A stretch of 64,000 nt of DNA from Blastomonas sp. SL216 (lineage in GTDB: Bacteria; Pseudomonadota; Alphaproteobacteria; Sphingomonadales; Sphingomonadaceae). The notes below the pieces were generated by a model, which was not told the DNA's origin, made no database searches, and saw nothing but the letters and a program-made list of their open reading frames with translations. This document shows positions 1 to 64,000 of the stretch, in pieces; within the stretch, counting starts at the first letter, position 1; every line of letters begins with the position of its first letter. The DNA is taken from the NCBI GenBank assembly GCA_026625625.1, contig CP113055.1, positions 1,738,501-1,802,500 of the forward strand, read 5' to 3'. A program made the translations under genes and the position numbers.

Positions 1-685
1 GGCCCTCGGCCTCTGTCGCCGCGCTTCGCGCCGCTTCGATTGACTGGGCCCGTCCCTGCGCCGCAATCGCGGCCGTCAGATCGGCCAGCTGCTGCGTCTG
101 GAGGGCCAGCAGCTGATTGCCAGCCTGGGCAGCCTGGAGTGCGCCTGCGGCTGACTGGCTCGCCCCGATCAGAGCCGTGACGGAACTGCGCGTGGCACCG
201 AGATTGCCGACTATCCCGGCCTGCACCTTCATAGCATCCTCGAAGGCACCGACGCTGTCTTCCCAGCGGGCATTGGCATTGGCGACCATCTGCCCCTGTG
301 CTGCGGAAAGCGCAGCCCCCTTGTAGCGCGCGGCGAACGTCTGGCGGACATCGGTCACGTCATAGGCAATGCGCTGTGCCTCGCTCAGGAGCTGCCTCGT
401 CTGGTCAACCTGGCTCTGCAGCGTCTGGATCGTTGAGAGCGGAAGACTGGCCAGATTGCGCGCCTCGTTGATCAGGCTCGTCGCCTGATTTTGCAGCTGC
501 TGGATCTGGTTGTTGATCTGTTCGAGCGAGCGCGCTGCGGTCATCACGTTCTGGGCATAGTTGGAAGGGTCGTAGACGATCCCGCCGAACTGGGCACGAG
601 CCGGGCCCGGAATGGTGACGCTGCAAGCCGCCATGACGAGGATGCCGACAGCCAGTCTTGCACGCAGTGTGACAGATGTTTTCAT
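1..685 (-). CDS. trbJ: TrbJ/VirB5-like conjugal transfer protein (3' end outside window)
   Basis: Reading leftward from an ATG at 685, an open frame of about 228 codons runs off the window edge. It starts with a signal peptide (basic MKTSVTLRAR, hydrophobic core, cleavage near ARA-QFGG around residue 32). A Gln/Asn-rich helical region follows, with repeats such as QINNQIQQLQNQATSLINEA, typical of TrbJ/VirB5 proteins, which are periplasmic and sit at the pilus tip or assist pilus assembly in type IV secretion. The ATG overlaps the trbE stop codon (ATGA), and trbB-C-D-E-J is the standard trb order; trbL/F/G/I would be expected beyond the left edge. The call rests on composition, signal peptide and gene order. 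Confidence 0.88.
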   Translation of the reverse strand, partial: MKTSVTLRARLAVGILVMAACSVTIPGPARAQFGGIVYDPSNYAQNVMTAARSLEQINNQIQQLQNQATSLINEARNLASLPLSTIQTLQSQVDQTRQLLSEAQRIAYDVTDVRQTFAARYKGAALSAAQGQMVANANARWEDSVGAFEDAMKVQAGIVGNLGATRSSVTALIGASQSAAGALQAAQAGNQLLALQTQQLADLTAAIAAQGRAQSIEAARSAATEAEG

Positions 686-3135
686 TGCTCGGGCTCCTTT
701 TCACGAGCTGGAGAGAATGAGGGCGAGAGCAGATCTGCGGCCCATCCGAGATTGCGGTGCCTGAGCCACTCTGCGGCAAAACCCTGGCGGCCGGAGGCTG
801 CGGCAATTTCGGCGATGCGAGTCTGATCCGATTTCGAGGATGCCGCTGTGAACGCGAGGGCTATTTCGCCAAGGCCAAGTTCGAACAGGCGGTTGCCGCG
901 CCGCGACTGGCAATAGTAATCGCGCTTGGGCGTGGCACGGCTGAGTATTTCGATCTGGCGGGCGTTGAGACCGAACCGATGATAGATGCGGGCGATCTGC
1001 GGTTCCATCGCCCGCTCGTTGGGCAGGAATATGCGCGTCGGACAGCTTTCGATGATCGCAGGCGCTATGGCCGAGGCCTCGATATCGGCTAAGCTCTGGG
1101 TCGCAAAGACCACGCTCGCATTCTTCTTGCGCAGCGTCTTGAGCCACTCGCGCAGCTGCCCTGCGAACAAGGGGCTGTCGAGCACCAGCCATCCCTCGTC
1201 GATGATGATCATGGCAGCCGATCCATCGAGGCTGCGCTCGATCCGGTGGAAGAGACAGGCCAGCACAGCGCTGGCACAGGAGGCTCCGATCAGGCCCTCG
1301 GTTTCGAATATTCGGACGCGGGCATCGAGATCGGCCTCCTTTTCTGCATCGAGCAGCCGGCCCCAGGGTCCGCCGACCAGATAGGGCGACAGCGCCTGTT
1401 TGAGCTCGTGCGACTGCAGCAGCACGGCAAGCCCCGTCAGCGTCCGCTCAGCGACAGGAGCCGAAGCGAGCGAACTCAGTGCCGACCAGAGATGCTCCTT
1501 TGCGGCGGGATCGATCCGGGCGCCTTCGCCTGCGAGGATGGCCGCGAGCCATTCGGCGGCCCAGGCGCGCTCGTTCGGGTCATCGATACGGGCAAGCGGC
1601 TGCAGGCAGAAAGCGTCCTGACCCTCGGCGGCGCCGAGCGCACCGCCCAGATCCTGCCACTCCCCGCCCATCGCAAGCGCTGCCGCACGGACCGATCCGC
1701 CAAAATCGAAGGCGAAAATCCGGGCATCGCGGTAGCGCCGGAACTGGAGCGCCATGAGCGCGAGCAGAACCGACTTGCCGGCTCCTGTGGGGCCCACGAC
1801 CAGCATATGCCCGACATCGCCAACATGGAGGGAAAGACGGAACGGGGTCGAGCCTTCGGTCTTGCCGTAGAGCAAGGGGGCATCACCGAAATGCTCGTCC
1901 CGTTCCGCTCCCGCCCAGACTGCTGACAGGGGGATCAGATGGGCGAGATTGAGTGTAGAGATAGGCGGCTGGCGGACATTGGCATAGACATGGCCCGGGA
2001 GCGATCCGAGCCATGCCTCGATCGCATTCATGCCCTCGATCGTGCAGGTGAAATCGCGGCTCTGGATGACCTTTTCGACCAGTCTGATCTTTGCGGCGGC
2101 CAGCGCAGGATCGCGGTCCCAGACCGTGACCGTTGCCGTGACATAGGCGATACCAGCATGATCGGCGCCCAGTTCCTGCAGAGCCATATCGGCATCGGCG
2201 GCCTTGTTCGAAGCATCGGAATCGATGAGCACCGACTGCTCGTTGGTCATCACTTCCTTGAGTATGGCAGCAACCGACTTGCGCTTGGCAAACCACTGCC
2301 TGCGGATCCTGGTCAGCAGTTTTGTCGCATCGGTCTTGTCGAGCATGATGGCGCGTGTCGACCAGCGATAGGCAAAGGCCTGGGCATTGAGCTCGTCGAG
2401 CAGGCCGGGAAAAGTCACCGTCGGAAATCCGGTCACGGTGAGCGTTCGCAGATGCGCAGGCCCGAGCCTGGGTTCGAGACCGCCGGTCAGCGGTTCGTCG
2501 GCGAGCAGAGCATCGAGATAGACCGGTGTCTCGGGCACGCCGACCCGCTGACGCCTGGTCGATATGGTGCTGTGCAGATAGGTCAGCGTCGCGGCATCAT
2601 CGAGCCAGCCGGTTTCCGGCATGAAACCCTCGACGAGGTGGAGGAGACGGTCGGTCCGGTCGACAAAGGACCTCACAAGCTCGGCAGGATCGACACCCGT
2701 GGCGGCCTTTCCTTCATAGAGCCAGCTTTCGGCGCGCGCGCCTTCCTCGGGCGGCGGCAACCACAGAAGGGTGAGATAATAGCTGCTCTCGAAATGAGTC
2801 CCCTCCTCCCGGAACTGTTCGCGCCGTTCCATGTCGACCAGAGCCGAAACCGGGTCGGGAAAGGCGCTCTCGGGATAGGCCTGTGCCGGGCTTCGCTGCG
2901 CTTCTACAAAGACGGCCCAGCCCGAACCGAGCCTGCGAAGCGCATTGTTCAGGCGTGCGGTCACGGCGACCAGTTCGGCAGGCGTGGCGCTCTCAAGATC
3001 GGGGCCGCGAAAGCGTGCCGTACGCTGGAACGAACCATCCTTGTTGAGTACGACGCCAGGTGCCGCCAGCGCTGCCCAGGGCAGAAAGTCTGCCAGCCGG
3101 TCTGACTTGCTGCGATATTCGCGGAGCGACATCAT
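682..3135 (-). CDS. trbE: TrbE/VirB4 conjugal transfer ATPase
   Basis: A protein of 817 residues, the usual TrbE length. TrbE/VirB4 is the inner-membrane-associated ATPase that powers pilus assembly and substrate transfer. The N-terminus (LREYRSKSDRLADFLPWAAL) is the classic CagE_TrbE_VirB domain opening. Walker A GPTGAGKS lies at residues 448-455, and Walker B MIIIDEGW is in the C-terminal half. The reading frame is open 41 codons further upstream, but the ATG at 3135 overlaps the trbD stop as ATGA, as at every other junction of this operon, and matches family N-termini. A second ATG follows at once (3132). Intact, with no missing motif. Confidence 0.95.
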   Translation of the reverse strand: MMSLREYRSKSDRLADFLPWAALAAPGVVLNKDGSFQRTARFRGPDLESATPAELVAVTARLNNALRRLGSGWAVFVEAQRSPAQAYPESAFPDPVSALVDMERREQFREEGTHFESSYYLTLLWLPPPEEGARAESWLYEGKAATGVDPAELVRSFVDRTDRLLHLVEGFMPETGWLDDAATLTYLHSTISTRRQRVGVPETPVYLDALLADEPLTGGLEPRLGPAHLRTLTVTGFPTVTFPGLLDELNAQAFAYRWSTRAIMLDKTDATKLLTRIRRQWFAKRKSVAAILKEVMTNEQSVLIDSDASNKAADADMALQELGADHAGIAYVTATVTVWDRDPALAAAKIRLVEKVIQSRDFTCTIEGMNAIEAWLGSLPGHVYANVRQPPISTLNLAHLIPLSAVWAGAERDEHFGDAPLLYGKTEGSTPFRLSLHVGDVGHMLVVGPTGAGKSVLLALMALQFRRYRDARIFAFDFGGSVRAAALAMGGEWQDLGGALGAAEGQDAFCLQPLARIDDPNERAWAAEWLAAILAGEGARIDPAAKEHLWSALSSLASAPVAERTLTGLAVLLQSHELKQALSPYLVGGPWGRLLDAEKEADLDARVRIFETEGLIGASCASAVLACLFHRIERSLDGSAAMIIIDEGWLVLDSPLFAGQLREWLKTLRKKNASVVFATQSLADIEASAIAPAIIESCPTRIFLPNERAMEPQIARIYHRFGLNARQIEILSRATPKRDYYCQSRRGNRLFELGLGEIALAFTAASSKSDQTRIAEIAAASGRQGFAAEWLRHRNLGWAADLLSPSFSPAREKEPEQ

Positions 3136-3416
3136 GGCTGCATCCAGACCGGGTATCTGAGGTGGCGGCGGGCCACATCGACGAATTGCGGATCGCGGCG
3201 GGCGGCCCAGACCGACAGCGCGTGCCCCATCGCCCAGATCGCAAGGCCTGCAAGCCACAGCCTGAGGCCAAGACCAATGGCCCCCGCGAGCGTGCCGTTG
3301 ACGATGGCGAGCGCTCTTGGCGCGCCGCCGAGCAGGATTGGCTCGGCCAGTGCACGGTGGACCGGAGCGTAGAAGCCGGCAACCTCGTCCGGAGCTGAGG
3401 CGAAACTGTCGCCCAT
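3132..3416 (-). CDS. trbD: TrbD/VirB3-like conjugal transfer membrane protein
   Basis: A 94-residue protein with two closely spaced hydrophobic segments around residues 35-70 (GTLAGAIGLGLRLWLAG and the following stretch), as in TrbD/VirB3, a small inner-membrane component that works with TrbE. The N-terminal sequence FYAPVHRALAEPILLGGAPR is typical of the family. Start and stop both overlap neighbours by four bases (ATGA with trbC upstream and trbE downstream), indicating translational coupling in the trb operon. Confidence 0.93.
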   Translation of the reverse strand: MGDSFASAPDEVAGFYAPVHRALAEPILLGGAPRALAIVNGTLAGAIGLGLRLWLAGLAIWAMGHALSVWAARRDPQFVDVARRHLRYPVWMQP

Positions 3417-3763
3417 CAGATCACCGCTCCGCCGCCAAAGCTGAAAAAGCTGAGGAAGAAACTGGAAGCGGCAAAGGCTATCGACAGGCCGAAGACGATC
3501 TGAACCAGCCGGCGAAAGCCTCCCGAGGTGTCGCCGAACGCAAGGCTGAGGCCTGTCACGATGATGACGATGACGGCGATGACCTTGGCGACAGGACCTT
3601 CGATGCTCTCGAGGATCGACTGGAGCGGTGCCTCCCAGGGCATCGAAGAACCGCCAGCCTCGACGGGCATGGCATGAAGCAGTGCTGCTGCAAGCACGGC
3701 TCCACAGGCAAGTTTCCTCAAGAGCGGGCGGCGGGAAGGCTTGAAGCCGGGCTGGCTGATCAT
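3416..3763 (-). CDS. trbC: TrbC/VirB2-like pilin
   Basis: A 115-residue prepilin. It has a long signal sequence (basic FKPSRRPLLRK, hydrophobic stretch, AMPVEA near residue 36) and two hydrophobic helices (KVIAVIVIIVTGLSLAF and IVFGLSIAFAASSFFLSFF) separated by a short polar loop. This is the layout of TrbC/VirB2, the subunit of the conjugative pilus. The ATG at 3763 overlaps the trbB stop as ATGA, so the shorter start is preferred over the longer open frame upstream. The conjugative TraF-type peptidase at 13993-14583 is a plausible maturation enzyme, by analogy with RP4 TrbC processing. Confidence 0.93.
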   Translation of the reverse strand: MISQPGFKPSRRPLLRKLACGAVLAAALLHAMPVEAGGSSMPWEAPLQSILESIEGPVAKVIAVIVIIVTGLSLAFGDTSGGFRRLVQIVFGLSIAFAASSFFLSFFSFGGGAVI

Positions 3764-4746
3764 GGTTTTTCTCCAGTCTGCAGAGCGGGATGGTTGAGCA
3801 GGCGATATTCGCCGGTGACAGGATCGAGACCTTCGACCGTGGCGATCTCGGAAAGACGGCGCCCCGCCCCTTCGCGCACTAGTACGACCACTAGGTCGAT
3901 GGTCTGCGCGAGAAGAGCACGGGGTACGGTCACGACGGCTTCCTGGATGAGCTGCTCCATCCGGAGGAGCGCGCCGCTCGCGCTGCTCGCATGGATGGTT
4001 CCGATGCCGCCGGGATGGCCCGTGCCCCAGGCTTTGAGCAGATCGAGCGCCTCGCTCCCGCGCACCTCGCCTATCGGTATCCGATCGGGCCTGAGGCGCA
4101 GCGAGGAGCGCACCAGGTCTGCGAGCGAGACGATCCCGTCGCAGGTACGCATCGCGACGCAATTGGGAGCGGTGCACTGCAGCTCGCGGGTATCTTCGAT
4201 AAGGACGATCCGGTCGCCCGTACCAGCCATTTCGGCCAGCAGGGCATTTGCAAGCGTGGTCTTGCCCGTGCCCGTCCCGCCTGCAATCAGGATGTTGCGC
4301 CGGTCGGCAACCGCGCGGGCGAGCATGGCGGCCTCGGCGGCCGACATGATCCCGGATGCAGCATAGTCGGCGAGCGAAAACACCGCTGTGGCCGGTTTGC
4401 GGATGGCGAAGGACGGCGCTGCCACGATCGGTGGCAGCAGGCCTTCGAACCTTCCTGCGCCGCCGGGAAGTTCTGCCGAGACCCGCGGCGAACGCCCATG
4501 CACTTCGGCTCCGACATGATGGGCAACCAGCCTGATGATGCGCTCGCCATCGGCAGCGTTCATCCGGCACGAGCTTGCGCAGATACCGACCCCGAGCCGG
4601 TCGACCCAGAGCAGGCCGTCCGGGTTGAGCATGATCTCGATGACCTGAGGATCATCAAGCCATTCGCCGATCGCACTTCCAAAGGCCGTGCGCAGCATGC
4701 TGGCACTGCGGCGATGGGCTTCTTGCCTTACCGGTTCTGCACTCAT
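3760..4746 (-). CDS. trbB: TrbB/VirB11-type secretion ATPase
   Basis: A 328-residue hexameric-type AAA ATPase of the VirB11/TrbB family, which works at the cytoplasmic base of the type IV secretion channel. Walker A GGTGTGKT is at residues 156-163; an Asp box ([12 protein letters not shown]) and a His-containing [10 protein letters not shown] segment follow in the expected order. It is the first gene of the leftward trb operon, with about 215 bp of divergent spacer upstream that it shares with the HTH gene at 4965. Family length is usually 310-330, so it is intact. Confidence 0.95.
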
Positions 4747-4910
4747 GATTGTCGCCCGTTGCCGCGCCGGACATGAGTGTCCCGAGCGCCGGGCCGATTA
4801 AGAGACGCATGAAAGCGCGCGGTTCAACAGGCTTTTGAGGACAGCGTAGTGTGGCGAAGAAAGACAGGCGTTGGCGTAGCCCCACTCGTCTGCATGCCGC
4901 GCCGGACACA

Positions 4911-4955
4911 CAAATAATCCGCAAATAATTTGGCCAGCAGGCAGTTTGTGACAAG
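4911..4955. promoter_or_regulatory. Candidate operator region between trbB and the HTH gene
   Basis: Two direct copies of CAAATAAT (4911-4918 and 4922-4929) are spaced 11 bp apart, about one helical turn, in an AT-rich island inside GC-rich DNA. Just downstream, GTTTGTGACAAG (4944-4955) is followed by a second TTGTGAC immediately before the HTH start codon. The same 12-mer recurs in reverse orientation at 5477-5488, after the HTH gene. These are seen directly; that they bind the HTH protein or control trbB is inference. Confidence 0.45.
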
Positions 4956-4964
4956 ATTGTGACC

Positions 4965-5468
4965 ATGGGTGATTCGGTGTCGCAACCCTTATCGGACGAG
5001 GCCCGCTGGGCTCGTCTCACAGACAGGCAGCGTGCCTGTCTCGATCTGTTGCTCGAGCGGCAGACCTCAAAGCAGATCGCCCGTGCCCTGAACATTTCCA
5101 AGCCGACGGTGGACCAGCGCCTGACCGCAGCCCGGGCCGTCCTGGGCGCAGCCAACAGGGATGAGGCCGCCCTGATCTACGCTCGTCTCAAGCTGACATA
5201 TGACCGAATACTATATGATCCGGTGCAGGTTCCGCCCGGCAGCGCGAAGATGGCAGTCACGGCGCAGGACGACATGCCAGCCGATGCCGTGGTGCTGAGC
5301 GACAGCGCCGTGGCATCTGAAGGCAGCCCGTTCCGGATGATCTGGAGGCATGACCATGGTCTGAAGACACGGATGCTGATCATGACCGTCATGCTTCTTG
5401 TGGCGATCATCCTCATCCTTGCAGGCCTTGGCATTGCAGAAGCGCTGACCCGCCTCGTCTCCGGCTGA
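4965..5468 (+). CDS. Membrane-tethered LuxR-type HTH protein
   Basis: About 167 residues. The N-terminal half is a LuxR/GerE-type helix-turn-helix (LTDRQRACLDLLLERQTSKQIARALNISKPTVDQRL, residues ~19-53), with the conserved L-T-x-R-Q opening and recognition-helix region. A variable linker follows, and one strong C-terminal transmembrane helix (LIMTVMLLVAIILILAGLGIAEAL). The topology would hold the DNA-binding domain in the cytoplasm at the inner membrane. No receiver or autoinducer domain is present. ATG at 4965 is preferred; a GTG lies six bases upstream. It is divergent from trbB, so it may regulate transfer genes or itself; function is inferred. Confidence 0.8.
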   Translation: MGDSVSQPLSDEARWARLTDRQRACLDLLLERQTSKQIARALNISKPTVDQRLTAARAVLGAANRDEAALIYARLKLTYDRILYDPVQVPPGSAKMAVTAQDDMPADAVVLSDSAVASEGSPFRMIWRHDHGLKTRMLIMTVMLLVAIILILAGLGIAEALTRLVSG

Positions 5469-5476
5469 TCCATCAC

Positions 5477-5488
5477 CTTGTCACAAAC
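5477..5488 (-). promoter_or_regulatory. Second copy of the GTTTGTGACAAG motif
   Basis: CTTGTCACAAAC here is the exact reverse complement of GTTTGTGACAAG at 4944-4955. It lies between the HTH gene stop (5468) and the start of the next gene (5532), so both copies sit just upstream of a rightward gene. A shared operator is the simplest reading. Confidence 0.4.
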
Positions 5489-5531
5489 TCTCGCATTCGC
5501 AGAGCAAGCATCTGCGAAGAAAGGAAAAGCC

Positions 5532-5861
5532 ATGCCCAAATCGATAAACGACACCGCCACCCGGCTCGGTCGCGACGTTCCGCTTGCGGAGCTCTCGATC
5601 GATGATGCCCTGATCGCCGTATCCGTCCTGATGACGAGCATCGTCACGGCGCGGCGCGATGTCGGGGACATTCCCGCGGCCCGGGGCCAGGCAGCGATCC
5701 GGAGGCTCGCAAAGGCGCAGGCAGCGCTCATCAATGCGAGCGGCGATGTGCTGCGTGTCCATGGCGACCTTCGCAGCATCGGGCGCGAACTTGCCGGCTA
5801 TGACCTGCACGAGTGCCCGAAACTGGCAGGCGAGGTCACCCATCTGCAAGCCGTTGCCTGA
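5532..5861 (+). CDS. Small helical protein of unknown function
   Basis: A 109-residue protein starting at ATG 5532, chosen because GAAGAAAGGA lies at proper spacing; the frame is open 18 codons further upstream without a ribosome site. The sequence is predicted largely helical and Ala-rich (LIAVSVLMTSIVTARRDVG, then RRLAKAQAALINASGDVLRV), with no membrane segment or known motif. It follows the tethered HTH gene by 63 bp, with a copy of the shared 12-bp motif between. I do not recognise a family. Confidence 0.65.
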   Translation: MPKSINDTATRLGRDVPLAELSIDDALIAVSVLMTSIVTARRDVGDIPAARGQAAIRRLAKAQAALINASGDVLRVHGDLRSIGRELAGYDLHECPKLAGEVTHLQAVA

Positions 5862-5902
5862 CCCCGATTGACCGCGAGCGGGCACGGTGAAAAGCTGCAT
5901 TC

Positions 5903-6349
5903 ATGCGGATAATGCTGTTCCTTGCCCTGCTCTCGGTCGCACTCGCCTATGCGCTTTGGCGCGGCGGCGGCCCCGAACGCGTCATGGCCGTGATTGCAGC
6001 GTTGATGGTGGCTCTGGACGGACTGCTCCATCTTGCTATCCCGGCCAAATTCGCATCGCTCGATACCGGACATCTGGCCATCGATCTGTTCGGCGCAGTC
6101 TCCACCACCATGCTCGCGCTGGCGGCACACCGCTTCTGGCCCATGGCCATGGCAGTCCTGCATATCCTGCCGCTGCTGGCGCACACCAGCAGAGTGCTCG
6201 ACTTCGGCATGCACCCTGCTGCCTATCTCGCGATGCAGGTATCGCCATCCTGGCTGGTGCCACCGGTTCTGATGGGCGCGACATGGTATCATTGCAGGCG
6301 CAAGGCTATGACCGGAGCAGATCCATCCTGGCATCGGGTGCCAGCCTGA
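5903..6349 (+). CDS. Small integral membrane protein of unknown function
   Basis: A 148-residue protein with about four hydrophobic segments: residues 3-19, 27-46, 62-78 and the 82-95/112-128 regions, with Trp- and His-containing loops. It begins MRIMLFLALLSVALAYALWR and ends with a basic tail. No catalytic motif is visible. It lies in a rightward run with the two genes before it and the RadC-like gene after it. The family is not recognised, but membrane proteins of this type are common beside sphingomonad transfer genes. Confidence 0.65.
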   Translation: MRIMLFLALLSVALAYALWRGGGPERVMAVIAALMVALDGLLHLAIPAKFASLDTGHLAIDLFGAVSTTMLALAAHRFWPMAMAVLHILPLLAHTSRVLDFGMHPAAYLAMQVSPSWLVPPVLMGATWYHCRRKAMTGADPSWHRVPA

Positions 6350-6407
6350 TTTCGCAGAAAAGGTCAGGGCCAGGCATTGCGTCCGCGCGAAGCGCAGGGA
6401 TCAGGCA

Positions 6408-7253
6408 ATGACAGGAGAGACACCGAACGAAGCTCGGATTTCCGGGCTGGATGCGCTGACTGGCAGCAGAATTTCACCCGGCAGCAAGGATCTTCGCGAG
6501 CATCTGCAGGCGACGCTCGGCATTCTTGCCCATGAGGCGCTCGAGGTCCTGTTTCTGGACCAGGGCCATGCACTGATTGCACATGAACGGCTTCTTCAGG
6601 GTTCGGCGCAGCGCCTGTTGCTCGAGCCGGGCTTCATCTTCCGGCGCGCCCTTGCGCTCGGGGCGAGCGCTGTCATTCTGGCGCACAACCATCCGAGCGG
6701 CGATCCCAGACCAAGCCCTGAAGATCTGGAGGCTACCCAATGGCTGGTGCGCCTGGGACGAATGCTCGGCATAGAGATTGCCGACCATCTCATCGTGGTC
6801 CGGCGCGGCTGCCATGCGATGCTGCGATCCCCTGGAATTGCCAGACCGACCGCGCTGGCTGCGTTCTTCGACCTGAAGGACAGCGCCCCAGGCTGCATCC
6901 ACGACAAGGGCAGCGTCTGCCCGACCGCTGCAGCCAATGCCCGCCTTGCTGCCTGGCACCGCAACCGTCGCCGCGAGCTGATCGGACATCCCTCGCTGCT
7001 GGCAAACCCGGCATGGGACATGCTGATCGACCTGTTTCTGCATGCCGAGAGCGGCAGGCAGGTTTCGACCAGCGCGCTGTGCATCGGGTCGGGAGTACCG
7101 ATGAGCACCGCGCTCCGGCTCATCGCCAAGCTTTGCGAGAGCCGGATCGTTGCGCGCAACCCGGACCCCATGGACGGAAGGCGCAAGTTCATCACACTGC
7201 CTGCACAGACCCTCGAAGGTCTGAACGAGTATTTCTGTGGCATGACCCGCTGA
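6408..7253 (+). CDS. RadC-like JAB/MPN domain protein with C-terminal winged-helix region
   Basis: 281 residues. Residues ~25-140 match the RadC/JAB (MPN+) domain. The JAMM metal motif is complete: E46, then H93-x-H95, S103 and D106 in LAHNHPSGDPRPSPED. Most RadC proteins carry an N-terminal helix-hairpin-helix; here it is absent. The C-terminal half instead has a MarR-like winged-helix appearance (VSTSALCIGSGVPMSTALRL then IVARNPDPMDGRRKFITL, residues ~215-265). Plasmid and ICE RadC homologues are common, but their role is unsettled. The added wHTH suggests a DNA-binding regulator or a targeted isopeptidase; that is inference. Confidence 0.78.
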   Translation: MTGETPNEARISGLDALTGSRISPGSKDLREHLQATLGILAHEALEVLFLDQGHALIAHERLLQGSAQRLLLEPGFIFRRALALGASAVILAHNHPSGDPRPSPEDLEATQWLVRLGRMLGIEIADHLIVVRRGCHAMLRSPGIARPTALAAFFDLKDSAPGCIHDKGSVCPTAAANARLAAWHRNRRRELIGHPSLLANPAWDMLIDLFLHAESGRQVSTSALCIGSGVPMSTALRLIAKLCESRIVARNPDPMDGRRKFITLPAQTLEGLNEYFCGMTR

Positions 7254-7373
7254 ACGGACCCGGCGATTTGGTCCCCGGGGCGGAGGGCAGCCGAAGACAA
7301 GGCAAGGTTTCACCCAGTCGATCCCGGCATGAAAAGACCGGGTGCATCCGTGGGGGCCAACCTGGCATCGGGT

Positions 7374-10154
7374 TCAAAGCCCGGCCCCTCGGGGACCCAG
7401 GGACTTGATTGGTCCTGCTGCTTCAGGTCGCAATCCGGCCGGTTGGAGCGATGCAGCCGGCCTGATGGCTGTCTGGACGGCTCCTGCCCGTTCACGGATC
7501 GCGGCGACAAGCCTTGCGCGATCATTGGTCACGATGGTGGCGGATCGCCTGGCGCGCGATATTCCGACATAGAAGCTCTTCTGATCGACGAGGTTGGTCG
7601 CGCGGCTGTCCGCATGGACGATGACATGATCTGCCGTTCGCCCCTGCGCGGCAAAGGCAGTATCGACATAGCCATGGGCTATATGCCGGTCGCGCGCGGT
7701 ACCGAGATCGAGGGTCCGTAACTGGCCCTTCGGGCTTCGGATCGTGGCTGTCTGGGCGTCAGCATCCACCTTCAGCACCTGCGCGCGTTCGCCGTTGACG
7801 CGTCCCGCGTCACGATCGTTGCGCGTGAACCGGATGGTGTCTCCGGCGCGCAGCTCCAACCGCTGGCTTTCAAACACCTGAACCTCGCCTGTACCCCATT
7901 GGCGCAGCCGCCAGTCGACGGCCTTGCCGTCCTCACCCTTCAGCGCGATTGCGCCTCTTCCCGGATCGATACTTTCGATCCGAAGCGCCTCGCCTCGCTT
8001 CACGCCCTTGTCCGCATAGTCGCGGGAGAAGCGGATTATATCGCCGGTGTCGTAGCTCAGCGGATCGCGTGCCTCGGCGCGGGTGAGTCCCTTGTTGACC
8101 AGACCGTAGGCGGTCAGCGACGGACCTTTCAGGCTGCCCGAACGGGCAAGCGCCAAACGGATTTCAGCGGTCAGCGCATCGCGGCCTTCGCGCGATGGCT
8201 CTATGACGATGGTGCGTTCCCGCCGGTGAGAATCAAGGTCGGCATAGCGCGCAGCAATTGCGGCGAAACGCGCGTTTCGGTCGGCATGTTCGATGATATC
8301 GCCGCCACCGCGGTCGATCGCCGCCAGCGCCTTTCTCGCATCGCCCTTGATCGAGGCGAGTACCGCATCCTTCACCGCGCGGTTGCTCTGGCGGACGATC
8401 TTTTCAAGCTTTGCCGTCTCCATTCCGGCAGCCTGCAGCTGGGCAAAGGCAGCGCCTGCCTCGACCGAACCCAGCTGCTTGACATCGCCCACCAGCACCA
8501 GCCGGGCATGGTGTTTTTCGGCTTTCTCGAACAGCCTTGCCGTATCGCGCGCCGAGAGCAGCGAGGCCTCGTCCACGATCCAGAGCTGGCACCCGCTATC
8601 GGCGACCCTGTCGGGCTGCAGCAGCTGGCGCGCCACGGTATCGCCGCGTGTCCCGAGAGCCTGACCGAGTACCATGGCAGCCGAGGCTGTCGGCGCGAGC
8701 GCTGCCACCTTGACGCCCCTGGACCGGGCCTCGTGGGCAAAGGTCGCAAGAACCGTCGTTGTCTTGGCGGTACCGGCATAGCCCTGCACGGCCGTGACCC
8801 GGTTACGGCTCGTCAGCAGTTGGCGTGTGGCTGTCAGCTGATCGTCATTCCATGGCAGGCCGGCATCTGCAGCGCGACGCGAAGCCATCGCTACCGCCCT
8901 TGCTGCCGCAAGTGGCGAGGCGATCGGAGCGAACGCGCCGCGACCATCGGCCTCGATCTGCAAAAACCTGGTTTCCGCTTCGATATTGCGGCGTGTCGTA
9001 AATCCCGCAAACTGCGCGCCGCGCCGGTCGACGAAGGTCCTGGGCTCGATGTCCCCTTTTCCAGCCGCTGCTGCGATAGCTGCTGAGATATCCGAATAGC
9101 CTATCCGGCCAATCCCTGCGCGCCCTGCTTCTTCGAGCAGGGCAGCTGCTGCAAAAACCGACTGGCGTTCGCCAAGCCTGTCGGCTGCATGAGCGACGGC
9201 GCGCGATGCCGCTATTGCTTTCTCGTCACCCTGAATAGCAGAGCCGGCTCGCATGCGGGCTTCCCTGACCATGGCATGGCGCTGAGCAGCATCGAAGCCG
9301 GCCCGGTCGGCCGTCTCGCGCCAATCAGCCACGAGCGAGGCCTGGTCGACCACCTTCTTGGCTTGCCGGGTATCGAGGGCGGCCACCTGCTTTTCAGCGG
9401 CGCTGGCATCCGAGCGGCTCGATCCGCGATTCGCCAGCGCAGCCTCGATCTCGGCACTTCGCTTGCTGAAGGCGGTCATCACATCGGCAGAAACACCCCT
9501 GATCTCGAACATCGACTCCTTGCCGATATCGATCTCATAGCCGAGCTCGCGCACTTGGAGCGCCAGCTCCTGTCTATAGATCGCACCGATCTGCTTCTGG
9601 AGCTGATAGATCGCACGAGGCTCGAAGCTCCGCCAGGCACCGTCCTCGGTCTGCGTGGCGTTCATGATCACATTATGCGTGTGAAGCTGGGGATCCTGGG
9701 CGCGGCTGGTGCCATGCTGGAAGCTTGCGATGATGAGATTGGCTGTAGCCTTGCGGGTGACAGCCCCATCGGCGCGGACACGTGTTGCCGCCATATGGCC
9801 CTCGACATGGGCGAGAGCAGCCCTGACCGCAGCGTCATGGGCCCCGACCAGCCGACGGTCGCCTGCAACTTCGGCCATGATCGATACCGACTTCGGCGCA
9901 CTCAGGGTCACATCCCATCCCGGCCGGTGCTCGAGCTCGCCCTGCCTGTATGTCCCGAGCTGCTGACCATCGATTTGACCTTCGAGCATCCGGCGGAACA
10001 CATCCCGGTCGACATCGCCCGAAAGTGCAATCTTCTCGGAACCCTTGCCGTTCCAGGCTGACGGAGACTTGCCCCCGTCTGCGTAATAGTCATCGGCTTC
10101 GTAATAGCTGCTTGCCTGGGCCGGACTGGTCAGTGCGGATACCGATGCAACCAT
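7374..10154 (-). CDS. traA: MobF-family conjugative relaxase/helicase (TraA/TrwC type)
   Basis: A 926-residue bifunctional relaxase. The N-terminal TrwC-type domain has paired tyrosines near the start (Y17, Y18, Y23, Y24 in SSYYEADDYYADGG) for nicking oriT. The metal-binding three-His motif is H147...H158-x-H160 (QHGTSRAQDPQLHTHNV). The C-terminal half is a RecD-like superfamily 1 helicase with Walker A GYAGTAKTT near residue 475, DEAS in the Walker B strand, and a late UvrD-like motif (HGYVDTAFAAQGRTAD). The start overlaps the traD stop as ATGA, so the coupling protein and relaxase are translated together. The candidate oriT lies about 2.3 kb upstream. Confidence 0.95.
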   Translation of the reverse strand: MVASVSALTSPAQASSYYEADDYYADGGKSPSAWNGKGSEKIALSGDVDRDVFRRMLEGQIDGQQLGTYRQGELEHRPGWDVTLSAPKSVSIMAEVAGDRRLVGAHDAAVRAALAHVEGHMAATRVRADGAVTRKATANLIIASFQHGTSRAQDPQLHTHNVIMNATQTEDGAWRSFEPRAIYQLQKQIGAIYRQELALQVRELGYEIDIGKESMFEIRGVSADVMTAFSKRSAEIEAALANRGSSRSDASAAEKQVAALDTRQAKKVVDQASLVADWRETADRAGFDAAQRHAMVREARMRAGSAIQGDEKAIAASRAVAHAADRLGERQSVFAAAALLEEAGRAGIGRIGYSDISAAIAAAAGKGDIEPRTFVDRRGAQFAGFTTRRNIEAETRFLQIEADGRGAFAPIASPLAAARAVAMASRRAADAGLPWNDDQLTATRQLLTSRNRVTAVQGYAGTAKTTTVLATFAHEARSRGVKVAALAPTASAAMVLGQALGTRGDTVARQLLQPDRVADSGCQLWIVDEASLLSARDTARLFEKAEKHHARLVLVGDVKQLGSVEAGAAFAQLQAAGMETAKLEKIVRQSNRAVKDAVLASIKGDARKALAAIDRGGGDIIEHADRNARFAAIAARYADLDSHRRERTIVIEPSREGRDALTAEIRLALARSGSLKGPSLTAYGLVNKGLTRAEARDPLSYDTGDIIRFSRDYADKGVKRGEALRIESIDPGRGAIALKGEDGKAVDWRLRQWGTGEVQVFESQRLELRAGDTIRFTRNDRDAGRVNGERAQVLKVDADAQTATIRSPKGQLRTLDLGTARDRHIAHGYVDTAFAAQGRTADHVIVHADSRATNLVDQKSFYVGISRARRSATIVTNDRARLVAAIRERAGAVQTAIRPAASLQPAGLRPEAAGPIKSLGPRGAGL

Positions 10155-12052
10155 CAGACGGGCCCATCGTCGGCAGAGGCATGCGAGGAAGCAGGCGGCG
10201 GCTCATGCACTTCATCTGCGACATCAGTAACCTGGACCTGTTCCTGTGAGGGCTGAGGTTCGGCGGACGCTTGGGCCTTTCCCGAATGATGCCACAAGGT
10301 GGTGCCGGGGTCTGCCGGTACGAACGGCGGCTGTCGGGCTTTGCCCCGCCTGACAATATGATCGGCTCCGAGCGATATGAGGGCAACGGGAAGACCGTCG
10401 GGAAACAGCAGATAGCCCTGGTGGCGCGGGAGGCGCAGTTCGCTCTCATGGATGGCGGGTCTGATGCTGCGCTGCTTGCCCAGTGTGATCCTGGGCGGTT
10501 CGGCCTTTTCGCTGAGCGCTCCCGTCATGGTGTGGATCTCGACTTCGCAGTTGCCGATCGTATCGCTGGCCCAGCGCCGCGATTCTGCATCGGTCAGCTG
10601 GAGGAAGAGCTTGGTATTGCAGCAGCCAAGCATGGCTTCGGAAATGTCCCTGCCATAACGGCTGCGCATCTGGCCGATGCCCTGGAAGGTCAGGAGGACC
10701 GCGGCCCCGAACTTTCGTCCTTCGGGTAGCAGCCTGGCAAGATTGTCGACGGCAGGGAGGTCTGCGAGCTCATCGAGCAGGAACCAAACGCGGCGCGAGG
10801 CCGAAGGTGACAGACCCAGCATCGCGCTGGCGGCGCATTCCAGCCAGCAGGCCAGCAGCGGCTTTGAAGCTTCGAAATAGTCTTCCTTGCGCGGCACGAA
10901 AATCCAGGGGCGAGGTCCCGATCTTTCATCGAGGCCTATGATGAAATCTCGGAACGAGAATGGCTTTTCGTCACCGAGGGGCATGCGCAGGAACTGGATG
11001 AGGTTTGCCGCCTTGGCGAGCATGAACAGCACGCTGCCGGTGGCGCGGTCAGCATCGTCGGCAAAGGTTCGTGCCGACGAGCTGTCGCCGAGCCAGGCCT
11101 TCAGCTCTGCGGCGGTCTGCACCTGCAACGCATGCAGGAGCCCGGGCAATGTTCCCCTGCCCTCGCGCCAGAGTGCGCGCAGCATGTTGGCCACCAGGAT
11201 CCGGCTGGTCTCGAGCCAGACATCGCGGTCATGCTGTCCTGTTTCGCTGATCAGCTGCTGGGCGATCCGGTCGGCATCCGCCGGATGGGCAATTTCGGCA
11301 AAGGGCGACCAATAGGCGCAGCGCGCATCGAACGGATTGAGGATGATGTCGCCGCGCGCCGGATCGTAATAATGGGCGATGAACTCGCCGCTGGTATCAT
11401 AGACCAGCGCCGCCTCGCCGCGCGCTTCTATGCCGTCGAGCATCTGGCGCAGCACCGTGGTCTTTCCGCTCCCGGTCGTTCCGATCATAGCCATATGGCG
11501 GGTCTCGAGCCTTACAGGCAAGGGGACCGCGCCGATCGTGAGCGAATGGCCTTTCGGACCGACCGCAACCATTTTTGCGAGAGCAGTCTCGCTGGTGACG
11601 ATGGTCCCGCTCACGACACGGTCACGAAGCGCTGCTGCACGGCGTCGTTCAGCTGCGCGGCGGAGCACAGCGACACCGAGTGCCCAGCCTGCGAACCCCA
11701 GGATCGCCCCGCGATGTGCAAGCGTGCTGGCGGCCCCCGCAGCATCACGAAAGTAAGCATGCCTGGCCACGGCCTGGGCGGACACCATCTCGTCGCCATC
11801 CGGATAACGAAGGGTCATGTCCGGATCGCCGCCGCGGCCAGCAGAAAGCCAGCTAAGCAGCCTTGCGTGGACATAGGTCCCGCATGCCTGGATCTGGCGC
11901 GCATCGAGCATCAGCCAGGGTGATGCGAGCCCGCCGAGCGCAACCGAGCAAAGCATGACGAAGGCGTGGCGCTTCAGCCGCCGGGACCGGCTCAGGCGAT
12001 CTTGGCGACGCAGGCTCTCGGCATGCAGTCGGCGGTCCTGCGGCTCGGTCAT
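10154..12052 (-). CDS. traD: Type IV coupling protein (TraD/VirD4 family)
   Basis: A 632-residue coupling ATPase that brings the relaxase-DNA complex to the secretion channel. Two N-terminal membrane segments are visible (residues ~30-50 and ~115-131). Walker A GTTGSGKT is at residues 191-198, followed by a TrwB/TraD DNA-binding domain, Walker B VWFLLDELADLP and the typical FQGIGQMRSRYG segment. It overlaps its neighbours on both sides by four bases (small accessory gene upstream, traA downstream). The architecture is that of the TraD/TrwB branch that accompanies MobF relaxases. Confidence 0.95.
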   Translation of the reverse strand: MTEPQDRRLHAESLRRQDRLSRSRRLKRHAFVMLCSVALGGLASPWLMLDARQIQACGTYVHARLLSWLSAGRGGDPDMTLRYPDGDEMVSAQAVARHAYFRDAAGAASTLAHRGAILGFAGWALGVAVLRRAAERRRAAALRDRVVSGTIVTSETALAKMVAVGPKGHSLTIGAVPLPVRLETRHMAMIGTTGSGKTTVLRQMLDGIEARGEAALVYDTSGEFIAHYYDPARGDIILNPFDARCAYWSPFAEIAHPADADRIAQQLISETGQHDRDVWLETSRILVANMLRALWREGRGTLPGLLHALQVQTAAELKAWLGDSSSARTFADDADRATGSVLFMLAKAANLIQFLRMPLGDEKPFSFRDFIIGLDERSGPRPWIFVPRKEDYFEASKPLLACWLECAASAMLGLSPSASRRVWFLLDELADLPAVDNLARLLPEGRKFGAAVLLTFQGIGQMRSRYGRDISEAMLGCCNTKLFLQLTDAESRRWASDTIGNCEVEIHTMTGALSEKAEPPRITLGKQRSIRPAIHESELRLPRHQGYLLFPDGLPVALISLGADHIVRRGKARQPPFVPADPGTTLWHHSGKAQASAEPQPSQEQVQVTDVADEVHEPPPASSHASADDGPV

Positions 12053-12417
12053 GAACGGCCCTGGGCCAGAGCCTTCTGGCGGTCATAGGCACGATGGATT
12101 TCAGCAGTGATTGTCTCATCGGTCTTGCCATCGCGCTTGGCAGCACTGCGCGCATAGCAATAGGCGGCGCATGCGGTGAACAGGATGCGGTCCTGCGTCC
12201 TTTCGGTTTCGGCGAGACGGCTGCCCAGCGTAGCCAGCTCGATCAGGATTTCCTGGAGCACCACTGCTGGGTCGGGGGCTTTTGCCTGCGCCGCGATTCC
12301 AGCTCTGACGCTGCGCTGGAGCATTGCATATGGCGTTACGCCCTGCTCCGCGGCGAGCTTTCGCAACGCTTTGTCGAGAGCTGCGGTTAGCCGAATATTG
12401 TGACGAGCCAGGGTCAT
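12049..12417 (-). CDS. Small relaxosome accessory protein, probable ribbon-helix-helix type
   Basis: A 122-residue basic protein. The N-terminus (MTLARHNIRLTAALDKALRKLAAEQGVTPYAMLQRSVR) reads as a beta strand plus two helices, like Arc/MobC/TrwA-type ribbon-helix-helix DNA-binding proteins. The rest is helical (LQEILIELATLGSRLAETERT). It is the first gene of the traD-traA operon and lies right beside the iteron-bearing candidate oriT, where TrwA-like proteins usually sit and bind. It overlaps traD by ATGA. The family call is from position and fold appearance, not from a unique motif. Confidence 0.72.
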   Translation of the reverse strand: MTLARHNIRLTAALDKALRKLAAEQGVTPYAMLQRSVRAGIAAQAKAPDPAVVLQEILIELATLGSRLAETERTQDRILFTACAAYCYARSAAKRDGKTDETITAEIHRAYDRQKALAQGRS

Positions 12418-12883
12418 CGGGCGTTATGAGCGCGCTGCCTGAGCGCTGCCTCGGATAAAGGCTGAAATCCGTCAATCTGCTTCCGTCGGGACCGGGCGCT
12501 GCCTGCGCGCTGCCTCGAAAAATGGCGGAAATGCTGCATGCACCCGTGCGTGAGGTGTGTATCCAATTTACGGGTCCGATGCGAAGCATCGCGGCCCAGC
12601 ATCCTTGAGGAAAAATGCCCAGACCGGAGCATGGTCCCTTGCACGAAACAGGCACTAGTTGCGGTCTTGCCCCCGGTCGCCAGCGACAGCTCCCCGGCAA
12701 TGTCACAGCCAGCTTCCAGGGAACGTTGGCCCGGAACTGGGCGAACGACCATGCAGCCATTTGGTGCCACTCGCCAACGAGCAGCTTCCCGCTCAAAACA
12801 AGCATCCGATGCAATGATCATGCATCCAGGGCGTAATGAAGTCGCCATCGAAATCTCCTGCAAACAGCCTTGGTGCCGCCTCT
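12418..12883. other. Candidate oriT region with four GCGCTGCCT iterons
   Basis: A 466-bp gap with no convincing gene, between the accessory/traD/traA operon and the transglycosylase gene. It holds four copies of GCGCTGCCT at 12432-12440, 12443-12451, 12496-12504 and 12507-12515. These form two pairs with an 11-bp repeat period and 64 bp between pairs. Inverted repeats follow: CGATGC-GAA-GCATCG near 12577-12591, and GATGCA/TGCATC at 12808-12813 and 12821-12826. Iterons plus small hairpins next to the relaxosome genes fit an origin of transfer. The nic site itself is not identified. Confidence 0.6.
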
Positions 12884-13660
12884 TCATCGGCGCTGCCGGG
12901 GCGATAACGGCACGAACAGAGAGTTGGTCTCCGCACCGGGCGGGCTGCCAAAGCTGCCCGATATGTCAGGTTGGACCTCATCCTGTTGCTGCCCCCGCGT
13001 GGGCCCAAGGCCGCTTTCGCTGGCACTGCGCGTGACGACGAAGACCGACGGGGGATGCAGACGACGTGCTTTTCCGATGTCAAATCGCGGTTCGGCAATT
13101 GCAGGCGCGCCGATCAGAAAAGGCGCGAGACGAGCAACATAGGAACGCGTCTCTGCAGGAAGGTGGCGAAGGCCGGCGCGGTATTCGTCCACCCGGCCTG
13201 GCCCTGCGTTATAGGCAGCCAGCATGAGCCTTGAATCACCATATCGGTCCCACATCAGGCGCAGATATGCAGCACCGCCATGGATGTTGGCGCGAACGTC
13301 GAACGGGTCCGATCCCAGACCGTAGCGCGCAGCAAGCATCCTCCAGGTCCGCGGCATGATCTGCATCAGGCCCATTGCACCTACAGGCGAAACGGCGCGC
13401 GACCTTCCACCGCTCTCGGTACGCATGACCGACCAGATCCAGCGCTCGGGAATGCCGAAGCGACGCGAAGCATCTGCCACATGCGGTGCATAGGGGTGCG
13501 GTTCAGCTGACGCCGATGCCGGCCCGGATCCCACAGCAGGCAGGGGCCAGCTCTGCGGTTCGGCTGCGTATGCCGGGCACCCGGCAAGCATCCCGATCTG
13601 CATTCCCACTGCCATCAAGGCCGTGATCCGCGCGCCAACATCATGCTTTCTGCTGGCCAT
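12884..13660 (-). CDS. Lytic transglycosylase, VirB1/TrbN type
   Basis: A 258-residue exported enzyme that would open peptidoglycan for the transfer channel. A signal-like N-terminus runs to about residue 33. The SLT domain covers roughly 60-180, with catalytic E82 in VMRTESGGRSRAVSPVGAMG, the GLMQIMPRTW motif and AAYNAGPGRVDEYRAG. The tail after residue 190 is low-complexity and proline/serine-rich, without a known domain. It lies 3 bp after the DUF736 stop and is the last gene of the leftward operon that begins with the FseA-like pair. Confidence 0.92.
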   Translation of the reverse strand: MASRKHDVGARITALMAVGMQIGMLAGCPAYAAEPQSWPLPAVGSGPASASAEPHPYAPHVADASRRFGIPERWIWSVMRTESGGRSRAVSPVGAMGLMQIMPRTWRMLAARYGLGSDPFDVRANIHGGAAYLRLMWDRYGDSRLMLAAYNAGPGRVDEYRAGLRHLPAETRSYVARLAPFLIGAPAIAEPRFDIGKARRLHPPSVFVVTRSASESGLGPTRGQQQDEVQPDISGSFGSPPGAETNSLFVPLSPRQRR

Positions 13661-13663
13661 GAC

Positions 13664-13996
13664 CTATCTCGGATCACGGGTCTTCGAGCGCGACCAGAGC
13701 AGATGCCAGGCGTCGTCGCTGCTTCCTGCCTGAACGAGAATGGCCCGCAGGGGCTGAACGAAGCCGGGATCGTCGAGCTGCAAAGCAATATAGTTTCCAG
13801 CGCGCTTGCCGCTGCGGTTCCACCCTGCCCCGATCTCGGTGCCGGTGTCAGCGCTGCCGTTCAGCACCTTCCAATCGGGCGCATTCTCGCTGCTGTCGAG
13901 CTCGGATGGCACAATCGTGATCTGTGCATCGAGGCCGAGCGTGGACAGTCGCCCCGAATATCGGGATTGATCAAATCCGAACGTGCCGATGATCAT
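13664..13996 (-). CDS. DUF736 family protein (copy 1, divergent)
   Basis: A 110-residue protein matching the DUF736 pattern: IGTFGFDQSRYSGRLSTLGL at the start, a central GTEIGAGWNRSG strand, then YIALQLDDPGFVQPLRAIL and a final HLLWSR. DUF736 proteins are small, mostly beta, and almost confined to alphaproteobacterial mobile elements; their role is unknown. This copy is more diverged than those at 16454 and 27068, and is embedded in the traF operon (ATGA overlap with traF, 3 bp before the transglycosylase). Confidence 0.85.
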   Translation of the reverse strand: MIIGTFGFDQSRYSGRLSTLGLDAQITIVPSELDSSENAPDWKVLNGSADTGTEIGAGWNRSGKRAGNYIALQLDDPGFVQPLRAILVQAGSSDDAWHLLWSRSKTRDPR

Positions 13997-14583
13997 GGCA
14001 AATGCTCCTCGTTTCTTGTGGTGGCATGGTTCAACTCGGGCTCCGGGAGCCAGCGCAGCGGTGCACCGGGGCGCGAGCGGGTGAGCAGGGGCCGGGCGAT
14101 CCCGATGATGCTCGAAGACGCGACAGGCCCGAAATATCGTCCGTCAAGGCTGTCAGCTACCGGGTTCAGGAGAAACAGTTCGTCAGCGCCAATGCATCGA
14201 CATCCCTGCCAGACTGGCATGCTACGCCCCATGCTGTCATGCGGCCGGGCGACAGACATGATCTTGCCATCGACCGACACCTCAGCGCCCCGTCTGCAAA
14301 CCGAATGGCCGGGCAGTGCAGCGACATGCTTGAGCAGCGGCACGCCGGTTGGCAGATAGCCGCGCTCTTCGATCAGTCGCGCGATCGCCGCTTTGGGCGT
14401 CAGGACAACGAGATCCCCGCGACGCGGAAGGACAAAGTCATCGACCAGATAGAGCCCGACCGGAGCGCTTGGGCTGGCGTTCCACAAAAGGCGGGGACGC
14501 GGTTCGAGACAGGCGATCGCTGCAAAGGCGCTGCTGAACAGTCCTGCCAGCACGCAGGTTCTGCTGAGCCAGCGCGCGTTCAT
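13993..14583 (-). CDS. traF: TraF-type S26 signal peptidase for conjugation
   Basis: About 196 residues from ATG 14583, which overlaps the DUF2840 stop as ATGA. One N-terminal membrane helix is followed by an S26 peptidase fold. The Ser-containing box is NASPSAPVGLY (probable nucleophile S39 in S-x-P-x-G-x-Y), and the general-base Lys is in LLKHVAALPGHSV (K85). The C-terminal box DELFLLNPVADSLDGRYFGPV is typical of TraF. In RP4-type systems TraF matures and cyclises the TrbC pilin, and trbC is in this window. Confidence 0.9.
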   Translation of the reverse strand: MNARWLSRTCVLAGLFSSAFAAIACLEPRPRLLWNASPSAPVGLYLVDDFVLPRRGDLVVLTPKAAIARLIEERGYLPTGVPLLKHVAALPGHSVCRRGAEVSVDGKIMSVARPHDSMGRSMPVWQGCRCIGADELFLLNPVADSLDGRYFGPVASSSIIGIARPLLTRSRPGAPLRWLPEPELNHATTRNEEHLP

Positions 14584-15083
14584 CGCCCGGTCCTGCTGCG
14601 CTGGAGCCATGCCGCGTGGCGTGCGCGGGTATAGGGCCTGATCTGGCGTCCATCATTCAGCCTGGCAGCGACATGGCGCCAATGGTTGGGCGATGCATCG
14701 CATGGATCGATGCCGTCGCCCTCCATCGCATCGACCATTTCAAGCACCTGCGAAACATGCGCCAGGTTCTCTACATGAAGCAGACGTTCGCCGCTTACGA
14801 TCACAGAAGCGATGGGCGCACTGATCTGACCGGCTTTTGCCGCCTGCACGACCGAGAGGCTGCAGCAGGTCGGGCCGAAGTCACTGGAAATGCGCCGGAC
14901 CAGTGCGAACACCGCGCCGGGACGGAAGGAAACGATGCGGCTGTGCTCGCCAACAATTCGCTCATGCGCGACCCGCCCGAAGCGCAGCATATGTTCGCAG
15001 CGGCCCACGATCCATGTCAGCCGCACTTCGGTAAGCGACGCGTCGGCACCGCTCTGGCAACCAAAGGCGAATTGCGGCTTCAC
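14580..15083 (-). CDS. DUF2840 family protein
   Basis: A 167-residue protein of the DUF2840 family, which sits beside traF in many alphaproteobacterial ICEs and plasmids. Recognisable segments are VRLTWIVGRCEHMLRFGR near residue 20, a central ALVRRISSDFGPTCC, and the near-invariant end DASPNHWRHVAARLNDG followed by RPYTRARHAAWLQ. The start is GTG at 15083, which overlaps the stop of the 39-codon ORF upstream (GTGA). Function is unknown; it is probably a transfer accessory factor. Confidence 0.85.
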   Translation of the reverse strand: MKPQFAFGCQSGADASLTEVRLTWIVGRCEHMLRFGRVAHERIVGEHSRIVSFRPGAVFALVRRISSDFGPTCCSLSVVQAAKAGQISAPIASVIVSGERLLHVENLAHVSQVLEMVDAMEGDGIDPCDASPNHWRHVAARLNDGRQIRPYTRARHAAWLQRSRTGR

Positions 15084-15199
15084 AGTTTTTCCCCGACAGC
15101 GGCGAAGTCGCAGGACAGGTGTCTGCGAAGCCCGTCTGCCGCGCGCAAAGGGCAGTCTGAGGCGACGATCACTCGCAGCGTTTCATCAAGGCGGCGCAT
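15080..15199 (-). CDS. 39-codon ORF coupled to neighbours on both sides
   Basis: An ATG at 15199 overlaps the stop of the RdfS-like gene (ATGA). The 39-codon frame ends at 15080, where its stop overlaps the GTG start of the DUF2840 gene (GTGA). The product is basic-to-neutral (MRRLDETLRVIVASDCPLRA, then ADGLRRHLSCDFAAVGEKL) with two Cys. Related loci often have a parA-like gene at this place, so this could be a small replacement gene or a leader that carries translation through. I recognise no family. Confidence 0.55.
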   Translation of the reverse strand: MRRLDETLRVIVASDCPLRAADGLRRHLSCDFAAVGEKL

Positions 15200-15441
15200 C
15201 AGCGGCGCACCGGACGCGCAGGATGGATGGTGCCCTTGCCCGGATCGGAGGTGGAGGATCGCCTGCCGATTTCGGCCCACGCATCGAGATCCTCGATGGC
15301 GTAGACGATCCTGCCGCCGAGCTTGCGATATTCGGGGCCGGTGCCGTAGCAGCGGTGCTTTTCGAGGGTCCTGGCAGAGAGCCCGAGCCGAAGCGCGGCA
15401 TCGGGGGTCTTCAGATAGCAGGGGCCGGAATAGGCGTTCAC
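15199..15441 (-). CDS. RdfS/AlpA-like excisionase (helix-turn-helix)
   Basis: An 80-residue winged-HTH protein of the AlpA/MerR-like class. PDAALRLGLSARTLEKHRCYGTGPEYRKLGGRIVYAIEDLDAWAE covers the helix-turn-helix and wing. ICE recombination directionality factors such as RdfS of ICEMlSymR7A have this form and bind att DNA to favour excision. The position fits: directly after the FseA-like pair and before the traF operon, as FseA drives rdfS in that ICE. The name is by analogy only. Confidence 0.8.
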   Translation of the reverse strand: MNAYSGPCYLKTPDAALRLGLSARTLEKHRCYGTGPEYRKLGGRIVYAIEDLDAWAEIGRRSSTSDPGKGTIHPARPVRR

Positions 15442-15535
15442 TTGGGCATTCCTTCCAGTAACCGGAGCGGACCAGCGCGATCTGCGGCGGCTGGAGCATC
15501 ATGGCGGACATTTTTCGGTTCACCGGAGCGGCAGA

Positions 15536-16201
15536 TTATCGGGATTGCTTTTGTCGCCCCTCCCCGCCCGCCAGCAGAGCGCGGTATCCGCTGTTCATCA
15601 TGGCCCTGGCCTCGCCGATCAGGCGCTGCGTCCGGCGTCGGTGGGAGGAAGACTTCCATTCCGCGCCCCGGCCGATCGTCATGCCGGGATAAATCCGCTG
15701 GCACGCAAGTTCGTGACTGGTCAGTCGATCGCCGTCCGGGATCACCGCAAGATCGAGGATATCGCGGAGCAACTCGAGACGCTGCCGCTGAAACTCTGTC
15801 GGAGCCGAAAGGCCAGCAGGTTCGCCGGAGGCGAAGTTAACTGGCGGGCGGTCCAATGCCGCAGACGCAGAAAGGCGAATTGATGCCAGCTGATCGCAAG
15901 GAATGACAAAGGCGAGCCGCCGCCCATGCGGACCCGTCAGCAGGCAGAGCCGATGCAGCATCTGGCCATCGCTGAGCACCATATGATGACCCGTCCGCAG
16001 CTTCTGCTCTGCGATAACGCGCAGCGACGCGACGAGGCTGGCCGCGGACCTGCCCCTTAAGCGATCAGGGGCGGCATCGAGGATGATCACGAAACCGCAC
16101 GCATCAGCGGCCCAGAACGCCGGTGCCTCTTGCGCACTCAGGTCAGGCGGACAGGGAAAAGCTGAGGCCCCACCGCCGGGCCATTTCCTCCTCCCGTTCA
16201 A
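15536..16201 (-). CDS. DUF2285 protein, probable +1-frame half of an FseA-like activator
   Basis: The frame is open for 221 codons from a TTG at 16201. It encodes a DUF2285-type protein: APAFWAADACGFVIILDAAP at the beginning of the homologous part and ERQRLELL-like helices (EFQRQRLELLRDILDLA), ending SGYRALLAGG. It overlaps the DUF6499 gene by 59 bases in the +1 frame. The TTG is the only usual initiation codon upstream of the conserved part and has no good ribosome site, so independent initiation looks weak. In ICEMlSymR7A, msi171 (DUF2285) is joined to msi172 by a +1 ribosomal frameshift to make FseA. The same layout is seen here. Confidence 0.8.
   Translation of the reverse strand: MNGRRKWPGGGASAFPCPPDLSAQEAPAFWAADACGFVIILDAAPDRLRGRSAASLVASLRVIAEQKLRTGHHMVLSDGQMLHRLCLLTGPHGRRLAFVIPCDQLASIRLSASAALDRPPVNFASGEPAGLSAPTEFQRQRLELLRDILDLAVIPDGDRLTSHELACQRIYPGMTIGRGAEWKSSSHRRRTQRLIGEARAMMNSGYRALLAGGEGRQKQSR
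16143..16160 (-). promoter_or_regulatory. Candidate +1 programmed frameshift site
   Basis: The last codons of the DUF6499 gene read TTT TCC CTG TCC GCC TGA. A +1 slip at TTT TCC lets a Phe tRNA re-pair perfectly with TTT one base along. TCC to CCC, or slippage at the GCC before the stop, are alternatives. Any of these enters the DUF2285 frame before the conserved APAFWAADACG segment. The exact slip codon is not determined. Confidence 0.55.
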
Positions 16202-16328
16202 GGTCCCGGCTCCGCCCGGTTTTCACCAAGGCGCGATATTCGGCCCGGTATCGGGGATTGCGGCGCAGGAACTCCTGGGCGAAACCGGGAAAGTCGAGCG
16301 CGTGTCGTGAAAGTGCCTGTTCGGCCAT
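16143..16328 (-). CDS. DUF6499 small regulator, zero-frame half of an FseA-like activator
   Basis: A 61-residue protein with the DUF6499 pattern (FAQEFLRRNPRYRAEYRAL, then EEEMARRWGLSFS). It has a strong ribosome site (GAGGAGG) before ATG 16328. The stop at 16143-16145 lies inside the DUF2285 frame, which is +1 relative to this one. This is the same order, overlap and frame relation as msi172-msi171 of ICEMlSymR7A. On its own the product would be a short domain; fused through +1 slippage it would be about 250 residues. Confidence 0.82.
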   Translation of the reverse strand: MAEQALSRHALDFPGFAQEFLRRNPRYRAEYRALVKTGRSRDLEREEEMARRWGLSFSLSA

Positions 16329-16418
16329 CGCTGCCTCCTCGAAAACCTACGATGATGACCATCGGAAGCGTCGCGACCATTCCGGTCCTGAGGGGCGGCA
16401 ATCCCTGAAACAGGGTAC

Positions 16419-16444
16419 CCCGCCCGGCTTTGCGGCCGGGCGGG
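16419..16444 (-). terminator. Hairpin after DUF736 copy 2
   Basis: CCCGCCCGG (16419-16427) pairs with CCGGGCGGG (16436-16444) across an 8-base loop, starting about 10 bases after the DUF736 stop. There is no T-tract, so it may stabilise the transcript or terminate weakly. DUF736 copy 3 has a hairpin at the same relative place (27034-27060). Confidence 0.5.
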
Positions 16445-16453
16445 ATCCGCGGA

Positions 16454-16771
16454 TCAGTCCCCGCTCCTGCGGCTCGGGCGGTTCCAGACCAGGTCGTGCG
16501 TCCCATCTTCGGCCTCGAAGAGCTGGGCAAAGACCGGAGCAGCAAAACTGGGATCATCGAGCTTCACGGACAGGTAGGTGCGCTTGTCCTGAGAGGTCTT
16601 CGTCCAGGCTGCGCCGACTTCCGCCTCGCCGACAAACACGCGGTGGCTGGGCGCGTTGCTGCCGGGATTGTCTTCGGGTGCGATGCGCACCGACTTGGCC
16701 TGGAGGGAGAGCGTAACGATCTGGCCGCGATATTCGCCGGAGACCTTCTTGAACGAACCAATCTTTGCCAT
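16454..16771 (-). CDS. DUF736 family protein (copy 2)
   Basis: 105 residues with the canonical DUF736 pattern: MAKIGSFKKVSGEYRGQIVTL, then NAPSHRVFVGEAEVGAAW, and YLSVKLDDPSFAAPVFAQLF ending DLVWNRPS. A good ribosome site (GAGGAAAGGAATT) precedes ATG 16771, so the much longer open frame upstream is rejected. It lies just upstream of the FseA-like pair, on the same strand. It is one of three DUF736 paralogues in the window. Confidence 0.92.
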   Translation of the reverse strand: MAKIGSFKKVSGEYRGQIVTLSLQAKSVRIAPEDNPGSNAPSHRVFVGEAEVGAAWTKTSQDKRTYLSVKLDDPSFAAPVFAQLFEAEDGTHDLVWNRPSRRSGD

Positions 16772-17408
16772 GTTGAATTCCTTTCCTCGAATGCTCGAGC
16801 CGCGCCTTTGCGGTCTCGATGTGCATCGCCCGCCAGCAAGGGCGGAGCGCCGCAGCCGAAAGGCCCGGAGCGGAAGCAGAGGACGGCAAGCCAGCGTCTT
16901 TCTTGCTCCGCGAGGAACGGCGGCACGCCGGGGGAAGAAAGTCGCGACGGCTCGCCGTTGCGGCAAGCGCAGCCAGCGCAAGCGACTTGCTGGCAGATCG
17001 CGCATCTTCGAGAGACCGGACTGGTGCGGTCAAAAAGCGAGGGAGGAGACCTGGCAAGTTTGGTCGATAAGGACCCCAGATATCGGCCCAGCTACACGCC
17101 ATCGGCGCAGGTCAAGCCGCCCTGACTGAACAACCGCATACAGCCCAGACACGTCATATCTGGGTTTGGAGGCACCAGGCGATTGTCGGAATTTGGGACA
17201 AAGCGGCCCTGTTCTCAAAACGATCTTATCGACCGGTTTCGTCAGTTGCTGACATTAGGCATTTGCTTTTGCGGCGCATCGTTGCGACCGCAACATGGAG
17301 GTCTGATGCGTTTACAGATGATCTCAGAGCTTAAGCATTCTGTTTGAAAATGACGAGACACGCGTCGCACAGTGTACCGATGGATAGGACAAATCGAAGG
17401 GCATAAGC
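16772..17408. other. Gene-free stretch at the left edge of cargo 1
   Basis: About 640 bp with overlapping open frames on both strands, none with family features or a good ribosome site. It separates the element backbone (DUF736) from the cytochrome gene and likely contains the boundary of the cargo insertion. GC content drops to the right of about 17.15 kb. No terminal repeats were recognised by eye. Confidence 0.4.
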
Positions 17409-17795
17409 TCAAGGGCTCGGTATCTTGAGATATGCGATCAGTGCCTTGCGGTCCCCGAGTTTGGGTAGCCCGGCGAAGCCCATGGTTGTGCCAGGTACGA
17501 CCGATTCTGGGCTCTGCAACCATCTGTCGAGCGCTGCCTGGTTCCAAACCAAGTTCGCTTGCCTCATCGCGGGCGAATAGCTGTATCGAGCTACGCTTCC
17601 GGCTTTGCGTCCAACTATTCCCTGCAGGTGCGGACCGACCTTGGCGGGGGCCTGGGACGACACAGCATGGCAGGCGGCGCAGCGCAGGAACAGACGCTTA
17701 CCGAGCGAGACGTCGTCCTGAGCAGGGGCGGCCAGCGCAGAGGTGTTGGCGACGACAAGTGCCAGAGCGATCATTGAGTTAAGCAGCGTTTTCAT
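17409..17795 (-). CDS. Periplasmic class I cytochrome c
   Basis: 128 residues from ATG 17795. The signal peptide ends near ALA-AP (residue ~23). The haem-binding motif is C39-A-A-C42-H43, and the distal ligand is M105 in VPGTTMGFAGLP. The fold matches the mitochondrial-type cytochrome c2/c550 group (GPHLQGIVGRKAGS, then RKALIAYLK). It lies downstream of the serine hydrolase, on the same strand as the TonB receptor and amine oxidase. Some bacterial flavin amine oxidases, such as NicA2, pass electrons to a dedicated cytochrome c, so this could be the acceptor for the oxidase at 21888. That link is inference. Confidence 0.88.
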   Translation of the reverse strand: MKTLLNSMIALALVVANTSALAAPAQDDVSLGKRLFLRCAACHAVSSQAPAKVGPHLQGIVGRKAGSVARYSYSPAMRQANLVWNQAALDRWLQSPESVVPGTTMGFAGLPKLGDRKALIAYLKIPSP

Positions 17796-18141
17796 GGAAT
17801 ATCTCATATCGAGAGCTGATGCAGCACAACGGTGGAGGCAGGTCGGGCCGCAAATTTCCCGTAACCGATTGATGGCGCTTGAGACGCGCCATGGTTTTGC
17901 AGGTTTGATGGACGCATGTCGGCGCCGAGGAGCATTCTGGTCGTGTGTCTTGGTTTGGTGAGGCCAGGCTTTTTCGCAAACGGACATCCTTCCCGCTCGC
18001 TGCAAATCGAAACTAAGCACGTCGGTCCGATAGCTGCGTTCGCGAACATTGTGGTGGCGTAGCGGAGGGGCTGGACCGAGCCGCCAAGAATGGACATTTG
18101 CCTTTCCACTGTCCCTCTCTCTTTGGGCCGCAACACATGTC
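17796..18141. other. Gene-free spacer upstream of the cytochrome gene
   Basis: About 345 bp without a supported gene. It probably carries the cytochrome promoter, since the preceding serine hydrolase is too far away for tight coupling. No clear hairpin or operator was seen. Confidence 0.35.
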
Positions 18142-19347
18142 TCATGGTTGGCAATCATACTCTTTTGTGCACAGCATGTTGGGAAGAGCCGAGTCGTCCC
18201 AATCCGGCATCGGCTTGCCGATCCGGACAATCACCAGCTTCTGGCTTGGGATGATATAGACCCGCTGCCCCCCCGATCCGTCGATATAATAGGTGTCGTT
18301 GCGCTTGAATGGGGCCTTGGCCTCCATGATGGCAGGGATATCGGCCCCATAGCTCCGCTTGGGATTATAGGGCGAGCCACGCCAGATATGGCGGCCGAAA
18401 TTGGGATTGGCCAAAGAGGGAGCGAGCATGGCATCGATCCATGCAGCCGAGACGATCTTCTGTCCGCGCCACCGGCCGCGGTTGCGGATGAGTTCGCCGA
18501 CCCTGACCCAATCGCGCGCTGTCGCCTGAAGACAGCACGATGCCCGCGGGCTGCCCCCTTCCCGATCCAGCCAGAGCCGGGCGTTGTCGGCGCCGATGTG
18601 TTGCCATAGCTGCCCCGACAGAAGATCAGCATAGCGCCGCCCCGAGGCGCGCTCTAGCACCCATGAGAGGAACTGGGTGTTGGCATTGGCATAATAGAAT
18701 TGCCCGGCAAGCTGTCGGTCCACCGGCCATTGCGCCATCGCCCATTTAAGATCGTCGCCGAAATAGCTCTGCCAATAGGGGCTGGCGGCGCTGTTGCTCA
18801 ACGGCGGTGTCCTGAATCCGCTCGACATTTCCAGCAGCTGACGGATCGTCATGTCACCGATGGCATGTCCCCGCCATTCCGGCAGATACTGGCCGACCGT
18901 ATCGTCGATGTCGGCGATGGTCCCGCGATCGATCGCAATCCCCGTCAGAATGCCGACCACCGTCTTGTGCATCGACGCGGTATCGTAAAGCTTGGCTGGC
19001 CCTTGGCCCGGCTTGTACTTTTCGAACACGATCTTGCCGCCATGCGCGACAACCATGGCATAGCTGTTCGTGGCGGCAAAAAACCCGTCGAGTTGCCGCG
19101 CCAGAGCGGGTAGCATGGGCCGGCCGTTGCTGAACCGCTGATGGCCGCCCTGAACGAGTTGCAAGGGGTCGAACCAGTCGGTGTCCTCGACAAATGTTGC
19201 TGCCGGGAAATCAGTGCGACGCTGCTCCACCAGGTCAATCTGGCTCTGACTTGGTGGAGTCAGGAATGGCTGCCCCACCGCCAGGCAGCTCGCTGCCATC
19301 AACGCCCCTGCCACAGCGGCGATCGGTATTCTTCCGAAGTGGCGCAT
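18142..19347 (-). CDS. Beta-lactamase-fold serine hydrolase, exported
   Basis: 401 residues from ATG 19347. An N-terminal hydrophobic export segment (residues 6-24) contains ALMAASC, which could be a weak lipobox. The class C/esterase signature S125-M-H-K128 is followed by Y219-A-N in FYYANANTQFL and a late YYIDGSGGQ segment in the KTG position. This resembles 6-aminohexanoate-dimer hydrolases and related esterases/amidases rather than true beta-lactamases. It follows the TonB receptor, from which it is separated by a terminator. It may release an amine or acid moiety for the amine oxidase; substrate unknown. Confidence 0.85.
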   Translation of the reverse strand: MRHFGRIPIAAVAGALMAASCLAVGQPFLTPPSQSQIDLVEQRRTDFPAATFVEDTDWFDPLQLVQGGHQRFSNGRPMLPALARQLDGFFAATNSYAMVVAHGGKIVFEKYKPGQGPAKLYDTASMHKTVVGILTGIAIDRGTIADIDDTVGQYLPEWRGHAIGDMTIRQLLEMSSGFRTPPLSNSAASPYWQSYFGDDLKWAMAQWPVDRQLAGQFYYANANTQFLSWVLERASGRRYADLLSGQLWQHIGADNARLWLDREGGSPRASCCLQATARDWVRVGELIRNRGRWRGQKIVSAAWIDAMLAPSLANPNFGRHIWRGSPYNPKRSYGADIPAIMEAKAPFKRNDTYYIDGSGGQRVYIIPSQKLVIVRIGKPMPDWDDSALPNMLCTKEYDCQP

Positions 19348-19368
19348 AATCTGGAAATCGTCCACACT

Positions 19369-19407
19369 AAAAAAGGCCCGGAGCGCGGGGAATTCTTCGC
19401 GCTCCGG
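19369..19407 (-). terminator. Rho-independent terminator after the TonB receptor
   Basis: On the minus strand CCGGAGCGCG and CGCGCTCCGG form a perfect 10-bp stem (19398-19407 with 19378-19387) around a 10-base loop. The stem is followed by GGCC and six T. It lies 11 bases after the receptor stop and before the hydrolase gene. Confidence 0.88.
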
Positions 19408-19417
19408 ACAAGGGAAA

Positions 19418-21829
19418 TCAGAAATTGATGGAGAGTGTCGAACCAAAGGTTCGACGATCTCCCAACAGCACGCCATAGGTGACGCCCGACCCCGCACCCG
19501 AACCGGCGAAAGTCGTGAAGGAATAGGACACATATTCCTTGTCGAAGATGTTCTTGGCCCAGAACCGCAGGGACCAGCGATCGTTGGAAAGCCCGAGACT
19601 GGCATCGACCAGTTCGCGCCCGCCGACAAAGGCAGTGTTGCTGTTGTCGACCGCGGTGCGCCCGATATGCGAAATATCGATCCGCCCGATGAAATCGGTC
19701 TCATTTCCGAACAGGGAGCCTATCGCGCTCTGGTACTGAACGCCGGCATTGGCCTGCCATTTGGGCGCACGGGGGACATCGCGCCCCGCGATATTAGCGG
19801 AATAGATGCCGGTGGTGGGGCAGGTTGCCAAGGACGTGCACAGGGCCCGCGGGATTGTGTCGTCCACCGTTCCGGCAGCGAATTCCGCATCGGCAAAGGC
19901 CAACCCGAAATTGAACGTCAGCGCATCGGATGGTCTAGCCACGGCTGAGACTTCGAAACCGTTGATATTGGCGCCAGCCAGATTCTGGATGATCGCTGGC
20001 TGGCCCAGATTGACGGCCTGATTGCCCTGAAGATTAGTCCAGTCGGTGTGATAGAGCGCAGCTTCCAATGACAGCCTGCGGTCGAGCAGTTGCGCCTTGA
20101 CCCCCAGTTCATAGGTCCAGTTGGATTCCGGCAGGAAAATCTGCTACGCGGCGGTCAACGGATTGGTGGCCGTGGGAACGTTGAAGCCACCGACCTTGGC
20201 ACCCTTGGCCGCTGAAGCATAGATCAGCCAGTTATCCGAAGGCTTGTAATCGACCGTGAAGCGCGGGGTGAAGATCGAGAATTCCTCGCGAAACCGCGCC
20301 CCGATCAGCGCGCCGGTGGCGCTGACACCCTGTTGGGTGATGCGCTCCCAAGCCTGACGCGCTTCAGCCGAAACCGTCAACCCTTCGAGAGGACTGATCG
20401 AGACCAGAGCGAAAATGGCTCGGTTGCGCTCATCGCGCTGGGTCGCACCAAAGCCGCTCAAGGCCGTCGTGATGTTGTCGAGTACAGGTGTCGTGCTGTT
20501 CGGGGTCAAAAACGCGGTGCCGCCGAAACTGAAATCATCCACCGTTCCGGCGAGGCCGCCGATCAGGACTCTTACGGGGCCCTTGTTATACTCGGTCCGT
20601 AGTTCGTGGGTGAAGGATTCGATGTCGCCGTTGCCGCGGGAATCGAACAGCACCTGGCCGCGAAAGAAGGGAAAGGCCGATCCATTGATCGGATCGCCCG
20701 ACAACGTTGCGACGTTCGTCGCGTCTGCCTTGGTATAGCCGAACTGGTAGGTCAGCGAGAGGCTGTCCGTGAGGTTGAAAGCAGCGGTGACGCCGGCCAC
20801 ATCGGACTTGCCCTCCTGACCATTGGACCGCCGGTCGATCAGGATGCCGGCAGGCCTCGCCTCGCCAGCAGCGATCAACGGACGAACCGGAAGCGATCCG
20901 CAGAACAGCGCATTGGCCCCATTGGCAGCGGTGCTGCGGGGGGCGGCAAAGGGCACGCAGTTCATCGTATTGCCCGCACGGATCGCCAGCGTACTCGACA
21001 TCTGGTAGGTCGGCGGCGTTTCGATCGAAATCTTGCGATGGCTCCAGAAGGCATCGATCTGCAACGCGTCGAATGGCCGGACGGCAAGCTGCGCCAGAAC
21101 CGAGCGGTTCTCGAACCCGTTCAGGCGGCCGGAGGTGAGCAGGGCTGGGCCCGAAAGCCCAGCGGCGGCGGCATTTTCATTGCGCCATGTGCCGTCGAAG
21201 TCCGAGACGGAGCCCGCCACGCTGAACGCTGCGATTCCGCCAATCGGTATCGAGACCGATCCCCGGATTTCGCGGCGCGCATGGTTGCCTATCGTGCCTT
21301 CGATCTTTCCACGGAAATCATCGAAATCGGGCTTGCGGCTGACGATGCTGATGGCACCGGAAAAGGCGTTCCGCCCGAACAGCGCCGATTGCGGTCCCTT
21401 GATGACTTCTACCCGATCGAGTTCGAGCAGATCGCTGTCCACCTGATAGGAGCGCTGCAGATAGATACCGTTGAAGAAGGTCGCGACATTCTGCACCGGA
21501 TTGGTCACGCGGGTCTGCGCCTGGCCGCGCATGACCGGTTGGGCCAGGCTTCCATTGGTTCGTTCGAAGTTGAACCCTGGCGTGAACCGCGACACTTCAT
21601 CGAGGCTGCGCGCACCGATCCGGTCGAGCTGTTCCGATGTCACCGCCGAGATCGCCAGTGGTACGTCATTGATCGATTCCCCCACCCGGCGCGCCGTCAC
21701 CACGATTTCGGGGGCGTCGCCCTCGTCGCTGCTGTCGGTGCTGGCCTGTGCCAGCGCGCCGCCCGGAGAGAGGAACAGCATGGCGCTTGCACTCGATATC
21801 AGGACGGTTTTGAGACTTTTACCCTTCAT
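19418..21829 (-). pseudogene. TonB-dependent receptor interrupted by one in-frame amber codon
   Basis: One continuous frame of 804 codons encodes a TonB-dependent outer-membrane receptor, except for a TAG at 20144-20146. The first part (561 codons) has a signal peptide, a plug domain (EIVVTARRVGESINDVPLAI, then VEVIKGPQSALFGRNAFSGAI) and barrel strands. After the TAG the same frame continues (QIFLPESNWTYELGVKAQLL) to a proper C-terminal strand ending in Phe (TFGSTLSINF). Nothing is missing; a Glu codon GAG to TAG is the simplest cause. The receptor would import a substrate for the adjacent amine oxidase. It is nonfunctional unless the amber is suppressed or is an assembly error. Confidence 0.9.
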
Positions 21830-21887
21830 GATTACCCCCTTTGTCTGGCCACGTTCTGCGGCTCTGCGCGACCGAAGATCTTCTCTT

Positions 21888-23411
21888 TCAGCCGCTGATA
21901 AATTCCATCACCTCGATGGCGGTCCGTTCCCCGCTCTCCAGCGCCGCCTCCATGCCAAACTCGACCCGGCGCGTATGTTCGCCTGCAAAATGCATCTGGC
22001 GAAACGGCTCGATCATCGCCTTGCCGAACCGGGTCACCTGACCCGGCGCGAACATGTGACGGCAGCCACCGATCAGCCCGACATTCTGCCAGCCGAACAT
22101 TCCGCTGAAACGCAACTTGCCGCGCATTGACGGTCGGATCCGTTCGATCTCTCGCTGGATCATCGCCAGCGCATCGGCCTGCGAAAACTGGTCGATGCGG
22201 TTTGCGGCATTGCCGGTGAACACCACCATGAAACGGTTGTGCGTATCGCCCGGGCGCTGCTGCAGCGCCCAGAACATCTTGACCAGCCCGTCGGAATAGA
22301 AGGATGGGTCGATCCCATCGTCCCAATAGGGCTCGGTGATGGTTCCGAACGCTCGGGTCGTATGCGCATAGCCCAAGAAGGAAATCGCTTCGGCTTGCGC
22401 ACCCTGTGGCAACGGGTCGAGCGTGATGCGCCTGAGGCTGGTGAATGGCACCGCGCACACGATCCGCTCCGCCTTGTAGCTGGTGCCGTCAAGGCAGCGC
22501 ACTTCCGCCTTGCTTCCTGTCATGTCGATGGCACCAACGGTCTTGCCGGTGCGGATGACATCACCCAACTCTGCGCACATGGCTGCGGGCAACCGGCTGC
22601 ATCCGCCCTCGATATTGTTGATCAGGGCAAGGCCATTGTTGGAGTCGCGAACATTGTCAAAGCCATAGGGACGCTGCTCCTTACCCAGTTCGATGTTGCC
22701 GAACCTCGCGTCTAGCTTCGCCCGGGTCTGTTCCTGCATCATTGAAAGGCAGGATGCCGAAAGCGCATCATTACCGGTCGCTGAAAGGTTGGCGAGGTGC
22801 AGTGCTTCGGGCGAGTGACCGTGTTTCTGGAGCAGGTCGAGCAACGAGATGTCGAGATCGGCAAAGGCCGGATCCAGCCAGTCCATGGGATCGGACAGCC
22901 GGTTGTAGCGCCCCATGAGCTGCGACCCGGCCAGTGCCGGCTGCACCTTGCGCTCGTCGCCGAGCATCAGATTGACGGACGAATCGGGCCAGTCCGATGC
23001 ATTGACCCAATGGCCGCGGATATGGCTCGCCATGGCCAGCAGGTTGCGATCTTCCGGGATCAGCCTGAGGCCGAACTGCTGGCACAAGTCGATCACGCGG
23101 GCATAGGATCGTCCGATTTGGCTGGCACCGAACTCGGGCGCGTTTTCCAGCCAGTCTGCCGTATAGACGCGCCCACCTATCCGCGATGACCCCTCCAGCA
23201 AAACGACTTTGATCCCGGCACGCTTGAGCAGCAAGGCAGAGAAGAGCCCTGCCAGTCCTCCACCGATAACGACAACCTGGGTCGTTTCACTTGCCAGAGC
23301 CTGGGGCGGTGCAGCAATGCTATCCGCTGCACGGGCAAGTGCAGGATAGCCCAGAACCATGGGCAGGCTGGTAATGCCAGTGAGAATCTGACGGCGCGAG
23401 GACAACAGCAC
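21888..23411 (-). CDS. Tat-exported flavin monoamine oxidase
   Basis: 507 residues. The N-terminus has a twin-arginine motif (SRRQIL, residues 5-10) and a hydrophobic core ending ALARA, so it should be folded with FAD and exported to the periplasm. The FAD-binding Rossmann motif VVVIGGGLAGL is at residues 47-57, GGRVYTADW follows, and the C-terminal FAD motif HFAGEHT is present. The family covers monoamine and polyamine oxidases and NicA2/Pnao-type nicotine enzymes. Gene order (oxidase, receptor, hydrolase, cytochrome; divergent LytTR) suggests periplasmic oxidation of an imported amine. The substrate cannot be read from the sequence. Confidence 0.88.
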   Translation of the reverse strand: MLLSSRRQILTGITSLPMVLGYPALARAADSIAAPPQALASETTQVVVIGGGLAGLFSALLLKRAGIKVVLLEGSSRIGGRVYTADWLENAPEFGASQIGRSYARVIDLCQQFGLRLIPEDRNLLAMASHIRGHWVNASDWPDSSVNLMLGDERKVQPALAGSQLMGRYNRLSDPMDWLDPAFADLDISLLDLLQKHGHSPEALHLANLSATGNDALSASCLSMMQEQTRAKLDARFGNIELGKEQRPYGFDNVRDSNNGLALINNIEGGCSRLPAAMCAELGDVIRTGKTVGAIDMTGSKAEVRCLDGTSYKAERIVCAVPFTSLRRITLDPLPQGAQAEAISFLGYAHTTRAFGTITEPYWDDGIDPSFYSDGLVKMFWALQQRPGDTHNRFMVVFTGNAANRIDQFSQADALAMIQREIERIRPSMRGKLRFSGMFGWQNVGLIGGCRHMFAPGQVTRFGKAMIEPFRQMHFAGEHTRRVEFGMEAALESGERTAIEVMEFISG

Positions 23412-23532
23412 TTTGGCTCCCGATAGAACGAGTTGGCAATGGCTGGTCCCGGCGGGAACGGAACGGAACCCAACCAGTCAGCCATCGGAGCCAAGGTTTC
23501 AGCACCGCCGGTTGGCATCGCAAGCGGCCATG

Positions 23533-23607
23533 CATGAACGACATGGCAGCATGCACGAACAACCTGTTGGGCAATGGGATCACCATTCGTGCTCATGAAC
23601 GGCATGG
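23533..23607. promoter_or_regulatory. Direct repeats in the amine oxidase/LytTR divergent promoter
   Basis: CATGAACGACATGG (23533-23546) and CATGAACGGCATGG (23594-23607) match at 13 of 14 bases, with starts 61 bp apart. They lie in the 268-bp spacer between two divergent genes. LytTR-domain proteins bind direct repeats, so these are candidate sites for the product of the gene at 23680. Confidence 0.45.
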
Positions 23608-23679
23608 GCCAATGTTCGACTGTCAGATAGCGTTGCACATCCCTTGCAAGCCTCATCTGGAAAAGCGTAGTCTAGAATC

Positions 23680-24513
23680 ATGGCTGGAATCGCGGTGTCA
23701 GATCATCGAGTCCAAAGCCGGTGGACGCCGGAGGTTAAGGCCGTGTCTGCACGCCTGATCGTCGCTCCCGCCTTTATCGGATTTGTCATCGGCTGGGTGA
23801 GCAGTCCGGATAGCTTGCGGATTGAGGCGGCGACGATCTGGGCCGCCTTGTCCTGCATATCCAGCCTCGCCAGCGACCTTTTCACGCGCCTTGTCGTCCC
23901 ACCAATTCATCGGCGCGGTTGGCCGCTGGTCACCGCCCTGTCCCTGGGCTTCCTGTTAGCGGCTCCGTTGAATGTCGTACTCAATCTGGCTTTTGGCGAT
24001 CTGTTCAGCTTCTGGGGTCTTGATCGCAATGGTCTGGATCATCTCGGGCAAGTGACGCCGGCGGCAGCTGCCGCCAGCGCGGTTATGCCTTTCGCCTTGT
24101 GGCTATCGATCAATCTGGTCTTTTTTCGCCTGGAAGGCGGACGTCTCTATGGGCGATCTTGGAGTGACGCCCATGAGTTAGCGGTCGCCTCAAACCCCGT
24201 ACAGACCAGTCCTGTTGCGCTACCGCCGTTCCTGCTTAAGGCCAAGCCGTCTTGCCGCCATGGTTTGGTCGCGATCAGTGCGGAATTGCACTATCTTCGC
24301 ATTTTTACACATCATGGCGAGGACCTGATCCTTTACCGCTTTTCGGACGCCGCCAACGAAATCGAGGCGTTGGGCGGCATAAGGGTCCACCGGTCATGGT
24401 GCATCGTGAAGAGCGAAGTGAAGGATCGCAACGGCAGATGCGTTACCTTAAAGAACGGAATGCAAGTTCCGATTGGCCGATCCTTCAAGCACGCGTGTGT
24501 CGATATCATTTGA
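23680..24513 (+). CDS. Membrane-bound LytTR-type transcription regulator
   Basis: 277 residues. Four membrane helices lie in residues ~25-155 (LIVAPAFIGFVIGW, AATIWAALSCISSLAS, LVTALSLGFLLAAPLNVVL, AVMPFALWLSINLVFF). A LytTR DNA-binding domain occupies residues ~185-277: LVAISAELHYLRIFTHHGED, then IRVHRSWCIVKSEVK and PIGRSFKHACVDII. No receiver domain is present. Such four-helix LytTR proteins are common in sphingomonads and are thought to sense through the membrane part. It is divergent from the amine oxidase locus, with 13/14-base direct repeats between, so it is the likely local regulator. Confidence 0.86.
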   Translation: MAGIAVSDHRVQSRWTPEVKAVSARLIVAPAFIGFVIGWVSSPDSLRIEAATIWAALSCISSLASDLFTRLVVPPIHRRGWPLVTALSLGFLLAAPLNVVLNLAFGDLFSFWGLDRNGLDHLGQVTPAAAAASAVMPFALWLSINLVFFRLEGGRLYGRSWSDAHELAVASNPVQTSPVALPPFLLKAKPSCRHGLVAISAELHYLRIFTHHGEDLILYRFSDAANEIEALGGIRVHRSWCIVKSEVKDRNGRCVTLKNGMQVPIGRSFKHACVDII

Positions 24514-24977
24514 GACGGCTCGTGACGACAGTTCGGGCCATGCGAACACGCGGTTCGAGCCGCTGGCCAGGATGATGCCAAAGTCGATCATCAAGCTATC
24601 GGGGATCTCCCCGGCCCAATTCGCACAAGGATCTAGGCTTGCACGTCGATGATCTCAATGTGCTTGGCGAACACCTCCAAGCGGCCATGGCAGCGAAAAG
24701 GACACGGTTTGCGGCCCAGAACCTTTTTCTGTCCAAACTTGCACCGCTGAAGCGGGACGTCGTAACACGCTAGCCTGGCTTCAAATCTGTGTGGCTTGCG
24801 GGCTGTGAGGTTGCTGCTGGCGTGGAGCGAACGTAGCAGACCATTCAGCCGTCTTGATCGCCGTAAGGAATGCCATACGGGACCGAATGGCCGGCGACTT
24901 CGCAATATGCCGCCGGCAATAAGGACCGCTTGATAGCGCTGGGTTTGTCTCGTTGCCGATAAAGCCACCAAGCAGCG
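24514..24977. other. Gene-free stretch between LytTR and nitroreductase genes
   Basis: About 460 bp between converging genes. A minus-strand open frame of 112 codons (24633-24971) overlaps it, but it has no recognisable family, Cys/Arg-rich shadow-like composition and no ribosome site. I see no terminator or mobile-element end. It may be decayed coding DNA. Confidence 0.35.
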
Positions 24978-25664
24978 CTATTGCGCCGATTCTTCAAAAC
25001 CGACGAACACGGCCGCCTCGTCGACCGATTTTCGCGTGGAGACCACCGCGTTGGCCGCAAAGCTCTCATCCGGCCACCCCAGGGCGATGCTCTTCATGAT
25101 CACCTGATCGTCCGCGATCCCTGCATATTCACGCACCACGGGCGACTGCATGATGCCCTGGCTATTGATCACCGTGCCGAGCCCGCGCGACCAGGCCGCG
25201 TTGACCAGGGCCGTGGCGATAGCGCCGCAATCGAACGGCGTGTCGTCGCTGCCGTCCAGGTCGCGATCATAGGTGATGATGATACACACCGGTGCATCGA
25301 ACTGACGGAAACCGCGCAGAACCCAGTCCTGGCGGGCAACGGCGTCGTCACGCGCGATGCCCATTGCCGAAAACAGCTGCTTGGCGACCCCGATCTGCCG
25401 GTCGCGATGCGGTCCGGCAAAGGGCTTGCCGGTGCGGAATTCGCGCGACTGCGGCACGCCTGCGATCATACGCTCGGTATTGCCCTGCCGGATCCGGTCC
25501 AAGGGCCCGCCGGTGATCACGTAGAAATTCCACGGCTGGGTATTCATCGAAGACGGCGCACGCATCGCGATCTGCAGAATCTCCTCGATCAGGGCGCGCG
25601 GCACCGGATCGGGCTTGTATCCGCGAATGCTGCGGCGACCCAGAACTACCTCGTCGAAATGCAT
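24978..25664 (-). CDS. Nitroreductase-family flavoprotein
   Basis: 228 residues. The typical opening RRSIRGYKPDPVPRALIEEIL and the PSSMNTQPWNFYVI segment bind FMN; the C-terminal GLGTVINSQGI, SIALGWPDE and late KSVDE segments follow in order. These enzymes reduce nitro groups, quinones or enones with NAD(P)H, usually in the cytoplasm. Intact, with a plausible ribosome site (AGGAGCC) before ATG 25664. It is divergent from the broken lipid kinase. No strict link to the amine oxidase locus is shown. Confidence 0.9.
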   Translation of the reverse strand: MHFDEVVLGRRSIRGYKPDPVPRALIEEILQIAMRAPSSMNTQPWNFYVITGGPLDRIRQGNTERMIAGVPQSREFRTGKPFAGPHRDRQIGVAKQLFSAMGIARDDAVARQDWVLRGFRQFDAPVCIIITYDRDLDGSDDTPFDCGAIATALVNAAWSRGLGTVINSQGIMQSPVVREYAGIADDQVIMKSIALGWPDESFAANAVVSTRKSVDEAAVFVGFEESAQ

Positions 25665-25794
25665 GCTGGCTCCTTTGAACGCAAAGCATGTTCATGAACG
25701 AACCGGGCCAGCGTGAAAAGCCCGGCTTCCCACCGCCGGACCAGGGGCCCCCTGATGATGGGGGCGCCTGCCGACACGCCCTCGAAACGGCATT

Positions 25795-26806
25795 GTGAGG
25801 CACCCGCAAAGTTTATGCAGAGCTTTGCCTGCGAACCGGTTATGGCTGGTGCCGTTCTCCTTCTGCGATAGGTCTGTTCGTGCAGCCGATACCGGTAAGC
25901 GTGTCCTGCTGCTGCACAATGCCAAATCGCGGCAGGGCGAGGCTGCGCTGGAACCGGTGCGCGCGCGGCTGGAAACGGCGGGCTTCGCGGTCATCGTCGA
26001 GCCCTTCGCCAACCTGCCCGAAATCGCGCGGGATATTTCCCGGTTGCTTCAATCGGCCGATATCATCGTGGTCTGTGGCGGCGACGGATCGATCTCGTCG
26101 GCAGCTCCGGCGGTGATAGAGAGCGGGCTGCCGCTCAGCATCATTCCGGCTGGAACCGCCAATGACCTTGCCCGGACCCTGTCCATCCCGCTCGATTTTG
26201 CTGCCGCAGCTGACGTCATCGTCGCCGGGCACACGCGGCAGATCGATGTCGGGATGGTCAACGGCTATGCCTTCTTTAACGTGACGAGCATCGGCCTCAG
26301 CAGCGATCTGGCTCAGAAGCTGGATCCTCCCATCAAGAAGCGCTTCGGGCGGCTGGGATATGCGGTCGCCGCGCTGCGAATCCTGGCGGGGGCACGGCGC
26401 CTTGGCGCCAGGATCATCGAGACAGGCAGCGGCACCAAGGGTCAAGACCTATCAGATCGCGATCGGCAACGGGCGTCTCTACGCGGGCGGCAATGTCGTC
26501 GAGCAGACCGCGGCAATCGATGACAGTGCGCGGGACCTGTACAGTCTGGAGATGCGCAACCTGTGGAAGCTTGCCCTAATGGTGCGGGCATTCCGGACCG
26601 GCACGCATGGTGCCTGGAAAGAGGTCAGGACTGCCCGCTGCGTGGAGTTCGATATTGAGACGCGGCGCCCCATGCCGATCACTACCCACGGGGAAATCGT
26701 GACCTCGACCCCAGCCCATTTCAAGGTCCTGCCCGACGCGATTACTGTCCTCGCTCCTGCGGCCGTAGCCAGGCAAGGCATGGCTGTACCCCTATTTCAT
26801 CGCTGA
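25795..26806 (+). pseudogene. Diacylglycerol/lipid kinase, broken by a +1 frameshift
   Basis: The first frame (25795-26523) encodes a YegS/DAGK-type catalytic domain: KRVLLLHNAKSRQGE, the GGDGSIS nucleotide motif, PAGTANDLARTLSIPL and NVTSIGLSSDLAQKLD. Homology then leaves this frame at 26439-26441 (a GGG run) and continues in the frame ending at 26806 (VKTYQIAIGNGRLYAGGNVV, then PMPITTHGEIVTSTPAHFKV). Removing one G restores a single protein reading ...SGTKVKTYQIAIGN. So this is a single-base insertion, or a sequencing error. The true start is uncertain; the GTG at 25795 has no clear ribosome site. Confidence 0.85.
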
Positions 26807-27067
26807 ACCACAAGCAGTGGATGTCTGATCGCCGGGGGATTGTACGCGCTCCGGCTACATTTCACCCCGTTTCAGTCAGCGGTAGGGTTCAGGCTTGATC
26901 CCCAAATCCACATGGCGGCTTTCGGCGGAGGCGGACATTCAGCTTGACCAAAGTGAATGACTGGGTTTGGTCGCCAGCTGCCATGTCGAACGCGCTGAAC
27001 GCTAGCAAGTTCGGTATTTAATCTGACGGGAAGGCAGCCCCCGCCTGTGGCGGGGGCTGCTAGTGGT
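26807..27067. other. Spacer at the right edge of cargo 1, with hairpin
   Basis: A 261-bp region with no gene. A strong hairpin, GCAGCCCCCGC (27034-27044) with GCGGGGGCTGC (27050-27060) and a 5-base loop, begins 8 bases after the stop of the minus-strand DUF736 gene. It likely protects or terminates that transcript. It mirrors the hairpin after DUF736 copy 2. No direct repeat matching the left cargo edge was found by eye. Confidence 0.5.
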
Positions 27068-27388
27068 TCAGCTCGGCGGGTTCCAGATGATCACCTTCTT
27101 CATCGGATCGTCGCCGGGCGCATTGGCGATGTTGCCGTAGATGGTCCCGAATTCGGGGGCCGAGAGCGACACCGAGACATATTCCGCGCCAGTGGTCTGC
27201 GAGAAGCGCTTCCAGCCGGCGCCGAGCTCGAAGCCGTTCTTGCGGCTGACGATGCGATAATCGGGTTCGCTGTCCTTGGCCTTGCGGCCGTTGGGGATGA
27301 TGGCGATCGGCGCGGTGACGTTGAGGGTAGCAAGCGTGCCTTCGAAGCTGTCGTCTGCCTTGACGGTGAGGTTTGCGATGGTAGCCAT
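27068..27388 (-). CDS. DUF736 family protein (copy 3)
   Basis: 106 residues: ANLTVKADDSFEGTLATLNV, then SEPDYRIVSRKNGFELGAGW, YVSVSLSAPEFGTIYGNIA and a final KVIIWNPPS. All are DUF736 hallmarks. ATG 27388 is preceded by GGAGACTTAAC. It differs strongly from copies 1 and 2, so they are old paralogues rather than a recent duplication. Together with copy 2 it brackets the amine oxidase cargo. Confidence 0.92.
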   Translation of the reverse strand: MATIANLTVKADDSFEGTLATLNVTAPIAIIPNGRKAKDSEPDYRIVSRKNGFELGAGWKRFSQTTGAEYVSVSLSAPEFGTIYGNIANAPGDDPMKKVIIWNPPS

Positions 27389-27591
27389 GTTAAGTCTCCT
27401 TCAGTTGCTCGGGGACCATCCCCGATGACGCTGGCAGGAGGGGCCGCGCGCCGCCGTCACCGAGCGGAACGCGAGGGCGAACCCCGAACGGGGTTGACGG
27501 CCAGGGCAAGCAGGTCGCTCAAAAGGCGGAAAGAGTGGCGTGGTCCCGGGCAAGAGGGAGACAGATGCTGCCATTGCCACAATATCGACGG

Positions 27592-27810
27592 TCAGTTTGC
27601 AGCAGGCCTGGCATGTCCGCCCTCACCCGGCAGGCCGCCCTGCCGCAGCCTGGCGAGCCGGGCAGCAATGGCCTGCCACATTGCGACCCCTTCGGCATCG
27701 CCGGCCAGGGCCAGTTCACCGATCCGCTCGGCCACATGGAGCGGCGCATGTTCACCGAAGCGCTTCTCGACCGCCAGCGCGCATGCCCAGAGGTGCTGCT
27801 CATCCGTCAT
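27592..27810 (-). CDS. DUF6961-like small protein
   Basis: 72 residues: LWACALAVEKRFGEHAPLHVAERIGELALAGDAEGVAMWQAIAARL. This matches a small helical family found on sphingomonad mobile elements (DUF6961 as I recall it). Function is unknown. It lies between DUF736 copy 3 and the excalibur gene, on the same strand. Confidence 0.7.
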   Translation of the reverse strand: MTDEQHLWACALAVEKRFGEHAPLHVAERIGELALAGDAEGVAMWQAIAARLARLRQGGLPGEGGHARPAAN

Positions 27811-27887
27811 GCGAGGCCATCATCGCCACAAGACAGCAATCTGCCGAATGGCAGTTGGGAGAATGTCATATACCAAGTCCGGGCATA

Positions 27888-28193
27888 TCATTCGCAACCG
27901 ATGCCGTCCCCGTCGCGATCGAGATGTCTTCCATAGCCCGGCGAACCCCGGCGTACCGGTGCTGCTCCGGCGGCGCGGGCTGCGGCGCAGTTGGGAAACC
28001 AGGCATCATCGGACAGCCGTTGCGGCGATGCGGCAGGCGGAGCATTCCGGACCGAGCCGCCATGACAATGCCGGCCACCGTTCTTGCGATCGTTATGGCA
28101 TCCGTCGGCGGCGGTTCTTCCGGGATGGGCAAGGGCCAGCGAGGCCGTAACGGCCAGAGGAAACACAGCGGCTGGCAACAGGCGGTAAATCAT
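27888..28193 (-). CDS. YHYH/excalibur-domain exported protein
   Basis: About 101 residues from ATG 28193. A signal peptide (MIYRLLPAAVFPLAVTASLALA) is followed by a YHYH-like Cys/His segment (GCHNDRKNGGRHCHGG). The C-terminal excalibur calcium-binding domain has the key pattern FPNCAAARAAGAAPVRRGSP...DRDGDGIGCE, with paired Cys and Asp-x-Asp-x-Asp. The role is unclear; such domains often accompany exported nucleases, and the next gene upstream is nuclease-like. Confidence 0.82.
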   Translation of the reverse strand: MIYRLLPAAVFPLAVTASLALAHPGRTAADGCHNDRKNGGRHCHGGSVRNAPPAASPQRLSDDAWFPNCAAARAAGAAPVRRGSPGYGRHLDRDGDGIGCE

Positions 28194-28241
28194 CTGTCTC
28201 TCTCGAGCACAGGATGCCATGCATGGCCGCTCCCCGCCAGC

Positions 28242-28676
28242 TTAGTTGCAGCGATGCTTTCCCCAATATCGGTTCCAGCGCGCAGCGAAACCATCGCGCA
28301 CCATCGCGCATGAGAGGTCGCCCGAGCGCGGCGATGTGCAGAAGGCGGCGGTACGGTTGCCCCCTGCCCCGCCTTTCGAGACGCAGCGCATCGCGGGCCC
28401 CTTGACCAGCACATGACCGGTGGAGTTCGTACCTGCGGGCGTGCCGACAAGCGATACCAGATGGTCGCGCGAGGCCTTAGCGTCCGCCTTCGGGCAAGGA
28501 TGGCCCGGACTGCAGCTGCCATCGGTTTCGCGGGCAGCGATGCCGGACAGCCGTATGCGCGGACCTTCGGCGCACCAGATCGGACCGTCGCCATCCCAGA
28601 TGGCGACGGGCGTGCAGACGAAGCTCTGGCCGGAAGGGACAGCGGACAGAAGGAACAGAAAAAGCGGCATGCCCAT
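28242..28676 (-). CDS. Staphylococcal-nuclease-like exported protein
   Basis: About 144 residues from ATG 28676; the frame is open to a GTG at 28766, so the start is uncertain. A hydrophobic segment (PLFLFLLSAVPSG) is followed by an SNase-fold core (AIWDGDGPIWCAEGPRIRLSGIAARETDGSC) with the Asp, Arg and Glu of the active site placed as in thermonucleases. The C-terminal half is Cys-rich and unusual (CVSKGGAGGNRTAAFC). The pairing with an excalibur protein is typical of the thermonuclease-excalibur group. It could degrade DNA in the envelope. Confidence 0.72.
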   Translation of the reverse strand: MGMPLFLFLLSAVPSGQSFVCTPVAIWDGDGPIWCAEGPRIRLSGIAARETDGSCSPGHPCPKADAKASRDHLVSLVGTPAGTNSTGHVLVKGPAMRCVSKGGAGGNRTAAFCTSPRSGDLSCAMVRDGFAARWNRYWGKHRCN

Positions 28677-28842
28677 GGCTAGCCCGGCAGGGCTTCGCAG
28701 CGCAAGGCAGGCGGCACCCCCGTGAGACGGAATATGGCGTCTGAGCGAGTATCCGAAAAAGCTCACCCACAGAAGGAGCCACCTTCAAGGACCACACCAC
28801 CCGGCAAGCACGCTTGCGAACCCGTTCCACTTTTGTTCTTAT

Positions 28843-29043
28843 GTGCAGATGATCCGATTCGACATCGATGACATGGCCAGCGCAATTCTCGCTGCCCCGG
28901 GCTGGGCGCGGGTCGGCATCACGGCTCCTGCCCGGCACATTCGCGACGACGCAGCGCGCGAGCTGGCCCGCACGATTGCCGATGCGCTGATCCAGTCTCA
29001 GATCCAGCCCACAAGGGACGAAAGCCCCGAGCAGGATCGGTGA
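28843..29043 (+). CDS. DUF6771-like small protein
   Basis: 66 residues with the motif ILAAPGWARVGITAPARHIRDDAARELARTI, seen in a small family on sphingomonad elements (DUF6771 as I recall it). No membrane segment or catalytic motif. It starts a rightward run: the next gene begins one base after its stop, suggesting co-translation. Confidence 0.68.
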   Translation: MQMIRFDIDDMASAILAAPGWARVGITAPARHIRDDAARELARTIADALIQSQIQPTRDESPEQDR

Positions 29044-29044
29044 C

Positions 29045-29374
29045 ATGGGCGGCTGGACAAGAGACGGCATGCGCCGCGCGACATGCCTGTTCGAGGCGGC
29101 GGCGTGGAACTATGCGGTCAGGCCGGTCTGTGCCTGCGGGCATCAGGCGAGTTTCAATCCGCACGGCCTGTGGTGGCATTTTCACAAGCGAATGTGGGAC
29201 GACCGGCTCGAGCCTGCCAGGGGCCGTTTCTGGTGCCGAGAATGCAGTCTGCACAAGCGCAGGCGCATTCGTCCGCTCCGCCTCGAGCTTGTCCAGCAAA
29301 GCCAGAACGATATCGAGCTCGCGTTCCCGCCCGAACGCGAATGGAAGCGTGCGGTCAGCAGGTTCCGGAGCTGA
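29045..29374 (+). CDS. Cys/His-containing small protein of unknown function
   Basis: 109 residues starting one base after the preceding stop. It has Cys and His spaced like a zinc site: PVCACGHQASFNPHGLWWHFHKRMW, then RFWCRECSLHKRRRIRP. A conserved-looking Trp-rich centre suggests a small zinc ribbon. It shares an operon with the DUF6771-like gene. I do not recognise a named family. Confidence 0.68.
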   Translation: MGGWTRDGMRRATCLFEAAAWNYAVRPVCACGHQASFNPHGLWWHFHKRMWDDRLEPARGRFWCRECSLHKRRRIRPLRLELVQQSQNDIELAFPPEREWKRAVSRFRS

Positions 29375-29544
29375 AGCGCGATCCGGCGTGCCCGTGCAGG
29401 TCAACTAAGGCCCCACATCGATCGCATATCGACGCCTCGGGCTGATCAATGGACATTCAGTATTTTATCGGCGAGTGTTGCAATCAGCTGGAAGGGGAAT
29501 TCGGCCACGGCAGGCAGGCGGGACAGGCCTAGGGAGATTACCGG

Positions 29545-30204
29545 ATGTGCAATCTTGTCACGCTCAAGGCATCGCTCGACGGTGTGGCCCAGGCCTTTTT
29601 TGCGCTGACCGACAGGAACACCAATGCCTCGCCCGGCGATGTCTATCCCGGCTATCAGGGTTTCGTCGTGCGCGAGGAACAAAGTCAGCGCAGGCTCGAA
29701 GCGATGACCTGGGGCTTTCCGAGGCATTCGGTGAACAGGAAGACGGGCCGGCCCAACAAACCCAATCCGGTCAACAATGCGCGCGACGACAAGCTGATGT
29801 CGGCCCATGGCATGTGGAAGAGATGGTTCACCGACACGGCCTATCGCTGCCTGATCCCGTTCACAGCCTTTGCCGAGGCCGAAGGCGAGCCGGGACGGAT
29901 GACGAGGACCTGGATCAGCGTGGCCGACCAGCCGCTGGCCGCCTGGGCAGGCCTGTGGCGGCCAAGCGACGAATGGGGCGATTGTTATACGGGGGTCATG
30001 GTGGATGCGACGCAGGAGCTGTGGCATATCCATGACCGCATGCCGGTGATCCTGGAGCCAGGGGACCATGACCGCTGGCTGCATGCGCCAGCCGGAGAAG
30101 CGTTGGCGTTGCTGCGCCAGTATCCTGCGGAGCGGCTGAACGTCGAGCGGACGGAAGATCCCTGGTCGAGCCGACGCAAGTCCGACGCGCCCTTGCTGCT
30201 TTGA
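29545..30204 (+). CDS. SOS response-associated peptidase (YedK/HMCES family)
   Basis: 219 residues. The catalytic Cys is residue 2 (MCN), which forms a thiazolidine crosslink with abasic sites in single-stranded DNA. Other hallmarks: an early Asn, MTWGFPRHSV near residue 54, NARDDKL, CLIPFTAFAEAE, WAGLWRP and a HDRMPVIL motif carrying the active His. It would protect abasic sites in ssDNA, which is useful during conjugation. It is preceded by GGGAGATT. Intact. Confidence 0.93.
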   Translation: MCNLVTLKASLDGVAQAFFALTDRNTNASPGDVYPGYQGFVVREEQSQRRLEAMTWGFPRHSVNRKTGRPNKPNPVNNARDDKLMSAHGMWKRWFTDTAYRCLIPFTAFAEAEGEPGRMTRTWISVADQPLAAWAGLWRPSDEWGDCYTGVMVDATQELWHIHDRMPVILEPGDHDRWLHAPAGEALALLRQYPAERLNVERTEDPWSSRRKSDAPLLL

Positions 30205-30227
30205 CGCCGGAAGGAAAGCCTGAGCCT

Positions 30228-30344
30228 ATGCCCCGCGACTGGCCCGACCCCGATGACAGACCCGTATCAAGGACGGAATTCTGGATCATTGCGATCCTGA
30301 CACTTGCGGGCCCCGCAAGCGTGATCCTCTGTCTGCTGCGCTGA
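30228..30344 (+). CDS. 38-residue small membrane protein
   Basis: ATG 30228, preceded by GGAAAG, opens 38 codons ending TGA at 30342. The product has an acidic/polar head (MPRDWPDPDDRPVSRTEFW) and one hydrophobic helix (IIAILTLAGPASVILCLLR). It sits 23 bp after the YedK-type gene and reads as part of the same transcript. It is too short for most gene callers. Confidence 0.6.
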   Translation: MPRDWPDPDDRPVSRTEFWIIAILTLAGPASVILCLLR

Positions 30345-30512
30345 CCGCCCGGTCACCGATGGGCCACCCAGCCCATCACAGCCCCTGCCCCGCGATCGCG
30401 CGCCGCAGCCGCGAACAGGCAAGCGCAGCTTGCCCCTTTCCGGAAAGCCGGGCACAGACGGCCACCCTGCATCAGGCCGTTCATCGACAGCCGCACATTC
30501 GAGGGCCAGACG

Positions 30513-31814
30513 ATGACCAGCCAATCCGCGACGCCTGCCCTCGGCCTCGATTTCGGCACCACAAACACGGTCGCAGCGCTTGGCCGTGCCGATGGCAGCA
30601 CCGAATTGGTCCGGTTCGGAGACGTGCACCAAAGCACTGCCGTGTTCAGGTCGGCGCTCTGCTTCTGGGAGGAAGAGCGGGCATGGCAGGGCATTGCGCA
30701 TGAAGCGGGACCCTGGGCGATCGAGGAATATCTGCAGTCACCGCTCGACTGCCGGTTCATCCAGTCATTCAAGAGCGTGGCAGCAAGCCCGCTGTTCGAA
30801 CGAACCCTGATCTATAACAGGCCCTATGGGTTCGAGGATCTGGGCCGCACGTTTCTGAGGCATCTCGCAAGCCATGCAGGCGATGCCCTGGCGTCGCTGC
30901 CGGACCGGATCATCGTTGGGCGTCCGGTGGAATATGCAGGCGCCCGTGCCGATCATCAGCTGGCCCGCCAGCGCTACGATCTGATGTTCGAGGGTTTCGG
31001 CAAGGAGCTATATTATGTCTATGAGCCGCTGGGCGCAGCGCACAGCTATGCCAGCCGGCTCGACAGGCCGGCGACGATCCTGGTGGCGGACTTTGGCGGG
31101 GGCACCACCGACTTTTCTGTGGTCGGCATAGCCGAGCCCGGGACGGCGAGGCGCTGTACGCCTCTGGCCCATGCCGGAATCGGCATTGCAGGCGACCAGT
31201 TCGATTATCGCATCCTCGACAGGCTGGTGCTGCCGCTGCTCGGCAAGGGCGGCCAGTACAGATCATTCGGAAAACTGCTCGATATTCCTGGCGGTTATTT
31301 CACGGACTTCGGAAACTGGTCGAAGCTTGCGATGATGCGCAGCCGCAAGACCATCGACGAGCTGCGCAGGCTGCAGCGCGATGCGGTCGATCCGGAACGG
31401 ATCGCCACCATGATCGCGCTGATCGAGAACGAACAGGGCTTCGCGCTGTACGATGCTGTCGGACAGCTCAAGCGCGCCCTGTCAGACAATGAGGCCGCCA
31501 GGTTCAAGTTCCATAGCGGCAGCATAGACATCGCCGCAGATGTCGAACGCTGCGAGTTCGAAAAATGGATAGCTCCCGATCTCATGCGCATCGAGGCCGC
31601 AATGGACAATGCGCTCGAAAAGGCAGCCATGTCCGAAACCCAGATCGACCGCGTCTTTCTCACCGGCGGATCCTCACTGATCCCCGCCATCGGCAGGCTG
31701 TTCGAACAAAGGTTCGGCGCAGAGCGCATCGCCACGGGCGACGAGCTGACGTCCATCGCTCATGGCCTTGCCCTGATCGGCATGGACCATGACCCAGCCC
31801 AGTGGGCGACGTGA
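30513..31814 (+). CDS. Short Hsp70-family protein (YegD-like)
   Basis: 433 residues covering only the actin-like ATPase domain. The phosphate 1 loop is LGLDFGTTNTV (residues ~10-20), phosphate 2 is LVADFGGGTTDFSVVG, and the adenosine motif is VFLTGGSSLIPAI. The substrate-binding domain of DnaK is absent, as in YegD-type proteins. Some such proteins occur beside conjugation genes on sphingomonad elements. The client is unknown. It is preceded by GAGGGCCAG at good spacing. Confidence 0.9.
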   Translation: MTSQSATPALGLDFGTTNTVAALGRADGSTELVRFGDVHQSTAVFRSALCFWEEERAWQGIAHEAGPWAIEEYLQSPLDCRFIQSFKSVAASPLFERTLIYNRPYGFEDLGRTFLRHLASHAGDALASLPDRIIVGRPVEYAGARADHQLARQRYDLMFEGFGKELYYVYEPLGAAHSYASRLDRPATILVADFGGGTTDFSVVGIAEPGTARRCTPLAHAGIGIAGDQFDYRILDRLVLPLLGKGGQYRSFGKLLDIPGGYFTDFGNWSKLAMMRSRKTIDELRRLQRDAVDPERIATMIALIENEQGFALYDAVGQLKRALSDNEAARFKFHSGSIDIAADVERCEFEKWIAPDLMRIEAAMDNALEKAAMSETQIDRVFLTGGSSLIPAIGRLFEQRFGAERIATGDELTSIAHGLALIGMDHDPAQWAT

Positions 31815-31994
31815 ACCACATTCGATCTGGCAGAAGCCATGAAGTGCTGCACCGGGACGCATAGCACTAAGGCTGACGGCTCCCGACCAACTTACGCCCT
31901 TCCTGTGCAATACCGCGAATGACTGCTGCGGACAGAAGCTGCCGATAGTTGCAGCGAGGCAAAATCAAACAGTCGTTTGGATAGAGCGCTGGAG

Positions 31995-33830
31995 TCAAGC
32001 TGCTGGCACATGAAGCAGCACTTGTGTCCCGCCCGCGCCGGTTTCGACCTTGAAAGCCGCGCCGATCGCCTTGGCACGCATCTCCATATTGGACAGGCCG
32101 CGCCCCCGTTTCCACAAGGCCGGTCCAGGCTGGCCGTCGTCACAGATCGCGATCTCGACACCTCCGAAGCCAGACGGGGCAATGGAAAGCGTCACAACCT
32201 TCCCACCTGAGTGACGCACGGCATTGTTTATTGCTTCCTGCATGATGCGATACACCGTCAGGATCGTGCCAGGCGGCAGCATGATGGAATGGCCGTCCAG
32301 GCTGTTCGACCAAATCAATTTCATCCCCGCTGCGCGCAATTTGGCTTCGGCACGCTCACGAAACTGGCCAAGCGCGATATCCATCGTGTCACCCACCGAA
32401 TCCAGGCTGTCGATGAGCAGCCTGAGGTCATCGATCGCCTGTTCCACAGTGTGCGCGATAATCTGTCGGGGGCTGTTCTCGTCGCGCGAGAGCATCAGTA
32501 CCGAGAGCAGTTGACCGCCCATGCCATCATGCATGTCGCGCATGATGCGGGCGCGTTCCCCCTGCACAGCCGCTTCGGCTTCGCGCTGGCGTAGCAGCGC
32601 TGCGGTGATTTCCAGTTCGGCCTGCTTCTCCGCGATGCGCGCATCCAGCACGGCGTTGGCATCCTCAAGCCGCCGAGAGAGCGCCTGGGCCCGCCGCACG
32701 ATGCCGAAAAGCAGGAGGACCGCCAGCGCCAGAACACCCAGCGGGGCTATATTGCGGATCAGGGGCTCTGTCTGGAGAGCGTCGATCAGATCGGCGAGAC
32801 TGATAGCCGGCACCAGGAGAAACACAGCAGCATCCAGCGCCGATGCCTCACCATCCCTTTTGAGGCCGCGCACAACGCAACCAATGATCGCGCTATTGGC
32901 AAGCAGGACCACAACGATATTGAACAAGTCTCGCAGCCCTCGTGGAAGCGGCTCGGCTAGCAACGCTGCCACAACGATCATGGCGCAGGACGGCACCGCA
33001 AATAGCAAAAGCGCGCGATCGAATTGCGGGCCACCCGAAAACCAACGGTCGGCAAGAGCGACCAGTCCGGTCATCGTGGCCAGCAGTGTCATGAACCCGG
33101 CAGATATATAGACCGGTTCGCTGGAGGGGGTCAGGATATCGATCTGCCACAGCCCGCCGATGGCCATGCCAGCAAAGGCGAGTGCGGCAGCATTGGCAAA
33201 CGGCCGGTAAAGCGCGTTGCGCCCTGCCAGCAGGCAGGTACACGCTCCGAACAGACCGATCACCATAAGTCCGAGCGCAGGCAGCAGGGATTGCATCCGC
33301 CATTGCCGGATCGCGATATCGATCGCTCCAGGGGGGGCGGCGATAAGGTCTGCCAGATAGGCGCGGCAGCATTCCCGACGGACATCCGCTGCAAGACTGT
33401 TTGTGCCATTGCGCAAGTATCCACCAGGAATGACCCATTTGCTGCCAAGCTTGCCCCCGCGCCATGCCGGTGCATCTGAAGACGGGACAGACTTTCCGTT
33501 CACCGACAATGTGACCGAACGGATGTAGCGTGGAGCAAAGACGACAAGACCGCGTTCGGGTTGGTCGATGAAGACGGTGGTGATAAACCGTGCCTGTGGG
33601 CCATCGCCGAGATAGTAATCGGGGCGACCATTTGCCTGCTTGAGCTGGCCATCGGGGCCCTCAAGCAGGATATTGGCCAGCCTGTTCTGTTCAAAAACGG
33701 GGTCGATCACAGGTGGCCGCACCAGCAGCGCCAGCCCCCAAAAGGCAATCTGTGCCCCTACGATCCAGAATAATATCCGCCAATGTCGCGTCGGGGCGAC
33801 CTTGGTCGATGGTATCTCGGCCTCGATCAT
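31995..33830 (-). CDS. NarX-like sensor histidine kinase with 7TM sensor
   Basis: 611 residues. One N-terminal helix is followed by an exported beta domain (~60-180, with [13 protein letters not shown]) and seven membrane helices (~185-380), giving a 7TMR-DISM-like sensor. A coiled coil leads to a HisKA_3 dimerisation domain, with the phospho-acceptor His in [13 protein letters not shown]. The HATPase domain has the N-box ([14 protein letters not shown]), the G1 DDGQPGP and the G2 [13 protein letters not shown]. Start ATG 33830 overlaps the response regulator stop (ATGA). It phosphorylates the RR at 33827-34588; the signal is unknown. Confidence 0.92.
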
Positions 33831-34588
33831 CGACCATCCACTTTGATCAGGCCGCTGTGGATCGCCTCAAACACCGCTTCGGACCGCGAGTTTACTGCCA
33901 TTTTCTGGTAGATGGCCTTCACATGCGACACGATCGTGTGCGGCGATACACCCAGTATCTCCGCCGCCTCGCGTTGACTGAAGCCTCTAGCAAGCGTTTC
34001 CAGTGTCTCGCGTTCGCGCGCGGTAAGCCCGTAATCTTGGGGCTTGGTTGCAGCGGCAGGTGCTGCAGTGTCAGGCACGACCGCCGGCATTTCGCGAAAC
34101 GCTCGCAACAGCTGGGCTGCGGCTTTGGGACTGATCGGCACGCCGCCATCGCGGGCGGCACGAATGGCGGCGGCCAGCTCGGCAGGACCGCTATCCTTCA
34201 GGATGAAGCCATCCGCACCCACCGCCAGCGCATCGTTCACGGTCTTGCGATCGCCAAACACGGTGAAGACCAGCATCTTCGTGCTGGCATTGCTTTGATA
34301 GATCGAGGCAATGAGCTCCAGCCCCGAGCCATCTGGCAGGCCAAGGTCGATCAGTACAATATCGACTCCCGCCGCCGCACCGCGCAATGCGGCCTTGGCT
34401 GCAGACAGGCAGTCCGCCTCACCGACCACCAGCATGTCCGGTTCACGTCTCAGACGTTCGATCAGGCTTGCCCGCAGTATCGCATCATCCTCGACAATGA
34501 AAATGCGGCATGGCTGTGCAGCGTTGGTGCGCGTTTTCGGATCTGCCGGTTCGGTTTTTGCCCTGTCGTTCATATCGGCCATCCCCAT
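33827..34588 (-). CDS. NarL/FixJ-family response regulator
   Basis: 253 residues from ATG 34588, chosen because GAAGG lies at good spacing; a TTG lies 24 bases upstream. The receiver has the acidic pair E33-D34-D35, phospho-acceptor D81 ([13 protein letters not shown]) and Lys131 (FILKDSG). The output is a LuxR-type HTH ([36 protein letters not shown]). It is coupled to the kinase by a 4-base overlap. Genes for LprI-like and DUF4424 proteins are divergent, 200 bp away, and could be its targets. Confidence 0.93.
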
Positions 34589-34811
34589 AGCGAGCCTTCG
34601 CCGCCCTTCCAATGCGTGTCTGAACGGTTTCCAGGCCTAGGCCAGGAACGCCAGACTAGCCCAGCGGTGGCAGCACAACGATACCGCGATCACGGGATGC
34701 GTTTGTGAGCGGAACAGGGCATCTGCCGAAAAATTGCAGGGGTATGCCCGAAACCCTTGGCACCGCTTCATTCGGCGGTGGTGTGCGGGCAAAGCGAGAT
34801 CGTGGAGAGAG

Positions 34812-35228
34812 ATGAGGATGCAATATGCGCGGCGGAATTTCGGTCTCTGGGGCGTGCTGATAGGCGTGGCGATGATGGGGGCGCCTGTGATCTTGCACGC
34901 GCAGGTCAAGGCGATCCCGCCCAAGAAGGTCATGCCGAGCTTTGATTGCGCCAAGGCAAAGGCCGGTACAATCGACCAGGTGATCTGCCAGGACCGAGAG
35001 CTTTCCATTCTCGATCGGACCATGGGCCTCGATTATGACCGCGCCAAGTTGCAGACTCCGCCGGTCGAAGCGCCGACGCTGCTGCAGGAGCAGCGCGCGT
35101 TCATCGCCAACCGCAACCTGTGCATGAAGCGCAAGGCAGAGCGCCAGGCCTGCATCGCCTTTGCCTATGAATCGCGGATCGAGCGGCTGGGGGAGTGGAT
35201 CGACCGGTCGGCCTGGATGAGCGAATGA
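34812..35228 (+). CDS. LprI-like exported protein
   Basis: About 138 residues. ATG 34812 is preceded by GGAGAGAG, with a second ATG six bases on. A signal peptide ends near ILHA-QVK. The mature part has the LprI/DUF1311 pattern: PSFDCAKAKAGTIDQVICQDRELSILDRTM, then RNLCMKRKAERQACIAFAYESRI, with four spaced Cys. The family includes lysozyme-inhibitor-like lipoproteins. It overlaps DUF4424 by ATGA, and both are divergent from the two-component pair. Confidence 0.82.
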   Translation: MRMQYARRNFGLWGVLIGVAMMGAPVILHAQVKAIPPKKVMPSFDCAKAKAGTIDQVICQDRELSILDRTMGLDYDRAKLQTPPVEAPTLLQEQRAFIANRNLCMKRKAERQACIAFAYESRIERLGEWIDRSAWMSE

Positions 35229-36259
35229 CGGGCACCGTAATGAATAGCCTATGGTTCTGGCCGCTGGCCGCAGTGGCCTTGGCGCCACTGCCCCTTTGCG
35301 CCAACGATACCGAAGCTAATGTGGCCCTGGGCGGCCTGATCTTCGAGCAGAACGATCATATCAGCATGGACAGCGAGGACCTGTACCTATCGCTTGACCG
35401 GGTCCGCGTGCGTTACACTTACACCAACCACAGCGATAAGCCGATCACGCTGCTGGTTGCCTTTCCGCTGCCCGATGTGCCGCTGGAGGATCGCGATCCA
35501 GAATGGATCGAGGCGGCTTATCCCGACTGGGATGCCATCGACATGAAAACTCTGGTCGATGGTAAGCCAGCGGGCCTGATGCGGATCGACATTGCAAAGG
35601 TCAATGGTGTCGATGTCGACAAGCGCCTGAAAGAGCTCGGCTGGCCGGCGCTGTTCTGGAAAGCCAGTGGCTTTGCCGACCGGCTGAAGGCACTGTCGGC
35701 CGATGACAAGTCTGCGCTGGTCGCCGAGGGGCTGCTGACCACGTACAACGTCACCGATGGTGACGTGCGCCCCGCCTGGACGATCTCCACCAGCTTCGTG
35801 CGCACCCAGACCTTTCCTCCCGGTATTCCGATCACAGTGGAGCATAGCTACACACCGCTCCAGGGTGGCTCAGTGGCCAGCGCGCTTGACCGGGAGATTC
35901 GCGGCGACACGCTTGACCCCTATGGCGAATATGTGTCGCGCTATTGTGTCGATCAGGCCTTTCTGCGCGGCTATGACCGCAAGCGTTATCTGCCATCAGG
36001 CAAAGTCGATGATCGCGTCTTCCCGCTCGAAAACTGGATCGGCTACAAGCTCTCCCCCGGGGCAAACTGGAAGGGCACTATCGGGCGGTTCCGACTGACC
36101 GTGGACAAGGGTTATCCCCACCGGCTGGTCAGCCTGTGCATGGACGGCATTACCAAGGTCAGCCCGACCCGTTTCGAGGTGATCAAGACCGATTACGAAC
36201 CCGACCGCGATCTCGACATCCTGTTCGTCGCGCTATTGCCATCCGAAGGCGGGCAGTAA
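35225..36259 (+). CDS. DUF4424 exported protein
   Basis: About 344 residues from ATG 35225 (ATGA overlap with the LprI-like gene); MNSLWFW at 35240 is the next start. A signal peptide (NSLWFWPLAAVALAPLPLCA) is followed by the DUF4424 pattern: NVALGGLIFEQNDHISMDSEDLYLS, then VRVRYTYTNHSDKPITLLVAFPLPD and a C-terminal ENWIGYKLSPGANWKGTIGRF. The family is beta-rich, extracytoplasmic and of unknown role. Translational coupling suggests the two proteins act together in the envelope. Confidence 0.88.
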   Translation: MTGTVMNSLWFWPLAAVALAPLPLCANDTEANVALGGLIFEQNDHISMDSEDLYLSLDRVRVRYTYTNHSDKPITLLVAFPLPDVPLEDRDPEWIEAAYPDWDAIDMKTLVDGKPAGLMRIDIAKVNGVDVDKRLKELGWPALFWKASGFADRLKALSADDKSALVAEGLLTTYNVTDGDVRPAWTISTSFVRTQTFPPGIPITVEHSYTPLQGGSVASALDREIRGDTLDPYGEYVSRYCVDQAFLRGYDRKRYLPSGKVDDRVFPLENWIGYKLSPGANWKGTIGRFRLTVDKGYPHRLVSLCMDGITKVSPTRFEVIKTDYEPDRDLDILFVALLPSEGGQ

Positions 36260-36367
36260 TCCCGTGCATCTTCAATGGGGTGCATCCCATAATCACGGGA
36301 TGCGGCGGGATGACCTGACCGGCTAATCCTGGTGTCAGCAGATTGCACGACACAAAAGGAGAAGAGG

Positions 36368-37129
36368 ATGACCAACCCCCAGACCGCCCGGAAGCTGCTG
36401 ATCGGCGCCAGTCTTTCGCTCGCCAATCTGGCATTGATCGGCGGCTTCGCGCTGTCCGGCATCACCGCGCCTGCAAATGCTCAGGAATGGATATGGAAAG
36501 ATGGAGCGTGTCCCAACGGCTACTCGCAGGGTCAACCTGGCCGTGCTGGGCAATCTGATTCCGACAAGTGCTATAAAGGTAGCTTCGGCACTTACACGCC
36601 GCCGACCTACGATTCGATCACCAAAGCCAATCAGATGGACCGTTGTCCTGTTGGCTACTGGACGGACGAAAACAATATCAAGTCGTGTGTTAGTCCCTAC
36701 CAGACCAAAGCGCCGTCATCTCGTCTAAAGAAGGGCGGCGCGTGTAAGGCGGATGAGGTTGACGAATGGGGCGTTTATTGCACCTCGCGGCTGCACAATC
36801 TCTCACGCTCGGAGGCTGAAAATACTGCTGTGGCTGACGTAAACAATCTGTTTGTTCTTTCGAATGGCGGCACCTCGCCGCAAGGCGCAGACTACAGGAA
36901 TACCCCAGGCATTGTTGCGCTGTTTTCTGGCTCGGCTCAGGCGCAGGCAGGCACGGGCGGGGTATCAGGCAGCACCTCAGGCGAAAGTCAGACCGCGCAG
37001 AACAGCGGCTGCGCCACCGGATCGGCCACTGGCGCGGCCATCGGCGGAGCTATGGCGGGCGAAGGCGGCGCAGCGCTGGGCAGCATGCTCGGGGGCTTGG
37101 GCAGAAAGAAGAAAAAGCAGGGATGTTGA
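36368..37129 (+). CDS. Exported Cys-containing protein with glycine-zipper tail
   Basis: 253 residues from ATG 36368, behind AAGGAGAAGAGG. A signal peptide ends near PANA-QEW. The mature part has paired Cys (KDGACPNGYS, DKCYKGSF, DRCPVGYW, KSCVSPY, GGACKADEV, YCTSRLHN) and a C-terminal Gly/Ala stretch (GAAIGGAMAGEGGAALGSML) that may insert in a membrane. It ends with a basic KKKKQGC. I do not recognise a family. It lies in the exported-protein run after DUF4424. Confidence 0.72.
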   Translation: MTNPQTARKLLIGASLSLANLALIGGFALSGITAPANAQEWIWKDGACPNGYSQGQPGRAGQSDSDKCYKGSFGTYTPPTYDSITKANQMDRCPVGYWTDENNIKSCVSPYQTKAPSSRLKKGGACKADEVDEWGVYCTSRLHNLSRSEAENTAVADVNNLFVLSNGGTSPQGADYRNTPGIVALFSGSAQAQAGTGGVSGSTSGESQTAQNSGCATGSATGAAIGGAMAGEGGAALGSMLGGLGRKKKKQGC

Positions 37130-37168
37130 TCCCACTGGTCTTTGCGACCCGTATCAGTGCGATCAGCC

Positions 37169-37205
37169 GGGAGCGCGGAACACCCCCCGCGCTCCCACAT
37201 TTTCA
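37169..37205 (+). terminator. Hairpin between two exported-protein genes
   Basis: GGGAGCGCGG (37169-37178) pairs with CCGCGCTCCC (37187-37196), followed by ACATTTTC. The T-run is short, so it may attenuate rather than end transcription; the next ribosome site lies just after it. Confidence 0.55.
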
Positions 37206-37219
37206 TAAGGAGAGAGGCC

Positions 37220-37660
37220 ATGCGCAAGTGGCATATGCTGGCCGCCTGCGCGGCACTCACGATCGGTGGCGCGATTTGCGGCACGATAAACGCCACGCCA
37301 CTGCAGGCGCTCGAACTGCCTGCGCCTGAACTGCTGTTCGTCTTTCCGGCAAAACAGGAAAACATTGTACCGCCCGTCAGCGAAATCACGTTGAAGTTCT
37401 TGGGGCCAGTCGACCTCATATCCTTGGCGGTCATCACGCCAGATCAGCAGCGTATAGTGCTGCACGATGTCTTCAACGGCAGCGAGGAGCAGAAGAGCGA
37501 CAGCTTCACCCTCTCGCTGCCCCAGCCTTTGACGATGCCCGGCACCTATCTGATCGACTACAGCGCATCGGTCACCGATCCGTCCGACAGTTCTGCATCG
37601 TCGACCAGCAGCTACAGCAGCTTCATCATCACAGAAGGAGGCGCGGCCAGCGGCGAATAA
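37220..37660 (+). CDS. CopC-like beta-sandwich exported protein
   Basis: 146 residues from ATG 37220, behind AAGGAGAGAGG. A signal peptide (MRKWHMLAACAALTIGG...) is followed by an Ig-like CopC-type fold: LLFVFPAKQENIVPPVSEITLKF, then HDVFNGSEEQKSDSFTLSLP and MPGTYLIDYSASVTD. Usual CopC copper ligands are not evident (no N-terminal His after cleavage), so copper binding is doubtful. The Ser-rich tail is unusual. Confidence 0.72.
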   Translation: MRKWHMLAACAALTIGGAICGTINATPLQALELPAPELLFVFPAKQENIVPPVSEITLKFLGPVDLISLAVITPDQQRIVLHDVFNGSEEQKSDSFTLSLPQPLTMPGTYLIDYSASVTDPSDSSASSTSSYSSFIITEGGAASGE

Positions 37661-38567
37661 GCCTCCGGCGTTCTGATTGGCACACAAGCACAGCCAAAAC
37701 CGCGCCTGCAATGCCAAACGCCGCCCGGCGCAAGCCGCCAGCCAGCACCTGTACCTCGCCAAAGCCAGGCTTGTGCAATCGGCAAAACTGCTGACGCTAT
37801 GCGCGACCGCCAATATGGACAGTGAACGTCGGCTGCGGGCCTAACCTGCCGTTCGCCACGGTTGCCGGGAACGTCGGGAATGTCCCAATTGTCGCACTAG
37901 GGCCAGCTAGAACGCAAAGTCCGCTCCATTAGATTTGCCCTTGTTCCCACAGCGGATCGCAGCAGCGATCCATTCAGACAACTGCGCCCTTGCGCGGCGC
38001 GAAGCCGCCGGACGCCCTGCGCGCGGGCCAAGTGGGCCAGCGGGCGTCTGGCAATGAGTGAGGCAAGAGCGCCTGCGGGTCAGCGCAAAAGCGCCGCGCC
38101 CTCAGGAGCAGGGCCGCAGGCCATGCGGGAAAGAGCGCGCCCTCCAGAAAATCCCGCTCCACTTCAAGCTGCTCCCGACGGTCAGCCAAATTTGGCAGGC
38201 CAAAGGGCCGGAGGGCCAGCATCGCGCGAGCCCCTGCCCTCCCCCTTCACGGATGATGAAGAGCATGCGCTGGCAGCGTTTCTTGCCATGCTGGATTTCG
38301 AGAAAAGCTCTGTACGCCCCCGATAGACGATCCGCTATGAAGACTGTCTCCGCCATACCGAGACCATGCCAATGCTATCCGAAATCGGTTTGGCGCCGCA
38401 CGGCTCGTTTTCAGACCTTCTTCTGCTGGGCCGGTTGCTGAAAGGCAGATTCTGGCTAGCAAAGGGCCGAAGCCGCAAGTCGGCTCTGGGGAACACCTGG
38501 ATAGGCCCAGCGTTACTGCAGTTGTGTGTAATGCAGCCATTGCGACCGCGTCGGATGGCCTTATGAT
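37661..38567. other. Gene-poor region with GC-rich repeat-like stretch
   Basis: About 900 bp. Between roughly 37.97 and 38.26 kb the DNA is very GC-rich and open in several frames at once (for example 38054-38326 on the plus strand and 37974-38222 on the minus strand). The products are Ala/Pro/Arg-rich, without motifs. This looks like mobile-element noncoding DNA rather than a gene. The rest shows no supported feature. Confidence 0.4.
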
Positions 38568-38942
38568 GTGCCCATGATAACTACCTCGACTAAAAGCGTC
38601 GGCCTTGGCGGCGACGGTGACGAGATTGTCGCAATAGACGACCTTGAACGCGCCTTCGGGGTTAAGCTCGATGAAGCCCACGCGGTACATTGGCACACCG
38701 CTGGCGACCTGTTCGCATCGCTCTGCCAAACGCTAAATGCCCACATTCGGGACGAGCACCTATGGTCGCGCTTTGCCGAGGTTTTGACAGTCCAAACCGG
38801 CGTTGACCCGAAGGCTATCAAGAAGGACAGCCCCTTGCTGTCGCAGTCGCGACTTTGGATCCATGTTGCAAACGCGTCGGCAGCGATCTGGATTGCCGTA
38901 GCCTTAGGGATGCTCACATTAGTAAGTTGGGCGCTGCTTTAA
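38568..38942 (+). CDS. Small membrane-anchored protein, acyl-carrier-like segments
   Basis: About 124 residues from GTG 38568 (or ATG 38574). A soluble N-terminal part is followed by one C-terminal membrane helix (ASAAIWIAVALGMLTLVSWALL). Two segments recall acyl carrier proteins: DDLERAFGVKLDEAHAVHWH resembles the helix II-III area, and VLTVQTGVDPKAIKKDSPLL resembles helix I, but their order is swapped. No phosphopantetheine DSL motif is present. I do not assign a function. Confidence 0.55.
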   Translation: MPMITTSTKSVGLGGDGDEIVAIDDLERAFGVKLDEAHAVHWHTAGDLFASLCQTLNAHIRDEHLWSRFAEVLTVQTGVDPKAIKKDSPLLSQSRLWIHVANASAAIWIAVALGMLTLVSWALL

Positions 38943-39033
38943 AACGTCAATATATGGAAGGGGTCGCTTTCAGAACGGCAGGATCAGAGGAACAGCTAGT
39001 CAAAGCTGCCGCTGGACAGATTTATAGCGAAAA

Positions 39034-39807
39034 CTAACTCCCGCCAGAAAGTCGGCGTATGGTTGCTAATAATGCGTTCCGCTCAATTTCATTGCATACC
39101 CCGACCTGAACGGCCTCTATGATTTGCTTTAACAAGAGAGGTAGAGCAATCGTATTCATAGACTGGTCATTTGATGCAACTATACTGCGGTTTTGATCAC
39201 CGCTCACTTCGCCTTGATGAAGGTGGCCAGTGAAATTTTCAATGTGAATCGTTGAAGCAACTTTGACAGCAATATTTTTTTCTTCGACACTAAAATCAAT
39301 TCCTTCTCCCAAAATTCCTGCTCGCTCCAATTCTATCGACCAATCCAGAACTAGAGTGCGAACTTGGTCTAGAACGTCTAAGAATATGGCTTGAGAACTG
39401 TGTATGTAATATTCTGTTCCCGGTGTGCCATGCGCTTTGTTCATCGCCGATTCGATTGAACCATGCACCTTTGCAACTAACTCCTCCGACCCATCACCGG
39501 CTAGAGCCTCAACTTTGGCTATGGATTCTAGGACAGGGTTTTTGCAGATATTTCGAACCCATTCGGCGTCGCCAGAAACGGGTATGATGCCGTGAAAGCG
39601 ACTGTGCGCTTTCAATTGCCCGATAGTCTGTCGGTATGCTGGCACGATGTCATTTTGGGCGTAGCCCTTTAACTCGCGATCTACCCACTCGGAAGCATCG
39701 TCGAGCTTCAGTTTGACGGCTGCCACCTTAACGCGGCGAAGGAGGTCACTAACCTTCACGTTCGCGTCGAGCGCTTGTGCCTGTATATTTTCGACTAACC
39801 CAGCCAT
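39034..39807 (-). CDS. AbiTii-domain protein (copy 2)
   Basis: 257 residues. The N-terminal AbiTii pattern is clear: MAGLVENIQAQALDANVKVS, then DLLRRVKVAAVKLKLDDASE and WVDRELKGYAQNDIVPAYR. Members are predicted abortive-infection effectors or regulators, with no known biochemistry. The C-terminal part has a second shared block (TIHIENFTGHLHQGEVSGDQ then NRSIVA). DNA around this gene is AT-richer than the backbone, a sign of recent transfer. It is 25 bp downstream of its paralogue on the same strand. Confidence 0.85.
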   Translation of the reverse strand: MAGLVENIQAQALDANVKVSDLLRRVKVAAVKLKLDDASEWVDRELKGYAQNDIVPAYRQTIGQLKAHSRFHGIIPVSGDAEWVRNICKNPVLESIAKVEALAGDGSEELVAKVHGSIESAMNKAHGTPGTEYYIHSSQAIFLDVLDQVRTLVLDWSIELERAGILGEGIDFSVEEKNIAVKVASTIHIENFTGHLHQGEVSGDQNRSIVASNDQSMNTIALPLLLKQIIEAVQVGVCNEIERNALLATIRRLSGGS

Positions 39808-39832
39808 ACTTGTTGCGAGGCCTTTTTTGGAC

Positions 39833-40708
39833 TTAGCTAAGCCACTGACTGAGGGCGGGAAGGAATGGTCCCAAAATCGTAACGTGATTGGCGGCCAATT
39901 CTACAAACCGCTGATAGGCGCCAACATAACCCTGCGACCCCCGAGTCGCCTGGAGGTCCACGACGGCTTTGAGCAATGCTGTCCGGTCCGCCTCGCTCGC
40001 GACCTGCTGATTTATCGTGGAAGTCAGCGACTGGAAAAGCGTCTGGAAGTCCATGGTGTTCTGTGACGCATCGACAGAATTGATAACAACTCGGTTCTGA
40101 TGGCCGGTAATGTCACCGCTGTGCAGATTCGCGACGTTGCCCTGGATCGTTATAGAGGCCCCCGAAGCTCGGTGTTTTTCGTTCATACTGAAACTTATCC
40201 CCTCACCTGAGACGCCCTGCCGCTCGAGACTGACTGCCCAGTCCAGTACCAAGTCACGTACTCGGTCAATTACTGAAACCAACATACTCTTGCTAAAAAC
40301 GATGTTGAAGGCGCAATTCGTCAATCCCATTGCTTCTTTCACCATGGTTTCCAAATGCGCGTCGAGTCCGATCGAGCACGTTGTCCCTTCGCCGCTTGCG
40401 AGAGCCTCGACGCTCGACAATGGTTCCCGCAAAAACACTTGCGATAATGCCGCAACACTCATGGTATCGCCCGTCGCAGGCCTTTGGCCGAAGCGATCTC
40501 TCTTCATGAGAGTCCCATGCCCGCGACGGTAAGACGGAAGGTTTCCCTCATCGACGCCGACATATCCGGTCAATTCTCGATCTACCCAGTCGATGGCGTC
40601 GGTCAGTTCAAGCTTGACGGCAGCCAGCTTTACCTTCCGGAGTAAGTCGGTAACGCGCACCGATGGATCGAGGGCACTTTGCTGAATCTCTGCAATTAAA
40701 CCGCTCAA
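39833..40708 (-). CDS. AbiTii-domain protein (copy 1)
   Basis: 291 residues from TTG 40708, behind GGGAG; this start aligns exactly with the paralogue's N-terminus (LSGLIAEIQQSALDPSVRVT versus MAGLVENIQAQALDANVKVS). The same order of blocks follows: DLLRKVKLAAVKLELTDAID, WVDRELTGYVGVDEGN and, near residue 210, SITIQGNVANLHSGDITGHQ. It is about 35 residues longer at the C-terminus than copy 2. Tandem, co-directional and diverged, the two may form a hetero-oligomer. No known partner gene adjoins them. Confidence 0.85.
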   Translation of the reverse strand: MSGLIAEIQQSALDPSVRVTDLLRKVKLAAVKLELTDAIDWVDRELTGYVGVDEGNLPSYRRGHGTLMKRDRFGQRPATGDTMSVAALSQVFLREPLSSVEALASGEGTTCSIGLDAHLETMVKEAMGLTNCAFNIVFSKSMLVSVIDRVRDLVLDWAVSLERQGVSGEGISFSMNEKHRASGASITIQGNVANLHSGDITGHQNRVVINSVDASQNTMDFQTLFQSLTSTINQQVASEADRTALLKAVVDLQATRGSQGYVGAYQRFVELAANHVTILGPFLPALSQWLS

Positions 40709-41396
40709 GGCGCGCTCCCAGGACAAATTGATGTGTCGAACTCGGCGAATATTATGCCGATCTACCAGCTATACTAGCAGGTGATTTCTTGGAAGCACTC
40801 AAAATGGTTCTGCGAAAGGCTTCGGCCCACTAGACTGCAATCCAAGCGCGGTGTCCACAATAGTAGCCGCGTGCCAGCCTCTTGTTTCAAAAATAATGGC
40901 CGCTTTGGTCTCCTCAGTAGTTTAAAGGGGGCTGACCGATTCGGCCAGCATCCGGGCCACCTCATCTGCATCGAAATGATGTCTGCTATCAAGCGGTCGG
41001 AGGCGAAGCTACCACGACCGATATGAGGGCATTTTGCTGACCGGCATCGCCGGTTCCAGAAGTTCAGCTTTTGGGCCGCTTTTGGAGTTTCAGCTTCTGG
41101 CAGAAACGAGGCTGAAGCTGCCATTCTGCTTTCCGGAACGTAAATCTACCCTTCCCATGACCGGAAATAGATTGCGATAGGAACGCGGAAATGCATACCG
41201 GAACTGACATGAGGAGTTTTAGACTTGCGTCTCGCTTTGCGGACTTCGAGTGACCAGCAGGTGGATGGCGACGCCGTGCTGGCTTCAGATCCTAAAAAGC
41301 TGTCGATCATCAGAGCCTGATGAGGTCTTTAAAGAACCGATTGCCGCCCGGCTGGGTCGGATGAAAATCCGCAGATAGCCTGTCCGGAAACTCGCA
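40709..41396. other. Gene-free region between AbiTii pair and protease operon
   Basis: About 690 bp without a supported gene. Several short frames exist on both strands, none with a ribosome site or family motif. The region is AT-richer than the backbone. It probably holds the AbiTii promoter and decayed DNA. Confidence 0.4.
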
Positions 41397-41729
41397 CTAA
41401 AGTGTTGTGAATGTCGCTTCGGGCATGATTTGAACCGGGATATTGCCGATAGATTCGGCAAGGGCCGTGTGAGACATGCCATCGCTCACCTTCGCCGACC
41501 ATGCTCTCATGCCCGCTAAGTACGTTAGCTCGACATCATCCGTAAGTCGCTCACGAAGCTGGGCGTCGATTGCGGCGCAGCGCGCGGCGAGCTCGCCGGT
41601 CAGCTGCTCAGAACGCTCATGTGCCGCCTGCACATCCTGTTCGGGCGGTAGCGGCGCGAAAGGGTCAAGGCTTTCGCGCCAGCCCTCCGGCAGGACCGAT
41701 TCCAGAGGCATGAGCAAAAAGGTCGTCAC
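41397..41729 (-). CDS. Small protein downstream of the subtilisin-like protease
   Basis: 110 residues, predicted mostly helical (LPPEQDVQAAHERSEQLTGE, then LAARCAAIDAQLRERLTDDV). It has no signal peptide or membrane helix. It begins 20 bp after the protease stop on the same strand, so it is probably the third gene of that operon. The family is not recognised; it could be an inhibitor or adaptor for the protease. Confidence 0.6.
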   Translation of the reverse strand: MTTFLLMPLESVLPEGWRESLDPFAPLPPEQDVQAAHERSEQLTGELAARCAAIDAQLRERLTDDVELTYLAGMRAWSAKVSDGMSHTALAESIGNIPVQIMPEATFTTL

Positions 41730-41749
41730 GCCCCTGCGTATAACTTAAA

Positions 41750-43111
41750 CTATGCGCGAATGCGACCCGCGCCGCCATAATTGAGATTGTAGGGGTGAGG
41801 CTTTACCGGATCCAACGTTGAGAGCAGGCTCAGGAACAATGCGCGGGGATGCCCCAACAGCGCAGGATTGGCGCTCATCCGGCGCGCAGCAATCCCGGCA
41901 ACGAGTGGCGTTGCCATTGAGGTGCCGCTCATGCGCGCATAGCCATTGCCGGGGATGGCCGCTATCACATCAACCCCTGGCGCCGAAAGGTTGGGCACCG
42001 GATATTGTATGCGCCCGTCCTGACCTGACAGCTCCCAATCGCTGAAGATCGCAGTGATGTCTTGGGAATCGCTCGCCCCTACGCTCAGCGTGGTGCGATA
42101 ATTGCCCGGCGAGCCGTGGAATCCGGCGCCCTTGCGGCCGTCATTGCCGATCGCAGCAATCATCGAGATCCCGGCTGCCAGCCCATTCAGTACCGGCTGC
42201 TCAAGATAGTTGTGATATCCTGACCCGCCCAGCGAAGCGTTGACCACATCGACGCCGCGCCGACCCGGCCTGAACTGGTGCTGCACCAGCCAGTCCATTC
42301 CAGCAACGATCTGCTGTAGATAGCCGAACAGGCGGCCCTGAGCATTAGGTGTCGTGAGCACCGCGGCCACAGCGAGATCGGCATCAGGGGCCGCACCGCA
42401 ATTCCGGCCTGCCGCGATCGAGCTGACATGCGTGCCATGATCCCCCGCATCCCGGGCTGTGCTGCCAACGACCTGCCCATGCTTGTCGAACTCGCGGAAC
42501 TGGACAACCTTGCCCGCGAATTCCGGATGGGAATCGTCGATTCCGGTATCCAGTATCCCGATCATGATCCCCCGACCGCCGGACTGGCCAGAGGCGAGGC
42601 CGACCTTCGTGAGGTGCCAGAATTGGCCATTGGCCGCCGCTGCAGCGCCGGCAGCCGCGTCGATAACGGTTTCCGTGTCGGGATGGACCATATGCACTTC
42701 GACATTGGGATAGACCGAGACGCCCGGCTGGCTGTAGATCGCTTCGAGATCAAGCTCGTCGCGGTCGACCAGGATCGCGCCGACTCCAGCCAGCACGCGC
42801 ATGTCGGCCGGTGGCTCTGACTGGGGTTCGATGCTCGCAATCTTGGGCAAACCAAAGGTCGCGGCTTCGGATGCCGCGCCGAAGTTTTCGAACCGCGTGC
42901 CAGGATTGTCGATCCCGCTCGCAATTTGGCTGAGCACCGCGTGGCGGCGGGCCAACAATTCTTCGGGCGGCAAGGCTTCAGCGGTGGTCGCCGCAGCCTC
43001 GGCCTCGCTGGGCAGAGCAGCGAACACGCCGCCGGTCATGCCGAACATTTCGACCGAACCATCGAGAACGCTTTCATCGACGAAAATGACATAGCCTGAA
43101 GTGGTGGACAT
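41750..43111 (-). CDS. Subtilisin-like S8 serine protease
   Basis: 453 residues. The triad is complete: D188 (GILDTGIDDSHPE), H225 (DHGTHVSSIAAG) and S398 (SGTSMATPLVAG), with oxyanion N323 (AIGNDG). A ~170-residue N-terminal extension contains an I9-like pro-region (ADMRVLAGVGAILVDRDELD, then EAIYSQPGVSVYPNVEVH). No signal peptide or membrane segment is visible, so it should be intracellular, which is unusual for the family outside conflict or signalling loci. ATG 43111 follows GAAGGAGAAA. It lies 71 bp after a secreted-protein gene, in one operon opposite a Crp-type regulator. Confidence 0.92.
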   Translation of the reverse strand: MSTTSGYVIFVDESVLDGSVEMFGMTGGVFAALPSEAEAAATTAEALPPEELLARRHAVLSQIASGIDNPGTRFENFGAASEAATFGLPKIASIEPQSEPPADMRVLAGVGAILVDRDELDLEAIYSQPGVSVYPNVEVHMVHPDTETVIDAAAGAAAAANGQFWHLTKVGLASGQSGGRGIMIGILDTGIDDSHPEFAGKVVQFREFDKHGQVVGSTARDAGDHGTHVSSIAAGRNCGAAPDADLAVAAVLTTPNAQGRLFGYLQQIVAGMDWLVQHQFRPGRRGVDVVNASLGGSGYHNYLEQPVLNGLAAGISMIAAIGNDGRKGAGFHGSPGNYRTTLSVGASDSQDITAIFSDWELSGQDGRIQYPVPNLSAPGVDVIAAIPGNGYARMSGTSMATPLVAGIAARRMSANPALLGHPRALFLSLLSTLDPVKPHPYNLNYGGAGRIRA

Positions 43112-43182
43112 GGTATTTCTCCTTCTAGATGGCCCTTATTGCGGCCAGACAGTGCGGGTATTGCTAGCGCGGGGTGGCGATC

Positions 43183-44529
43183 CTAGCTTCCGGCAGCAGC
43201 TGGGACCGCGGCGTCTTCCTTCTCTTTCTTGGCCTCGGCTTCCGCTTCGATCAGCGCTGCAAGCGCATTCGCTTGGGTTCGCCGCTCGACTTCGCGTTTG
43301 CTTGCGTTGGTCTCCTGGTCGCGCAGTTCGATACCGGCGGCGACCGCCGCGTCTACCACCCCTGCCAACGCGTCCGCGCCGCCGGTGCTGGTGTATCCGA
43401 TCGACATCACCTCACCTGTTTGAGCGAAGGTCGCCGCGACTGCGCGCGATCCAAACATGCCGCTACCGTCGAAGGCGATTTTCTTCAGCGTTCCAATCTG
43501 CGGCACTTTTACCGTTGCCTTGGCCTTGGTGTCTTCATAGGCCGAGAGAGCAAGCGGTTGCTCGTCCTCGGAGAGGTTACCAGCCGAGAACGCTGATCGG
43601 GGTTCAAGCTTGACGGTGACCGCGCCCGGATCACGATAGATCAGCGCGCGCCGTTCGGTCGTCGGGGTAGGCCTTGCGTCGCGTCCGGTCGCCGAGGCCA
43701 CCGAAGCCTTGAAGTCTAGCACCTGCCCGTAACCGACCAAATCGAGCGCCGCCTGCAACGCCGGCTCCTCCAAATCCTCGAACCAGACGGTGAGATCAGC
43801 TTTGGTGGGGCTGGGCAAATTGGTGTCGGATCGAGGATCGATCGCGGCAGTCGGTGTCCAGATCGCCGGGTCGGGGCTGACTGTCAAACGCGAGAGCGTA
43901 TCGGCAAGAGCCGCTTCGGTGCGGGTGATCTGCATGAGCAGGTTCTTCGATGCCCCGTCATCAATCAAGCTCTGCTTGAGGCGCGTCAAAGCCGTCTCCA
44001 GCCCCGCCTTTTGGGAAAGCAGCCTGACAATCTCATTCTTGCACTGGATGGGTTTGAAGTCCGGTTTTCCGTCAGCCGCAGCCGCAGCTACTGGCAAAGC
44101 CAACGGCACGCCCATCGCGGTGGTAACGGCGAATGTCGCCGCCTTGATCACCGCGGCGGCAATCTTTCCACCCTGCCCGGTTGAAGAGGCATTGAAGCTC
44201 TTTATTGTGCCATTGTCATGGAATTCCAGCTTGATTTCCCGATCGACCAGCAAGTTGCCCTTCGGATTGACCTTGATCTGTGCGCCGCGGACATAGACCG
44301 GCTTGATCGCCGTTACGGTGTCCATCGCAAACCCTACACCCTGCGCATTTGGGCAAGCCGTAATCATGTGGCTGACCGCAAATCCGATCTTCACCTCGGG
44401 CAGGTGGTAATCGAGGGTCAGTTCTTCGGCTTCACTTTCCGCTTTCGGTTTCGTTCCGGCATGGGCCGGAGTGAACCACACCAGGCTCGCCGTGGAAAGT
44501 ATCGCGGCGATGACATTCGATTTGCGCAT
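43183..44529 (-). CDS. Exported protein of unknown function in protease operon
   Basis: About 448 residues from ATG 44529. A signal peptide (MRKSNVIAAILSTASLVWFT, cleavage near AHA-GTK) precedes a mature domain beginning ELTLDYHLPEVKIGFAVSHM, with beta-rich stretches later. A possible helical segment appears around IAAAVIKAATFAVTTAMGVP. The C-terminus is a charged coiled coil (ETNASKREVERRTQANAL, then EAEAEAKKEKED). I do not recognise the family. It is the first gene of the protease operon and is divergent from the Crp-type gene. Confidence 0.65.
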   Translation of the reverse strand: MRKSNVIAAILSTASLVWFTPAHAGTKPKAESEAEELTLDYHLPEVKIGFAVSHMITACPNAQGVGFAMDTVTAIKPVYVRGAQIKVNPKGNLLVDREIKLEFHDNGTIKSFNASSTGQGGKIAAAVIKAATFAVTTAMGVPLALPVAAAAADGKPDFKPIQCKNEIVRLLSQKAGLETALTRLKQSLIDDGASKNLLMQITRTEAALADTLSRLTVSPDPAIWTPTAAIDPRSDTNLPSPTKADLTVWFEDLEEPALQAALDLVGYGQVLDFKASVASATGRDARPTPTTERRALIYRDPGAVTVKLEPRSAFSAGNLSEDEQPLALSAYEDTKAKATVKVPQIGTLKKIAFDGSGMFGSRAVAATFAQTGEVMSIGYTSTGGADALAGVVDAAVAAGIELRDQETNASKREVERRTQANALAALIEAEAEAKKEKEDAAVPAAAGS

Positions 44530-44713
44530 TGGTGTTGCTCCTGAGTATGTTGCGGCATGCATCGGATCATCTGGAGGCGATCAGCCAGACCCGAAAACAC
44601 GGGTGCCATTTCTGAGGGAGCTTCGCGCGTGATCTTCGTCACGCTTGCCGCTCCCTTGGGCATTTTCGCCATCAGCCGCAGAACCCATGCATTGCCTGCA
44701 GCCAGGACCCCCT

Positions 44714-45367
44714 ATGGACCGGGTTGAGCGACTGGCCGCGCTCGCGTCCTTCTTTGCGTGCAGCGCAGCGGAGGCGGAGCGGCTCAACGATGCCATGGCC
44801 TTCGTGACCTACCCCCATGGCCAGAAGCTGATCCATCAGGGCGATCTTGGCGCAAAGGTTTGGATCGTGCTTGCGGGGCAGGCGCAATTGCAGGTGATTG
44901 GCGGCGACGGACAGGTACAACTGCTGATGGCGCATGGCCCGGGTGAGTTGTTCGGCGCGCTGCCGCATGAACGCGTGTTCGTGTCTGATGTCGTCGCGCG
45001 GGATCGGATCGCGGTGCTCGAGGTTGCGACATCGCGCCTAGCCCGGTTGGTGCAGGAGGAAGCGCGGATCGGCAGCGGGCTGGCAATGATCCTGGCACGC
45101 CAATATCACGCTGCGCTCGACCGGATGGCGGCGCGCATCACCCTGTCGGCCACGGGCCGGGTCTACTCGGAACTGCTCAACGCGGCAGGCGATGGCGACA
45201 CCATCGCTCCGCCACCGGTGGTCGCAGCGCTCGGCCTGATGGCACAGACCACCCGCGAAACCGCATCCCGCGCGATCAACGGGTTGATGCGCCGCGGCAT
45301 TGTGCGGCGTGATGCGGGCCGACTGACGATCGTCTCCCGCAAGTTGCTTGAGGACATGATCATCTAG
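44714..45367 (+). CDS. Crp/Fnr-family transcription regulator
   Basis: About 217 residues from ATG 44714 (MDRVERLAALASFFACSAAE). A cyclic-nucleotide-binding-type beta-roll spans residues ~15-120 (KLIHQGDLGAKVWIVLAGQA, then GPGELFGALP). The C-terminal Crp-type HTH reads VVAALGLMAQTTRETASRAINGLMRRGIVRRD. No Fnr cysteine set is present, so it is not an oxygen sensor of the Fnr type; key cAMP contacts are only partly matched. It is divergent from the exported-protein/protease operon and convergent with the TPR/SLOG gene, so it is a plausible local regulator. Confidence 0.88.
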   Translation: MDRVERLAALASFFACSAAEAERLNDAMAFVTYPHGQKLIHQGDLGAKVWIVLAGQAQLQVIGGDGQVQLLMAHGPGELFGALPHERVFVSDVVARDRIAVLEVATSRLARLVQEEARIGSGLAMILARQYHAALDRMAARITLSATGRVYSELLNAAGDGDTIAPPPVVAALGLMAQTTRETASRAINGLMRRGIVRRDAGRLTIVSRKLLEDMII

Positions 45368-45400
45368 AGCAGAACACGTTTTCGGCACGATGATACTTGG

Positions 45401-46828
45401 CTAGAGCACGCTCCAGATAGGCTCGCGGCCCGATGTCAGAGGCAGTTCGCCCAGTTCTTCCACTGCAGCGTCCCACCCGGCCCGGACCAATGCCATCGCG
45501 GTGGCTTCATCGCTGACCACCGCGCCGGGATTCGCAACCGCTGCAAGCGCGGCTGCGCGCTGCAAGAGAGGCGCAGGAGCCTGATCCGGATCACATGGCG
45601 CCAAGATTATGGCCACCCGGGCGCTATCGCCGGCACTGGCGAGACGCCTTGCTTCGGTCGCTGCCGATAAAAGATCAGCGTGAATCGACCATGTCGCTTC
45701 GTCCGCCCAGACCACGGTCTGTAAACGTTGACGCTTAACACCTTGGCCTTTCTTCGATCCAGCCAACCGCGTTCCCTCGATGATCGTGAGCGAACGCCCG
45801 CCATCGCGCCACGATGCCAGTTGCGGACGCAAGCTCTCCCCCTGGCCGACCACGGTGACCGCACAGGCCTGGCTGGCAAGCACCTGGGCGTTACGCACCG
45901 CGCGCCCCATCGCGACGTAATCTGCATATTCCACCGCCAGCGGGAGCGAAGGATCGGCCAGGCCATAGACAGTCGTGGTGGTGGCCTGCGCCAGTGCCCA
46001 ATCGAACCGGCCTGTCCAGTGTTCGCCAAAAGCCGCGACTGACAGCTGGCGGAACTGGTCGATAGGATATGGCAGCACGACGTGCAGTTCTGCGGCAGGG
46101 CATTGTGCATCGCGCCAAGAGATAAAGGCCTCTGCGAACAGCAGGTCGGCCCCGGCAGCCAAAGCGCCAAATGCAAAGCCCGGACGCTCGCTGGCGATGA
46201 ACTGCGCGATCCCCGCTGCGACGGCGGAGTCATCCGGGTCGAGACCGGCGATGCCGCTGAAATGGACGCTGGGCGGCGGACGGTGCGCATCGAGCCACGC
46301 TGCATCCCAGCCCTTTTCGGCGATGATCAGCGCGAATTGTACAATTGTTGCGGCGTGATCCTCCCAGGCATGCGGCTGGCGGGCGATGGCCTTGCGCAGC
46401 GCAGCGCGCGCCTCGACCTCCTGGTCAAGCAGCAGCAACGCCTCAGCCCGCGTCGCCTCGCGCCAATATGGGGTTTCGCCCTCCATGGGATTGGCAGCCA
46501 TCAGATCGAGCACATCTTGTGCAAAGCGTCTGGCCTGCGCGGGTTTGCCAGCGAACAGCGAGAGCGATGCGGCGTTTATCAGCGGATAGCTCGAGCCGGC
46601 AATGGCTGCAGCCTTGGCGTAAAGCTGCGCCGACTGATCGAACAGGCGCGCCTGCTCTGGCCCTGCCCCTGCCCGTTTGGCCCGATCTTTGACAAGCCGC
46701 GCCTGCAGGCTGAGTGCTTTGGGATCGCTTGCGGAGTCGAGCAGGCCATACTGCGCCATCAGCGTCCACGCCCGCTCCGGCGAACCGGAACGGGCGAGGC
46801 GCAGAATCTGGGTGTAGGGGGTTAGCAA
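45401..46828 (-). CDS. TPR protein with SLOG-like nucleotide-binding segment
   Basis: 475 residues from TTG 46828, behind AGGA at good spacing. Residues ~1-170 are TPR-like helical repeats (PYTQILRLARSGSPERAWTL; NAASLSLFAGKPAQARRFAQ; EALLLLDQEVEARAALRKAI). Residues ~215-300 contain FAFGALAAGADLLFAEAFIS, then AELHVVLPYPIDQFRQLSVA. This is the GxxxGAD...E pattern of SLOG-type domains found with TRAFs-binding/DUF4071 proteins. A Rossmann-like C-terminus follows. It ends an operon that begins with a TIR protein. Function inferred: sensor of a nucleotide signal. Confidence 0.78.
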   Translation of the reverse strand: MLTPYTQILRLARSGSPERAWTLMAQYGLLDSASDPKALSLQARLVKDRAKRAGAGPEQARLFDQSAQLYAKAAAIAGSSYPLINAASLSLFAGKPAQARRFAQDVLDLMAANPMEGETPYWREATRAEALLLLDQEVEARAALRKAIARQPHAWEDHAATIVQFALIIAEKGWDAAWLDAHRPPPSVHFSGIAGLDPDDSAVAAGIAQFIASERPGFAFGALAAGADLLFAEAFISWRDAQCPAAELHVVLPYPIDQFRQLSVAAFGEHWTGRFDWALAQATTTTVYGLADPSLPLAVEYADYVAMGRAVRNAQVLASQACAVTVVGQGESLRPQLASWRDGGRSLTIIEGTRLAGSKKGQGVKRQRLQTVVWADEATWSIHADLLSAATEARRLASAGDSARVAIILAPCDPDQAPAPLLQRAAALAAVANPGAVVSDEATAMALVRAGWDAAVEELGELPLTSGREPIWSVL

Positions 46829-46847
46829 GGGGTTGAAAGTCCTGTTC

Positions 46848-47516
46848 TCAGAGGAATTCGATCATGCTGGCCCCGTTGGGCGGGTGAATGCCGCCGTGAC
46901 CGAACATCACAAGGCTACTCTGATTTGAAGCAGGTTGGAGAGGACGGCGTGGCTTCTTGAAGACGGGTGATCTGCCATCGTCGGAGTCAACGAAATCGAA
47001 CACGATTGGGAAGCGCGTCATGATCGCCGCTCCAGACGACGACCCAAGTTCGCGTAAGGCACTCTCACCGTCGACATCAAATGAACACACGGTGTGGTAA
47101 TTGCTGCTTGGCAGCTTGTGACGTTTCAAGTTCTTTATGATCGGTGCGGATGGCTGGCCCCTGATTGCCATTGGAGCCACGATATTCTCGCCAAAATATG
47201 TTGTGGTTTCATGAAAAGAACCAACTGTGCCACCATTTTCCGCTTCCTCCGCATGGCTGTGATCACCGCTGATTGCTACGAACACCAAACAGGGTTGCTT
47301 GGCGGCAAATGCCATGTCGATCCCGCCGACACAGTGGATGGGTGGAGCGATTTCCCAGGAATCTTCTACCTTGCCCTGCTCGATCTCATCCCAAGCCTCC
47401 ATCCGATTGCCCGGCGTCTTGCGCTTAAGGACCGTTCTGACCTTCGCGTAACCGTCGTCTCCGTTGCCAAGCATAAACAGAAAAATGTCGCTGTGGGCCT
47501 GTTCATTCTCACTCAT
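46848..47516 (-). CDS. Unknown protein between TIR and TPR/SLOG genes
   Basis: 222 residues from ATG 47516, three bases after the TIR gene stop; a GTG directly precedes it. It is soluble and without a signal peptide. Segments that stand out are DIFLFMLGNGDDGYAKVRTV near the N-terminus, CVGGIDMAFAAKQPCLVFVA with a following GDHSHAEEAENGG, and MIEFL at the end. The order of beta and alpha elements could fit a nucleotide- or ligand-binding fold, but I recognise no family. Its tight place in the operon suggests it works with the TIR protein. Confidence 0.68.
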   Translation of the reverse strand: MSENEQAHSDIFLFMLGNGDDGYAKVRTVLKRKTPGNRMEAWDEIEQGKVEDSWEIAPPIHCVGGIDMAFAAKQPCLVFVAISGDHSHAEEAENGGTVGSFHETTTYFGENIVAPMAIRGQPSAPIIKNLKRHKLPSSNYHTVCSFDVDGESALRELGSSSGAAIMTRFPIVFDFVDSDDGRSPVFKKPRRPLQPASNQSSLVMFGHGGIHPPNGASMIEFL

Positions 47517-47519
47517 CAC

Positions 47520-49097
47520 TCACTCCTCCAACCGCTTGCGAAAATTCACGAGGTTTGATCGCCAATCCGCACGTTCCGGATCGAGCCGCGTCAGCTCCCG
47601 TGCGATTCCCAAAGCCCTGAAGAGCATCGCGCGCCTAATCGGCGGCGCTTCGAAAGACGCGAGGTAACCATAGATCTCCATCTGCTGCGACCGGATCTTG
47701 CGATTATTTGGGTTCTCGGAGGCAAGCTGGTCCGCCAGCCTCAATGCCTGACGCCGAACGCTGCTAGCATCTTCGCGCCGTCCGGCCTGCTCCAGCGCGA
47801 CGCTCTGCCACATCAGGTTGAAGACCAGATCATAAGGCGCGCGCGAGGCAACCTCGTCATTGCCAGCCAACCGCTCGCCGAGTTCGACCGCAATCCGGCA
47901 CTTTTCGAGCGTTGCGTCGTCGACCGCTTTGGCTAGAGCGTCGATAGCGCACAGGTTGCCAGCGACCAGGGCCGTGGTGCGCCGCCATTCGGGATTGCGA
48001 CTTCTCCACGCCCGAACGCCGGATAGCAGCCCCCAACTCTGGCGAAGCTCTGCCTCGGCCTGTGCACCATTCCCCTCGGCTTGGGACAGAATTGCTAGAC
48101 GATTGAGGCTTAGAGCATGATCGAACCGGCGCTCCGGATCGCCTGGCGCTGCGTCCAGCAGGCTCAGCGTTGCACGCGCCCGTTCGCTGAGATTGCGCCG
48201 CGCCAAGGCATAGTTTTTGCGGAATATGGCATCCTCGCCGAGCCTGCCCACCACCCGCGCACGCCGTTCAAGGCTGTCGGGCGAGAGCGCAGTCAGATTC
48301 TGCTGCCCTTCGTAATAGGCAAGCGCGCGCTGGTTCACGCGAGTCATCACGGCGACTCCCGCCGCGCCATCGAGATCTTCGCGCAGATCCGTCAGCATAT
48401 ATTCGATCAGCCCTTCGGCCGCAGCCTGCTGGCGTTGCGCTTCGCCGCGCGCTTGAAGGGCGATTACTGTCATCACCGCCATCATTAAGGCAATTGCGCA
48501 GGCCAGCCCCGTGACGGCCATCACGCGCCGTATCTGCCTTTGGCTGTCGCGCTGCACCAGCGCATCGAGCGGTACGTCCATGACGCCGGCCACCACCTTG
48601 AGGAAGCCGAGGCGATAGCCGTCGCCTTCCTTGCGCAGGTCAGCCGCCAGGGGTTCGCCGCCATGATGGAGGGCCGCGGGGAAGGCGTCCTCAGGCTCGC
48701 CGCAAAGCAGCGCCGCCAGGATCGGGCGATCGGGATGCAGTTCCCGGAACAGCGCGATTTCGCGCGCCACCCAGCGCGAGACCCCGGCATCGGGCGAGCA
48801 CAGCACGATCAGCGCCTGCGAGGCTGCGAGCGCCTTGCGCACGCTGGCCGATAGGTCGGTTGCGGCGGGGAAGTCCTCACGATCGCGAAAGATCGCTCCG
48901 ATCCGGCCATCGTCCCCCGCCGGGCGCATGTGACGCGGCAGGCGATAGCTTTCCAATTTGCGGTGCAGCCGTTGGGCCGCGGTGATATCCGCGTGGCTAT
49001 AGCTCAGAAATGCCCGAAAGGACGGCGTAGCCGCGCTCCTCCCGTCGCTTGCCTCCACGCATCTGCCCCCCAAGCGCGACGACAAACCCAATGTCAT
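47520..49097 (-). CDS. TIR-transmembrane-TPR protein
   Basis: 525 residues. A TIR domain (bacterial TIR_2 type) covers ~27-150: FRAFLSYSHADITAAQRLHR, IFRDREDFPAATDLSASVRK, then ALIVLCSPDAGVSRWVAREI with E113 as the candidate catalytic Glu. One membrane helix (~192-215, VMAVTGLACAIALMMAVMTV) puts TIR in the cytoplasm and a TPR-like helical region (~240-525, for example ALSLNRLAILSQAEGNGAQA) on the other side. TIR domains of this kind can cleave NAD+ or make cyclic ADP-ribose signals. It is the first gene of a three-gene operon with an SLOG-like partner, as in Thoeris-type logic. Confidence 0.88.
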   Translation of the reverse strand: MTLGLSSRLGGRCVEASDGRSAATPSFRAFLSYSHADITAAQRLHRKLESYRLPRHMRPAGDDGRIGAIFRDREDFPAATDLSASVRKALAASQALIVLCSPDAGVSRWVAREIALFRELHPDRPILAALLCGEPEDAFPAALHHGGEPLAADLRKEGDGYRLGFLKVVAGVMDVPLDALVQRDSQRQIRRVMAVTGLACAIALMMAVMTVIALQARGEAQRQQAAAEGLIEYMLTDLREDLDGAAGVAVMTRVNQRALAYYEGQQNLTALSPDSLERRARVVGRLGEDAIFRKNYALARRNLSERARATLSLLDAAPGDPERRFDHALSLNRLAILSQAEGNGAQAEAELRQSWGLLSGVRAWRSRNPEWRRTTALVAGNLCAIDALAKAVDDATLEKCRIAVELGERLAGNDEVASRAPYDLVFNLMWQSVALEQAGRREDASSVRRQALRLADQLASENPNNRKIRSQQMEIYGYLASFEAPPIRRAMLFRALGIARELTRLDPERADWRSNLVNFRKRLEE

Positions 49098-49299
49098 CGA
49101 GTGACCATGAATGCTAACTCATCTGAGTCCTTAATGCTACATGCGTGGCGACACGTTAGGCTTCAAGATCGCTTCGATCGATGACCGTCTCGGCGACGGC
49201 CAACGTAGCCCGGACGACGCCATTTAAAGGGCAAATGATGAGGAGGGCTACGAGGATGGTATCCAAAGCGATGCCATCGCGCGAGCGGCAGCTTTCGGG

Positions 49300-49364
49300 A
49301 TGTCCGCTTTTGGGATTGGCTGTTCACCCGGCCAATGGCCGAAATTAGGGCGCAAAGCGGACAT
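49300..49364. repeat. Long-spaced 11-bp inverted repeat
   Basis: ATGTCCGCTTT (49300-49310) and AAAGCGGACAT (49354-49364) are perfect inverted copies with a 43-base spacer. They lie in the 304-bp gap between the TIR gene and the nucleotidyltransferase-HEPN gene. They could be ends of a small dispersed repeat or a large hairpin between transcripts. The rest of the gap shows no gene. Confidence 0.5.
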
Positions 49365-49401
49365 CATCAATCCAAACTTGCACATGAGGTAGCTTGTCAA
49401 A

Positions 49402-50328
49402 TCAGGCTGTACTGGTCGCCGCTGCCAGTTTTTCAATCCGCGCAGAACATATGGCATGCACAGCACGGCCCAGTTCCTCGACGCACCCGCCGAGCCAGAG
49501 CAGCTCTTCTTCGGTGATACGATAATGCTTCGAGTAGCGCGCCTTCACATAGGCCTCTTTGAGCTTCTCGAACCGGGCGCGGTCGATGCGCGTGTCGCGG
49601 GGCCAAGCATCGACCAAACGCATATCGATACGCTCGGCCTGGGCACGAAGGAAACCGAGATTATGCACGTGCGGCGTGTAGAAAGTGCAGACCAGCAGCA
49701 CGCAATGGTAAAGGCCTTCAGAGGTCTGGTGCAGGTCAAACGCCGCCTGCTTGTGGTACCCCTTGCCGATCAGAAACTGCGCGCTCTCGAACCGCTTCAT
49801 TGAGTTCGGAAACCACTCGTCAAAATACTCCTGCGCCATCGCCAGCGCCTGCTCGGGCGTCTTGGGCTTGGGTGTGTGAAGTTCCCGCTCATCCGCCTCG
49901 TGCAAGGCTATGCCGTCCCTTGCCACGTCCATGAAGAAATAGCGGCCATGCGCCAGCCCGTCGTTCACCTCCTGTAGCGTGTGAACGATGAAGTTGACCG
50001 GCGTGTGCAGCGTCCGGTCGATGGCCAGCTCGCGGATAAGCCGGTCCTCAAGCTTCAGCCAGTAATCGACCCGCTCGGTGAGCCGCTTGTCGTTGACGAT
50101 GATCAGCAGATCGAAGTCGGAGCGATAGCCCTTGGCGGTGTGCGGCTCATCGACCCAGCCACCGCGCGCATAGCTGCCATAGAGGATCAGCTTCTCGATC
50201 CGGCCCTTCTTCTTCCATTTGTTCGTGGCGAGCGCGAGCGCGTCTTCGAACTCCTCGAAGATGATCTGCTTCACGCGCTCAAGCTCGCGCTGCTTGTTGG
50301 CAGGAAGATGATCGAGATCGGTTCGCAT
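49402..50328 (-). CDS. Fused nucleotidyltransferase-HEPN protein
   Basis: 308 residues from ATG 50328. The N-terminal MNT-type nucleotidyltransferase has KLILYGSYARGGWVD (G51-S52) and catalytic D71-x-D73 (RSDFDLLIIV), as in MntA-like antitoxins that add AMP to HEPN toxins. The C-terminal half (~170-308) is a HEPN-type helical domain (RFESAQFLIGKGYHKQAAFD, then HQTSEGLYHCVLLVC and HVHNLGFLRAQAE). In HepT-MntA these are two genes; here they are one chain. Possible roles are self-regulated RNase or tRNA/nucleotide modification in defence. Confidence 0.88.
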   Translation of the reverse strand: MRTDLDHLPANKQRELERVKQIIFEEFEDALALATNKWKKKGRIEKLILYGSYARGGWVDEPHTAKGYRSDFDLLIIVNDKRLTERVDYWLKLEDRLIRELAIDRTLHTPVNFIVHTLQEVNDGLAHGRYFFMDVARDGIALHEADERELHTPKPKTPEQALAMAQEYFDEWFPNSMKRFESAQFLIGKGYHKQAAFDLHQTSEGLYHCVLLVCTFYTPHVHNLGFLRAQAERIDMRLVDAWPRDTRIDRARFEKLKEAYVKARYSKHYRITEEELLWLGGCVEELGRAVHAICSARIEKLAAATSTA

Positions 50329-50393
50329 GGTCGTATCCCTTGTGAAAGGCCGAAGGGTTGAAGGCAAGAAAAGTCGCGCCCGGATCGGGGCCA

Positions 50394-51332
50394 TCAGGAT
50401 GGCGGCGACACCCTGAAATCCCAGACCGGGATGTTGAAGGCGCGGGCCTTGTCGACGAGATTGTCCTGGATGCCGGTGCCGGAGAAGACAACCAGCCCGA
50501 CCGGCATGGCCTCGATCATCCGGTCGTTGCGCTTGAAGGGCGCTGCCTTTTTGTGGCGGTTCCAGTCGGGCCGGAAGGCGACCTGGGGCACGCCGCGGGT
50601 TTCGGCCCAGCAGGCAGCGGCGCGTTCGGCGCCGGTGGGTGTGGCGCCATGGAGCAGGACCATGTCGGGATGCCGGGCATGGATCCGATCGAGCGCCGTC
50701 CAGATGTGCAGGTGATCGTTGCATGACGGACCGCCGCTGAACGCAACCCGGGTGCCGGCAGGCAGCAGTGCATTTGCCTTGTCGCGCAGGCGCTTGTCGA
50801 GGAAATCGCGGCTGTCGATCATCGATGCGGTGAGCGTCCGATGGTTGATACGAGAGCCGGTGCGCGGGGTCCAGGCCTTGCGCATATGGGTGCGGAACTG
50901 GCCGGCGGCCGCATCGCGGAAAAATTCCATGGTATCGCGCCGCTCGATCAGGGTGATGCCTTCGGCGATCGTGCGTTCGAGTTCGACCGAGCGGACCTCG
51001 CTTCCGTCCTGTTCGCGCTGCCGGGTGCGCTGGTCCTGTTCGTTGCGATCGAGTTCGATCTCGACGCGTTCGGCGGCGCGGTGGAAGATATTGACGAGAT
51101 TCCAGAGCAGGTTTTCGAGGTCCGGCTCGATCCTTGTGTCGGCAAGGCTTGCAATGAGCCCATCGAACATGTCGGCAACGGCACCTGTTGCCAGCCTTTC
51201 GTCGGGAAGCGGCCGTGGATCGGGTTCGTCCTCGAAGGGCCGATAGCCATAGAGCTGCATTTCCTGGAGCAGGAGTGCGCTCGGTCCGGTCTCGCCATCA
51301 TCATGGCCGTTGATGTCGGTATCGTATGTCAT
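50394..51332 (-). CDS. DUF2493 (YspA/SLOG-like) protein
   Basis: 312 residues from ATG 51332, behind GAGGAATATTC. The C-terminal third is the DUF2493 domain: RVAFSGGPSCNDHLHIWTAL, MVLLHGATPTGAERAAACWA, then VPQVAFRPDWNRHKKAAPFK and RNDRMIEAMPVGLVVFSG. This belongs to the SLOG superfamily, which binds nucleotides or related ligands. The N-terminal two thirds are helical. The gene is a standing member of the helicase/Toprim backbone of these elements; its ligand is unknown. Confidence 0.9.
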   Translation of the reverse strand: MTYDTDINGHDDGETGPSALLLQEMQLYGYRPFEDEPDPRPLPDERLATGAVADMFDGLIASLADTRIEPDLENLLWNLVNIFHRAAERVEIELDRNEQDQRTRQREQDGSEVRSVELERTIAEGITLIERRDTMEFFRDAAAGQFRTHMRKAWTPRTGSRINHRTLTASMIDSRDFLDKRLRDKANALLPAGTRVAFSGGPSCNDHLHIWTALDRIHARHPDMVLLHGATPTGAERAAACWAETRGVPQVAFRPDWNRHKKAAPFKRNDRMIEAMPVGLVVFSGTGIQDNLVDKARAFNIPVWDFRVSPPS

Positions 51333-51454
51333 GTGAATATTCCTCGGATGCAGGCAGGTCCGCGCCTCTCGCGGCCTTCGCAGCGACTGCCAGCGCCGCG
51401 CGGGGCGGGCCTGCACCTCGCGCGCAGCGCGCAGGCCGGAGCGAAGCGGAGGAT

Positions 51455-51592
51455 GGCGGGACCCGGGGCTATTTTGCCTCGCGATGCAAAGGGGCGAACG
51501 CCCCGGCGGAAAATAGCGCCGGGACCGCCATTGCCTGCCCGCACCTCGCGGCGCAGTCGCCTCCGGGCGAAGGCCAGGGGCGCAACGCCCCT
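51455..51592. promoter_or_regulatory. Nested GC-rich hairpins between DUF2493 and Toprim genes
   Basis: Outer arms around GGCTATTTTGCC (ending 51478) and GGAAAATAGC (from 51508) pair almost fully across 51455-51529, enclosing a perfect GGGGCG-AA-CGCCCC hairpin (51491-51504). A second hairpin, AGGGGCG-CAA-CGCCCCT, lies at 51576-51592. The 328-bp gap has no gene. These are strong candidates for a structured leader RNA or processing element. Confidence 0.55.
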
Positions 51593-51660
51593 GCATGCGG
51601 GTTTGAGACCGGCACGATGATGGCACGGCCAGGAAGATGACGGCCTGCCGGCAAGCGTGG

Positions 51661-52707
51661 CTAGCCAGCCCCCAGGAACCGCACGGCATCGCAAGGTCTG
51701 AGCTGAGATCTCAACCGCGCCGACAAGCAACAGACGCCCTGAGCCACCAGGTCGCTGTTGAAATCGTCGCGCTCTGCCCGCAGCGCCACCGTCTCGACGC
51801 CACGGCCCATTGCACGCTCGGAAAGCCGGACGAACGCGCCCTCGCCTGCCGGGTCGTTGTCGCATGCGACATAGAGGCGCTTCAGCGCTTGCGGGAATTC
51901 GAGAGCGGCAAGATGCGCGGCCGAAAGCGCAGCGATCAGCGGCATGGCCGGCATCGCCTGACGCAGCGAGAGCATGGTCTCGATCCCCTCGCCGGCTGCC
52001 ATGACCTCGCCTGCGCTGCCGAACCTGACGCCGGATCCGAGCAGACGTCCCATCGCCCGCCTCGGGGGCTTCACAGGCGCCTTGGCCAGGCCGCCCGGAT
52101 CGAGCCAGGTGCGATGCACTCCGGTCAGACTTCCTTCCGCATCGGTAACGGCCGCAATCAGCGCGGGCCAGCCTGTCTGTATCCCCGGCAGATCGTCTGC
52201 GCCCGGCCTGTAGAAGCAGCGGGGATGAAAACGCAACGCAGCGCAGCCTGCGGTTGCGGTGATTCCGCGTGCCGCAAGATAGGTTGCGGCAAGCGTCGCA
52301 TCGATTGGCCGGGACGCTGCCCAGAGCCGCTGTGCCGCGATCAGAGAGCTCTGGCCCAATCTGGATCGCGTCGGCCTTCCCAGCGATATCGCCGGTTCTG
52401 CAGGCAGGCTGAGGAACCGTCTTGCCTCGGCCAGCGTGTCGGCCAGGCACGAATGCCCGCACACTGCTGCGATGATGTCGAGCAGGTCGCCATGCTCGCC
52501 ACTCGCGGCATCGGTCCACTTTCCCGGCAATGCCCTGCCTCCGCCCCGGTCAGACAAGCGCACATAGAGACTGCGCCCGGGTTCATTGTGCACATTGCCC
52601 ACGAACCAGTAATGGCCCTCGCGCTTGCCATTGGAGAGATAGCGGCGGCACACCGCCTCGGCATTGTCGGCCAGGCGGCGCGCGATATCGGATGGGGATG
52701 CGGTCAT
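51661..52707 (-). CDS. Toprim-domain primase-like protein
   Basis: 348 residues from ATG 52707. The N-terminal part resembles a zinc-free primase lobe (WFVGNVHNEPGRSLYVRLSD, GDLLDIIAAV). The Toprim core has the glutamate in MAAGEGIETMLSLRQAMPA and the Asp-x-Asp motif in KRLYVACDNDPAGEGA. Toprim enzymes make primers or nick DNA; here it likely helps replicate transferred single strands. It follows the strawberry-notch gene by 11 bp on the same strand, an arrangement seen on many sphingomonad ICEs. Confidence 0.92.
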   Translation of the reverse strand: MTASPSDIARRLADNAEAVCRRYLSNGKREGHYWFVGNVHNEPGRSLYVRLSDRGGGRALPGKWTDAASGEHGDLLDIIAAVCGHSCLADTLAEARRFLSLPAEPAISLGRPTRSRLGQSSLIAAQRLWAASRPIDATLAATYLAARGITATAGCAALRFHPRCFYRPGADDLPGIQTGWPALIAAVTDAEGSLTGVHRTWLDPGGLAKAPVKPPRRAMGRLLGSGVRFGSAGEVMAAGEGIETMLSLRQAMPAMPLIAALSAAHLAALEFPQALKRLYVACDNDPAGEGAFVRLSERAMGRGVETVALRAERDDFNSDLVAQGVCCLSARLRSQLRPCDAVRFLGAG

Positions 52708-52718
52708 GCGGGGCTCCT

Positions 52719-55700
52719 TCAAGCGGCCTTGCGCTCGTGCAGTCGAACCACCGGAAACCGGTCGATCAGCCGGGCGAACACGTCGGCGCCAGCAGCCCCT
52801 GCCGGCACGTAGAGCTTCAGTTTCCACGAGACGATCTCAGGGATCAAGCCCATCGCCTTGAGCCGCTCGACGCCGAGATCGTTGAACCCGAAAAGCTCGA
52901 TCCGCCATTCGTTCATCGAGCGCACGCGGCGAAGGGTCTGGCCTTCGGCGATCTCGAGCGTGGCAGCGCCTTCGCCCAGCAGGCGCCAGGCCTCGTCGGC
53001 AAAGATGCGGACACTGTCCTCGCCGGTCTCGCTCGCTGCCCAGGCAGCGGATACCTTGCGTCCGATGATCCGCTCGCCCGTATCGGTCTGGAGCCGGTAG
53101 ACCCGCGCCGATTCCTGGGGAAGCCGCTTCCAGATCGGCAGCAGCAGCCCTGCCACCATATGGAGTGTCGAGGTCTCGAACGGAGCGATTTCGCCGAGTT
53201 CCGAGCTCCAGGCCGTGCAGAAGCGGGCTTCATCGACCGGCTTCCAGTGCGACTGCGCGAATTCCTCCTCGAGCATCCTGGTCTTCTCCAGCGGCCGCTG
53301 AAGCGCGACGCGCCGCTGGACGCCGCCCTGGTCATCGATCAGGCTGCGCGCACGCAGCTGGACGGCAGCCCTGCCCGAGCGCGTGTTCAGCAGAAGCTCG
53401 CCGCCGCGTGCCCGGGCCAGCTCGAGCGCGTCGTCGAGCGCCAGCGGCACGATCCGGTCCTTCCGCTCGATGGTCAGCAGCCGGGTTTCCGCGCCGGTGC
53501 CGGGATGCGTGTAGATAGTCCGGCGGCCGGAGACGACGAAGCTTTCGGCGCGCAGCGTCTCGAGGCCAGTCTCGAACGTCCCCGAGGCGATGGCTCCTTC
53601 GATACGCGCTGCAAGCAGGCCTTCGAAGCTCTCGAACAGGATTTCCTGCAGATCGATCGTCAGGGCGAGCATGCGGTTGAGAAAGGTCGTGATCGGCGGC
53701 AGTTCGTCCTTGAGCCCGGTATCGTCGGTCAGCACCAGCCCGGTTGCGGCCTCGAACGTCCGGAGCGAACAGCCATCGATCCTGCCCTCGGCGATCAGCC
53801 GGTAGAGCTGACGAAGTGCGTCACGCGCATGGAAGGATTCGAGATTGTCCTCGGGCCGGAACATGTTCTGGCCGCCGGTCTGACGCTGGCCGCGCGTGAT
53901 CGCGCCCAGCGTGTCGAGCCTGCGCGCAATGGTCGAGATGAAGCGCTTCTGCGCCTTCACGTCGGTCGAGACCGGACGGAATAGCGGCGGCTGCTTCTGG
54001 TTCGTGCGGTTGGTGCGGCCGAAGCCCTGGATGGCGCTGTCGGCCTTCCAGCCCGGCTCGAGCAGATAATGGATGCGGCGACGCTGGTTCCTGGCTCCGA
54101 GATCGGCATGATAGGACCTGCCCGTCCCGCCCGCTTCGGAAAAGACGAGAATGCGCTTGTCATCGTCCATGAAGGCGCGCGTTTCGGCAAGGCTGGCGCT
54201 GGCGGGCCGGTTCCGGACCGCAAAGCGCAGCGCGGCCCCTTCCTGCCTGACCGGCACGATGCGCCGCGAGCGCCCGGTCACCTCGGCGACCGCATCGGCC
54301 CCGAAATGCTGGACGATCTGGTCGAGTGCGCCCGGCACGGGCGGCAGCGCGGCAAGCTTCTCGATCATCGCATCGCGGCGGCGGCAGGCCTCGCGATTGA
54401 GCACCGGATTGCCATCGGTGTCGAAGACAGGGCGCGATGCCAGATGGCCCTCGCCATCGGTAAAGGGCTCGTGGAGCTGCACCGGAAAGCTGTGCGCAAG
54501 ATAGTCGAGCACATATTCGCGCGGCGTGATGTCGACCGAGACATCGTCCCAGTCCTGCGCAGGGATTTCGGCAAGCCGCCGCTCCTGCAGCGCCTCGCCG
54601 GTCGAGACGATCTGCACCACGGCAGCATGGCCTGCCTCCAGGTCGCGCTCGATCGAGGCAATGGCCGCAGGCGTCTGCATGGCGGTGATGAGATGGTTGA
54701 AGAAGCGCTGCTTGGTGCTTTCGAAGGCCGAGCGCGCCGCCGATCGGGTCTGGGGATTGAGCGTGCCATGGCCCTGGCTGGTGACGCCGGCGGACTCGAG
54801 CGCGGCTGCCAGATTGTTGTGAATGACCTGGAAGGCAGAAGCATAGCTGTCATAGATGCGGCGCTGCTCGCCGGTCAGCCTGTGTTCGAGCAGTTCGTAC
54901 TCGACACCATCGAACGAGAGCGAGCGCGCGGAATACAGGCCGAGCGCCTTGAGATCGCGGGCGAGCACCTCCATCGCCGCCACACCGCCCTCCTCGATCG
55001 CAGCCACGAACTCGCTGCGCGAGGCAAAGGGAAAATCGCTTCCGCCCCAGAGCCCTAGCCGCTGGGTATAGGCTAGGTTGCGGACCGTGGTCGCGCCGGT
55101 TGCCGAGACATAGACGATGCGCGCATCGGGAAGCGCGTGCTGAAGCCTCAGGCCTGCCCTGCCCTGTTGCGATGGCTTCTGCTCGCCGCGAGCGCCCTTG
55201 TCGCCTGCTGCATTGGCCATGGCATGCGCCTCGTCGAAGACGATGACGCCATCGAAATCGGAGCCCAGCCATTCAATGATCTGTTCCAGCCGGCTCGGCT
55301 TGCCCGCGCGCGCCTGGCTGCGCAGCGTGGCATAGGTCGTGAACAGGATGCCCTGGTCGAGCCGGATGGCACTTCCCTGGCGAAAGCGCGACAGCGGCGT
55401 GACGAGCAGCCGTTCCTGGCCGAGCGCTGCCCAGTCGCGCTGGGCATCCTCGAGCAGCCGGTCGGACACGGACAGCCACACCGCGCGGCGGCGCCCCTTG
55501 AGCCAGTTGTCGAGGATGATCCCGGCCACCTGCCGACCCTTGCCGGCTCCGGTGCCGTCGCCAAGGAACCAGCCGCGCCGGAACCTCACCGCGCCTTCGG
55601 CATCGTCGCTCGCCGCCGCCAATGTGTCCCAGGTCGTATCGGTCGTCCAGGCACCTGCGAGATGTCCTGAATGGGCTTCGCCGGCATAGACGATCGATTC

Positions 55701-57062
55701 AAGCTGCGCGTCCGATAGCAGGCCGTCCGTCACCAGCCGTGCGGGAAGATGCGGGCGATAGAAGGGCTTCGGCGGTGCGACCGAGGCCATGGCGGCGGAC
55801 TGGACCAAGGGGGTCGGGTGCGGATGTGCGCCCTCGATCGACAGCGACTGCAGCGCATAGGGCTCGTAAATCGCATCCGAAAGCCTGCCGCAGGGCGCCT
55901 GCCATTCATGCACCGCATAGGCGAGTTCATGGCTGTCCTCGGCCAGCGCAGGAATTCGGGGAGGCTGCAAGTCCTGCGTCCTTGCGTTCTTGCGCGCTGC
56001 ACCAGCCGCGATGACAGGAGCTTGCGAGGCCGCCTCAGCGGCCTGCAAGCCATATTGCGGTCGTGCAGGCAGGTCGGCCTCGATCCAGGCGAGCAGCGTC
56101 GCCAGATCGGGAGCCTCGCCGCGCTCCGGCGTCCGGATGGAAGAGGCTGCGGCAGGCAGATTGTCGAACACGAGCAGCCGGGTGCGCGTCGTGGTGCCGT
56201 GCCGCGCATAGACCCGGCCCGCAATGGCTGCAGAAAAGCGCAGCGTTGCCTGTTCCTGCAGGGCCTCGAAAGCCGGTCGCCAGCCGGGCGCTTCAGGCGC
56301 ACAGCCAGCGCCGACAATGGCGACCAGCCTGCCTCCGTCAGCCAGCCGGGCGAGCGCAGATGCAATGTGCCGCAGAGCTGCGCCACGCATCCTGCCATCG
56401 ACATTTGCGGCAACGGAAAATGGCGGGTTCATCAGCACGATATCGGGCCGCACACCGGCGTCGAGCCGGTCATCGATCGCGGCGGCATCATGGTGCGTCA
56501 CAGGCACGCCGCCGAACAGCTCTGCCAGAAATGCGGCTCGGGCAGGATCGAGCTCGTTGAGCGCGAGGCTGGCACCTGCAAGTTCTGCATGGATCGCAAG
56601 TATGCCCGTTCCTGCGGAGGGCTCGAGAACGAGATCGCCTTCGCGGATGGCAGCGGCGCGTGCGGCTGCATAGCCGAGCGGAAGCGGGGTCGAGAATTGC
56701 TGAAGCGCCTGGCTGGTCGGGGAGCGCCGCGTATGGGTGGGGATCTGCCGAGCGATCCTGTCCCAGAGCGCCAGGCATTGCGGCGGAGAACCTGCCCGCG
56801 CCATAAGCGCGCGGCCATAGGCGCGCAGCAACAGGACCTGCGCGCCTTCGCAGGCATCATAGGCCGACTTCCAGTCCCATGCCCCCGCAGCGTCGTCCGC
56901 GCCGAAGGCAGGGATCATCGCTGCGCGCAATCTTGCGGTGTCGAAGGGCTCGCCCGCGGCGAGCAGCGCCGCGATGGCCTGTGCAGCGCGATGCAGCGGT
57001 GATGCAGCAGCGATTTGGCCGGACGCGGCACCTGGTGAGGAGGATCTGGAAGCAAAAGCCAT
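52719..57062 (-). CDS. Methyltransferase-strawberry-notch helicase fusion
   Basis: 1447 residues. The N-terminal Rossmann methyltransferase has LVLEPSAGTGILAIHAELAG (residues ~144-163) and the catalytic N212-P-P-F. The central superfamily 2-like helicase has GDGTGAGKGRQVAGIIL (Walker A, near 500) and VIVFDEAHAMANAAGDKGAR (motif II, near 605), followed by strawberry-notch C-terminal blocks (AGGTGRSYHADLGARN, GFGRTNRTNQKQPP). Such proteins are nearly universal on this element type and may modify and unwind incoming DNA, possibly against restriction. No frameshift or stop is seen. Confidence 0.93.
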   Translation of the reverse strand: MAFASRSSSPGAASGQIAAASPLHRAAQAIAALLAAGEPFDTARLRAAMIPAFGADDAAGAWDWKSAYDACEGAQVLLLRAYGRALMARAGSPPQCLALWDRIARQIPTHTRRSPTSQALQQFSTPLPLGYAAARAAAIREGDLVLEPSAGTGILAIHAELAGASLALNELDPARAAFLAELFGGVPVTHHDAAAIDDRLDAGVRPDIVLMNPPFSVAANVDGRMRGAALRHIASALARLADGGRLVAIVGAGCAPEAPGWRPAFEALQEQATLRFSAAIAGRVYARHGTTTRTRLLVFDNLPAAASSIRTPERGEAPDLATLLAWIEADLPARPQYGLQAAEAASQAPVIAAGAARKNARTQDLQPPRIPALAEDSHELAYAVHEWQAPCGRLSDAIYEPYALQSLSIEGAHPHPTPLVQSAAMASVAPPKPFYRPHLPARLVTDGLLSDAQLESIVYAGEAHSGHLAGAWTTDTTWDTLAAASDDAEGAVRFRRGWFLGDGTGAGKGRQVAGIILDNWLKGRRRAVWLSVSDRLLEDAQRDWAALGQERLLVTPLSRFRQGSAIRLDQGILFTTYATLRSQARAGKPSRLEQIIEWLGSDFDGVIVFDEAHAMANAAGDKGARGEQKPSQQGRAGLRLQHALPDARIVYVSATGATTVRNLAYTQRLGLWGGSDFPFASRSEFVAAIEEGGVAAMEVLARDLKALGLYSARSLSFDGVEYELLEHRLTGEQRRIYDSYASAFQVIHNNLAAALESAGVTSQGHGTLNPQTRSAARSAFESTKQRFFNHLITAMQTPAAIASIERDLEAGHAAVVQIVSTGEALQERRLAEIPAQDWDDVSVDITPREYVLDYLAHSFPVQLHEPFTDGEGHLASRPVFDTDGNPVLNREACRRRDAMIEKLAALPPVPGALDQIVQHFGADAVAEVTGRSRRIVPVRQEGAALRFAVRNRPASASLAETRAFMDDDKRILVFSEAGGTGRSYHADLGARNQRRRIHYLLEPGWKADSAIQGFGRTNRTNQKQPPLFRPVSTDVKAQKRFISTIARRLDTLGAITRGQRQTGGQNMFRPEDNLESFHARDALRQLYRLIAEGRIDGCSLRTFEAATGLVLTDDTGLKDELPPITTFLNRMLALTIDLQEILFESFEGLLAARIEGAIASGTFETGLETLRAESFVVSGRRTIYTHPGTGAETRLLTIERKDRIVPLALDDALELARARGGELLLNTRSGRAAVQLRARSLIDDQGGVQRRVALQRPLEKTRMLEEEFAQSHWKPVDEARFCTAWSSELGEIAPFETSTLHMVAGLLLPIWKRLPQESARVYRLQTDTGERIIGRKVSAAWAASETGEDSVRIFADEAWRLLGEGAATLEIAEGQTLRRVRSMNEWRIELFGFNDLGVERLKAMGLIPEIVSWKLKLYVPAGAAGADVFARLIDRFPVVRLHERKAA

Positions 57063-57313
57063 GGCGGGTTCCCTTGAGCGAGAGCGGAACAGGTTCGGAG
57101 CGAGCCGCAGCGCGGCGCTCTCTCTCCCGGCCCCGCGGCCCGCCCGGCCGCAGACCAGCTCTTCCTCCCGGCCCGGTGGTCATGACCGGTCAGGGCTGGA
57201 CAGCCCGCGATGGATTCCCGGGCGCTCGGGAACTGCGACCTGGCCGTCAAACCGGCCCCGCCGGTTATGGTGGCAAGGCTGGTCCCGAGGAGCGGAAGGG
57301 CGAATGCAGGCCA

Positions 57314-57340
57314 GGAGCGGGGTACGAAAGGCCCCGCTCC
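57314..57340. promoter_or_regulatory. Hairpin in the 302-bp gap upstream of the helicase gene
   Basis: GGAGCGGGG (57314-57322) pairs with CCCCGCTCC (57332-57340) over a 9-base loop. The 57063-57364 gap has no gene; its GC-rich sequence probably forms the 5' leader of the helicase transcript. No T-tract follows on either strand. Confidence 0.45.
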
Positions 57341-57364
57341 CGTGCAGCCTGGGCCTTGCAGAGT

Positions 57365-57955
57365 TCAGCCGGGTGGCCGGTTCGAGTCAGGCGGACTGCC
57401 ATGGAACGCCGCCCAGGCACCCGGCTTCCACTGGCGCAGGCTGCGCTCGGCCATGCACCTTTCCTGGTCGGTAAAGAGCTGAGGATAGCCTGTGGCAACC
57501 AGGGCCCAGTCGATATCCTCCTCGTACCAGCCACTCGGCAACCGGAGCGCATCGGGCATGGCGGCGTTGCGTTCGGGGTCCAGATGGAAACCGCCATGGC
57601 TGGCTGTGCTGTAGAAGATGATACCCTCGGCATAGCGCGTCGCGCGCTGCGAAGAGCCCCAGGATGTGGTCGCGCAGAGCAAAACCTCCACGCGGACAAG
57701 CGCTTGGCACTGCCGGCGATGCTCGAGACAGGAATCGACATGCGCTCTAAAGCCATCCGCATCGGCAATCCGTTCGCCAAAGCCGAAACCATCGGCCCGG
57801 CACCACTGGCCGATCGGCTTGGTCCCGGGGGCAGCCGTCACGATCCACAAGCCTTGCCCATCGCTGCATGGAACGGCGATCAGCGCAAGCTGGCCAACCC
57901 GTGCGGCCATCAGCCCATCTGCGGTCGTGCCATATTCGGCGGACAAGCTGGTCAT
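57365..57955 (-). CDS. DUF7007-type protein
   Basis: 196 residues from ATG 57955, which overlaps the upstream gene by ATGA. Segments GLWIVTAAPGTKPIGQWCRA, FHLDPERNAAMPDALRLPSG and WYEEDIDWALVATGYPQLFT match a family I associate with DUF7007, found in the same place on related elements. It is soluble, with four spaced Cys. Function is unknown. It lies between the ParB-like gene and the helicase on the same strand. Confidence 0.72.
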   Translation of the reverse strand: MTSLSAEYGTTADGLMAARVGQLALIAVPCSDGQGLWIVTAAPGTKPIGQWCRADGFGFGERIADADGFRAHVDSCLEHRRQCQALVRVEVLLCATTSWGSSQRATRYAEGIIFYSTASHGGFHLDPERNAAMPDALRLPSGWYEEDIDWALVATGYPQLFTDQERCMAERSLRQWKPGAWAAFHGSPPDSNRPPG

Positions 57956-58428
57956 GCTGCCCTCCTGCGAACAAGCGGACGCGGCACGATGGCCGTGTCG
58001 CTCACGATGGCGATCGTCGCATCCCGATAGCCGCTCCGGGCGAGCCAGGCGCTGGCTTCGCACGCATCCGCGCCGGCATGCAGCAGTTCTTCGCCCTCGC
58101 CGCATCGTGACAGGACCAGCGCACAGCCTGGTGTCGGACGGCCCAGAATCTCGAAATCGAGACGGCTCGCGATGGAGTAGATCCGCCGGATGACGAGAAC
58201 GGGCCTGCCGCAGCTCGCATAGGTCGCAATGTGCAGGCCGAACGTCGCAGGAAGCGGCGAGAGCCCACCGTCACGCCCGGGTCGCCACTCGACCAGCGTC
58301 CCGCTGCCATTTTCCTCCTCCCAGGCCCGCAATTTGCGCCTGAAGCGATCTGGCGGCCGCGGCCCGCCGTTGCTGAAGCGGATTGTCGCGCCCAGCGGCG
58401 CGAGGCGATAGATGTCGGATGCGAGCAT
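57952..58428 (-). CDS. Unknown soluble protein coupled to DUF7007 gene
   Basis: 158 residues, starting at ATG 58428, about 15 bp after the T-tract of the terminator. It begins MLASDIYRLAPLGATIRFSN, has a basic stretch (RPPDRFRRKLRAWEEENG) and ends PRPLVRRRAA. No membrane helix or motif is recognised. The 4-base overlap with the downstream gene (ATGA) points to a two-protein unit. Because a terminator directly precedes it, it should have its own promoter inside or near that hairpin. Confidence 0.68.
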   Translation of the reverse strand: MLASDIYRLAPLGATIRFSNGGPRPPDRFRRKLRAWEEENGSGTLVEWRPGRDGGLSPLPATFGLHIATYASCGRPVLVIRRIYSIASRLDFEILGRPTPGCALVLSRCGEGEELLHAGADACEASAWLARSGYRDATIAIVSDTAIVPRPLVRRRAA

Positions 58429-58442
58429 GGAAATTCTCCCTC

Positions 58443-58481
58443 AAAAAAGCCGAAAGCCCGGCGCAGTGGCCGGGCCTTCGG
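58443..58481 (-). terminator. Rho-independent terminator after the ParB-like gene
   Basis: On the minus strand a 13-bp stem with one mismatch (CCGAAGGCCCGGC at 58481-58469 with GCCGGGCTTTCGG at 58462-58450) encloses a 6-base loop. It is followed directly by six T (58448-58443). It lies 32 bases after the ParB-like stop. Confidence 0.9.
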
Positions 58482-58512
58482 TGGGATCGGGGATAGCTAT
58501 GCTGCGCCGCGT

Positions 58513-60642
58513 CTATTCGGCGGCGATGGCACAGGCGCTGTCCTCCGCATGACCATCGACCAGAGCGGCCAGGCCCTCCGGCAGGTCGGCAGGGCGATCG
58601 GGGCCGACCGGGTCGCCGGGCACCGTCCCGTCGCTGCCCGGAGTGCGCAGGGGCTCAGGCAGCCAGCCGGTTTCCTCGAGCAGCCGTTCGGCCTCGCGCG
58701 CCATGTCGGCCTTTTTCAGATGGCCGATCATCTGCGCAAACTGCTCGCCCCGGGCTTCGGTGACATCGGCGAGGATGCGCGGCTTGGGAACGCAGCGCAA
58801 ATAGCCTTGCGAGGTCGCGCGCCATCCGGCGGCGGTGATGTCGAGGCCGACAGCACGTGCGATGACGTGCGAATGCGCCAGCCTGCGCTCGATGCCGTGC
58901 CTGGAGATCCGGCCATTGTCATAGCGGGGGACGATCTCGGCCTGGGCATTGAGGCCGAGGGCAGCACAATGCGCGAACAGCCCCGACTGGTCGGCGGGCT
59001 TGAGCGCCAGCAAGGCGGTCCACAGGTCTCTTTCCGAGGACGGCAGGCGTAACTTCCAGTCGGCATGGCGTTCGGCAATCGCCCGCGCAGGCGCACTGTC
59101 GCCAAGGCCTTCCGGCGGATGGCTGAACTGGACCGGATGAAGGGCGAGCTGCAGGCAGCTTTCGCGGCTGAAGCTGTAAAAGGTCGCCAGCACCATCGCG
59201 TGTAGTACCGCCACAAAGGCTGTGGCGGGATCCCTGGCAAACGCATCCTGAAGCGCGAGCGTCCGCCAGGCGGTGAGATCCGAGACCAGCCGGTCGGACA
59301 GCGGCCTCAGCATGCTTTCGTCCTCGCCGCTTTCCTGATCAACCTGTCCGACAGCGGATGGGTCCCCGGCCGCTGCTCCATCGCCCCGTGGCAGTTCGGG
59401 ATTGCCTGTCCGATCCGCGCCCGGACCGCCGGTTCCCTCCGGAACCTCGGGCATCTCGTCCTCTGTCCGCACGAAGCCGCGTTCGACCTGCACCGCTCCG
59501 TTCCGATCGATCGTGACGAAGGCACCGGCGCGGGCCATGTCCTCGGGATCGTAGATCAGGGGCCGATCGACCAGCGCGGCGATTTCTGTCTCGATCGCCT
59601 CGATGCGCGCTTCCACATCTTGCGGTATCTCGTCTGCATCCGACCATGATGCGGTCAGCTCTTCGGCCTGCGCCTCGAGTTCGGCCAGCCGCTGCGTCTG
59701 CTCGGGCGACAGCGATGTCTCGCTGCCGGAAATCCTGCGCATTGCCTGGGTCATGTTCCAGGGCATATCGATGGCGCTCGTCACCCATTTCCAGCCTTCA
59801 GCCGCGATGCGGTCGGCATCACTCCTGAGCTTTTCCTCGACCAGCCGGTCGAGCAGAGCAGCGTCGGTCAGCCAGCCGCCATCATCGGGTTCGAACAGGT
59901 CGCGCACGATGCTGCCGCCGGCAGCAAGATAGGCGGCCTGTGTCACATAGAGCACCCGCTTGTCTGCGGCGCGCACCGTGCTTTCCGTCAGCCTGTGGCG
60001 GATATAGGGGGCGGACCGGTTGAAGCCCTGGCTCAGCATGTCCAAGACCTGTTCCTGGCGCTGGTGATCGTCGCTCACCGTGAACGCCATCAGCTGATCG
60101 AGGGTCATGCCATCCTCGGCATAAATTTCGAGAAGCCTGGGCGAGACGGAAGCGAGCTTAAGCCGCTGGCGCACGACAGCGGGTGTCGTCATGAAATGCG
60201 CAGCGATCGCCTCGACCTGCTGCCCCTTGTCGACAAGCGCCTGCATCGCGCGGAACTGGTCGAGGGGATGCAGGGGTTCACGCGCCGCATTCTCGGCAAG
60301 GCTGTCTTCTTCCGCCAGGATATCGCCGGCAGCCTGCTGGACAATGCAGGGCACAGGCGCGTTGCGCGCCAGCCGCTTCTGTTTCACGAGCAGTTCGAGC
60401 GCGCGGTAGCGACGGCCGCCTGCAGGGATTTCGAACATGCCGGTCTCGGCGCCGGTTTCGTCGAGCACCGGGCGGACGTTGAGGCTCTGCAGCAGGCTGC
60501 GCCGCGCGATGTCCTCGGCTAGCTCTGCTATCGACAGGCCGCATTTGGTCTGGCGAACATTGGACTGCGACAAAACGAGCCGGTCGAAAGGAATGTCGCG
60601 CGAAGGGCTTAAGGTGATGCTGGCTTTTCCTGGTCTGGCCAT
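58513..60642 (-). CDS. Large ParB/RepB/Spo0J-domain protein
   Basis: 709 residues from ATG 60642, behind GGAGAATGACC; an ATG six bases upstream is too close to that site. The ParB N-terminal domain has IPFDRLVLSQSNVRQ, ELAEDIARRSLLQSLNVRPV and EIPAGGRRYRALELLVKQ. The HTH KorB-like part follows (AIAAHFMTTPAVVRQRLKLA). The 450-residue C-terminus is special to this element family and ends PEGLAALVDGHAED. It probably binds element DNA for regulation or maintenance; there is no partner parA nearby, so classical partitioning is uncertain. Confidence 0.92.
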   Translation of the reverse strand: MARPGKASITLSPSRDIPFDRLVLSQSNVRQTKCGLSIAELAEDIARRSLLQSLNVRPVLDETGAETGMFEIPAGGRRYRALELLVKQKRLARNAPVPCIVQQAAGDILAEEDSLAENAAREPLHPLDQFRAMQALVDKGQQVEAIAAHFMTTPAVVRQRLKLASVSPRLLEIYAEDGMTLDQLMAFTVSDDHQRQEQVLDMLSQGFNRSAPYIRHRLTESTVRAADKRVLYVTQAAYLAAGGSIVRDLFEPDDGGWLTDAALLDRLVEEKLRSDADRIAAEGWKWVTSAIDMPWNMTQAMRRISGSETSLSPEQTQRLAELEAQAEELTASWSDADEIPQDVEARIEAIETEIAALVDRPLIYDPEDMARAGAFVTIDRNGAVQVERGFVRTEDEMPEVPEGTGGPGADRTGNPELPRGDGAAAGDPSAVGQVDQESGEDESMLRPLSDRLVSDLTAWRTLALQDAFARDPATAFVAVLHAMVLATFYSFSRESCLQLALHPVQFSHPPEGLGDSAPARAIAERHADWKLRLPSSERDLWTALLALKPADQSGLFAHCAALGLNAQAEIVPRYDNGRISRHGIERRLAHSHVIARAVGLDITAAGWRATSQGYLRCVPKPRILADVTEARGEQFAQMIGHLKKADMAREAERLLEETGWLPEPLRTPGSDGTVPGDPVGPDRPADLPEGLAALVDGHAEDSACAIAAE

Positions 60643-60951
60643 GGTCATTCTCCATGACGGGCCGCCGGAAGGACTTTCTCCCGGCTCCGGACCCGTCACA
60701 GGGGCCCTGCCCTCCTCTTCCTTTCGTGCCTTGGCCGCGCGAACGATCGCCAGATAGCTCTGAAGGAAGCCCTGGCTAAGCCACCCGCCCCATCCATTGT
60801 CCGGTACGCCGGCCAGCGGGAAACGTCCGATCTGCGCCCTGGGTTGGAGCGGGCGCGCGAAAGCTTCAGTTTGGTTGCAGTGCTGTTTGACAGGGCCGCG
60901 CTCGAAGCGCAGGCTATGGCTTGCGGTTTGTTGCTAGCAGGGGGAATATCG
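60643..60951. other. Divergent spacer upstream of the ParB-like gene
   Basis: A 309-bp gap between divergent genes, without a supported ORF. Partial open frames extend from both neighbours, but neither has a ribosome site further out. It should hold both promoters. No clear palindrome or parS-like site was noticed by eye. Confidence 0.4.
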
Positions 60952-61485
60952 ATGAAATTCAACAGTCTTACGCTGGCGCTCGTGATGGGCGCCGGTCTCG
61001 CTTCGGGTGCGGCTCTGGCACAGGATGCATCGGCACCGCCGGTGTCGGTGCCCATGGCAGCGCCGGCCGCCAGCCCTGCTCAGCCTGCCGCGCGGGTCGT
61101 TCCGCCGAGCACCGTGCTCACCGTCACGCCGCTGGCCGAAATCACCTCGAAGCGGATCGAGGAAGGTGACAAGTTCCAGTTCAGCGTGGTCGCCGACGTT
61201 GTCGAAGGCGGCGTCATCGCCATTCCGCGGGGCAGCATGGTTCAGGGCACGATCACCTGGAAAACCGGTCGCGCGATTGGCGGCAAGTCGGGCAAGTTCG
61301 AGGTCACGTTCGATCATGTGACGGTCAATGGTCGCAACTACAAGCTGACCGGCCTCCACCGGCAGGAAGGCCGGGGTAACAGCGTCGGTGCGCTGCTGGG
61401 CTCGATGATCGTTTCGGGGCGTTCTGCCGTGATGCTGCCGGGCCAGATGGCCAATGCCATTACCGCCGAACCCATTCCGTTCTGA
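60952..61485 (+). CDS. Exported conjugation-type protein with beta-rich domain
   Basis: 177 residues from ATG 60952, behind AGGGGGAA. A signal peptide ends near ALA-QDA (residue ~24). A Pro/Ala-rich linker leads to a beta-rich part: STVLTVTPLAEITSKRIEEG, then FSVVADVVEGGVIAIPRGSM, VQGTITWKTG and GKFEVTFDHVTVNGRNYKLT. This resembles the VirB10/TrbI C-terminal barrel style (promoting 'pro-G-S' turns) but is much shorter, so it may be a stand-alone relative. It is convergent with ardC over a shared terminator. Confidence 0.7.
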   Translation: MKFNSLTLALVMGAGLASGAALAQDASAPPVSVPMAAPAASPAQPAARVVPPSTVLTVTPLAEITSKRIEEGDKFQFSVVADVVEGGVIAIPRGSMVQGTITWKTGRAIGGKSGKFEVTFDHVTVNGRNYKLTGLHRQEGRGNSVGALLGSMIVSGRSAVMLPGQMANAITAEPIPF

Positions 61486-61500
61486 AAGATGCGCTGAGCG

Positions 61501-61547
61501 GCCAGCCTTGCCCTTCCCGGCCTGAGCGCTGAAGGGACAAGGCTGGC
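61501..61547. terminator. Bidirectional terminator between exported-protein and ardC genes
   Basis: GCCAGCCTTG (61501-61510) pairs with CAAGGCTGGC (61538-61547), and the inner CCCTTC pairs with GAAGGG with one bulged base. It lies between two converging genes, so it can serve both; the ardC stop codon begins within its last base. T-runs are weak on both sides. Confidence 0.65.
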
Positions 61548-62485
61548 TATGAATATTGGGCCAATGCCGGCAGGTGCGCCCCGTCTGCGAGCGCAAGCAG
61601 ATAGTCGAATGCCCTGGAGGCGGCACTGGCCGCACGAAGTATGGCGCGGTGATCCTCCTTCAGGATAGCGAGCCAGGAACCGATATAATCGGCATGTCGC
61701 ACCGTAGGCCGGATGCTCAGTGCCGCGCACACAAATGCCCCGGCCATTTCGGCGACAAGCTCTTCCTTGCCATAGGGTACCGAACCGAAGGCTCCGCTCT
61801 GGTCGCGGTTCAGCCGCGAGCCATGGCCAGTCCAGTGCGCGAGCTCATGAAAGGCAGTGCGGGGCCAGTTGACCGGCTCGTGAAAGGCATCGGGCGGTGG
61901 CACCGCCACGAAGTCCCGGACCGGATCGTAACAGGCATGCGGCCCGCCAATTCTGAAGTCAGCGCCGGTTGCAGCGATGAGCGCAGCTGCTTCGGGCAGG
62001 ATAGCATCGCCGGTCGCAGCCTCGGGTCTGATCGTGATTGGCTCGGGCAGGCCTTCGCACTGATCGGTCGAGAAAACCGTGAATGTCCTGAGGATCGAAA
62101 AGGCCCTGGCAGATTCTCCTTCTGCGTCTGCCGTTCCCCTCCCCTTGTCAGTGCCGCGAACCCGACGTGCGTAGACTGTCGCGGTACCGCGCTCGCCGCG
62201 CCGCACCGTACCGCCGAGTTCAGCGGCCTGACGAAAGGTCAGAAACCCCTGCCCGGAAAAGCCGCGGCTGGCAGCGGCGTTCCACAGCGTGAGGATGTTG
62301 ATGCCGCTATAGCGCCGCCGGCTCGCCGCATTGTACGGCAGACCGATGGCCGGATGCCTGCAATCCCAGGGCTGGACCCAGGGCACACTTCCCTTTTCAA
62401 GCTGCGCGATGATCTCATCGGTCACCGTGCGACAGATATCCGGCCGAGGCGAAGTGCCGGCTGCAGATCGGTAGGTTCGGGGCAT
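61547..62485 (-). CDS. ardC: ArdC-family antirestriction protein
   Basis: 312 residues from ATG 62485. The N-terminal ssDNA-binding domain has DEIIAQLEKGSVPWVQPWDC and YSGINILTLWNAAASRGFSG. The C-terminal metalloprotease-like domain has FHELAHWTGHGSRLNRD (HExxH-type motif) and the downstream Glu in YGKEELVAEMAGAF. ArdC protects incoming DNA from type I or II restriction in recipients. Intact, with family length (about 300). The longer open frame to 62533 lacks family similarity before MPRTYRSA. Confidence 0.93.
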   Translation of the reverse strand: MPRTYRSAAGTSPRPDICRTVTDEIIAQLEKGSVPWVQPWDCRHPAIGLPYNAASRRRYSGINILTLWNAAASRGFSGQGFLTFRQAAELGGTVRRGERGTATVYARRVRGTDKGRGTADAEGESARAFSILRTFTVFSTDQCEGLPEPITIRPEAATGDAILPEAAALIAATGADFRIGGPHACYDPVRDFVAVPPPDAFHEPVNWPRTAFHELAHWTGHGSRLNRDQSGAFGSVPYGKEELVAEMAGAFVCAALSIRPTVRHADYIGSWLAILKEDHRAILRAASAASRAFDYLLALADGAHLPALAQYS

Positions 62486-62958
62486 GGATGGTCTCCGCGA
62501 CGGCCGGCGGGCGAACCTCTCGCCGCGCTTCATGCCGTCACCCCGCCCATTCCCCCTCTCGCTCCGATCCTTGCGCCGTAGACAGCCGCCGGCTCGCCGA
62601 GTGTGGCTATCGCCTGGCGCCGCCGCAGGCTGGGGACCTTCGGGTCAGGCAAGAGGATGAGACAAGACCGTCTGTCCGCGCGCTGCCCCTGAAATAGAAC
62701 CGGAAGCGGTTGCAATTGCGCTGATGCGAGTCTTTCGCAACTGGGCAGACGATGCTATGGTGCCCGCCGGTCGCTACCGGGAAGAACCAGGCCAGAAGAG
62801 CTGCCGGCATCCCGATGGCAAGCGCGCAATCGCGAGCATTTCAGCCGTTCGGCGATCCCGGACAGGAACCGGACATCGTCGTTTCAAAGGGGTGGCATGC
62901 AGGGTCGACGGGTCGGAAACGCGCCTGCTGCCGATGTTTGTACGTGAACCAATGGAAT
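62486..62958. other. Divergent promoter region of ardC and luxR
   Basis: A 473-bp gap between divergent ardC and luxR. Open frames here overlap in all phases, without family features. It should hold the ardC and luxR promoters; no lux-box-like palindrome was seen by eye. Confidence 0.4.
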
Positions 62959-63696
62959 GTGACACAGGATCTGTCGCAGGAAATCGCCTGCGCGAACGAT
63001 GAAGCAGCGCTCTTTGCCGCTCTCGCCAAGGCCACCGCGACGATGCGCTTCGACCATTTTGCGCTTGCCTATGACCGAAGGGGTCTCGCCGATCCGGGGA
63101 GCCTCCTCGTCCACAATTATCCCGAAGGCTGGGCCACGGTCTATAACGGGTTCGATCTGGGCAAGGCAGACCCCGTTCGCCGGGCAGGCGAACGCGCACT
63201 GACAGGGTTCAGCTGGCACGAGCTCGAACTCTATGTCCCGCTCACCAAGGGCGACAGGCAGATGCTGGCTGTCGGCCGCGAGAACGGTCTGGTCGATGGC
63301 TATACCGTCCCGAGGCATCTGGTCGGCGAGGCCAGCGGCACCTGCACCTTCGTCATCCGGCATGAGCGCGACTTGCCGCCCGATATGCGCCACTGCGCCG
63401 AGATCGTCGGCGCAACAGCGCTTGCAGCTGCCCGCCGGATCAGCGGGGCAAGGCCGGTCGATCCAAGGCCGGTATTGAGCGAACGCCAGCGCGAATGCGT
63501 GCTCTGGTCGGCGCGGGGCAAGACCGCCGGCGAGATCGCTGCAATCCTCGGCATCAGCGAGGAAACGGTCACGCAACATCTCAAGAATGCCCGCGAGCGC
63601 TACGATGTCCATGGCCGCCAGATGCTGGTCCTGTGCGCGATGTTCGATGGCGTGATCGGCTTCTCGGATGTCTTCGACTGGTGGACGCCCGCCTGA
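62959..63696 (+). CDS. luxR: LuxR-family quorum-sensing regulator (TraR-like)
   Basis: About 245 residues from GTG 62959; GTG 62944 is an alternative, and both have weak ribosome sites. The autoinducer-binding domain covers ~10-160, with ATMRFDHFALAYDRR, NYPEGWATVYNGFDLGKADP and a following TGFSWHELELYVPLTK that holds the expected Trp and Asp ligands. The C-terminal HTH is LSERQRECVLWSARGKTAGEIAAILGISEETVTQHLKNA. It is followed by luxI on the same strand, with a candidate lux box between. It likely senses acyl-homoserine lactone and may drive the FseA-like module. Confidence 0.9.
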   Translation: MTQDLSQEIACANDEAALFAALAKATATMRFDHFALAYDRRGLADPGSLLVHNYPEGWATVYNGFDLGKADPVRRAGERALTGFSWHELELYVPLTKGDRQMLAVGRENGLVDGYTVPRHLVGEASGTCTFVIRHERDLPPDMRHCAEIVGATALAAARRISGARPVDPRPVLSERQRECVLWSARGKTAGEIAAILGISEETVTQHLKNARERYDVHGRQMLVLCAMFDGVIGFSDVFDWWTPA

Positions 63697-63770
63697 GCAT
63701 ATCTGCTGGCAGGCAGAGCCATCGCCGAGCGCTTCCGTCCGGGCAAGGCGCTGCACGGCTGCCCCCTCCC

Positions 63771-63794
63771 CTGAACTGGGTATACCGAAAGCAG
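63771..63794. promoter_or_regulatory. Candidate lux box upstream of luxI
   Basis: CTGAACTGGGTATACCGAAAGCAG (shown in two parts: CTGAACTGGGTA and TACCGAAAGCAG) is an imperfect palindrome: 8 of 12 bases of the half-sites match, with perfect CTG/CAG ends and GGTA/TACC core. It lies 48 bp before the luxI ATG, a usual place for a LuxR-family operator. Confidence 0.5.
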
Positions 63795-63841
63795 CAGCGC
63801 AATGGTCTTTTCCAGGGGCACAAGCCCTTGAAGGAACGATC

Positions 63842-64000
63842 ATGATTCCAGCACCGATCAGCGTGAAACCCCGCATCCAGGAAGAGGCGATGCGCGCCAT
63901 GTTCGCAGCGCGAAAGCAGGTGTTCGTCGACCTGCTCGGCTGGGACCTTCCCGTTCTGGAAGATCGGTTCGAGATCGACCAGTTCGATACGGCCGCGGCG
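63842..64000 (+). CDS. luxI: LuxI-family acyl-homoserine lactone synthase (5' part)
   Basis: ATG 63842, behind AAGGAACGATC, opens a frame that runs off the right edge after 53 codons. The sequence (RAMFAARKQVFVDLLGWDLP, then DRFEIDQFDT) has the LuxI N-terminal hallmarks: the Arg/Phe start helix, the Trp of the W-x3 motif and the acidic DxFD pair. It would make an acyl-homoserine lactone for the adjacent LuxR. The rest of the gene lies outside the window. Confidence 0.88.
   Translation, partial: MIPAPISVKPRIQEEAMRAMFAARKQVFVDLLGWDLPVLEDRFEIDQFDTAAA

Follow-up and report, generated by a model that had tools for sequence, protein, structure and literature searches.

The locus lies in a window of 64,000 nucleotides of Blastomonas sp. 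SL216 DNA, the whole stretch analysed here, whose positions are used throughout. The sequence-only reading had placed three tightly spaced genes in it, and all three open reading frames are present on the minus strand with the order and gaps that it gave. The first (47520-49097) encodes a TIR protein of 525 amino acids, or 512 if the gene starts at 49058 rather than 49097, a possibility raised by comparison with relatives. It abuts the middle gene (46848-47519), whose frame opens at 47519 or 47516 and ends at 46848; with the start at the ATG at 47516 the gap is 3 bases and the product has 222 amino acids. After a gap of 19 bases follows the third gene (45401-46828), which encodes a protein of 475 amino acids (P0003) belonging to the TPR-S family. 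Convergent to it on the plus strand is a gene for a CRP/FNR-family regulator (44714-45367), with 217 amino acids from the ATG at 44714 in a frame that opens at 44645. An exact palindrome, CGTGATCTTCGTCACG (44628-44643), lies between the CRP gene and a divergent gene starting at 44562 and is a candidate operator. This divergent gene (43183-44562, minus strand) encodes a 459-residue protein with an N-terminus that looks by eye like a signal peptide, and beyond it lies an S8 subtilase gene (41750-43111, minus strand; PF00082, E 2.5e-38). Both are uncertain, possibly accessory members, with homologues in 5 and 2 of 80 related loci, respectively. Two AbiTii genes are located about 4 to 6 kb from the cassette. 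Searches with Rfam gave nothing at the gathering threshold in 39000-52000, and no tRNA genes were found within the window.

The TIR protein matches PF13676 (E 5e-10) and, above the cut-off, the ThsB_TIR family PF08937 (E 4.5e-8). The TIR domain covers residues 30-155 (48633-49010, minus strand) and is followed by the only strong hydrophobic segment of the protein, residues 195-213 (48459-48515, minus strand; hydropathy maximum 2.35 over 19 residues), a predicted membrane helix, in agreement with the earlier proposal of a TIR protein with a membrane helix and TPR region. The proposed active-site residue, Glu113 (codon 48759-48761), is present in the segment SRWVAREI. Its column is invariant in all 20 TIR sequences of alignment A2, the window protein included, and of the 72 strong TIR-TPR homologues in the 80-locus set, 71 contain the motif SxW[VI]xxE[IV].

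The third protein had been read as a TPR protein carrying an SLOG-like segment. The fold was borne out, and the protein was found to belong to an already known Pfam family, TPR-S (PF20308, E 1.3e-8; 35.8 bits against a gathering score of 27.6), which at E 0.01 also matches every one of 57 aligned members, the window protein included. Structure prediction, which the sequence-only reading had proposed as a check, gave an AlphaFold model with a mean pLDDT of 94.1 and three domains. The TPR domain (residues 1-182; 46283-46828, minus strand) resembles the regulatory region of ASK1 (5ulm, Z 12.6, 171 residues aligned). The second domain (residues 184-353; 45770-46279, minus strand) has YpsA as its top structural match (2nx2, Z 15.9, 2.8 A, 153 residues), and the model thus confirms the predicted SLOG domain as a YpsA-like Rossmann fold; most positions of its GALAAGAD segment are invariant or nearly so in the 57 aligned sequences. 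One published account includes sensors of cADPr in the YpsA-like SLOG clade (PMC9503650). The C-terminal domain (residues 366-475; 45404-45733, minus strand) resembles the class III nucleotide cyclase Ma1120 (5d0e, Z 13.9, 2.2 A, 109 residues). The TPR-S family profile finds cyclases in the PDB at E 6e-4, and in a related cassette (L177) the match to Pfam Guanylate_cyc reaches E 5e-11. Neither of the two metal-binding Asp patterns of class III cyclases matches the window protein, which has Asp at the first aligned metal column and a gap at the second, and the domain is predicted to be eroded and non-catalytic.

The regulator matches PF00027 (E 1.3e-11) and PF13545 (E 4.8e-8), both above the cut-off, which correspond to a cNMP-binding fold and an HTH_Crp domain. 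The cNMP pocket pattern GE...R[ST]A has no match in it, and in the alignment to 4ev0, read by eye, the Glu, Arg, and Ser of the pocket are replaced by Ala, Phe, and Val. Palindromes of the type GTGA-N6-TCAC were scored by matches out of 10. Palindromes with at least 9 matches were found upstream of 18 of 67 CRP genes, 15 of 70 TIR genes, and 12 of 428 other genes in the same loci (Fisher p 6e-10 for CRP and 2e-7 for TIR, both before any correction for relatedness). At 8 matches TIR promoters hardly differed from other genes (0.24 vs 0.19), and CRP promoters stood at 0.42. In the window itself no good palindrome was found upstream of the TIR gene, the best having 7 matches; a palindrome at 48510 was rejected as an operator because it lies inside the TIR coding sequence.

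All four genes were called in 58 of the 80 related loci, the TPR-S gene lies beside the TIR gene in 74, and the convergent CRP gene lies beside TPR-S in 67. Conservation of the operon across genomes, which the sequence-only reading had proposed as a check, extends to a four-gene unit, and an arrangement that recurs in so many genomes is not due to chance. Neither a non-SLOG fold, nor a missing TIR active site, nor an unconserved operon, the outcomes which that reading had named as counting against it, was found. The conserved CRP/FNR gene, the cyclase-like domain, and the occurrence of pNTSase1 in the middle slot of relatives were absent from it. TPR-S is patchily distributed, occurring in 2 of the 9 genomes from the genus and in 37 of 149 across the family (a count that includes its own genome), and the cassette flanks differ between genomes. 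Of 50,697 phage records none matched P0003, and of 72,556 plasmid records a single one did. Among the literature matches listed, no title or beginning of an abstract concerned this cassette.

The cyclase and the CRP pocket have a different status in a family of related cassettes, f139, than in the window lineage. Both cyclase Asp patterns are present in 9 of the 10 f139 cassettes retrieved (L206 fails the first pattern), and the pocket pattern GE[MI]...R[TS]A is present in all 10 of their regulators; L204 and L205 gave no match to the ARI/E pattern that follows the Asp motifs. Among 91 other TPR-S/CRP pairs, some of which represent one genome twice, the cyclase patterns are matched in none and the pocket pattern in a single case, L111, where by eye the Glu is at the wrong position. 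When aligned columns are read instead, both cyclase metal positions are Asp in 8 of 92 pairs, most of them outside f139. A Fisher test of pocket against cyclase was set aside, as the rows are related and L206 had been counted as intact despite failing the first Asp pattern. On the TPR-S tree, 82 of 84 rows with an eroded cyclase fall on one side of a single branch. The joint loss therefore counts as one contrast, and treating it as many independent losses of cyclase and pocket was rejected. The apparently intact state of both in f139 and their loss in the window suggest that the ancestral form, as we infer it, was a relay from TIR to an SLOG-cyclase protein to CRP.

The middle slot is occupied across relatives by two main protein types, of which the window carries the less common, and on the TPR-S tree the types have been exchanged at least 9 times. 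The commoner type, to which Pfam pNTSase1 ('predicted nucleotide synthetase') belongs, has a conserved Asp-Pro tail at its end in nearly all cases, the Asp-Pro being the only invariant feature across 32 chosen proteins of this type; PF20301 (pNTSase1) matches all 18 scanned members of the largest middle subfamily. The window protein, described earlier as unrecognised, indeed has no match in Pfam, PADLOC, or NCBIfam, and a sequence search of the PDB up to E 10 likewise found none. Its identity as pNTSase1 was rejected on the absence of any Pfam family and on profile comparisons with seven other middle subgroups of at most 7.5%. Its tail reads HGGIHPPNG and is without Asp-Pro; the motif HGGIHP (residues 207-212; 46881-46898, minus strand) contains His207, Gly209, His211, and Pro212, which are invariant in the nine sequences of alignment A6. 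The AF2 model, built from nine sequences (mean pLDDT 73.7), predicts a beta-sandwich, and its best structural match, a borderline one, is the DP-EP protein SO1698 of Shewanella. In Foldseek the top nine rows all belong to SO1698, the best at E 3e-3 with a probability of 0.96, and no row falls below E 0.001. The VIA comparison gave Z 8.3, 3.3 A over 117 residues, near the level of unrelated folds, with MakD (Z 7.3) and PixA (Z 6.5) close behind. A BFVD search with the model gave nothing usable (best E 0.04), and PDB searches with two middle profiles gave best E values of 0.16 and 0.031, which were taken for chance.

In the DP-EP family (PF08985) the C-terminal Asp-Pro, followed by an Asn, is similar to the tail of the commonest middle subfamily. 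Profile comparison of DP-EP gave 31% and 5.7% against pNTSase1-type middles and 0.2% against the window family, values that count against the match. In all seven neighbourhoods the DP-EP gene sits immediately 3' of a gene whose large product shows homology to the TIR protein over the stretch from TM helix through TPRs (E 6e-39 to 1e-47). This partner carries wHTH-nSTAND1 where the cassette has TIR (Pfam, 2 of the 7 scanned), and the window protein differs from DP-EP in having HGGIHPP in place of Asp-Pro. Between DP-EP and the window protein the likeness is one of fold and is borderline, short of establishing common descent. Over 18 hand-chosen pairs the dN of the middle gene relative to TIR had a median of 1.4, with ratios of 3.5 to 6.5 in six pairs, four of them within the window clade. 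Three of the 18 pairs were saturated in dS, and dS exceeded dN in all pairs with unsaturated dS. This pattern fits allele replacement and gives no support for a middle gene that is under positive selection or that evolves fast at a steady rate.

The sequence-only reading had proposed a Thoeris-like signalling or defence system. The likeness stands in its logic, with a TIR protein retaining its Glu and an SLOG-domain protein in one conserved operon, as in ThsA/ThsB. The cassette is nevertheless not Thoeris, because no effector domain, whether SIR2, Macro, or another, is fused to the SLOG domain, and the protein consists over nearly its whole length of TPR, SLOG, and cyclase-like domains. It also differs in its membrane-anchored TIR protein with TPRs and in the added CRP gene and middle protein. 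The sole Thoeris row in NCBIfam was far below the cut-off, and PADLOC gave no Thoeris match at E 0.1. TPR-S systems, for which an NAD-derived signal has been proposed, were reportedly described by Burroughs and Aravind in 2020. They share with the cassette a TPR-S protein beside TIR genes and, in many of its relatives, pNTSase1 in the adjacent slot (11 of 18, with E values up to 5). The cassette differs in its SLOG and eroded cyclase domains, which were located through the predicted structure, in the regular presence of a CRP gene as fourth member, and, in the window, in a middle gene from a family with no Pfam match. Pycsar combines a pyrimidine cyclase with a cyclic-nucleotide receptor effector. 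The f139 form is similar in having a class III cyclase alongside a cNMP-binding protein, but its receptor carries a DNA-binding HTH rather than a toxin and its cyclase is fused to TPR-SLOG. Membership of the window cassette in Pycsar was rejected on the HTH of its CRP and its unmatched cyclase patterns, cyclase and pocket both being eroded.

The cassette is built partly from known defence parts. Our tentative preference, held at a little short of even confidence, is for a recurring four-gene sensing cassette that would make a messenger from NAD, sense it, and control its own expression, with a DP-EP-like middle protein as trigger or restraint. The direction of signal flow, as we infer it, would begin with the membrane-anchored TIR enzyme, which may be switched on through its own TPR half and would convert NAD+, its presumed substrate, into a small nucleotide signal. 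This signal would be the putative ligand of the SLOG domain of TPR-S. Ancestrally, the class III cyclase on the same protein would then make a cyclic mononucleotide, which the convergent CRP/FNR regulator would read and use to switch the cassette promoters via GTGA-N6-TCAC sites. In the window lineage, with the cyclase predicted to be non-catalytic and the pocket lost, the SLOG signal would have to pass by contact or through another ligand. The middle protein, a predicted DP-EP-like beta-sandwich with a conserved tail, is swapped from locus to locus in the manner of a specificity part, and its probable working partner is the TM-TPR half of the TIR protein. A single-pass membrane helix should place these TPRs outside the cytoplasm, and by eye the middle proteins are mostly without a signal peptide, which counts against such pairing. 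Anti-phage defence is the most likely purpose, an envelope or stress response the next; a defence role is plausible.

An abortive-infection effector, in which TIR would deplete NAD+ and kill or arrest the cell, with the middle protein and TPR-S as activator and restraint and CRP only setting expression, is a rather improbable reading. The intact TIR Glu, the nearby AbiTii genes, and the patchy distribution of TPR-S agree with it, whereas a killer enzyme needs neither an SLOG protein kept so regularly beside TIR nor a dedicated regulator. Also unlikely is a non-defence chromosomal circuit of Sphingomonadales and Caulobacterales that senses stress or the envelope, with CRP controlling the 459-residue protein and the S8 protease in this clade. 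The candidate operator before 44562, the near absence of P0003 from phage and plasmid records, and the CRP-type sites ahead of some cassettes would suit it, but the rarity of both accessory genes near other cassettes, the variable flanks, and the repeated swapping of the middle gene argue against it. That the middle protein makes the messenger sensed by TPR-S, a role that the name of the Pfam family, 'predicted novel nucleotide synthetase' (pNTSase1), implies and that its match throughout the largest subfamily would allow, is very doubtful, given a window protein with no PF20301 match, a lone invariant Asp-Pro that offers little for an enzyme site, and a best structural match titled aspartic peptidase rather than nucleotidyltransferase.

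The preferred reading of a sensing cassette can be extended, more speculatively and with a low likelihood, to a two-messenger relay from TIR through an SLOG-gated cyclase to CRP-driven transcription. In this extension the DP-EP-like protein would be a swappable trigger whose constant tail docks in the TM-TPR receptor, with Asp-Pro self-cutting in the common form; the 'nucleotide synthetase' label would be wrong, and the window cassette would have been rewired after loss of the second messenger. If true, TIR/NAD-derived and cyclic mononucleotide messengers, known separately from phage defence, would be joined in a single operon whose output is transcription instead of a toxin. The Pfam function label of pNTSase1 would receive a testable correction, and DP-EP proteins would gain a genomic context, that of partners to TM-TPR receptors. 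A natural pair for dissecting the relay is formed by the f139 cassettes, in which cyclase and pocket look intact, and cassettes of the window type, which have lost both.

The three minus-strand genes of the sequence-only reading are borne out by open reading frames at 47520-49097, 46848-47519 and 45401-46828, separated by 0-3 and then 19 bases. The first product is the TIR protein with a membrane helix that had been proposed; it matches PF13676 and ThsB_TIR in Pfam, has Glu113 and contains one strong hydrophobic helix. The 222-residue middle product was rightly called unrecognised, as searches of Pfam, NCBIfam, PADLOC and PDB sequences gave no match, and the third (P0003, 475 residues) matches Pfam TPR-S (PF20308). 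A wider scan, of which the best 80 of 188 relatives were kept as loci, revealed that the genes of this operon recur and that a fourth member had been missed. A CRP/FNR gene, in the window at 44714-45367 on the plus strand, is convergent and directly after TPR-S in 67 of the 80 loci (same strand in three further loci), so the three-gene operon is incomplete without it. The TIR-TM-TPR gene lies at most four genes upstream of TPR-S on the same strand in 74/80, a directly upstream middle ORF of at least 100 residues was called in 70/80 (three more by eye: L070, L074 and L129), and the complete set of four was called in 58/80, with some of the missing members located at contig ends. The genes flanking the cassette vary from locus to locus. 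Of 149 genomes in the family, 37 have a homologue of P0003, and of nine in the genus two have TPR-S, the own genome counted in each; the homologues lie partly outside cassettes, and the most distant ones fetched (L055-L065) are without one. Among TPR-S-cyclase genes outside the cassette, those of L064, L065 and L061 adjoin other TIR proteins with apparent SH3-like or FHA-like parts. By tree path, the TPR-S closest to that of the window belongs to a Porphyrobacter MAG (0.12), and L067, taken as the other genome of the genus, is farther (0.17); these distances would fit horizontal transfer, with caution as the Porphyrobacter source is a MAG. Searches with P0003 gave one match in plasmid records and none in phage records.

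The SLOG assignment of the third protein holds in its AlphaFold2 model (57 sequences, mean pLDDT 94.1), in which residues 184-353 match YpsA best (2nx2, Z 15.9, 2.8 A, 153 residues). In the same predicted model, residues 1-183 best match the TPR region of ASK1 (5ulm, Z 12.6) and residues 366-475 the class III adenylyl cyclase Ma1120 (5d0e, Z 13.9, 2.2 A, 109 residues). A plain Foldseek list contains mostly TPR proteins, none below E 0.001, and the TPR-S family profile recovered cyclases in the PDB independently (3mr7, E 6e-4). The SLOG reading is therefore upheld, and the protein has in addition a cyclase remnant that had been overlooked. The cyclase part of P0003 matches neither metal-binding Asp pattern of class III cyclases, and the cNMP pocket positions of the window CRP are Ala, Phe and Val when aligned to 4ev0. 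A related family of the same order (f139) has a TPR-S match in 12 of 29 genomes, and ten of its cassettes were read (L177, L198-L206). Both Asp patterns are present in nine of the ten, L206 failing the first, and the pocket GE[MI]...R[TS]A in all ten CRPs; the TPR-S protein of L177 matches Pfam Guanylate_cyc (E 5e-11). In 91 TPR-S/CRP pairs from outside f139, some genomes counted twice, the cyclase patterns had no match and the pocket pattern matched only L111, with its Glu misplaced on reading the alignment. By alignment column, Asp occupies both cyclase places in 8 of 92 pairs, L177 included, so statements on single residues are weaker than the motif statement. The joint loss of cyclase and CRP pocket is a single phylogenetic contrast, because 82 of the 84 rows called eroded share the same side of a branch supported at 100 in a quick tree built from the TPR-SLOG part (L206 and L058 lie outside).

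Comparison of 71 middle proteins gave clusters of 58 and nine, the latter including that of the window, with four elsewhere. The largest subfamily of the first cluster (19 members) matches pNTSase1 (PF20301) in 18 of 18 scanned, and Asp-Pro is the sole invariant across 32 members chosen by hand, a choice omitting L122, which has no Asp-Pro by eye. The nine of the window's family have a His-Gly-Gly-x-His-Pro-like tail and no Pfam match (best 0.027, DMP19, in one), and comparing its profile with those of seven other subgroups gave no link (7.5% at most). By pattern, 90 middle proteins comprise 70 Asp-Pro tails, 14 HGG tails and six uncaught, five of which are Asp-Pro by eye. The two types are exchanged almost freely between cassettes, as they need nine changes over 76 rows of the TPR-S tree, where 200 shuffles gave 11.4 on average and 8 at the lowest. 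Identities to the window for TIR, middle, TPR-S and CRP are 84, 59, 83 and 91% in L067 and 81, 36, 78 and 83% in L068. The middle protein of L123 ends in three tandem HGGIHP-like tails. HGG-like tails (HRGPHF, HDGAHP) also occur in the f139 cassettes L201, L203 and L206, of which all except L206 match the cyclase Asp patterns.

The window's middle model (nine sequences, mean pLDDT 73.7) shows a borderline resemblance to DP-EP (PF08985), the family of SO1698 of Shewanella. The top nine Foldseek rows are all SO1698 (best E 3e-3, probability 0.96), and VIA placed it in the top five rows, with Z from 8.3 down to 7.8 and MakD (7.3) first among the others behind it, although Z 8.3 is about the level reached by unrelated folds. 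PDB rows title SO1698 an aspartic peptidase and include mutants at D116 and P117; the protein reportedly cuts itself at this Asp-Pro and becomes joined to a lysine. Scans of 142 genomes of the class and 398 of the phylum gave DP-EP genes in one and six, respectively, and in seven of seven neighbourhoods (L160, L171-L176) the DP-EP gene lies directly 3' of one encoding a protein of 1,066-1,112 residues. The TIR-TM-TPR profile matches these partners across the stretch that spans the TM helix and the TPRs (E 6e-39 to 1e-47), and a Pfam scan of two of them showed wHTH-nSTAND1 proteins; beyond the cassette, the profile has a single further match in the own genome, a weak one. L172 carries two tandem DP-EP genes, one with an apparent signal-peptide-like N-terminus on reading. 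Eight DP-EP proteins all share Asp-Pro and, four residues past the Pro, an Asn; five of the eight tails read SPDP[QE][VI]xN, which resembles the IDPDIKN found in the largest middle subfamily. Profile comparison of DP-EP gave 31% or 5.7% with pNTSase1-type middles and 0.2% with the window's family. Common descent of all three is likely rather than established.

Candidate CRP operators were also found. Among exact dyads upstream of both the TIR and the CRP genes, CGTGA-N6-TCACG is the most widely shared (10/70 and 12/67), against at most three in three shuffles of the TIR set. At least nine of ten matching positions occur upstream of 18/67 CRP, 15/70 TIR and 12/428 other genes of the same loci, and at eight the shares are 0.42, 0.24 and 0.19; Fisher values for this enrichment overstate it, since the loci are related. 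In the window, a perfect copy at 44628-44643 separates the CRP start at 44714 from a start at 44562, and there is no good copy upstream of the TIR gene (best 7/10). The own genome contains six exact copies against three of a reversed control pattern. Two of the exact sites (G000:C1:1148734 and 1148760, L147) are spaced by 26 bp; they follow an ORF resembling a phage terminase on reading and closely precede an HTH-like gene.

Near the cassette, two tandem AbiTii genes (39034-39807 and 39833-40726, minus strand; PF18864, E 4e-39 and 5e-36) lie in a lower-GC stretch. On the other side of the cassette, the region 49402-60699 has element-type genes for a strawberry-notch helicase, Toprim, a YAcAr SLOG and a nucleotidyltransferase-HEPN protein, with a ParB_N hit that falls short of its cut-off, and resembles an integrated element. 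Overall, the parts and folds of the cassette are well supported, and its mechanism is one that we infer, any role in defence being putative: of the Thoeris-like system first proposed, the logic stands, but the system itself is not Thoeris.
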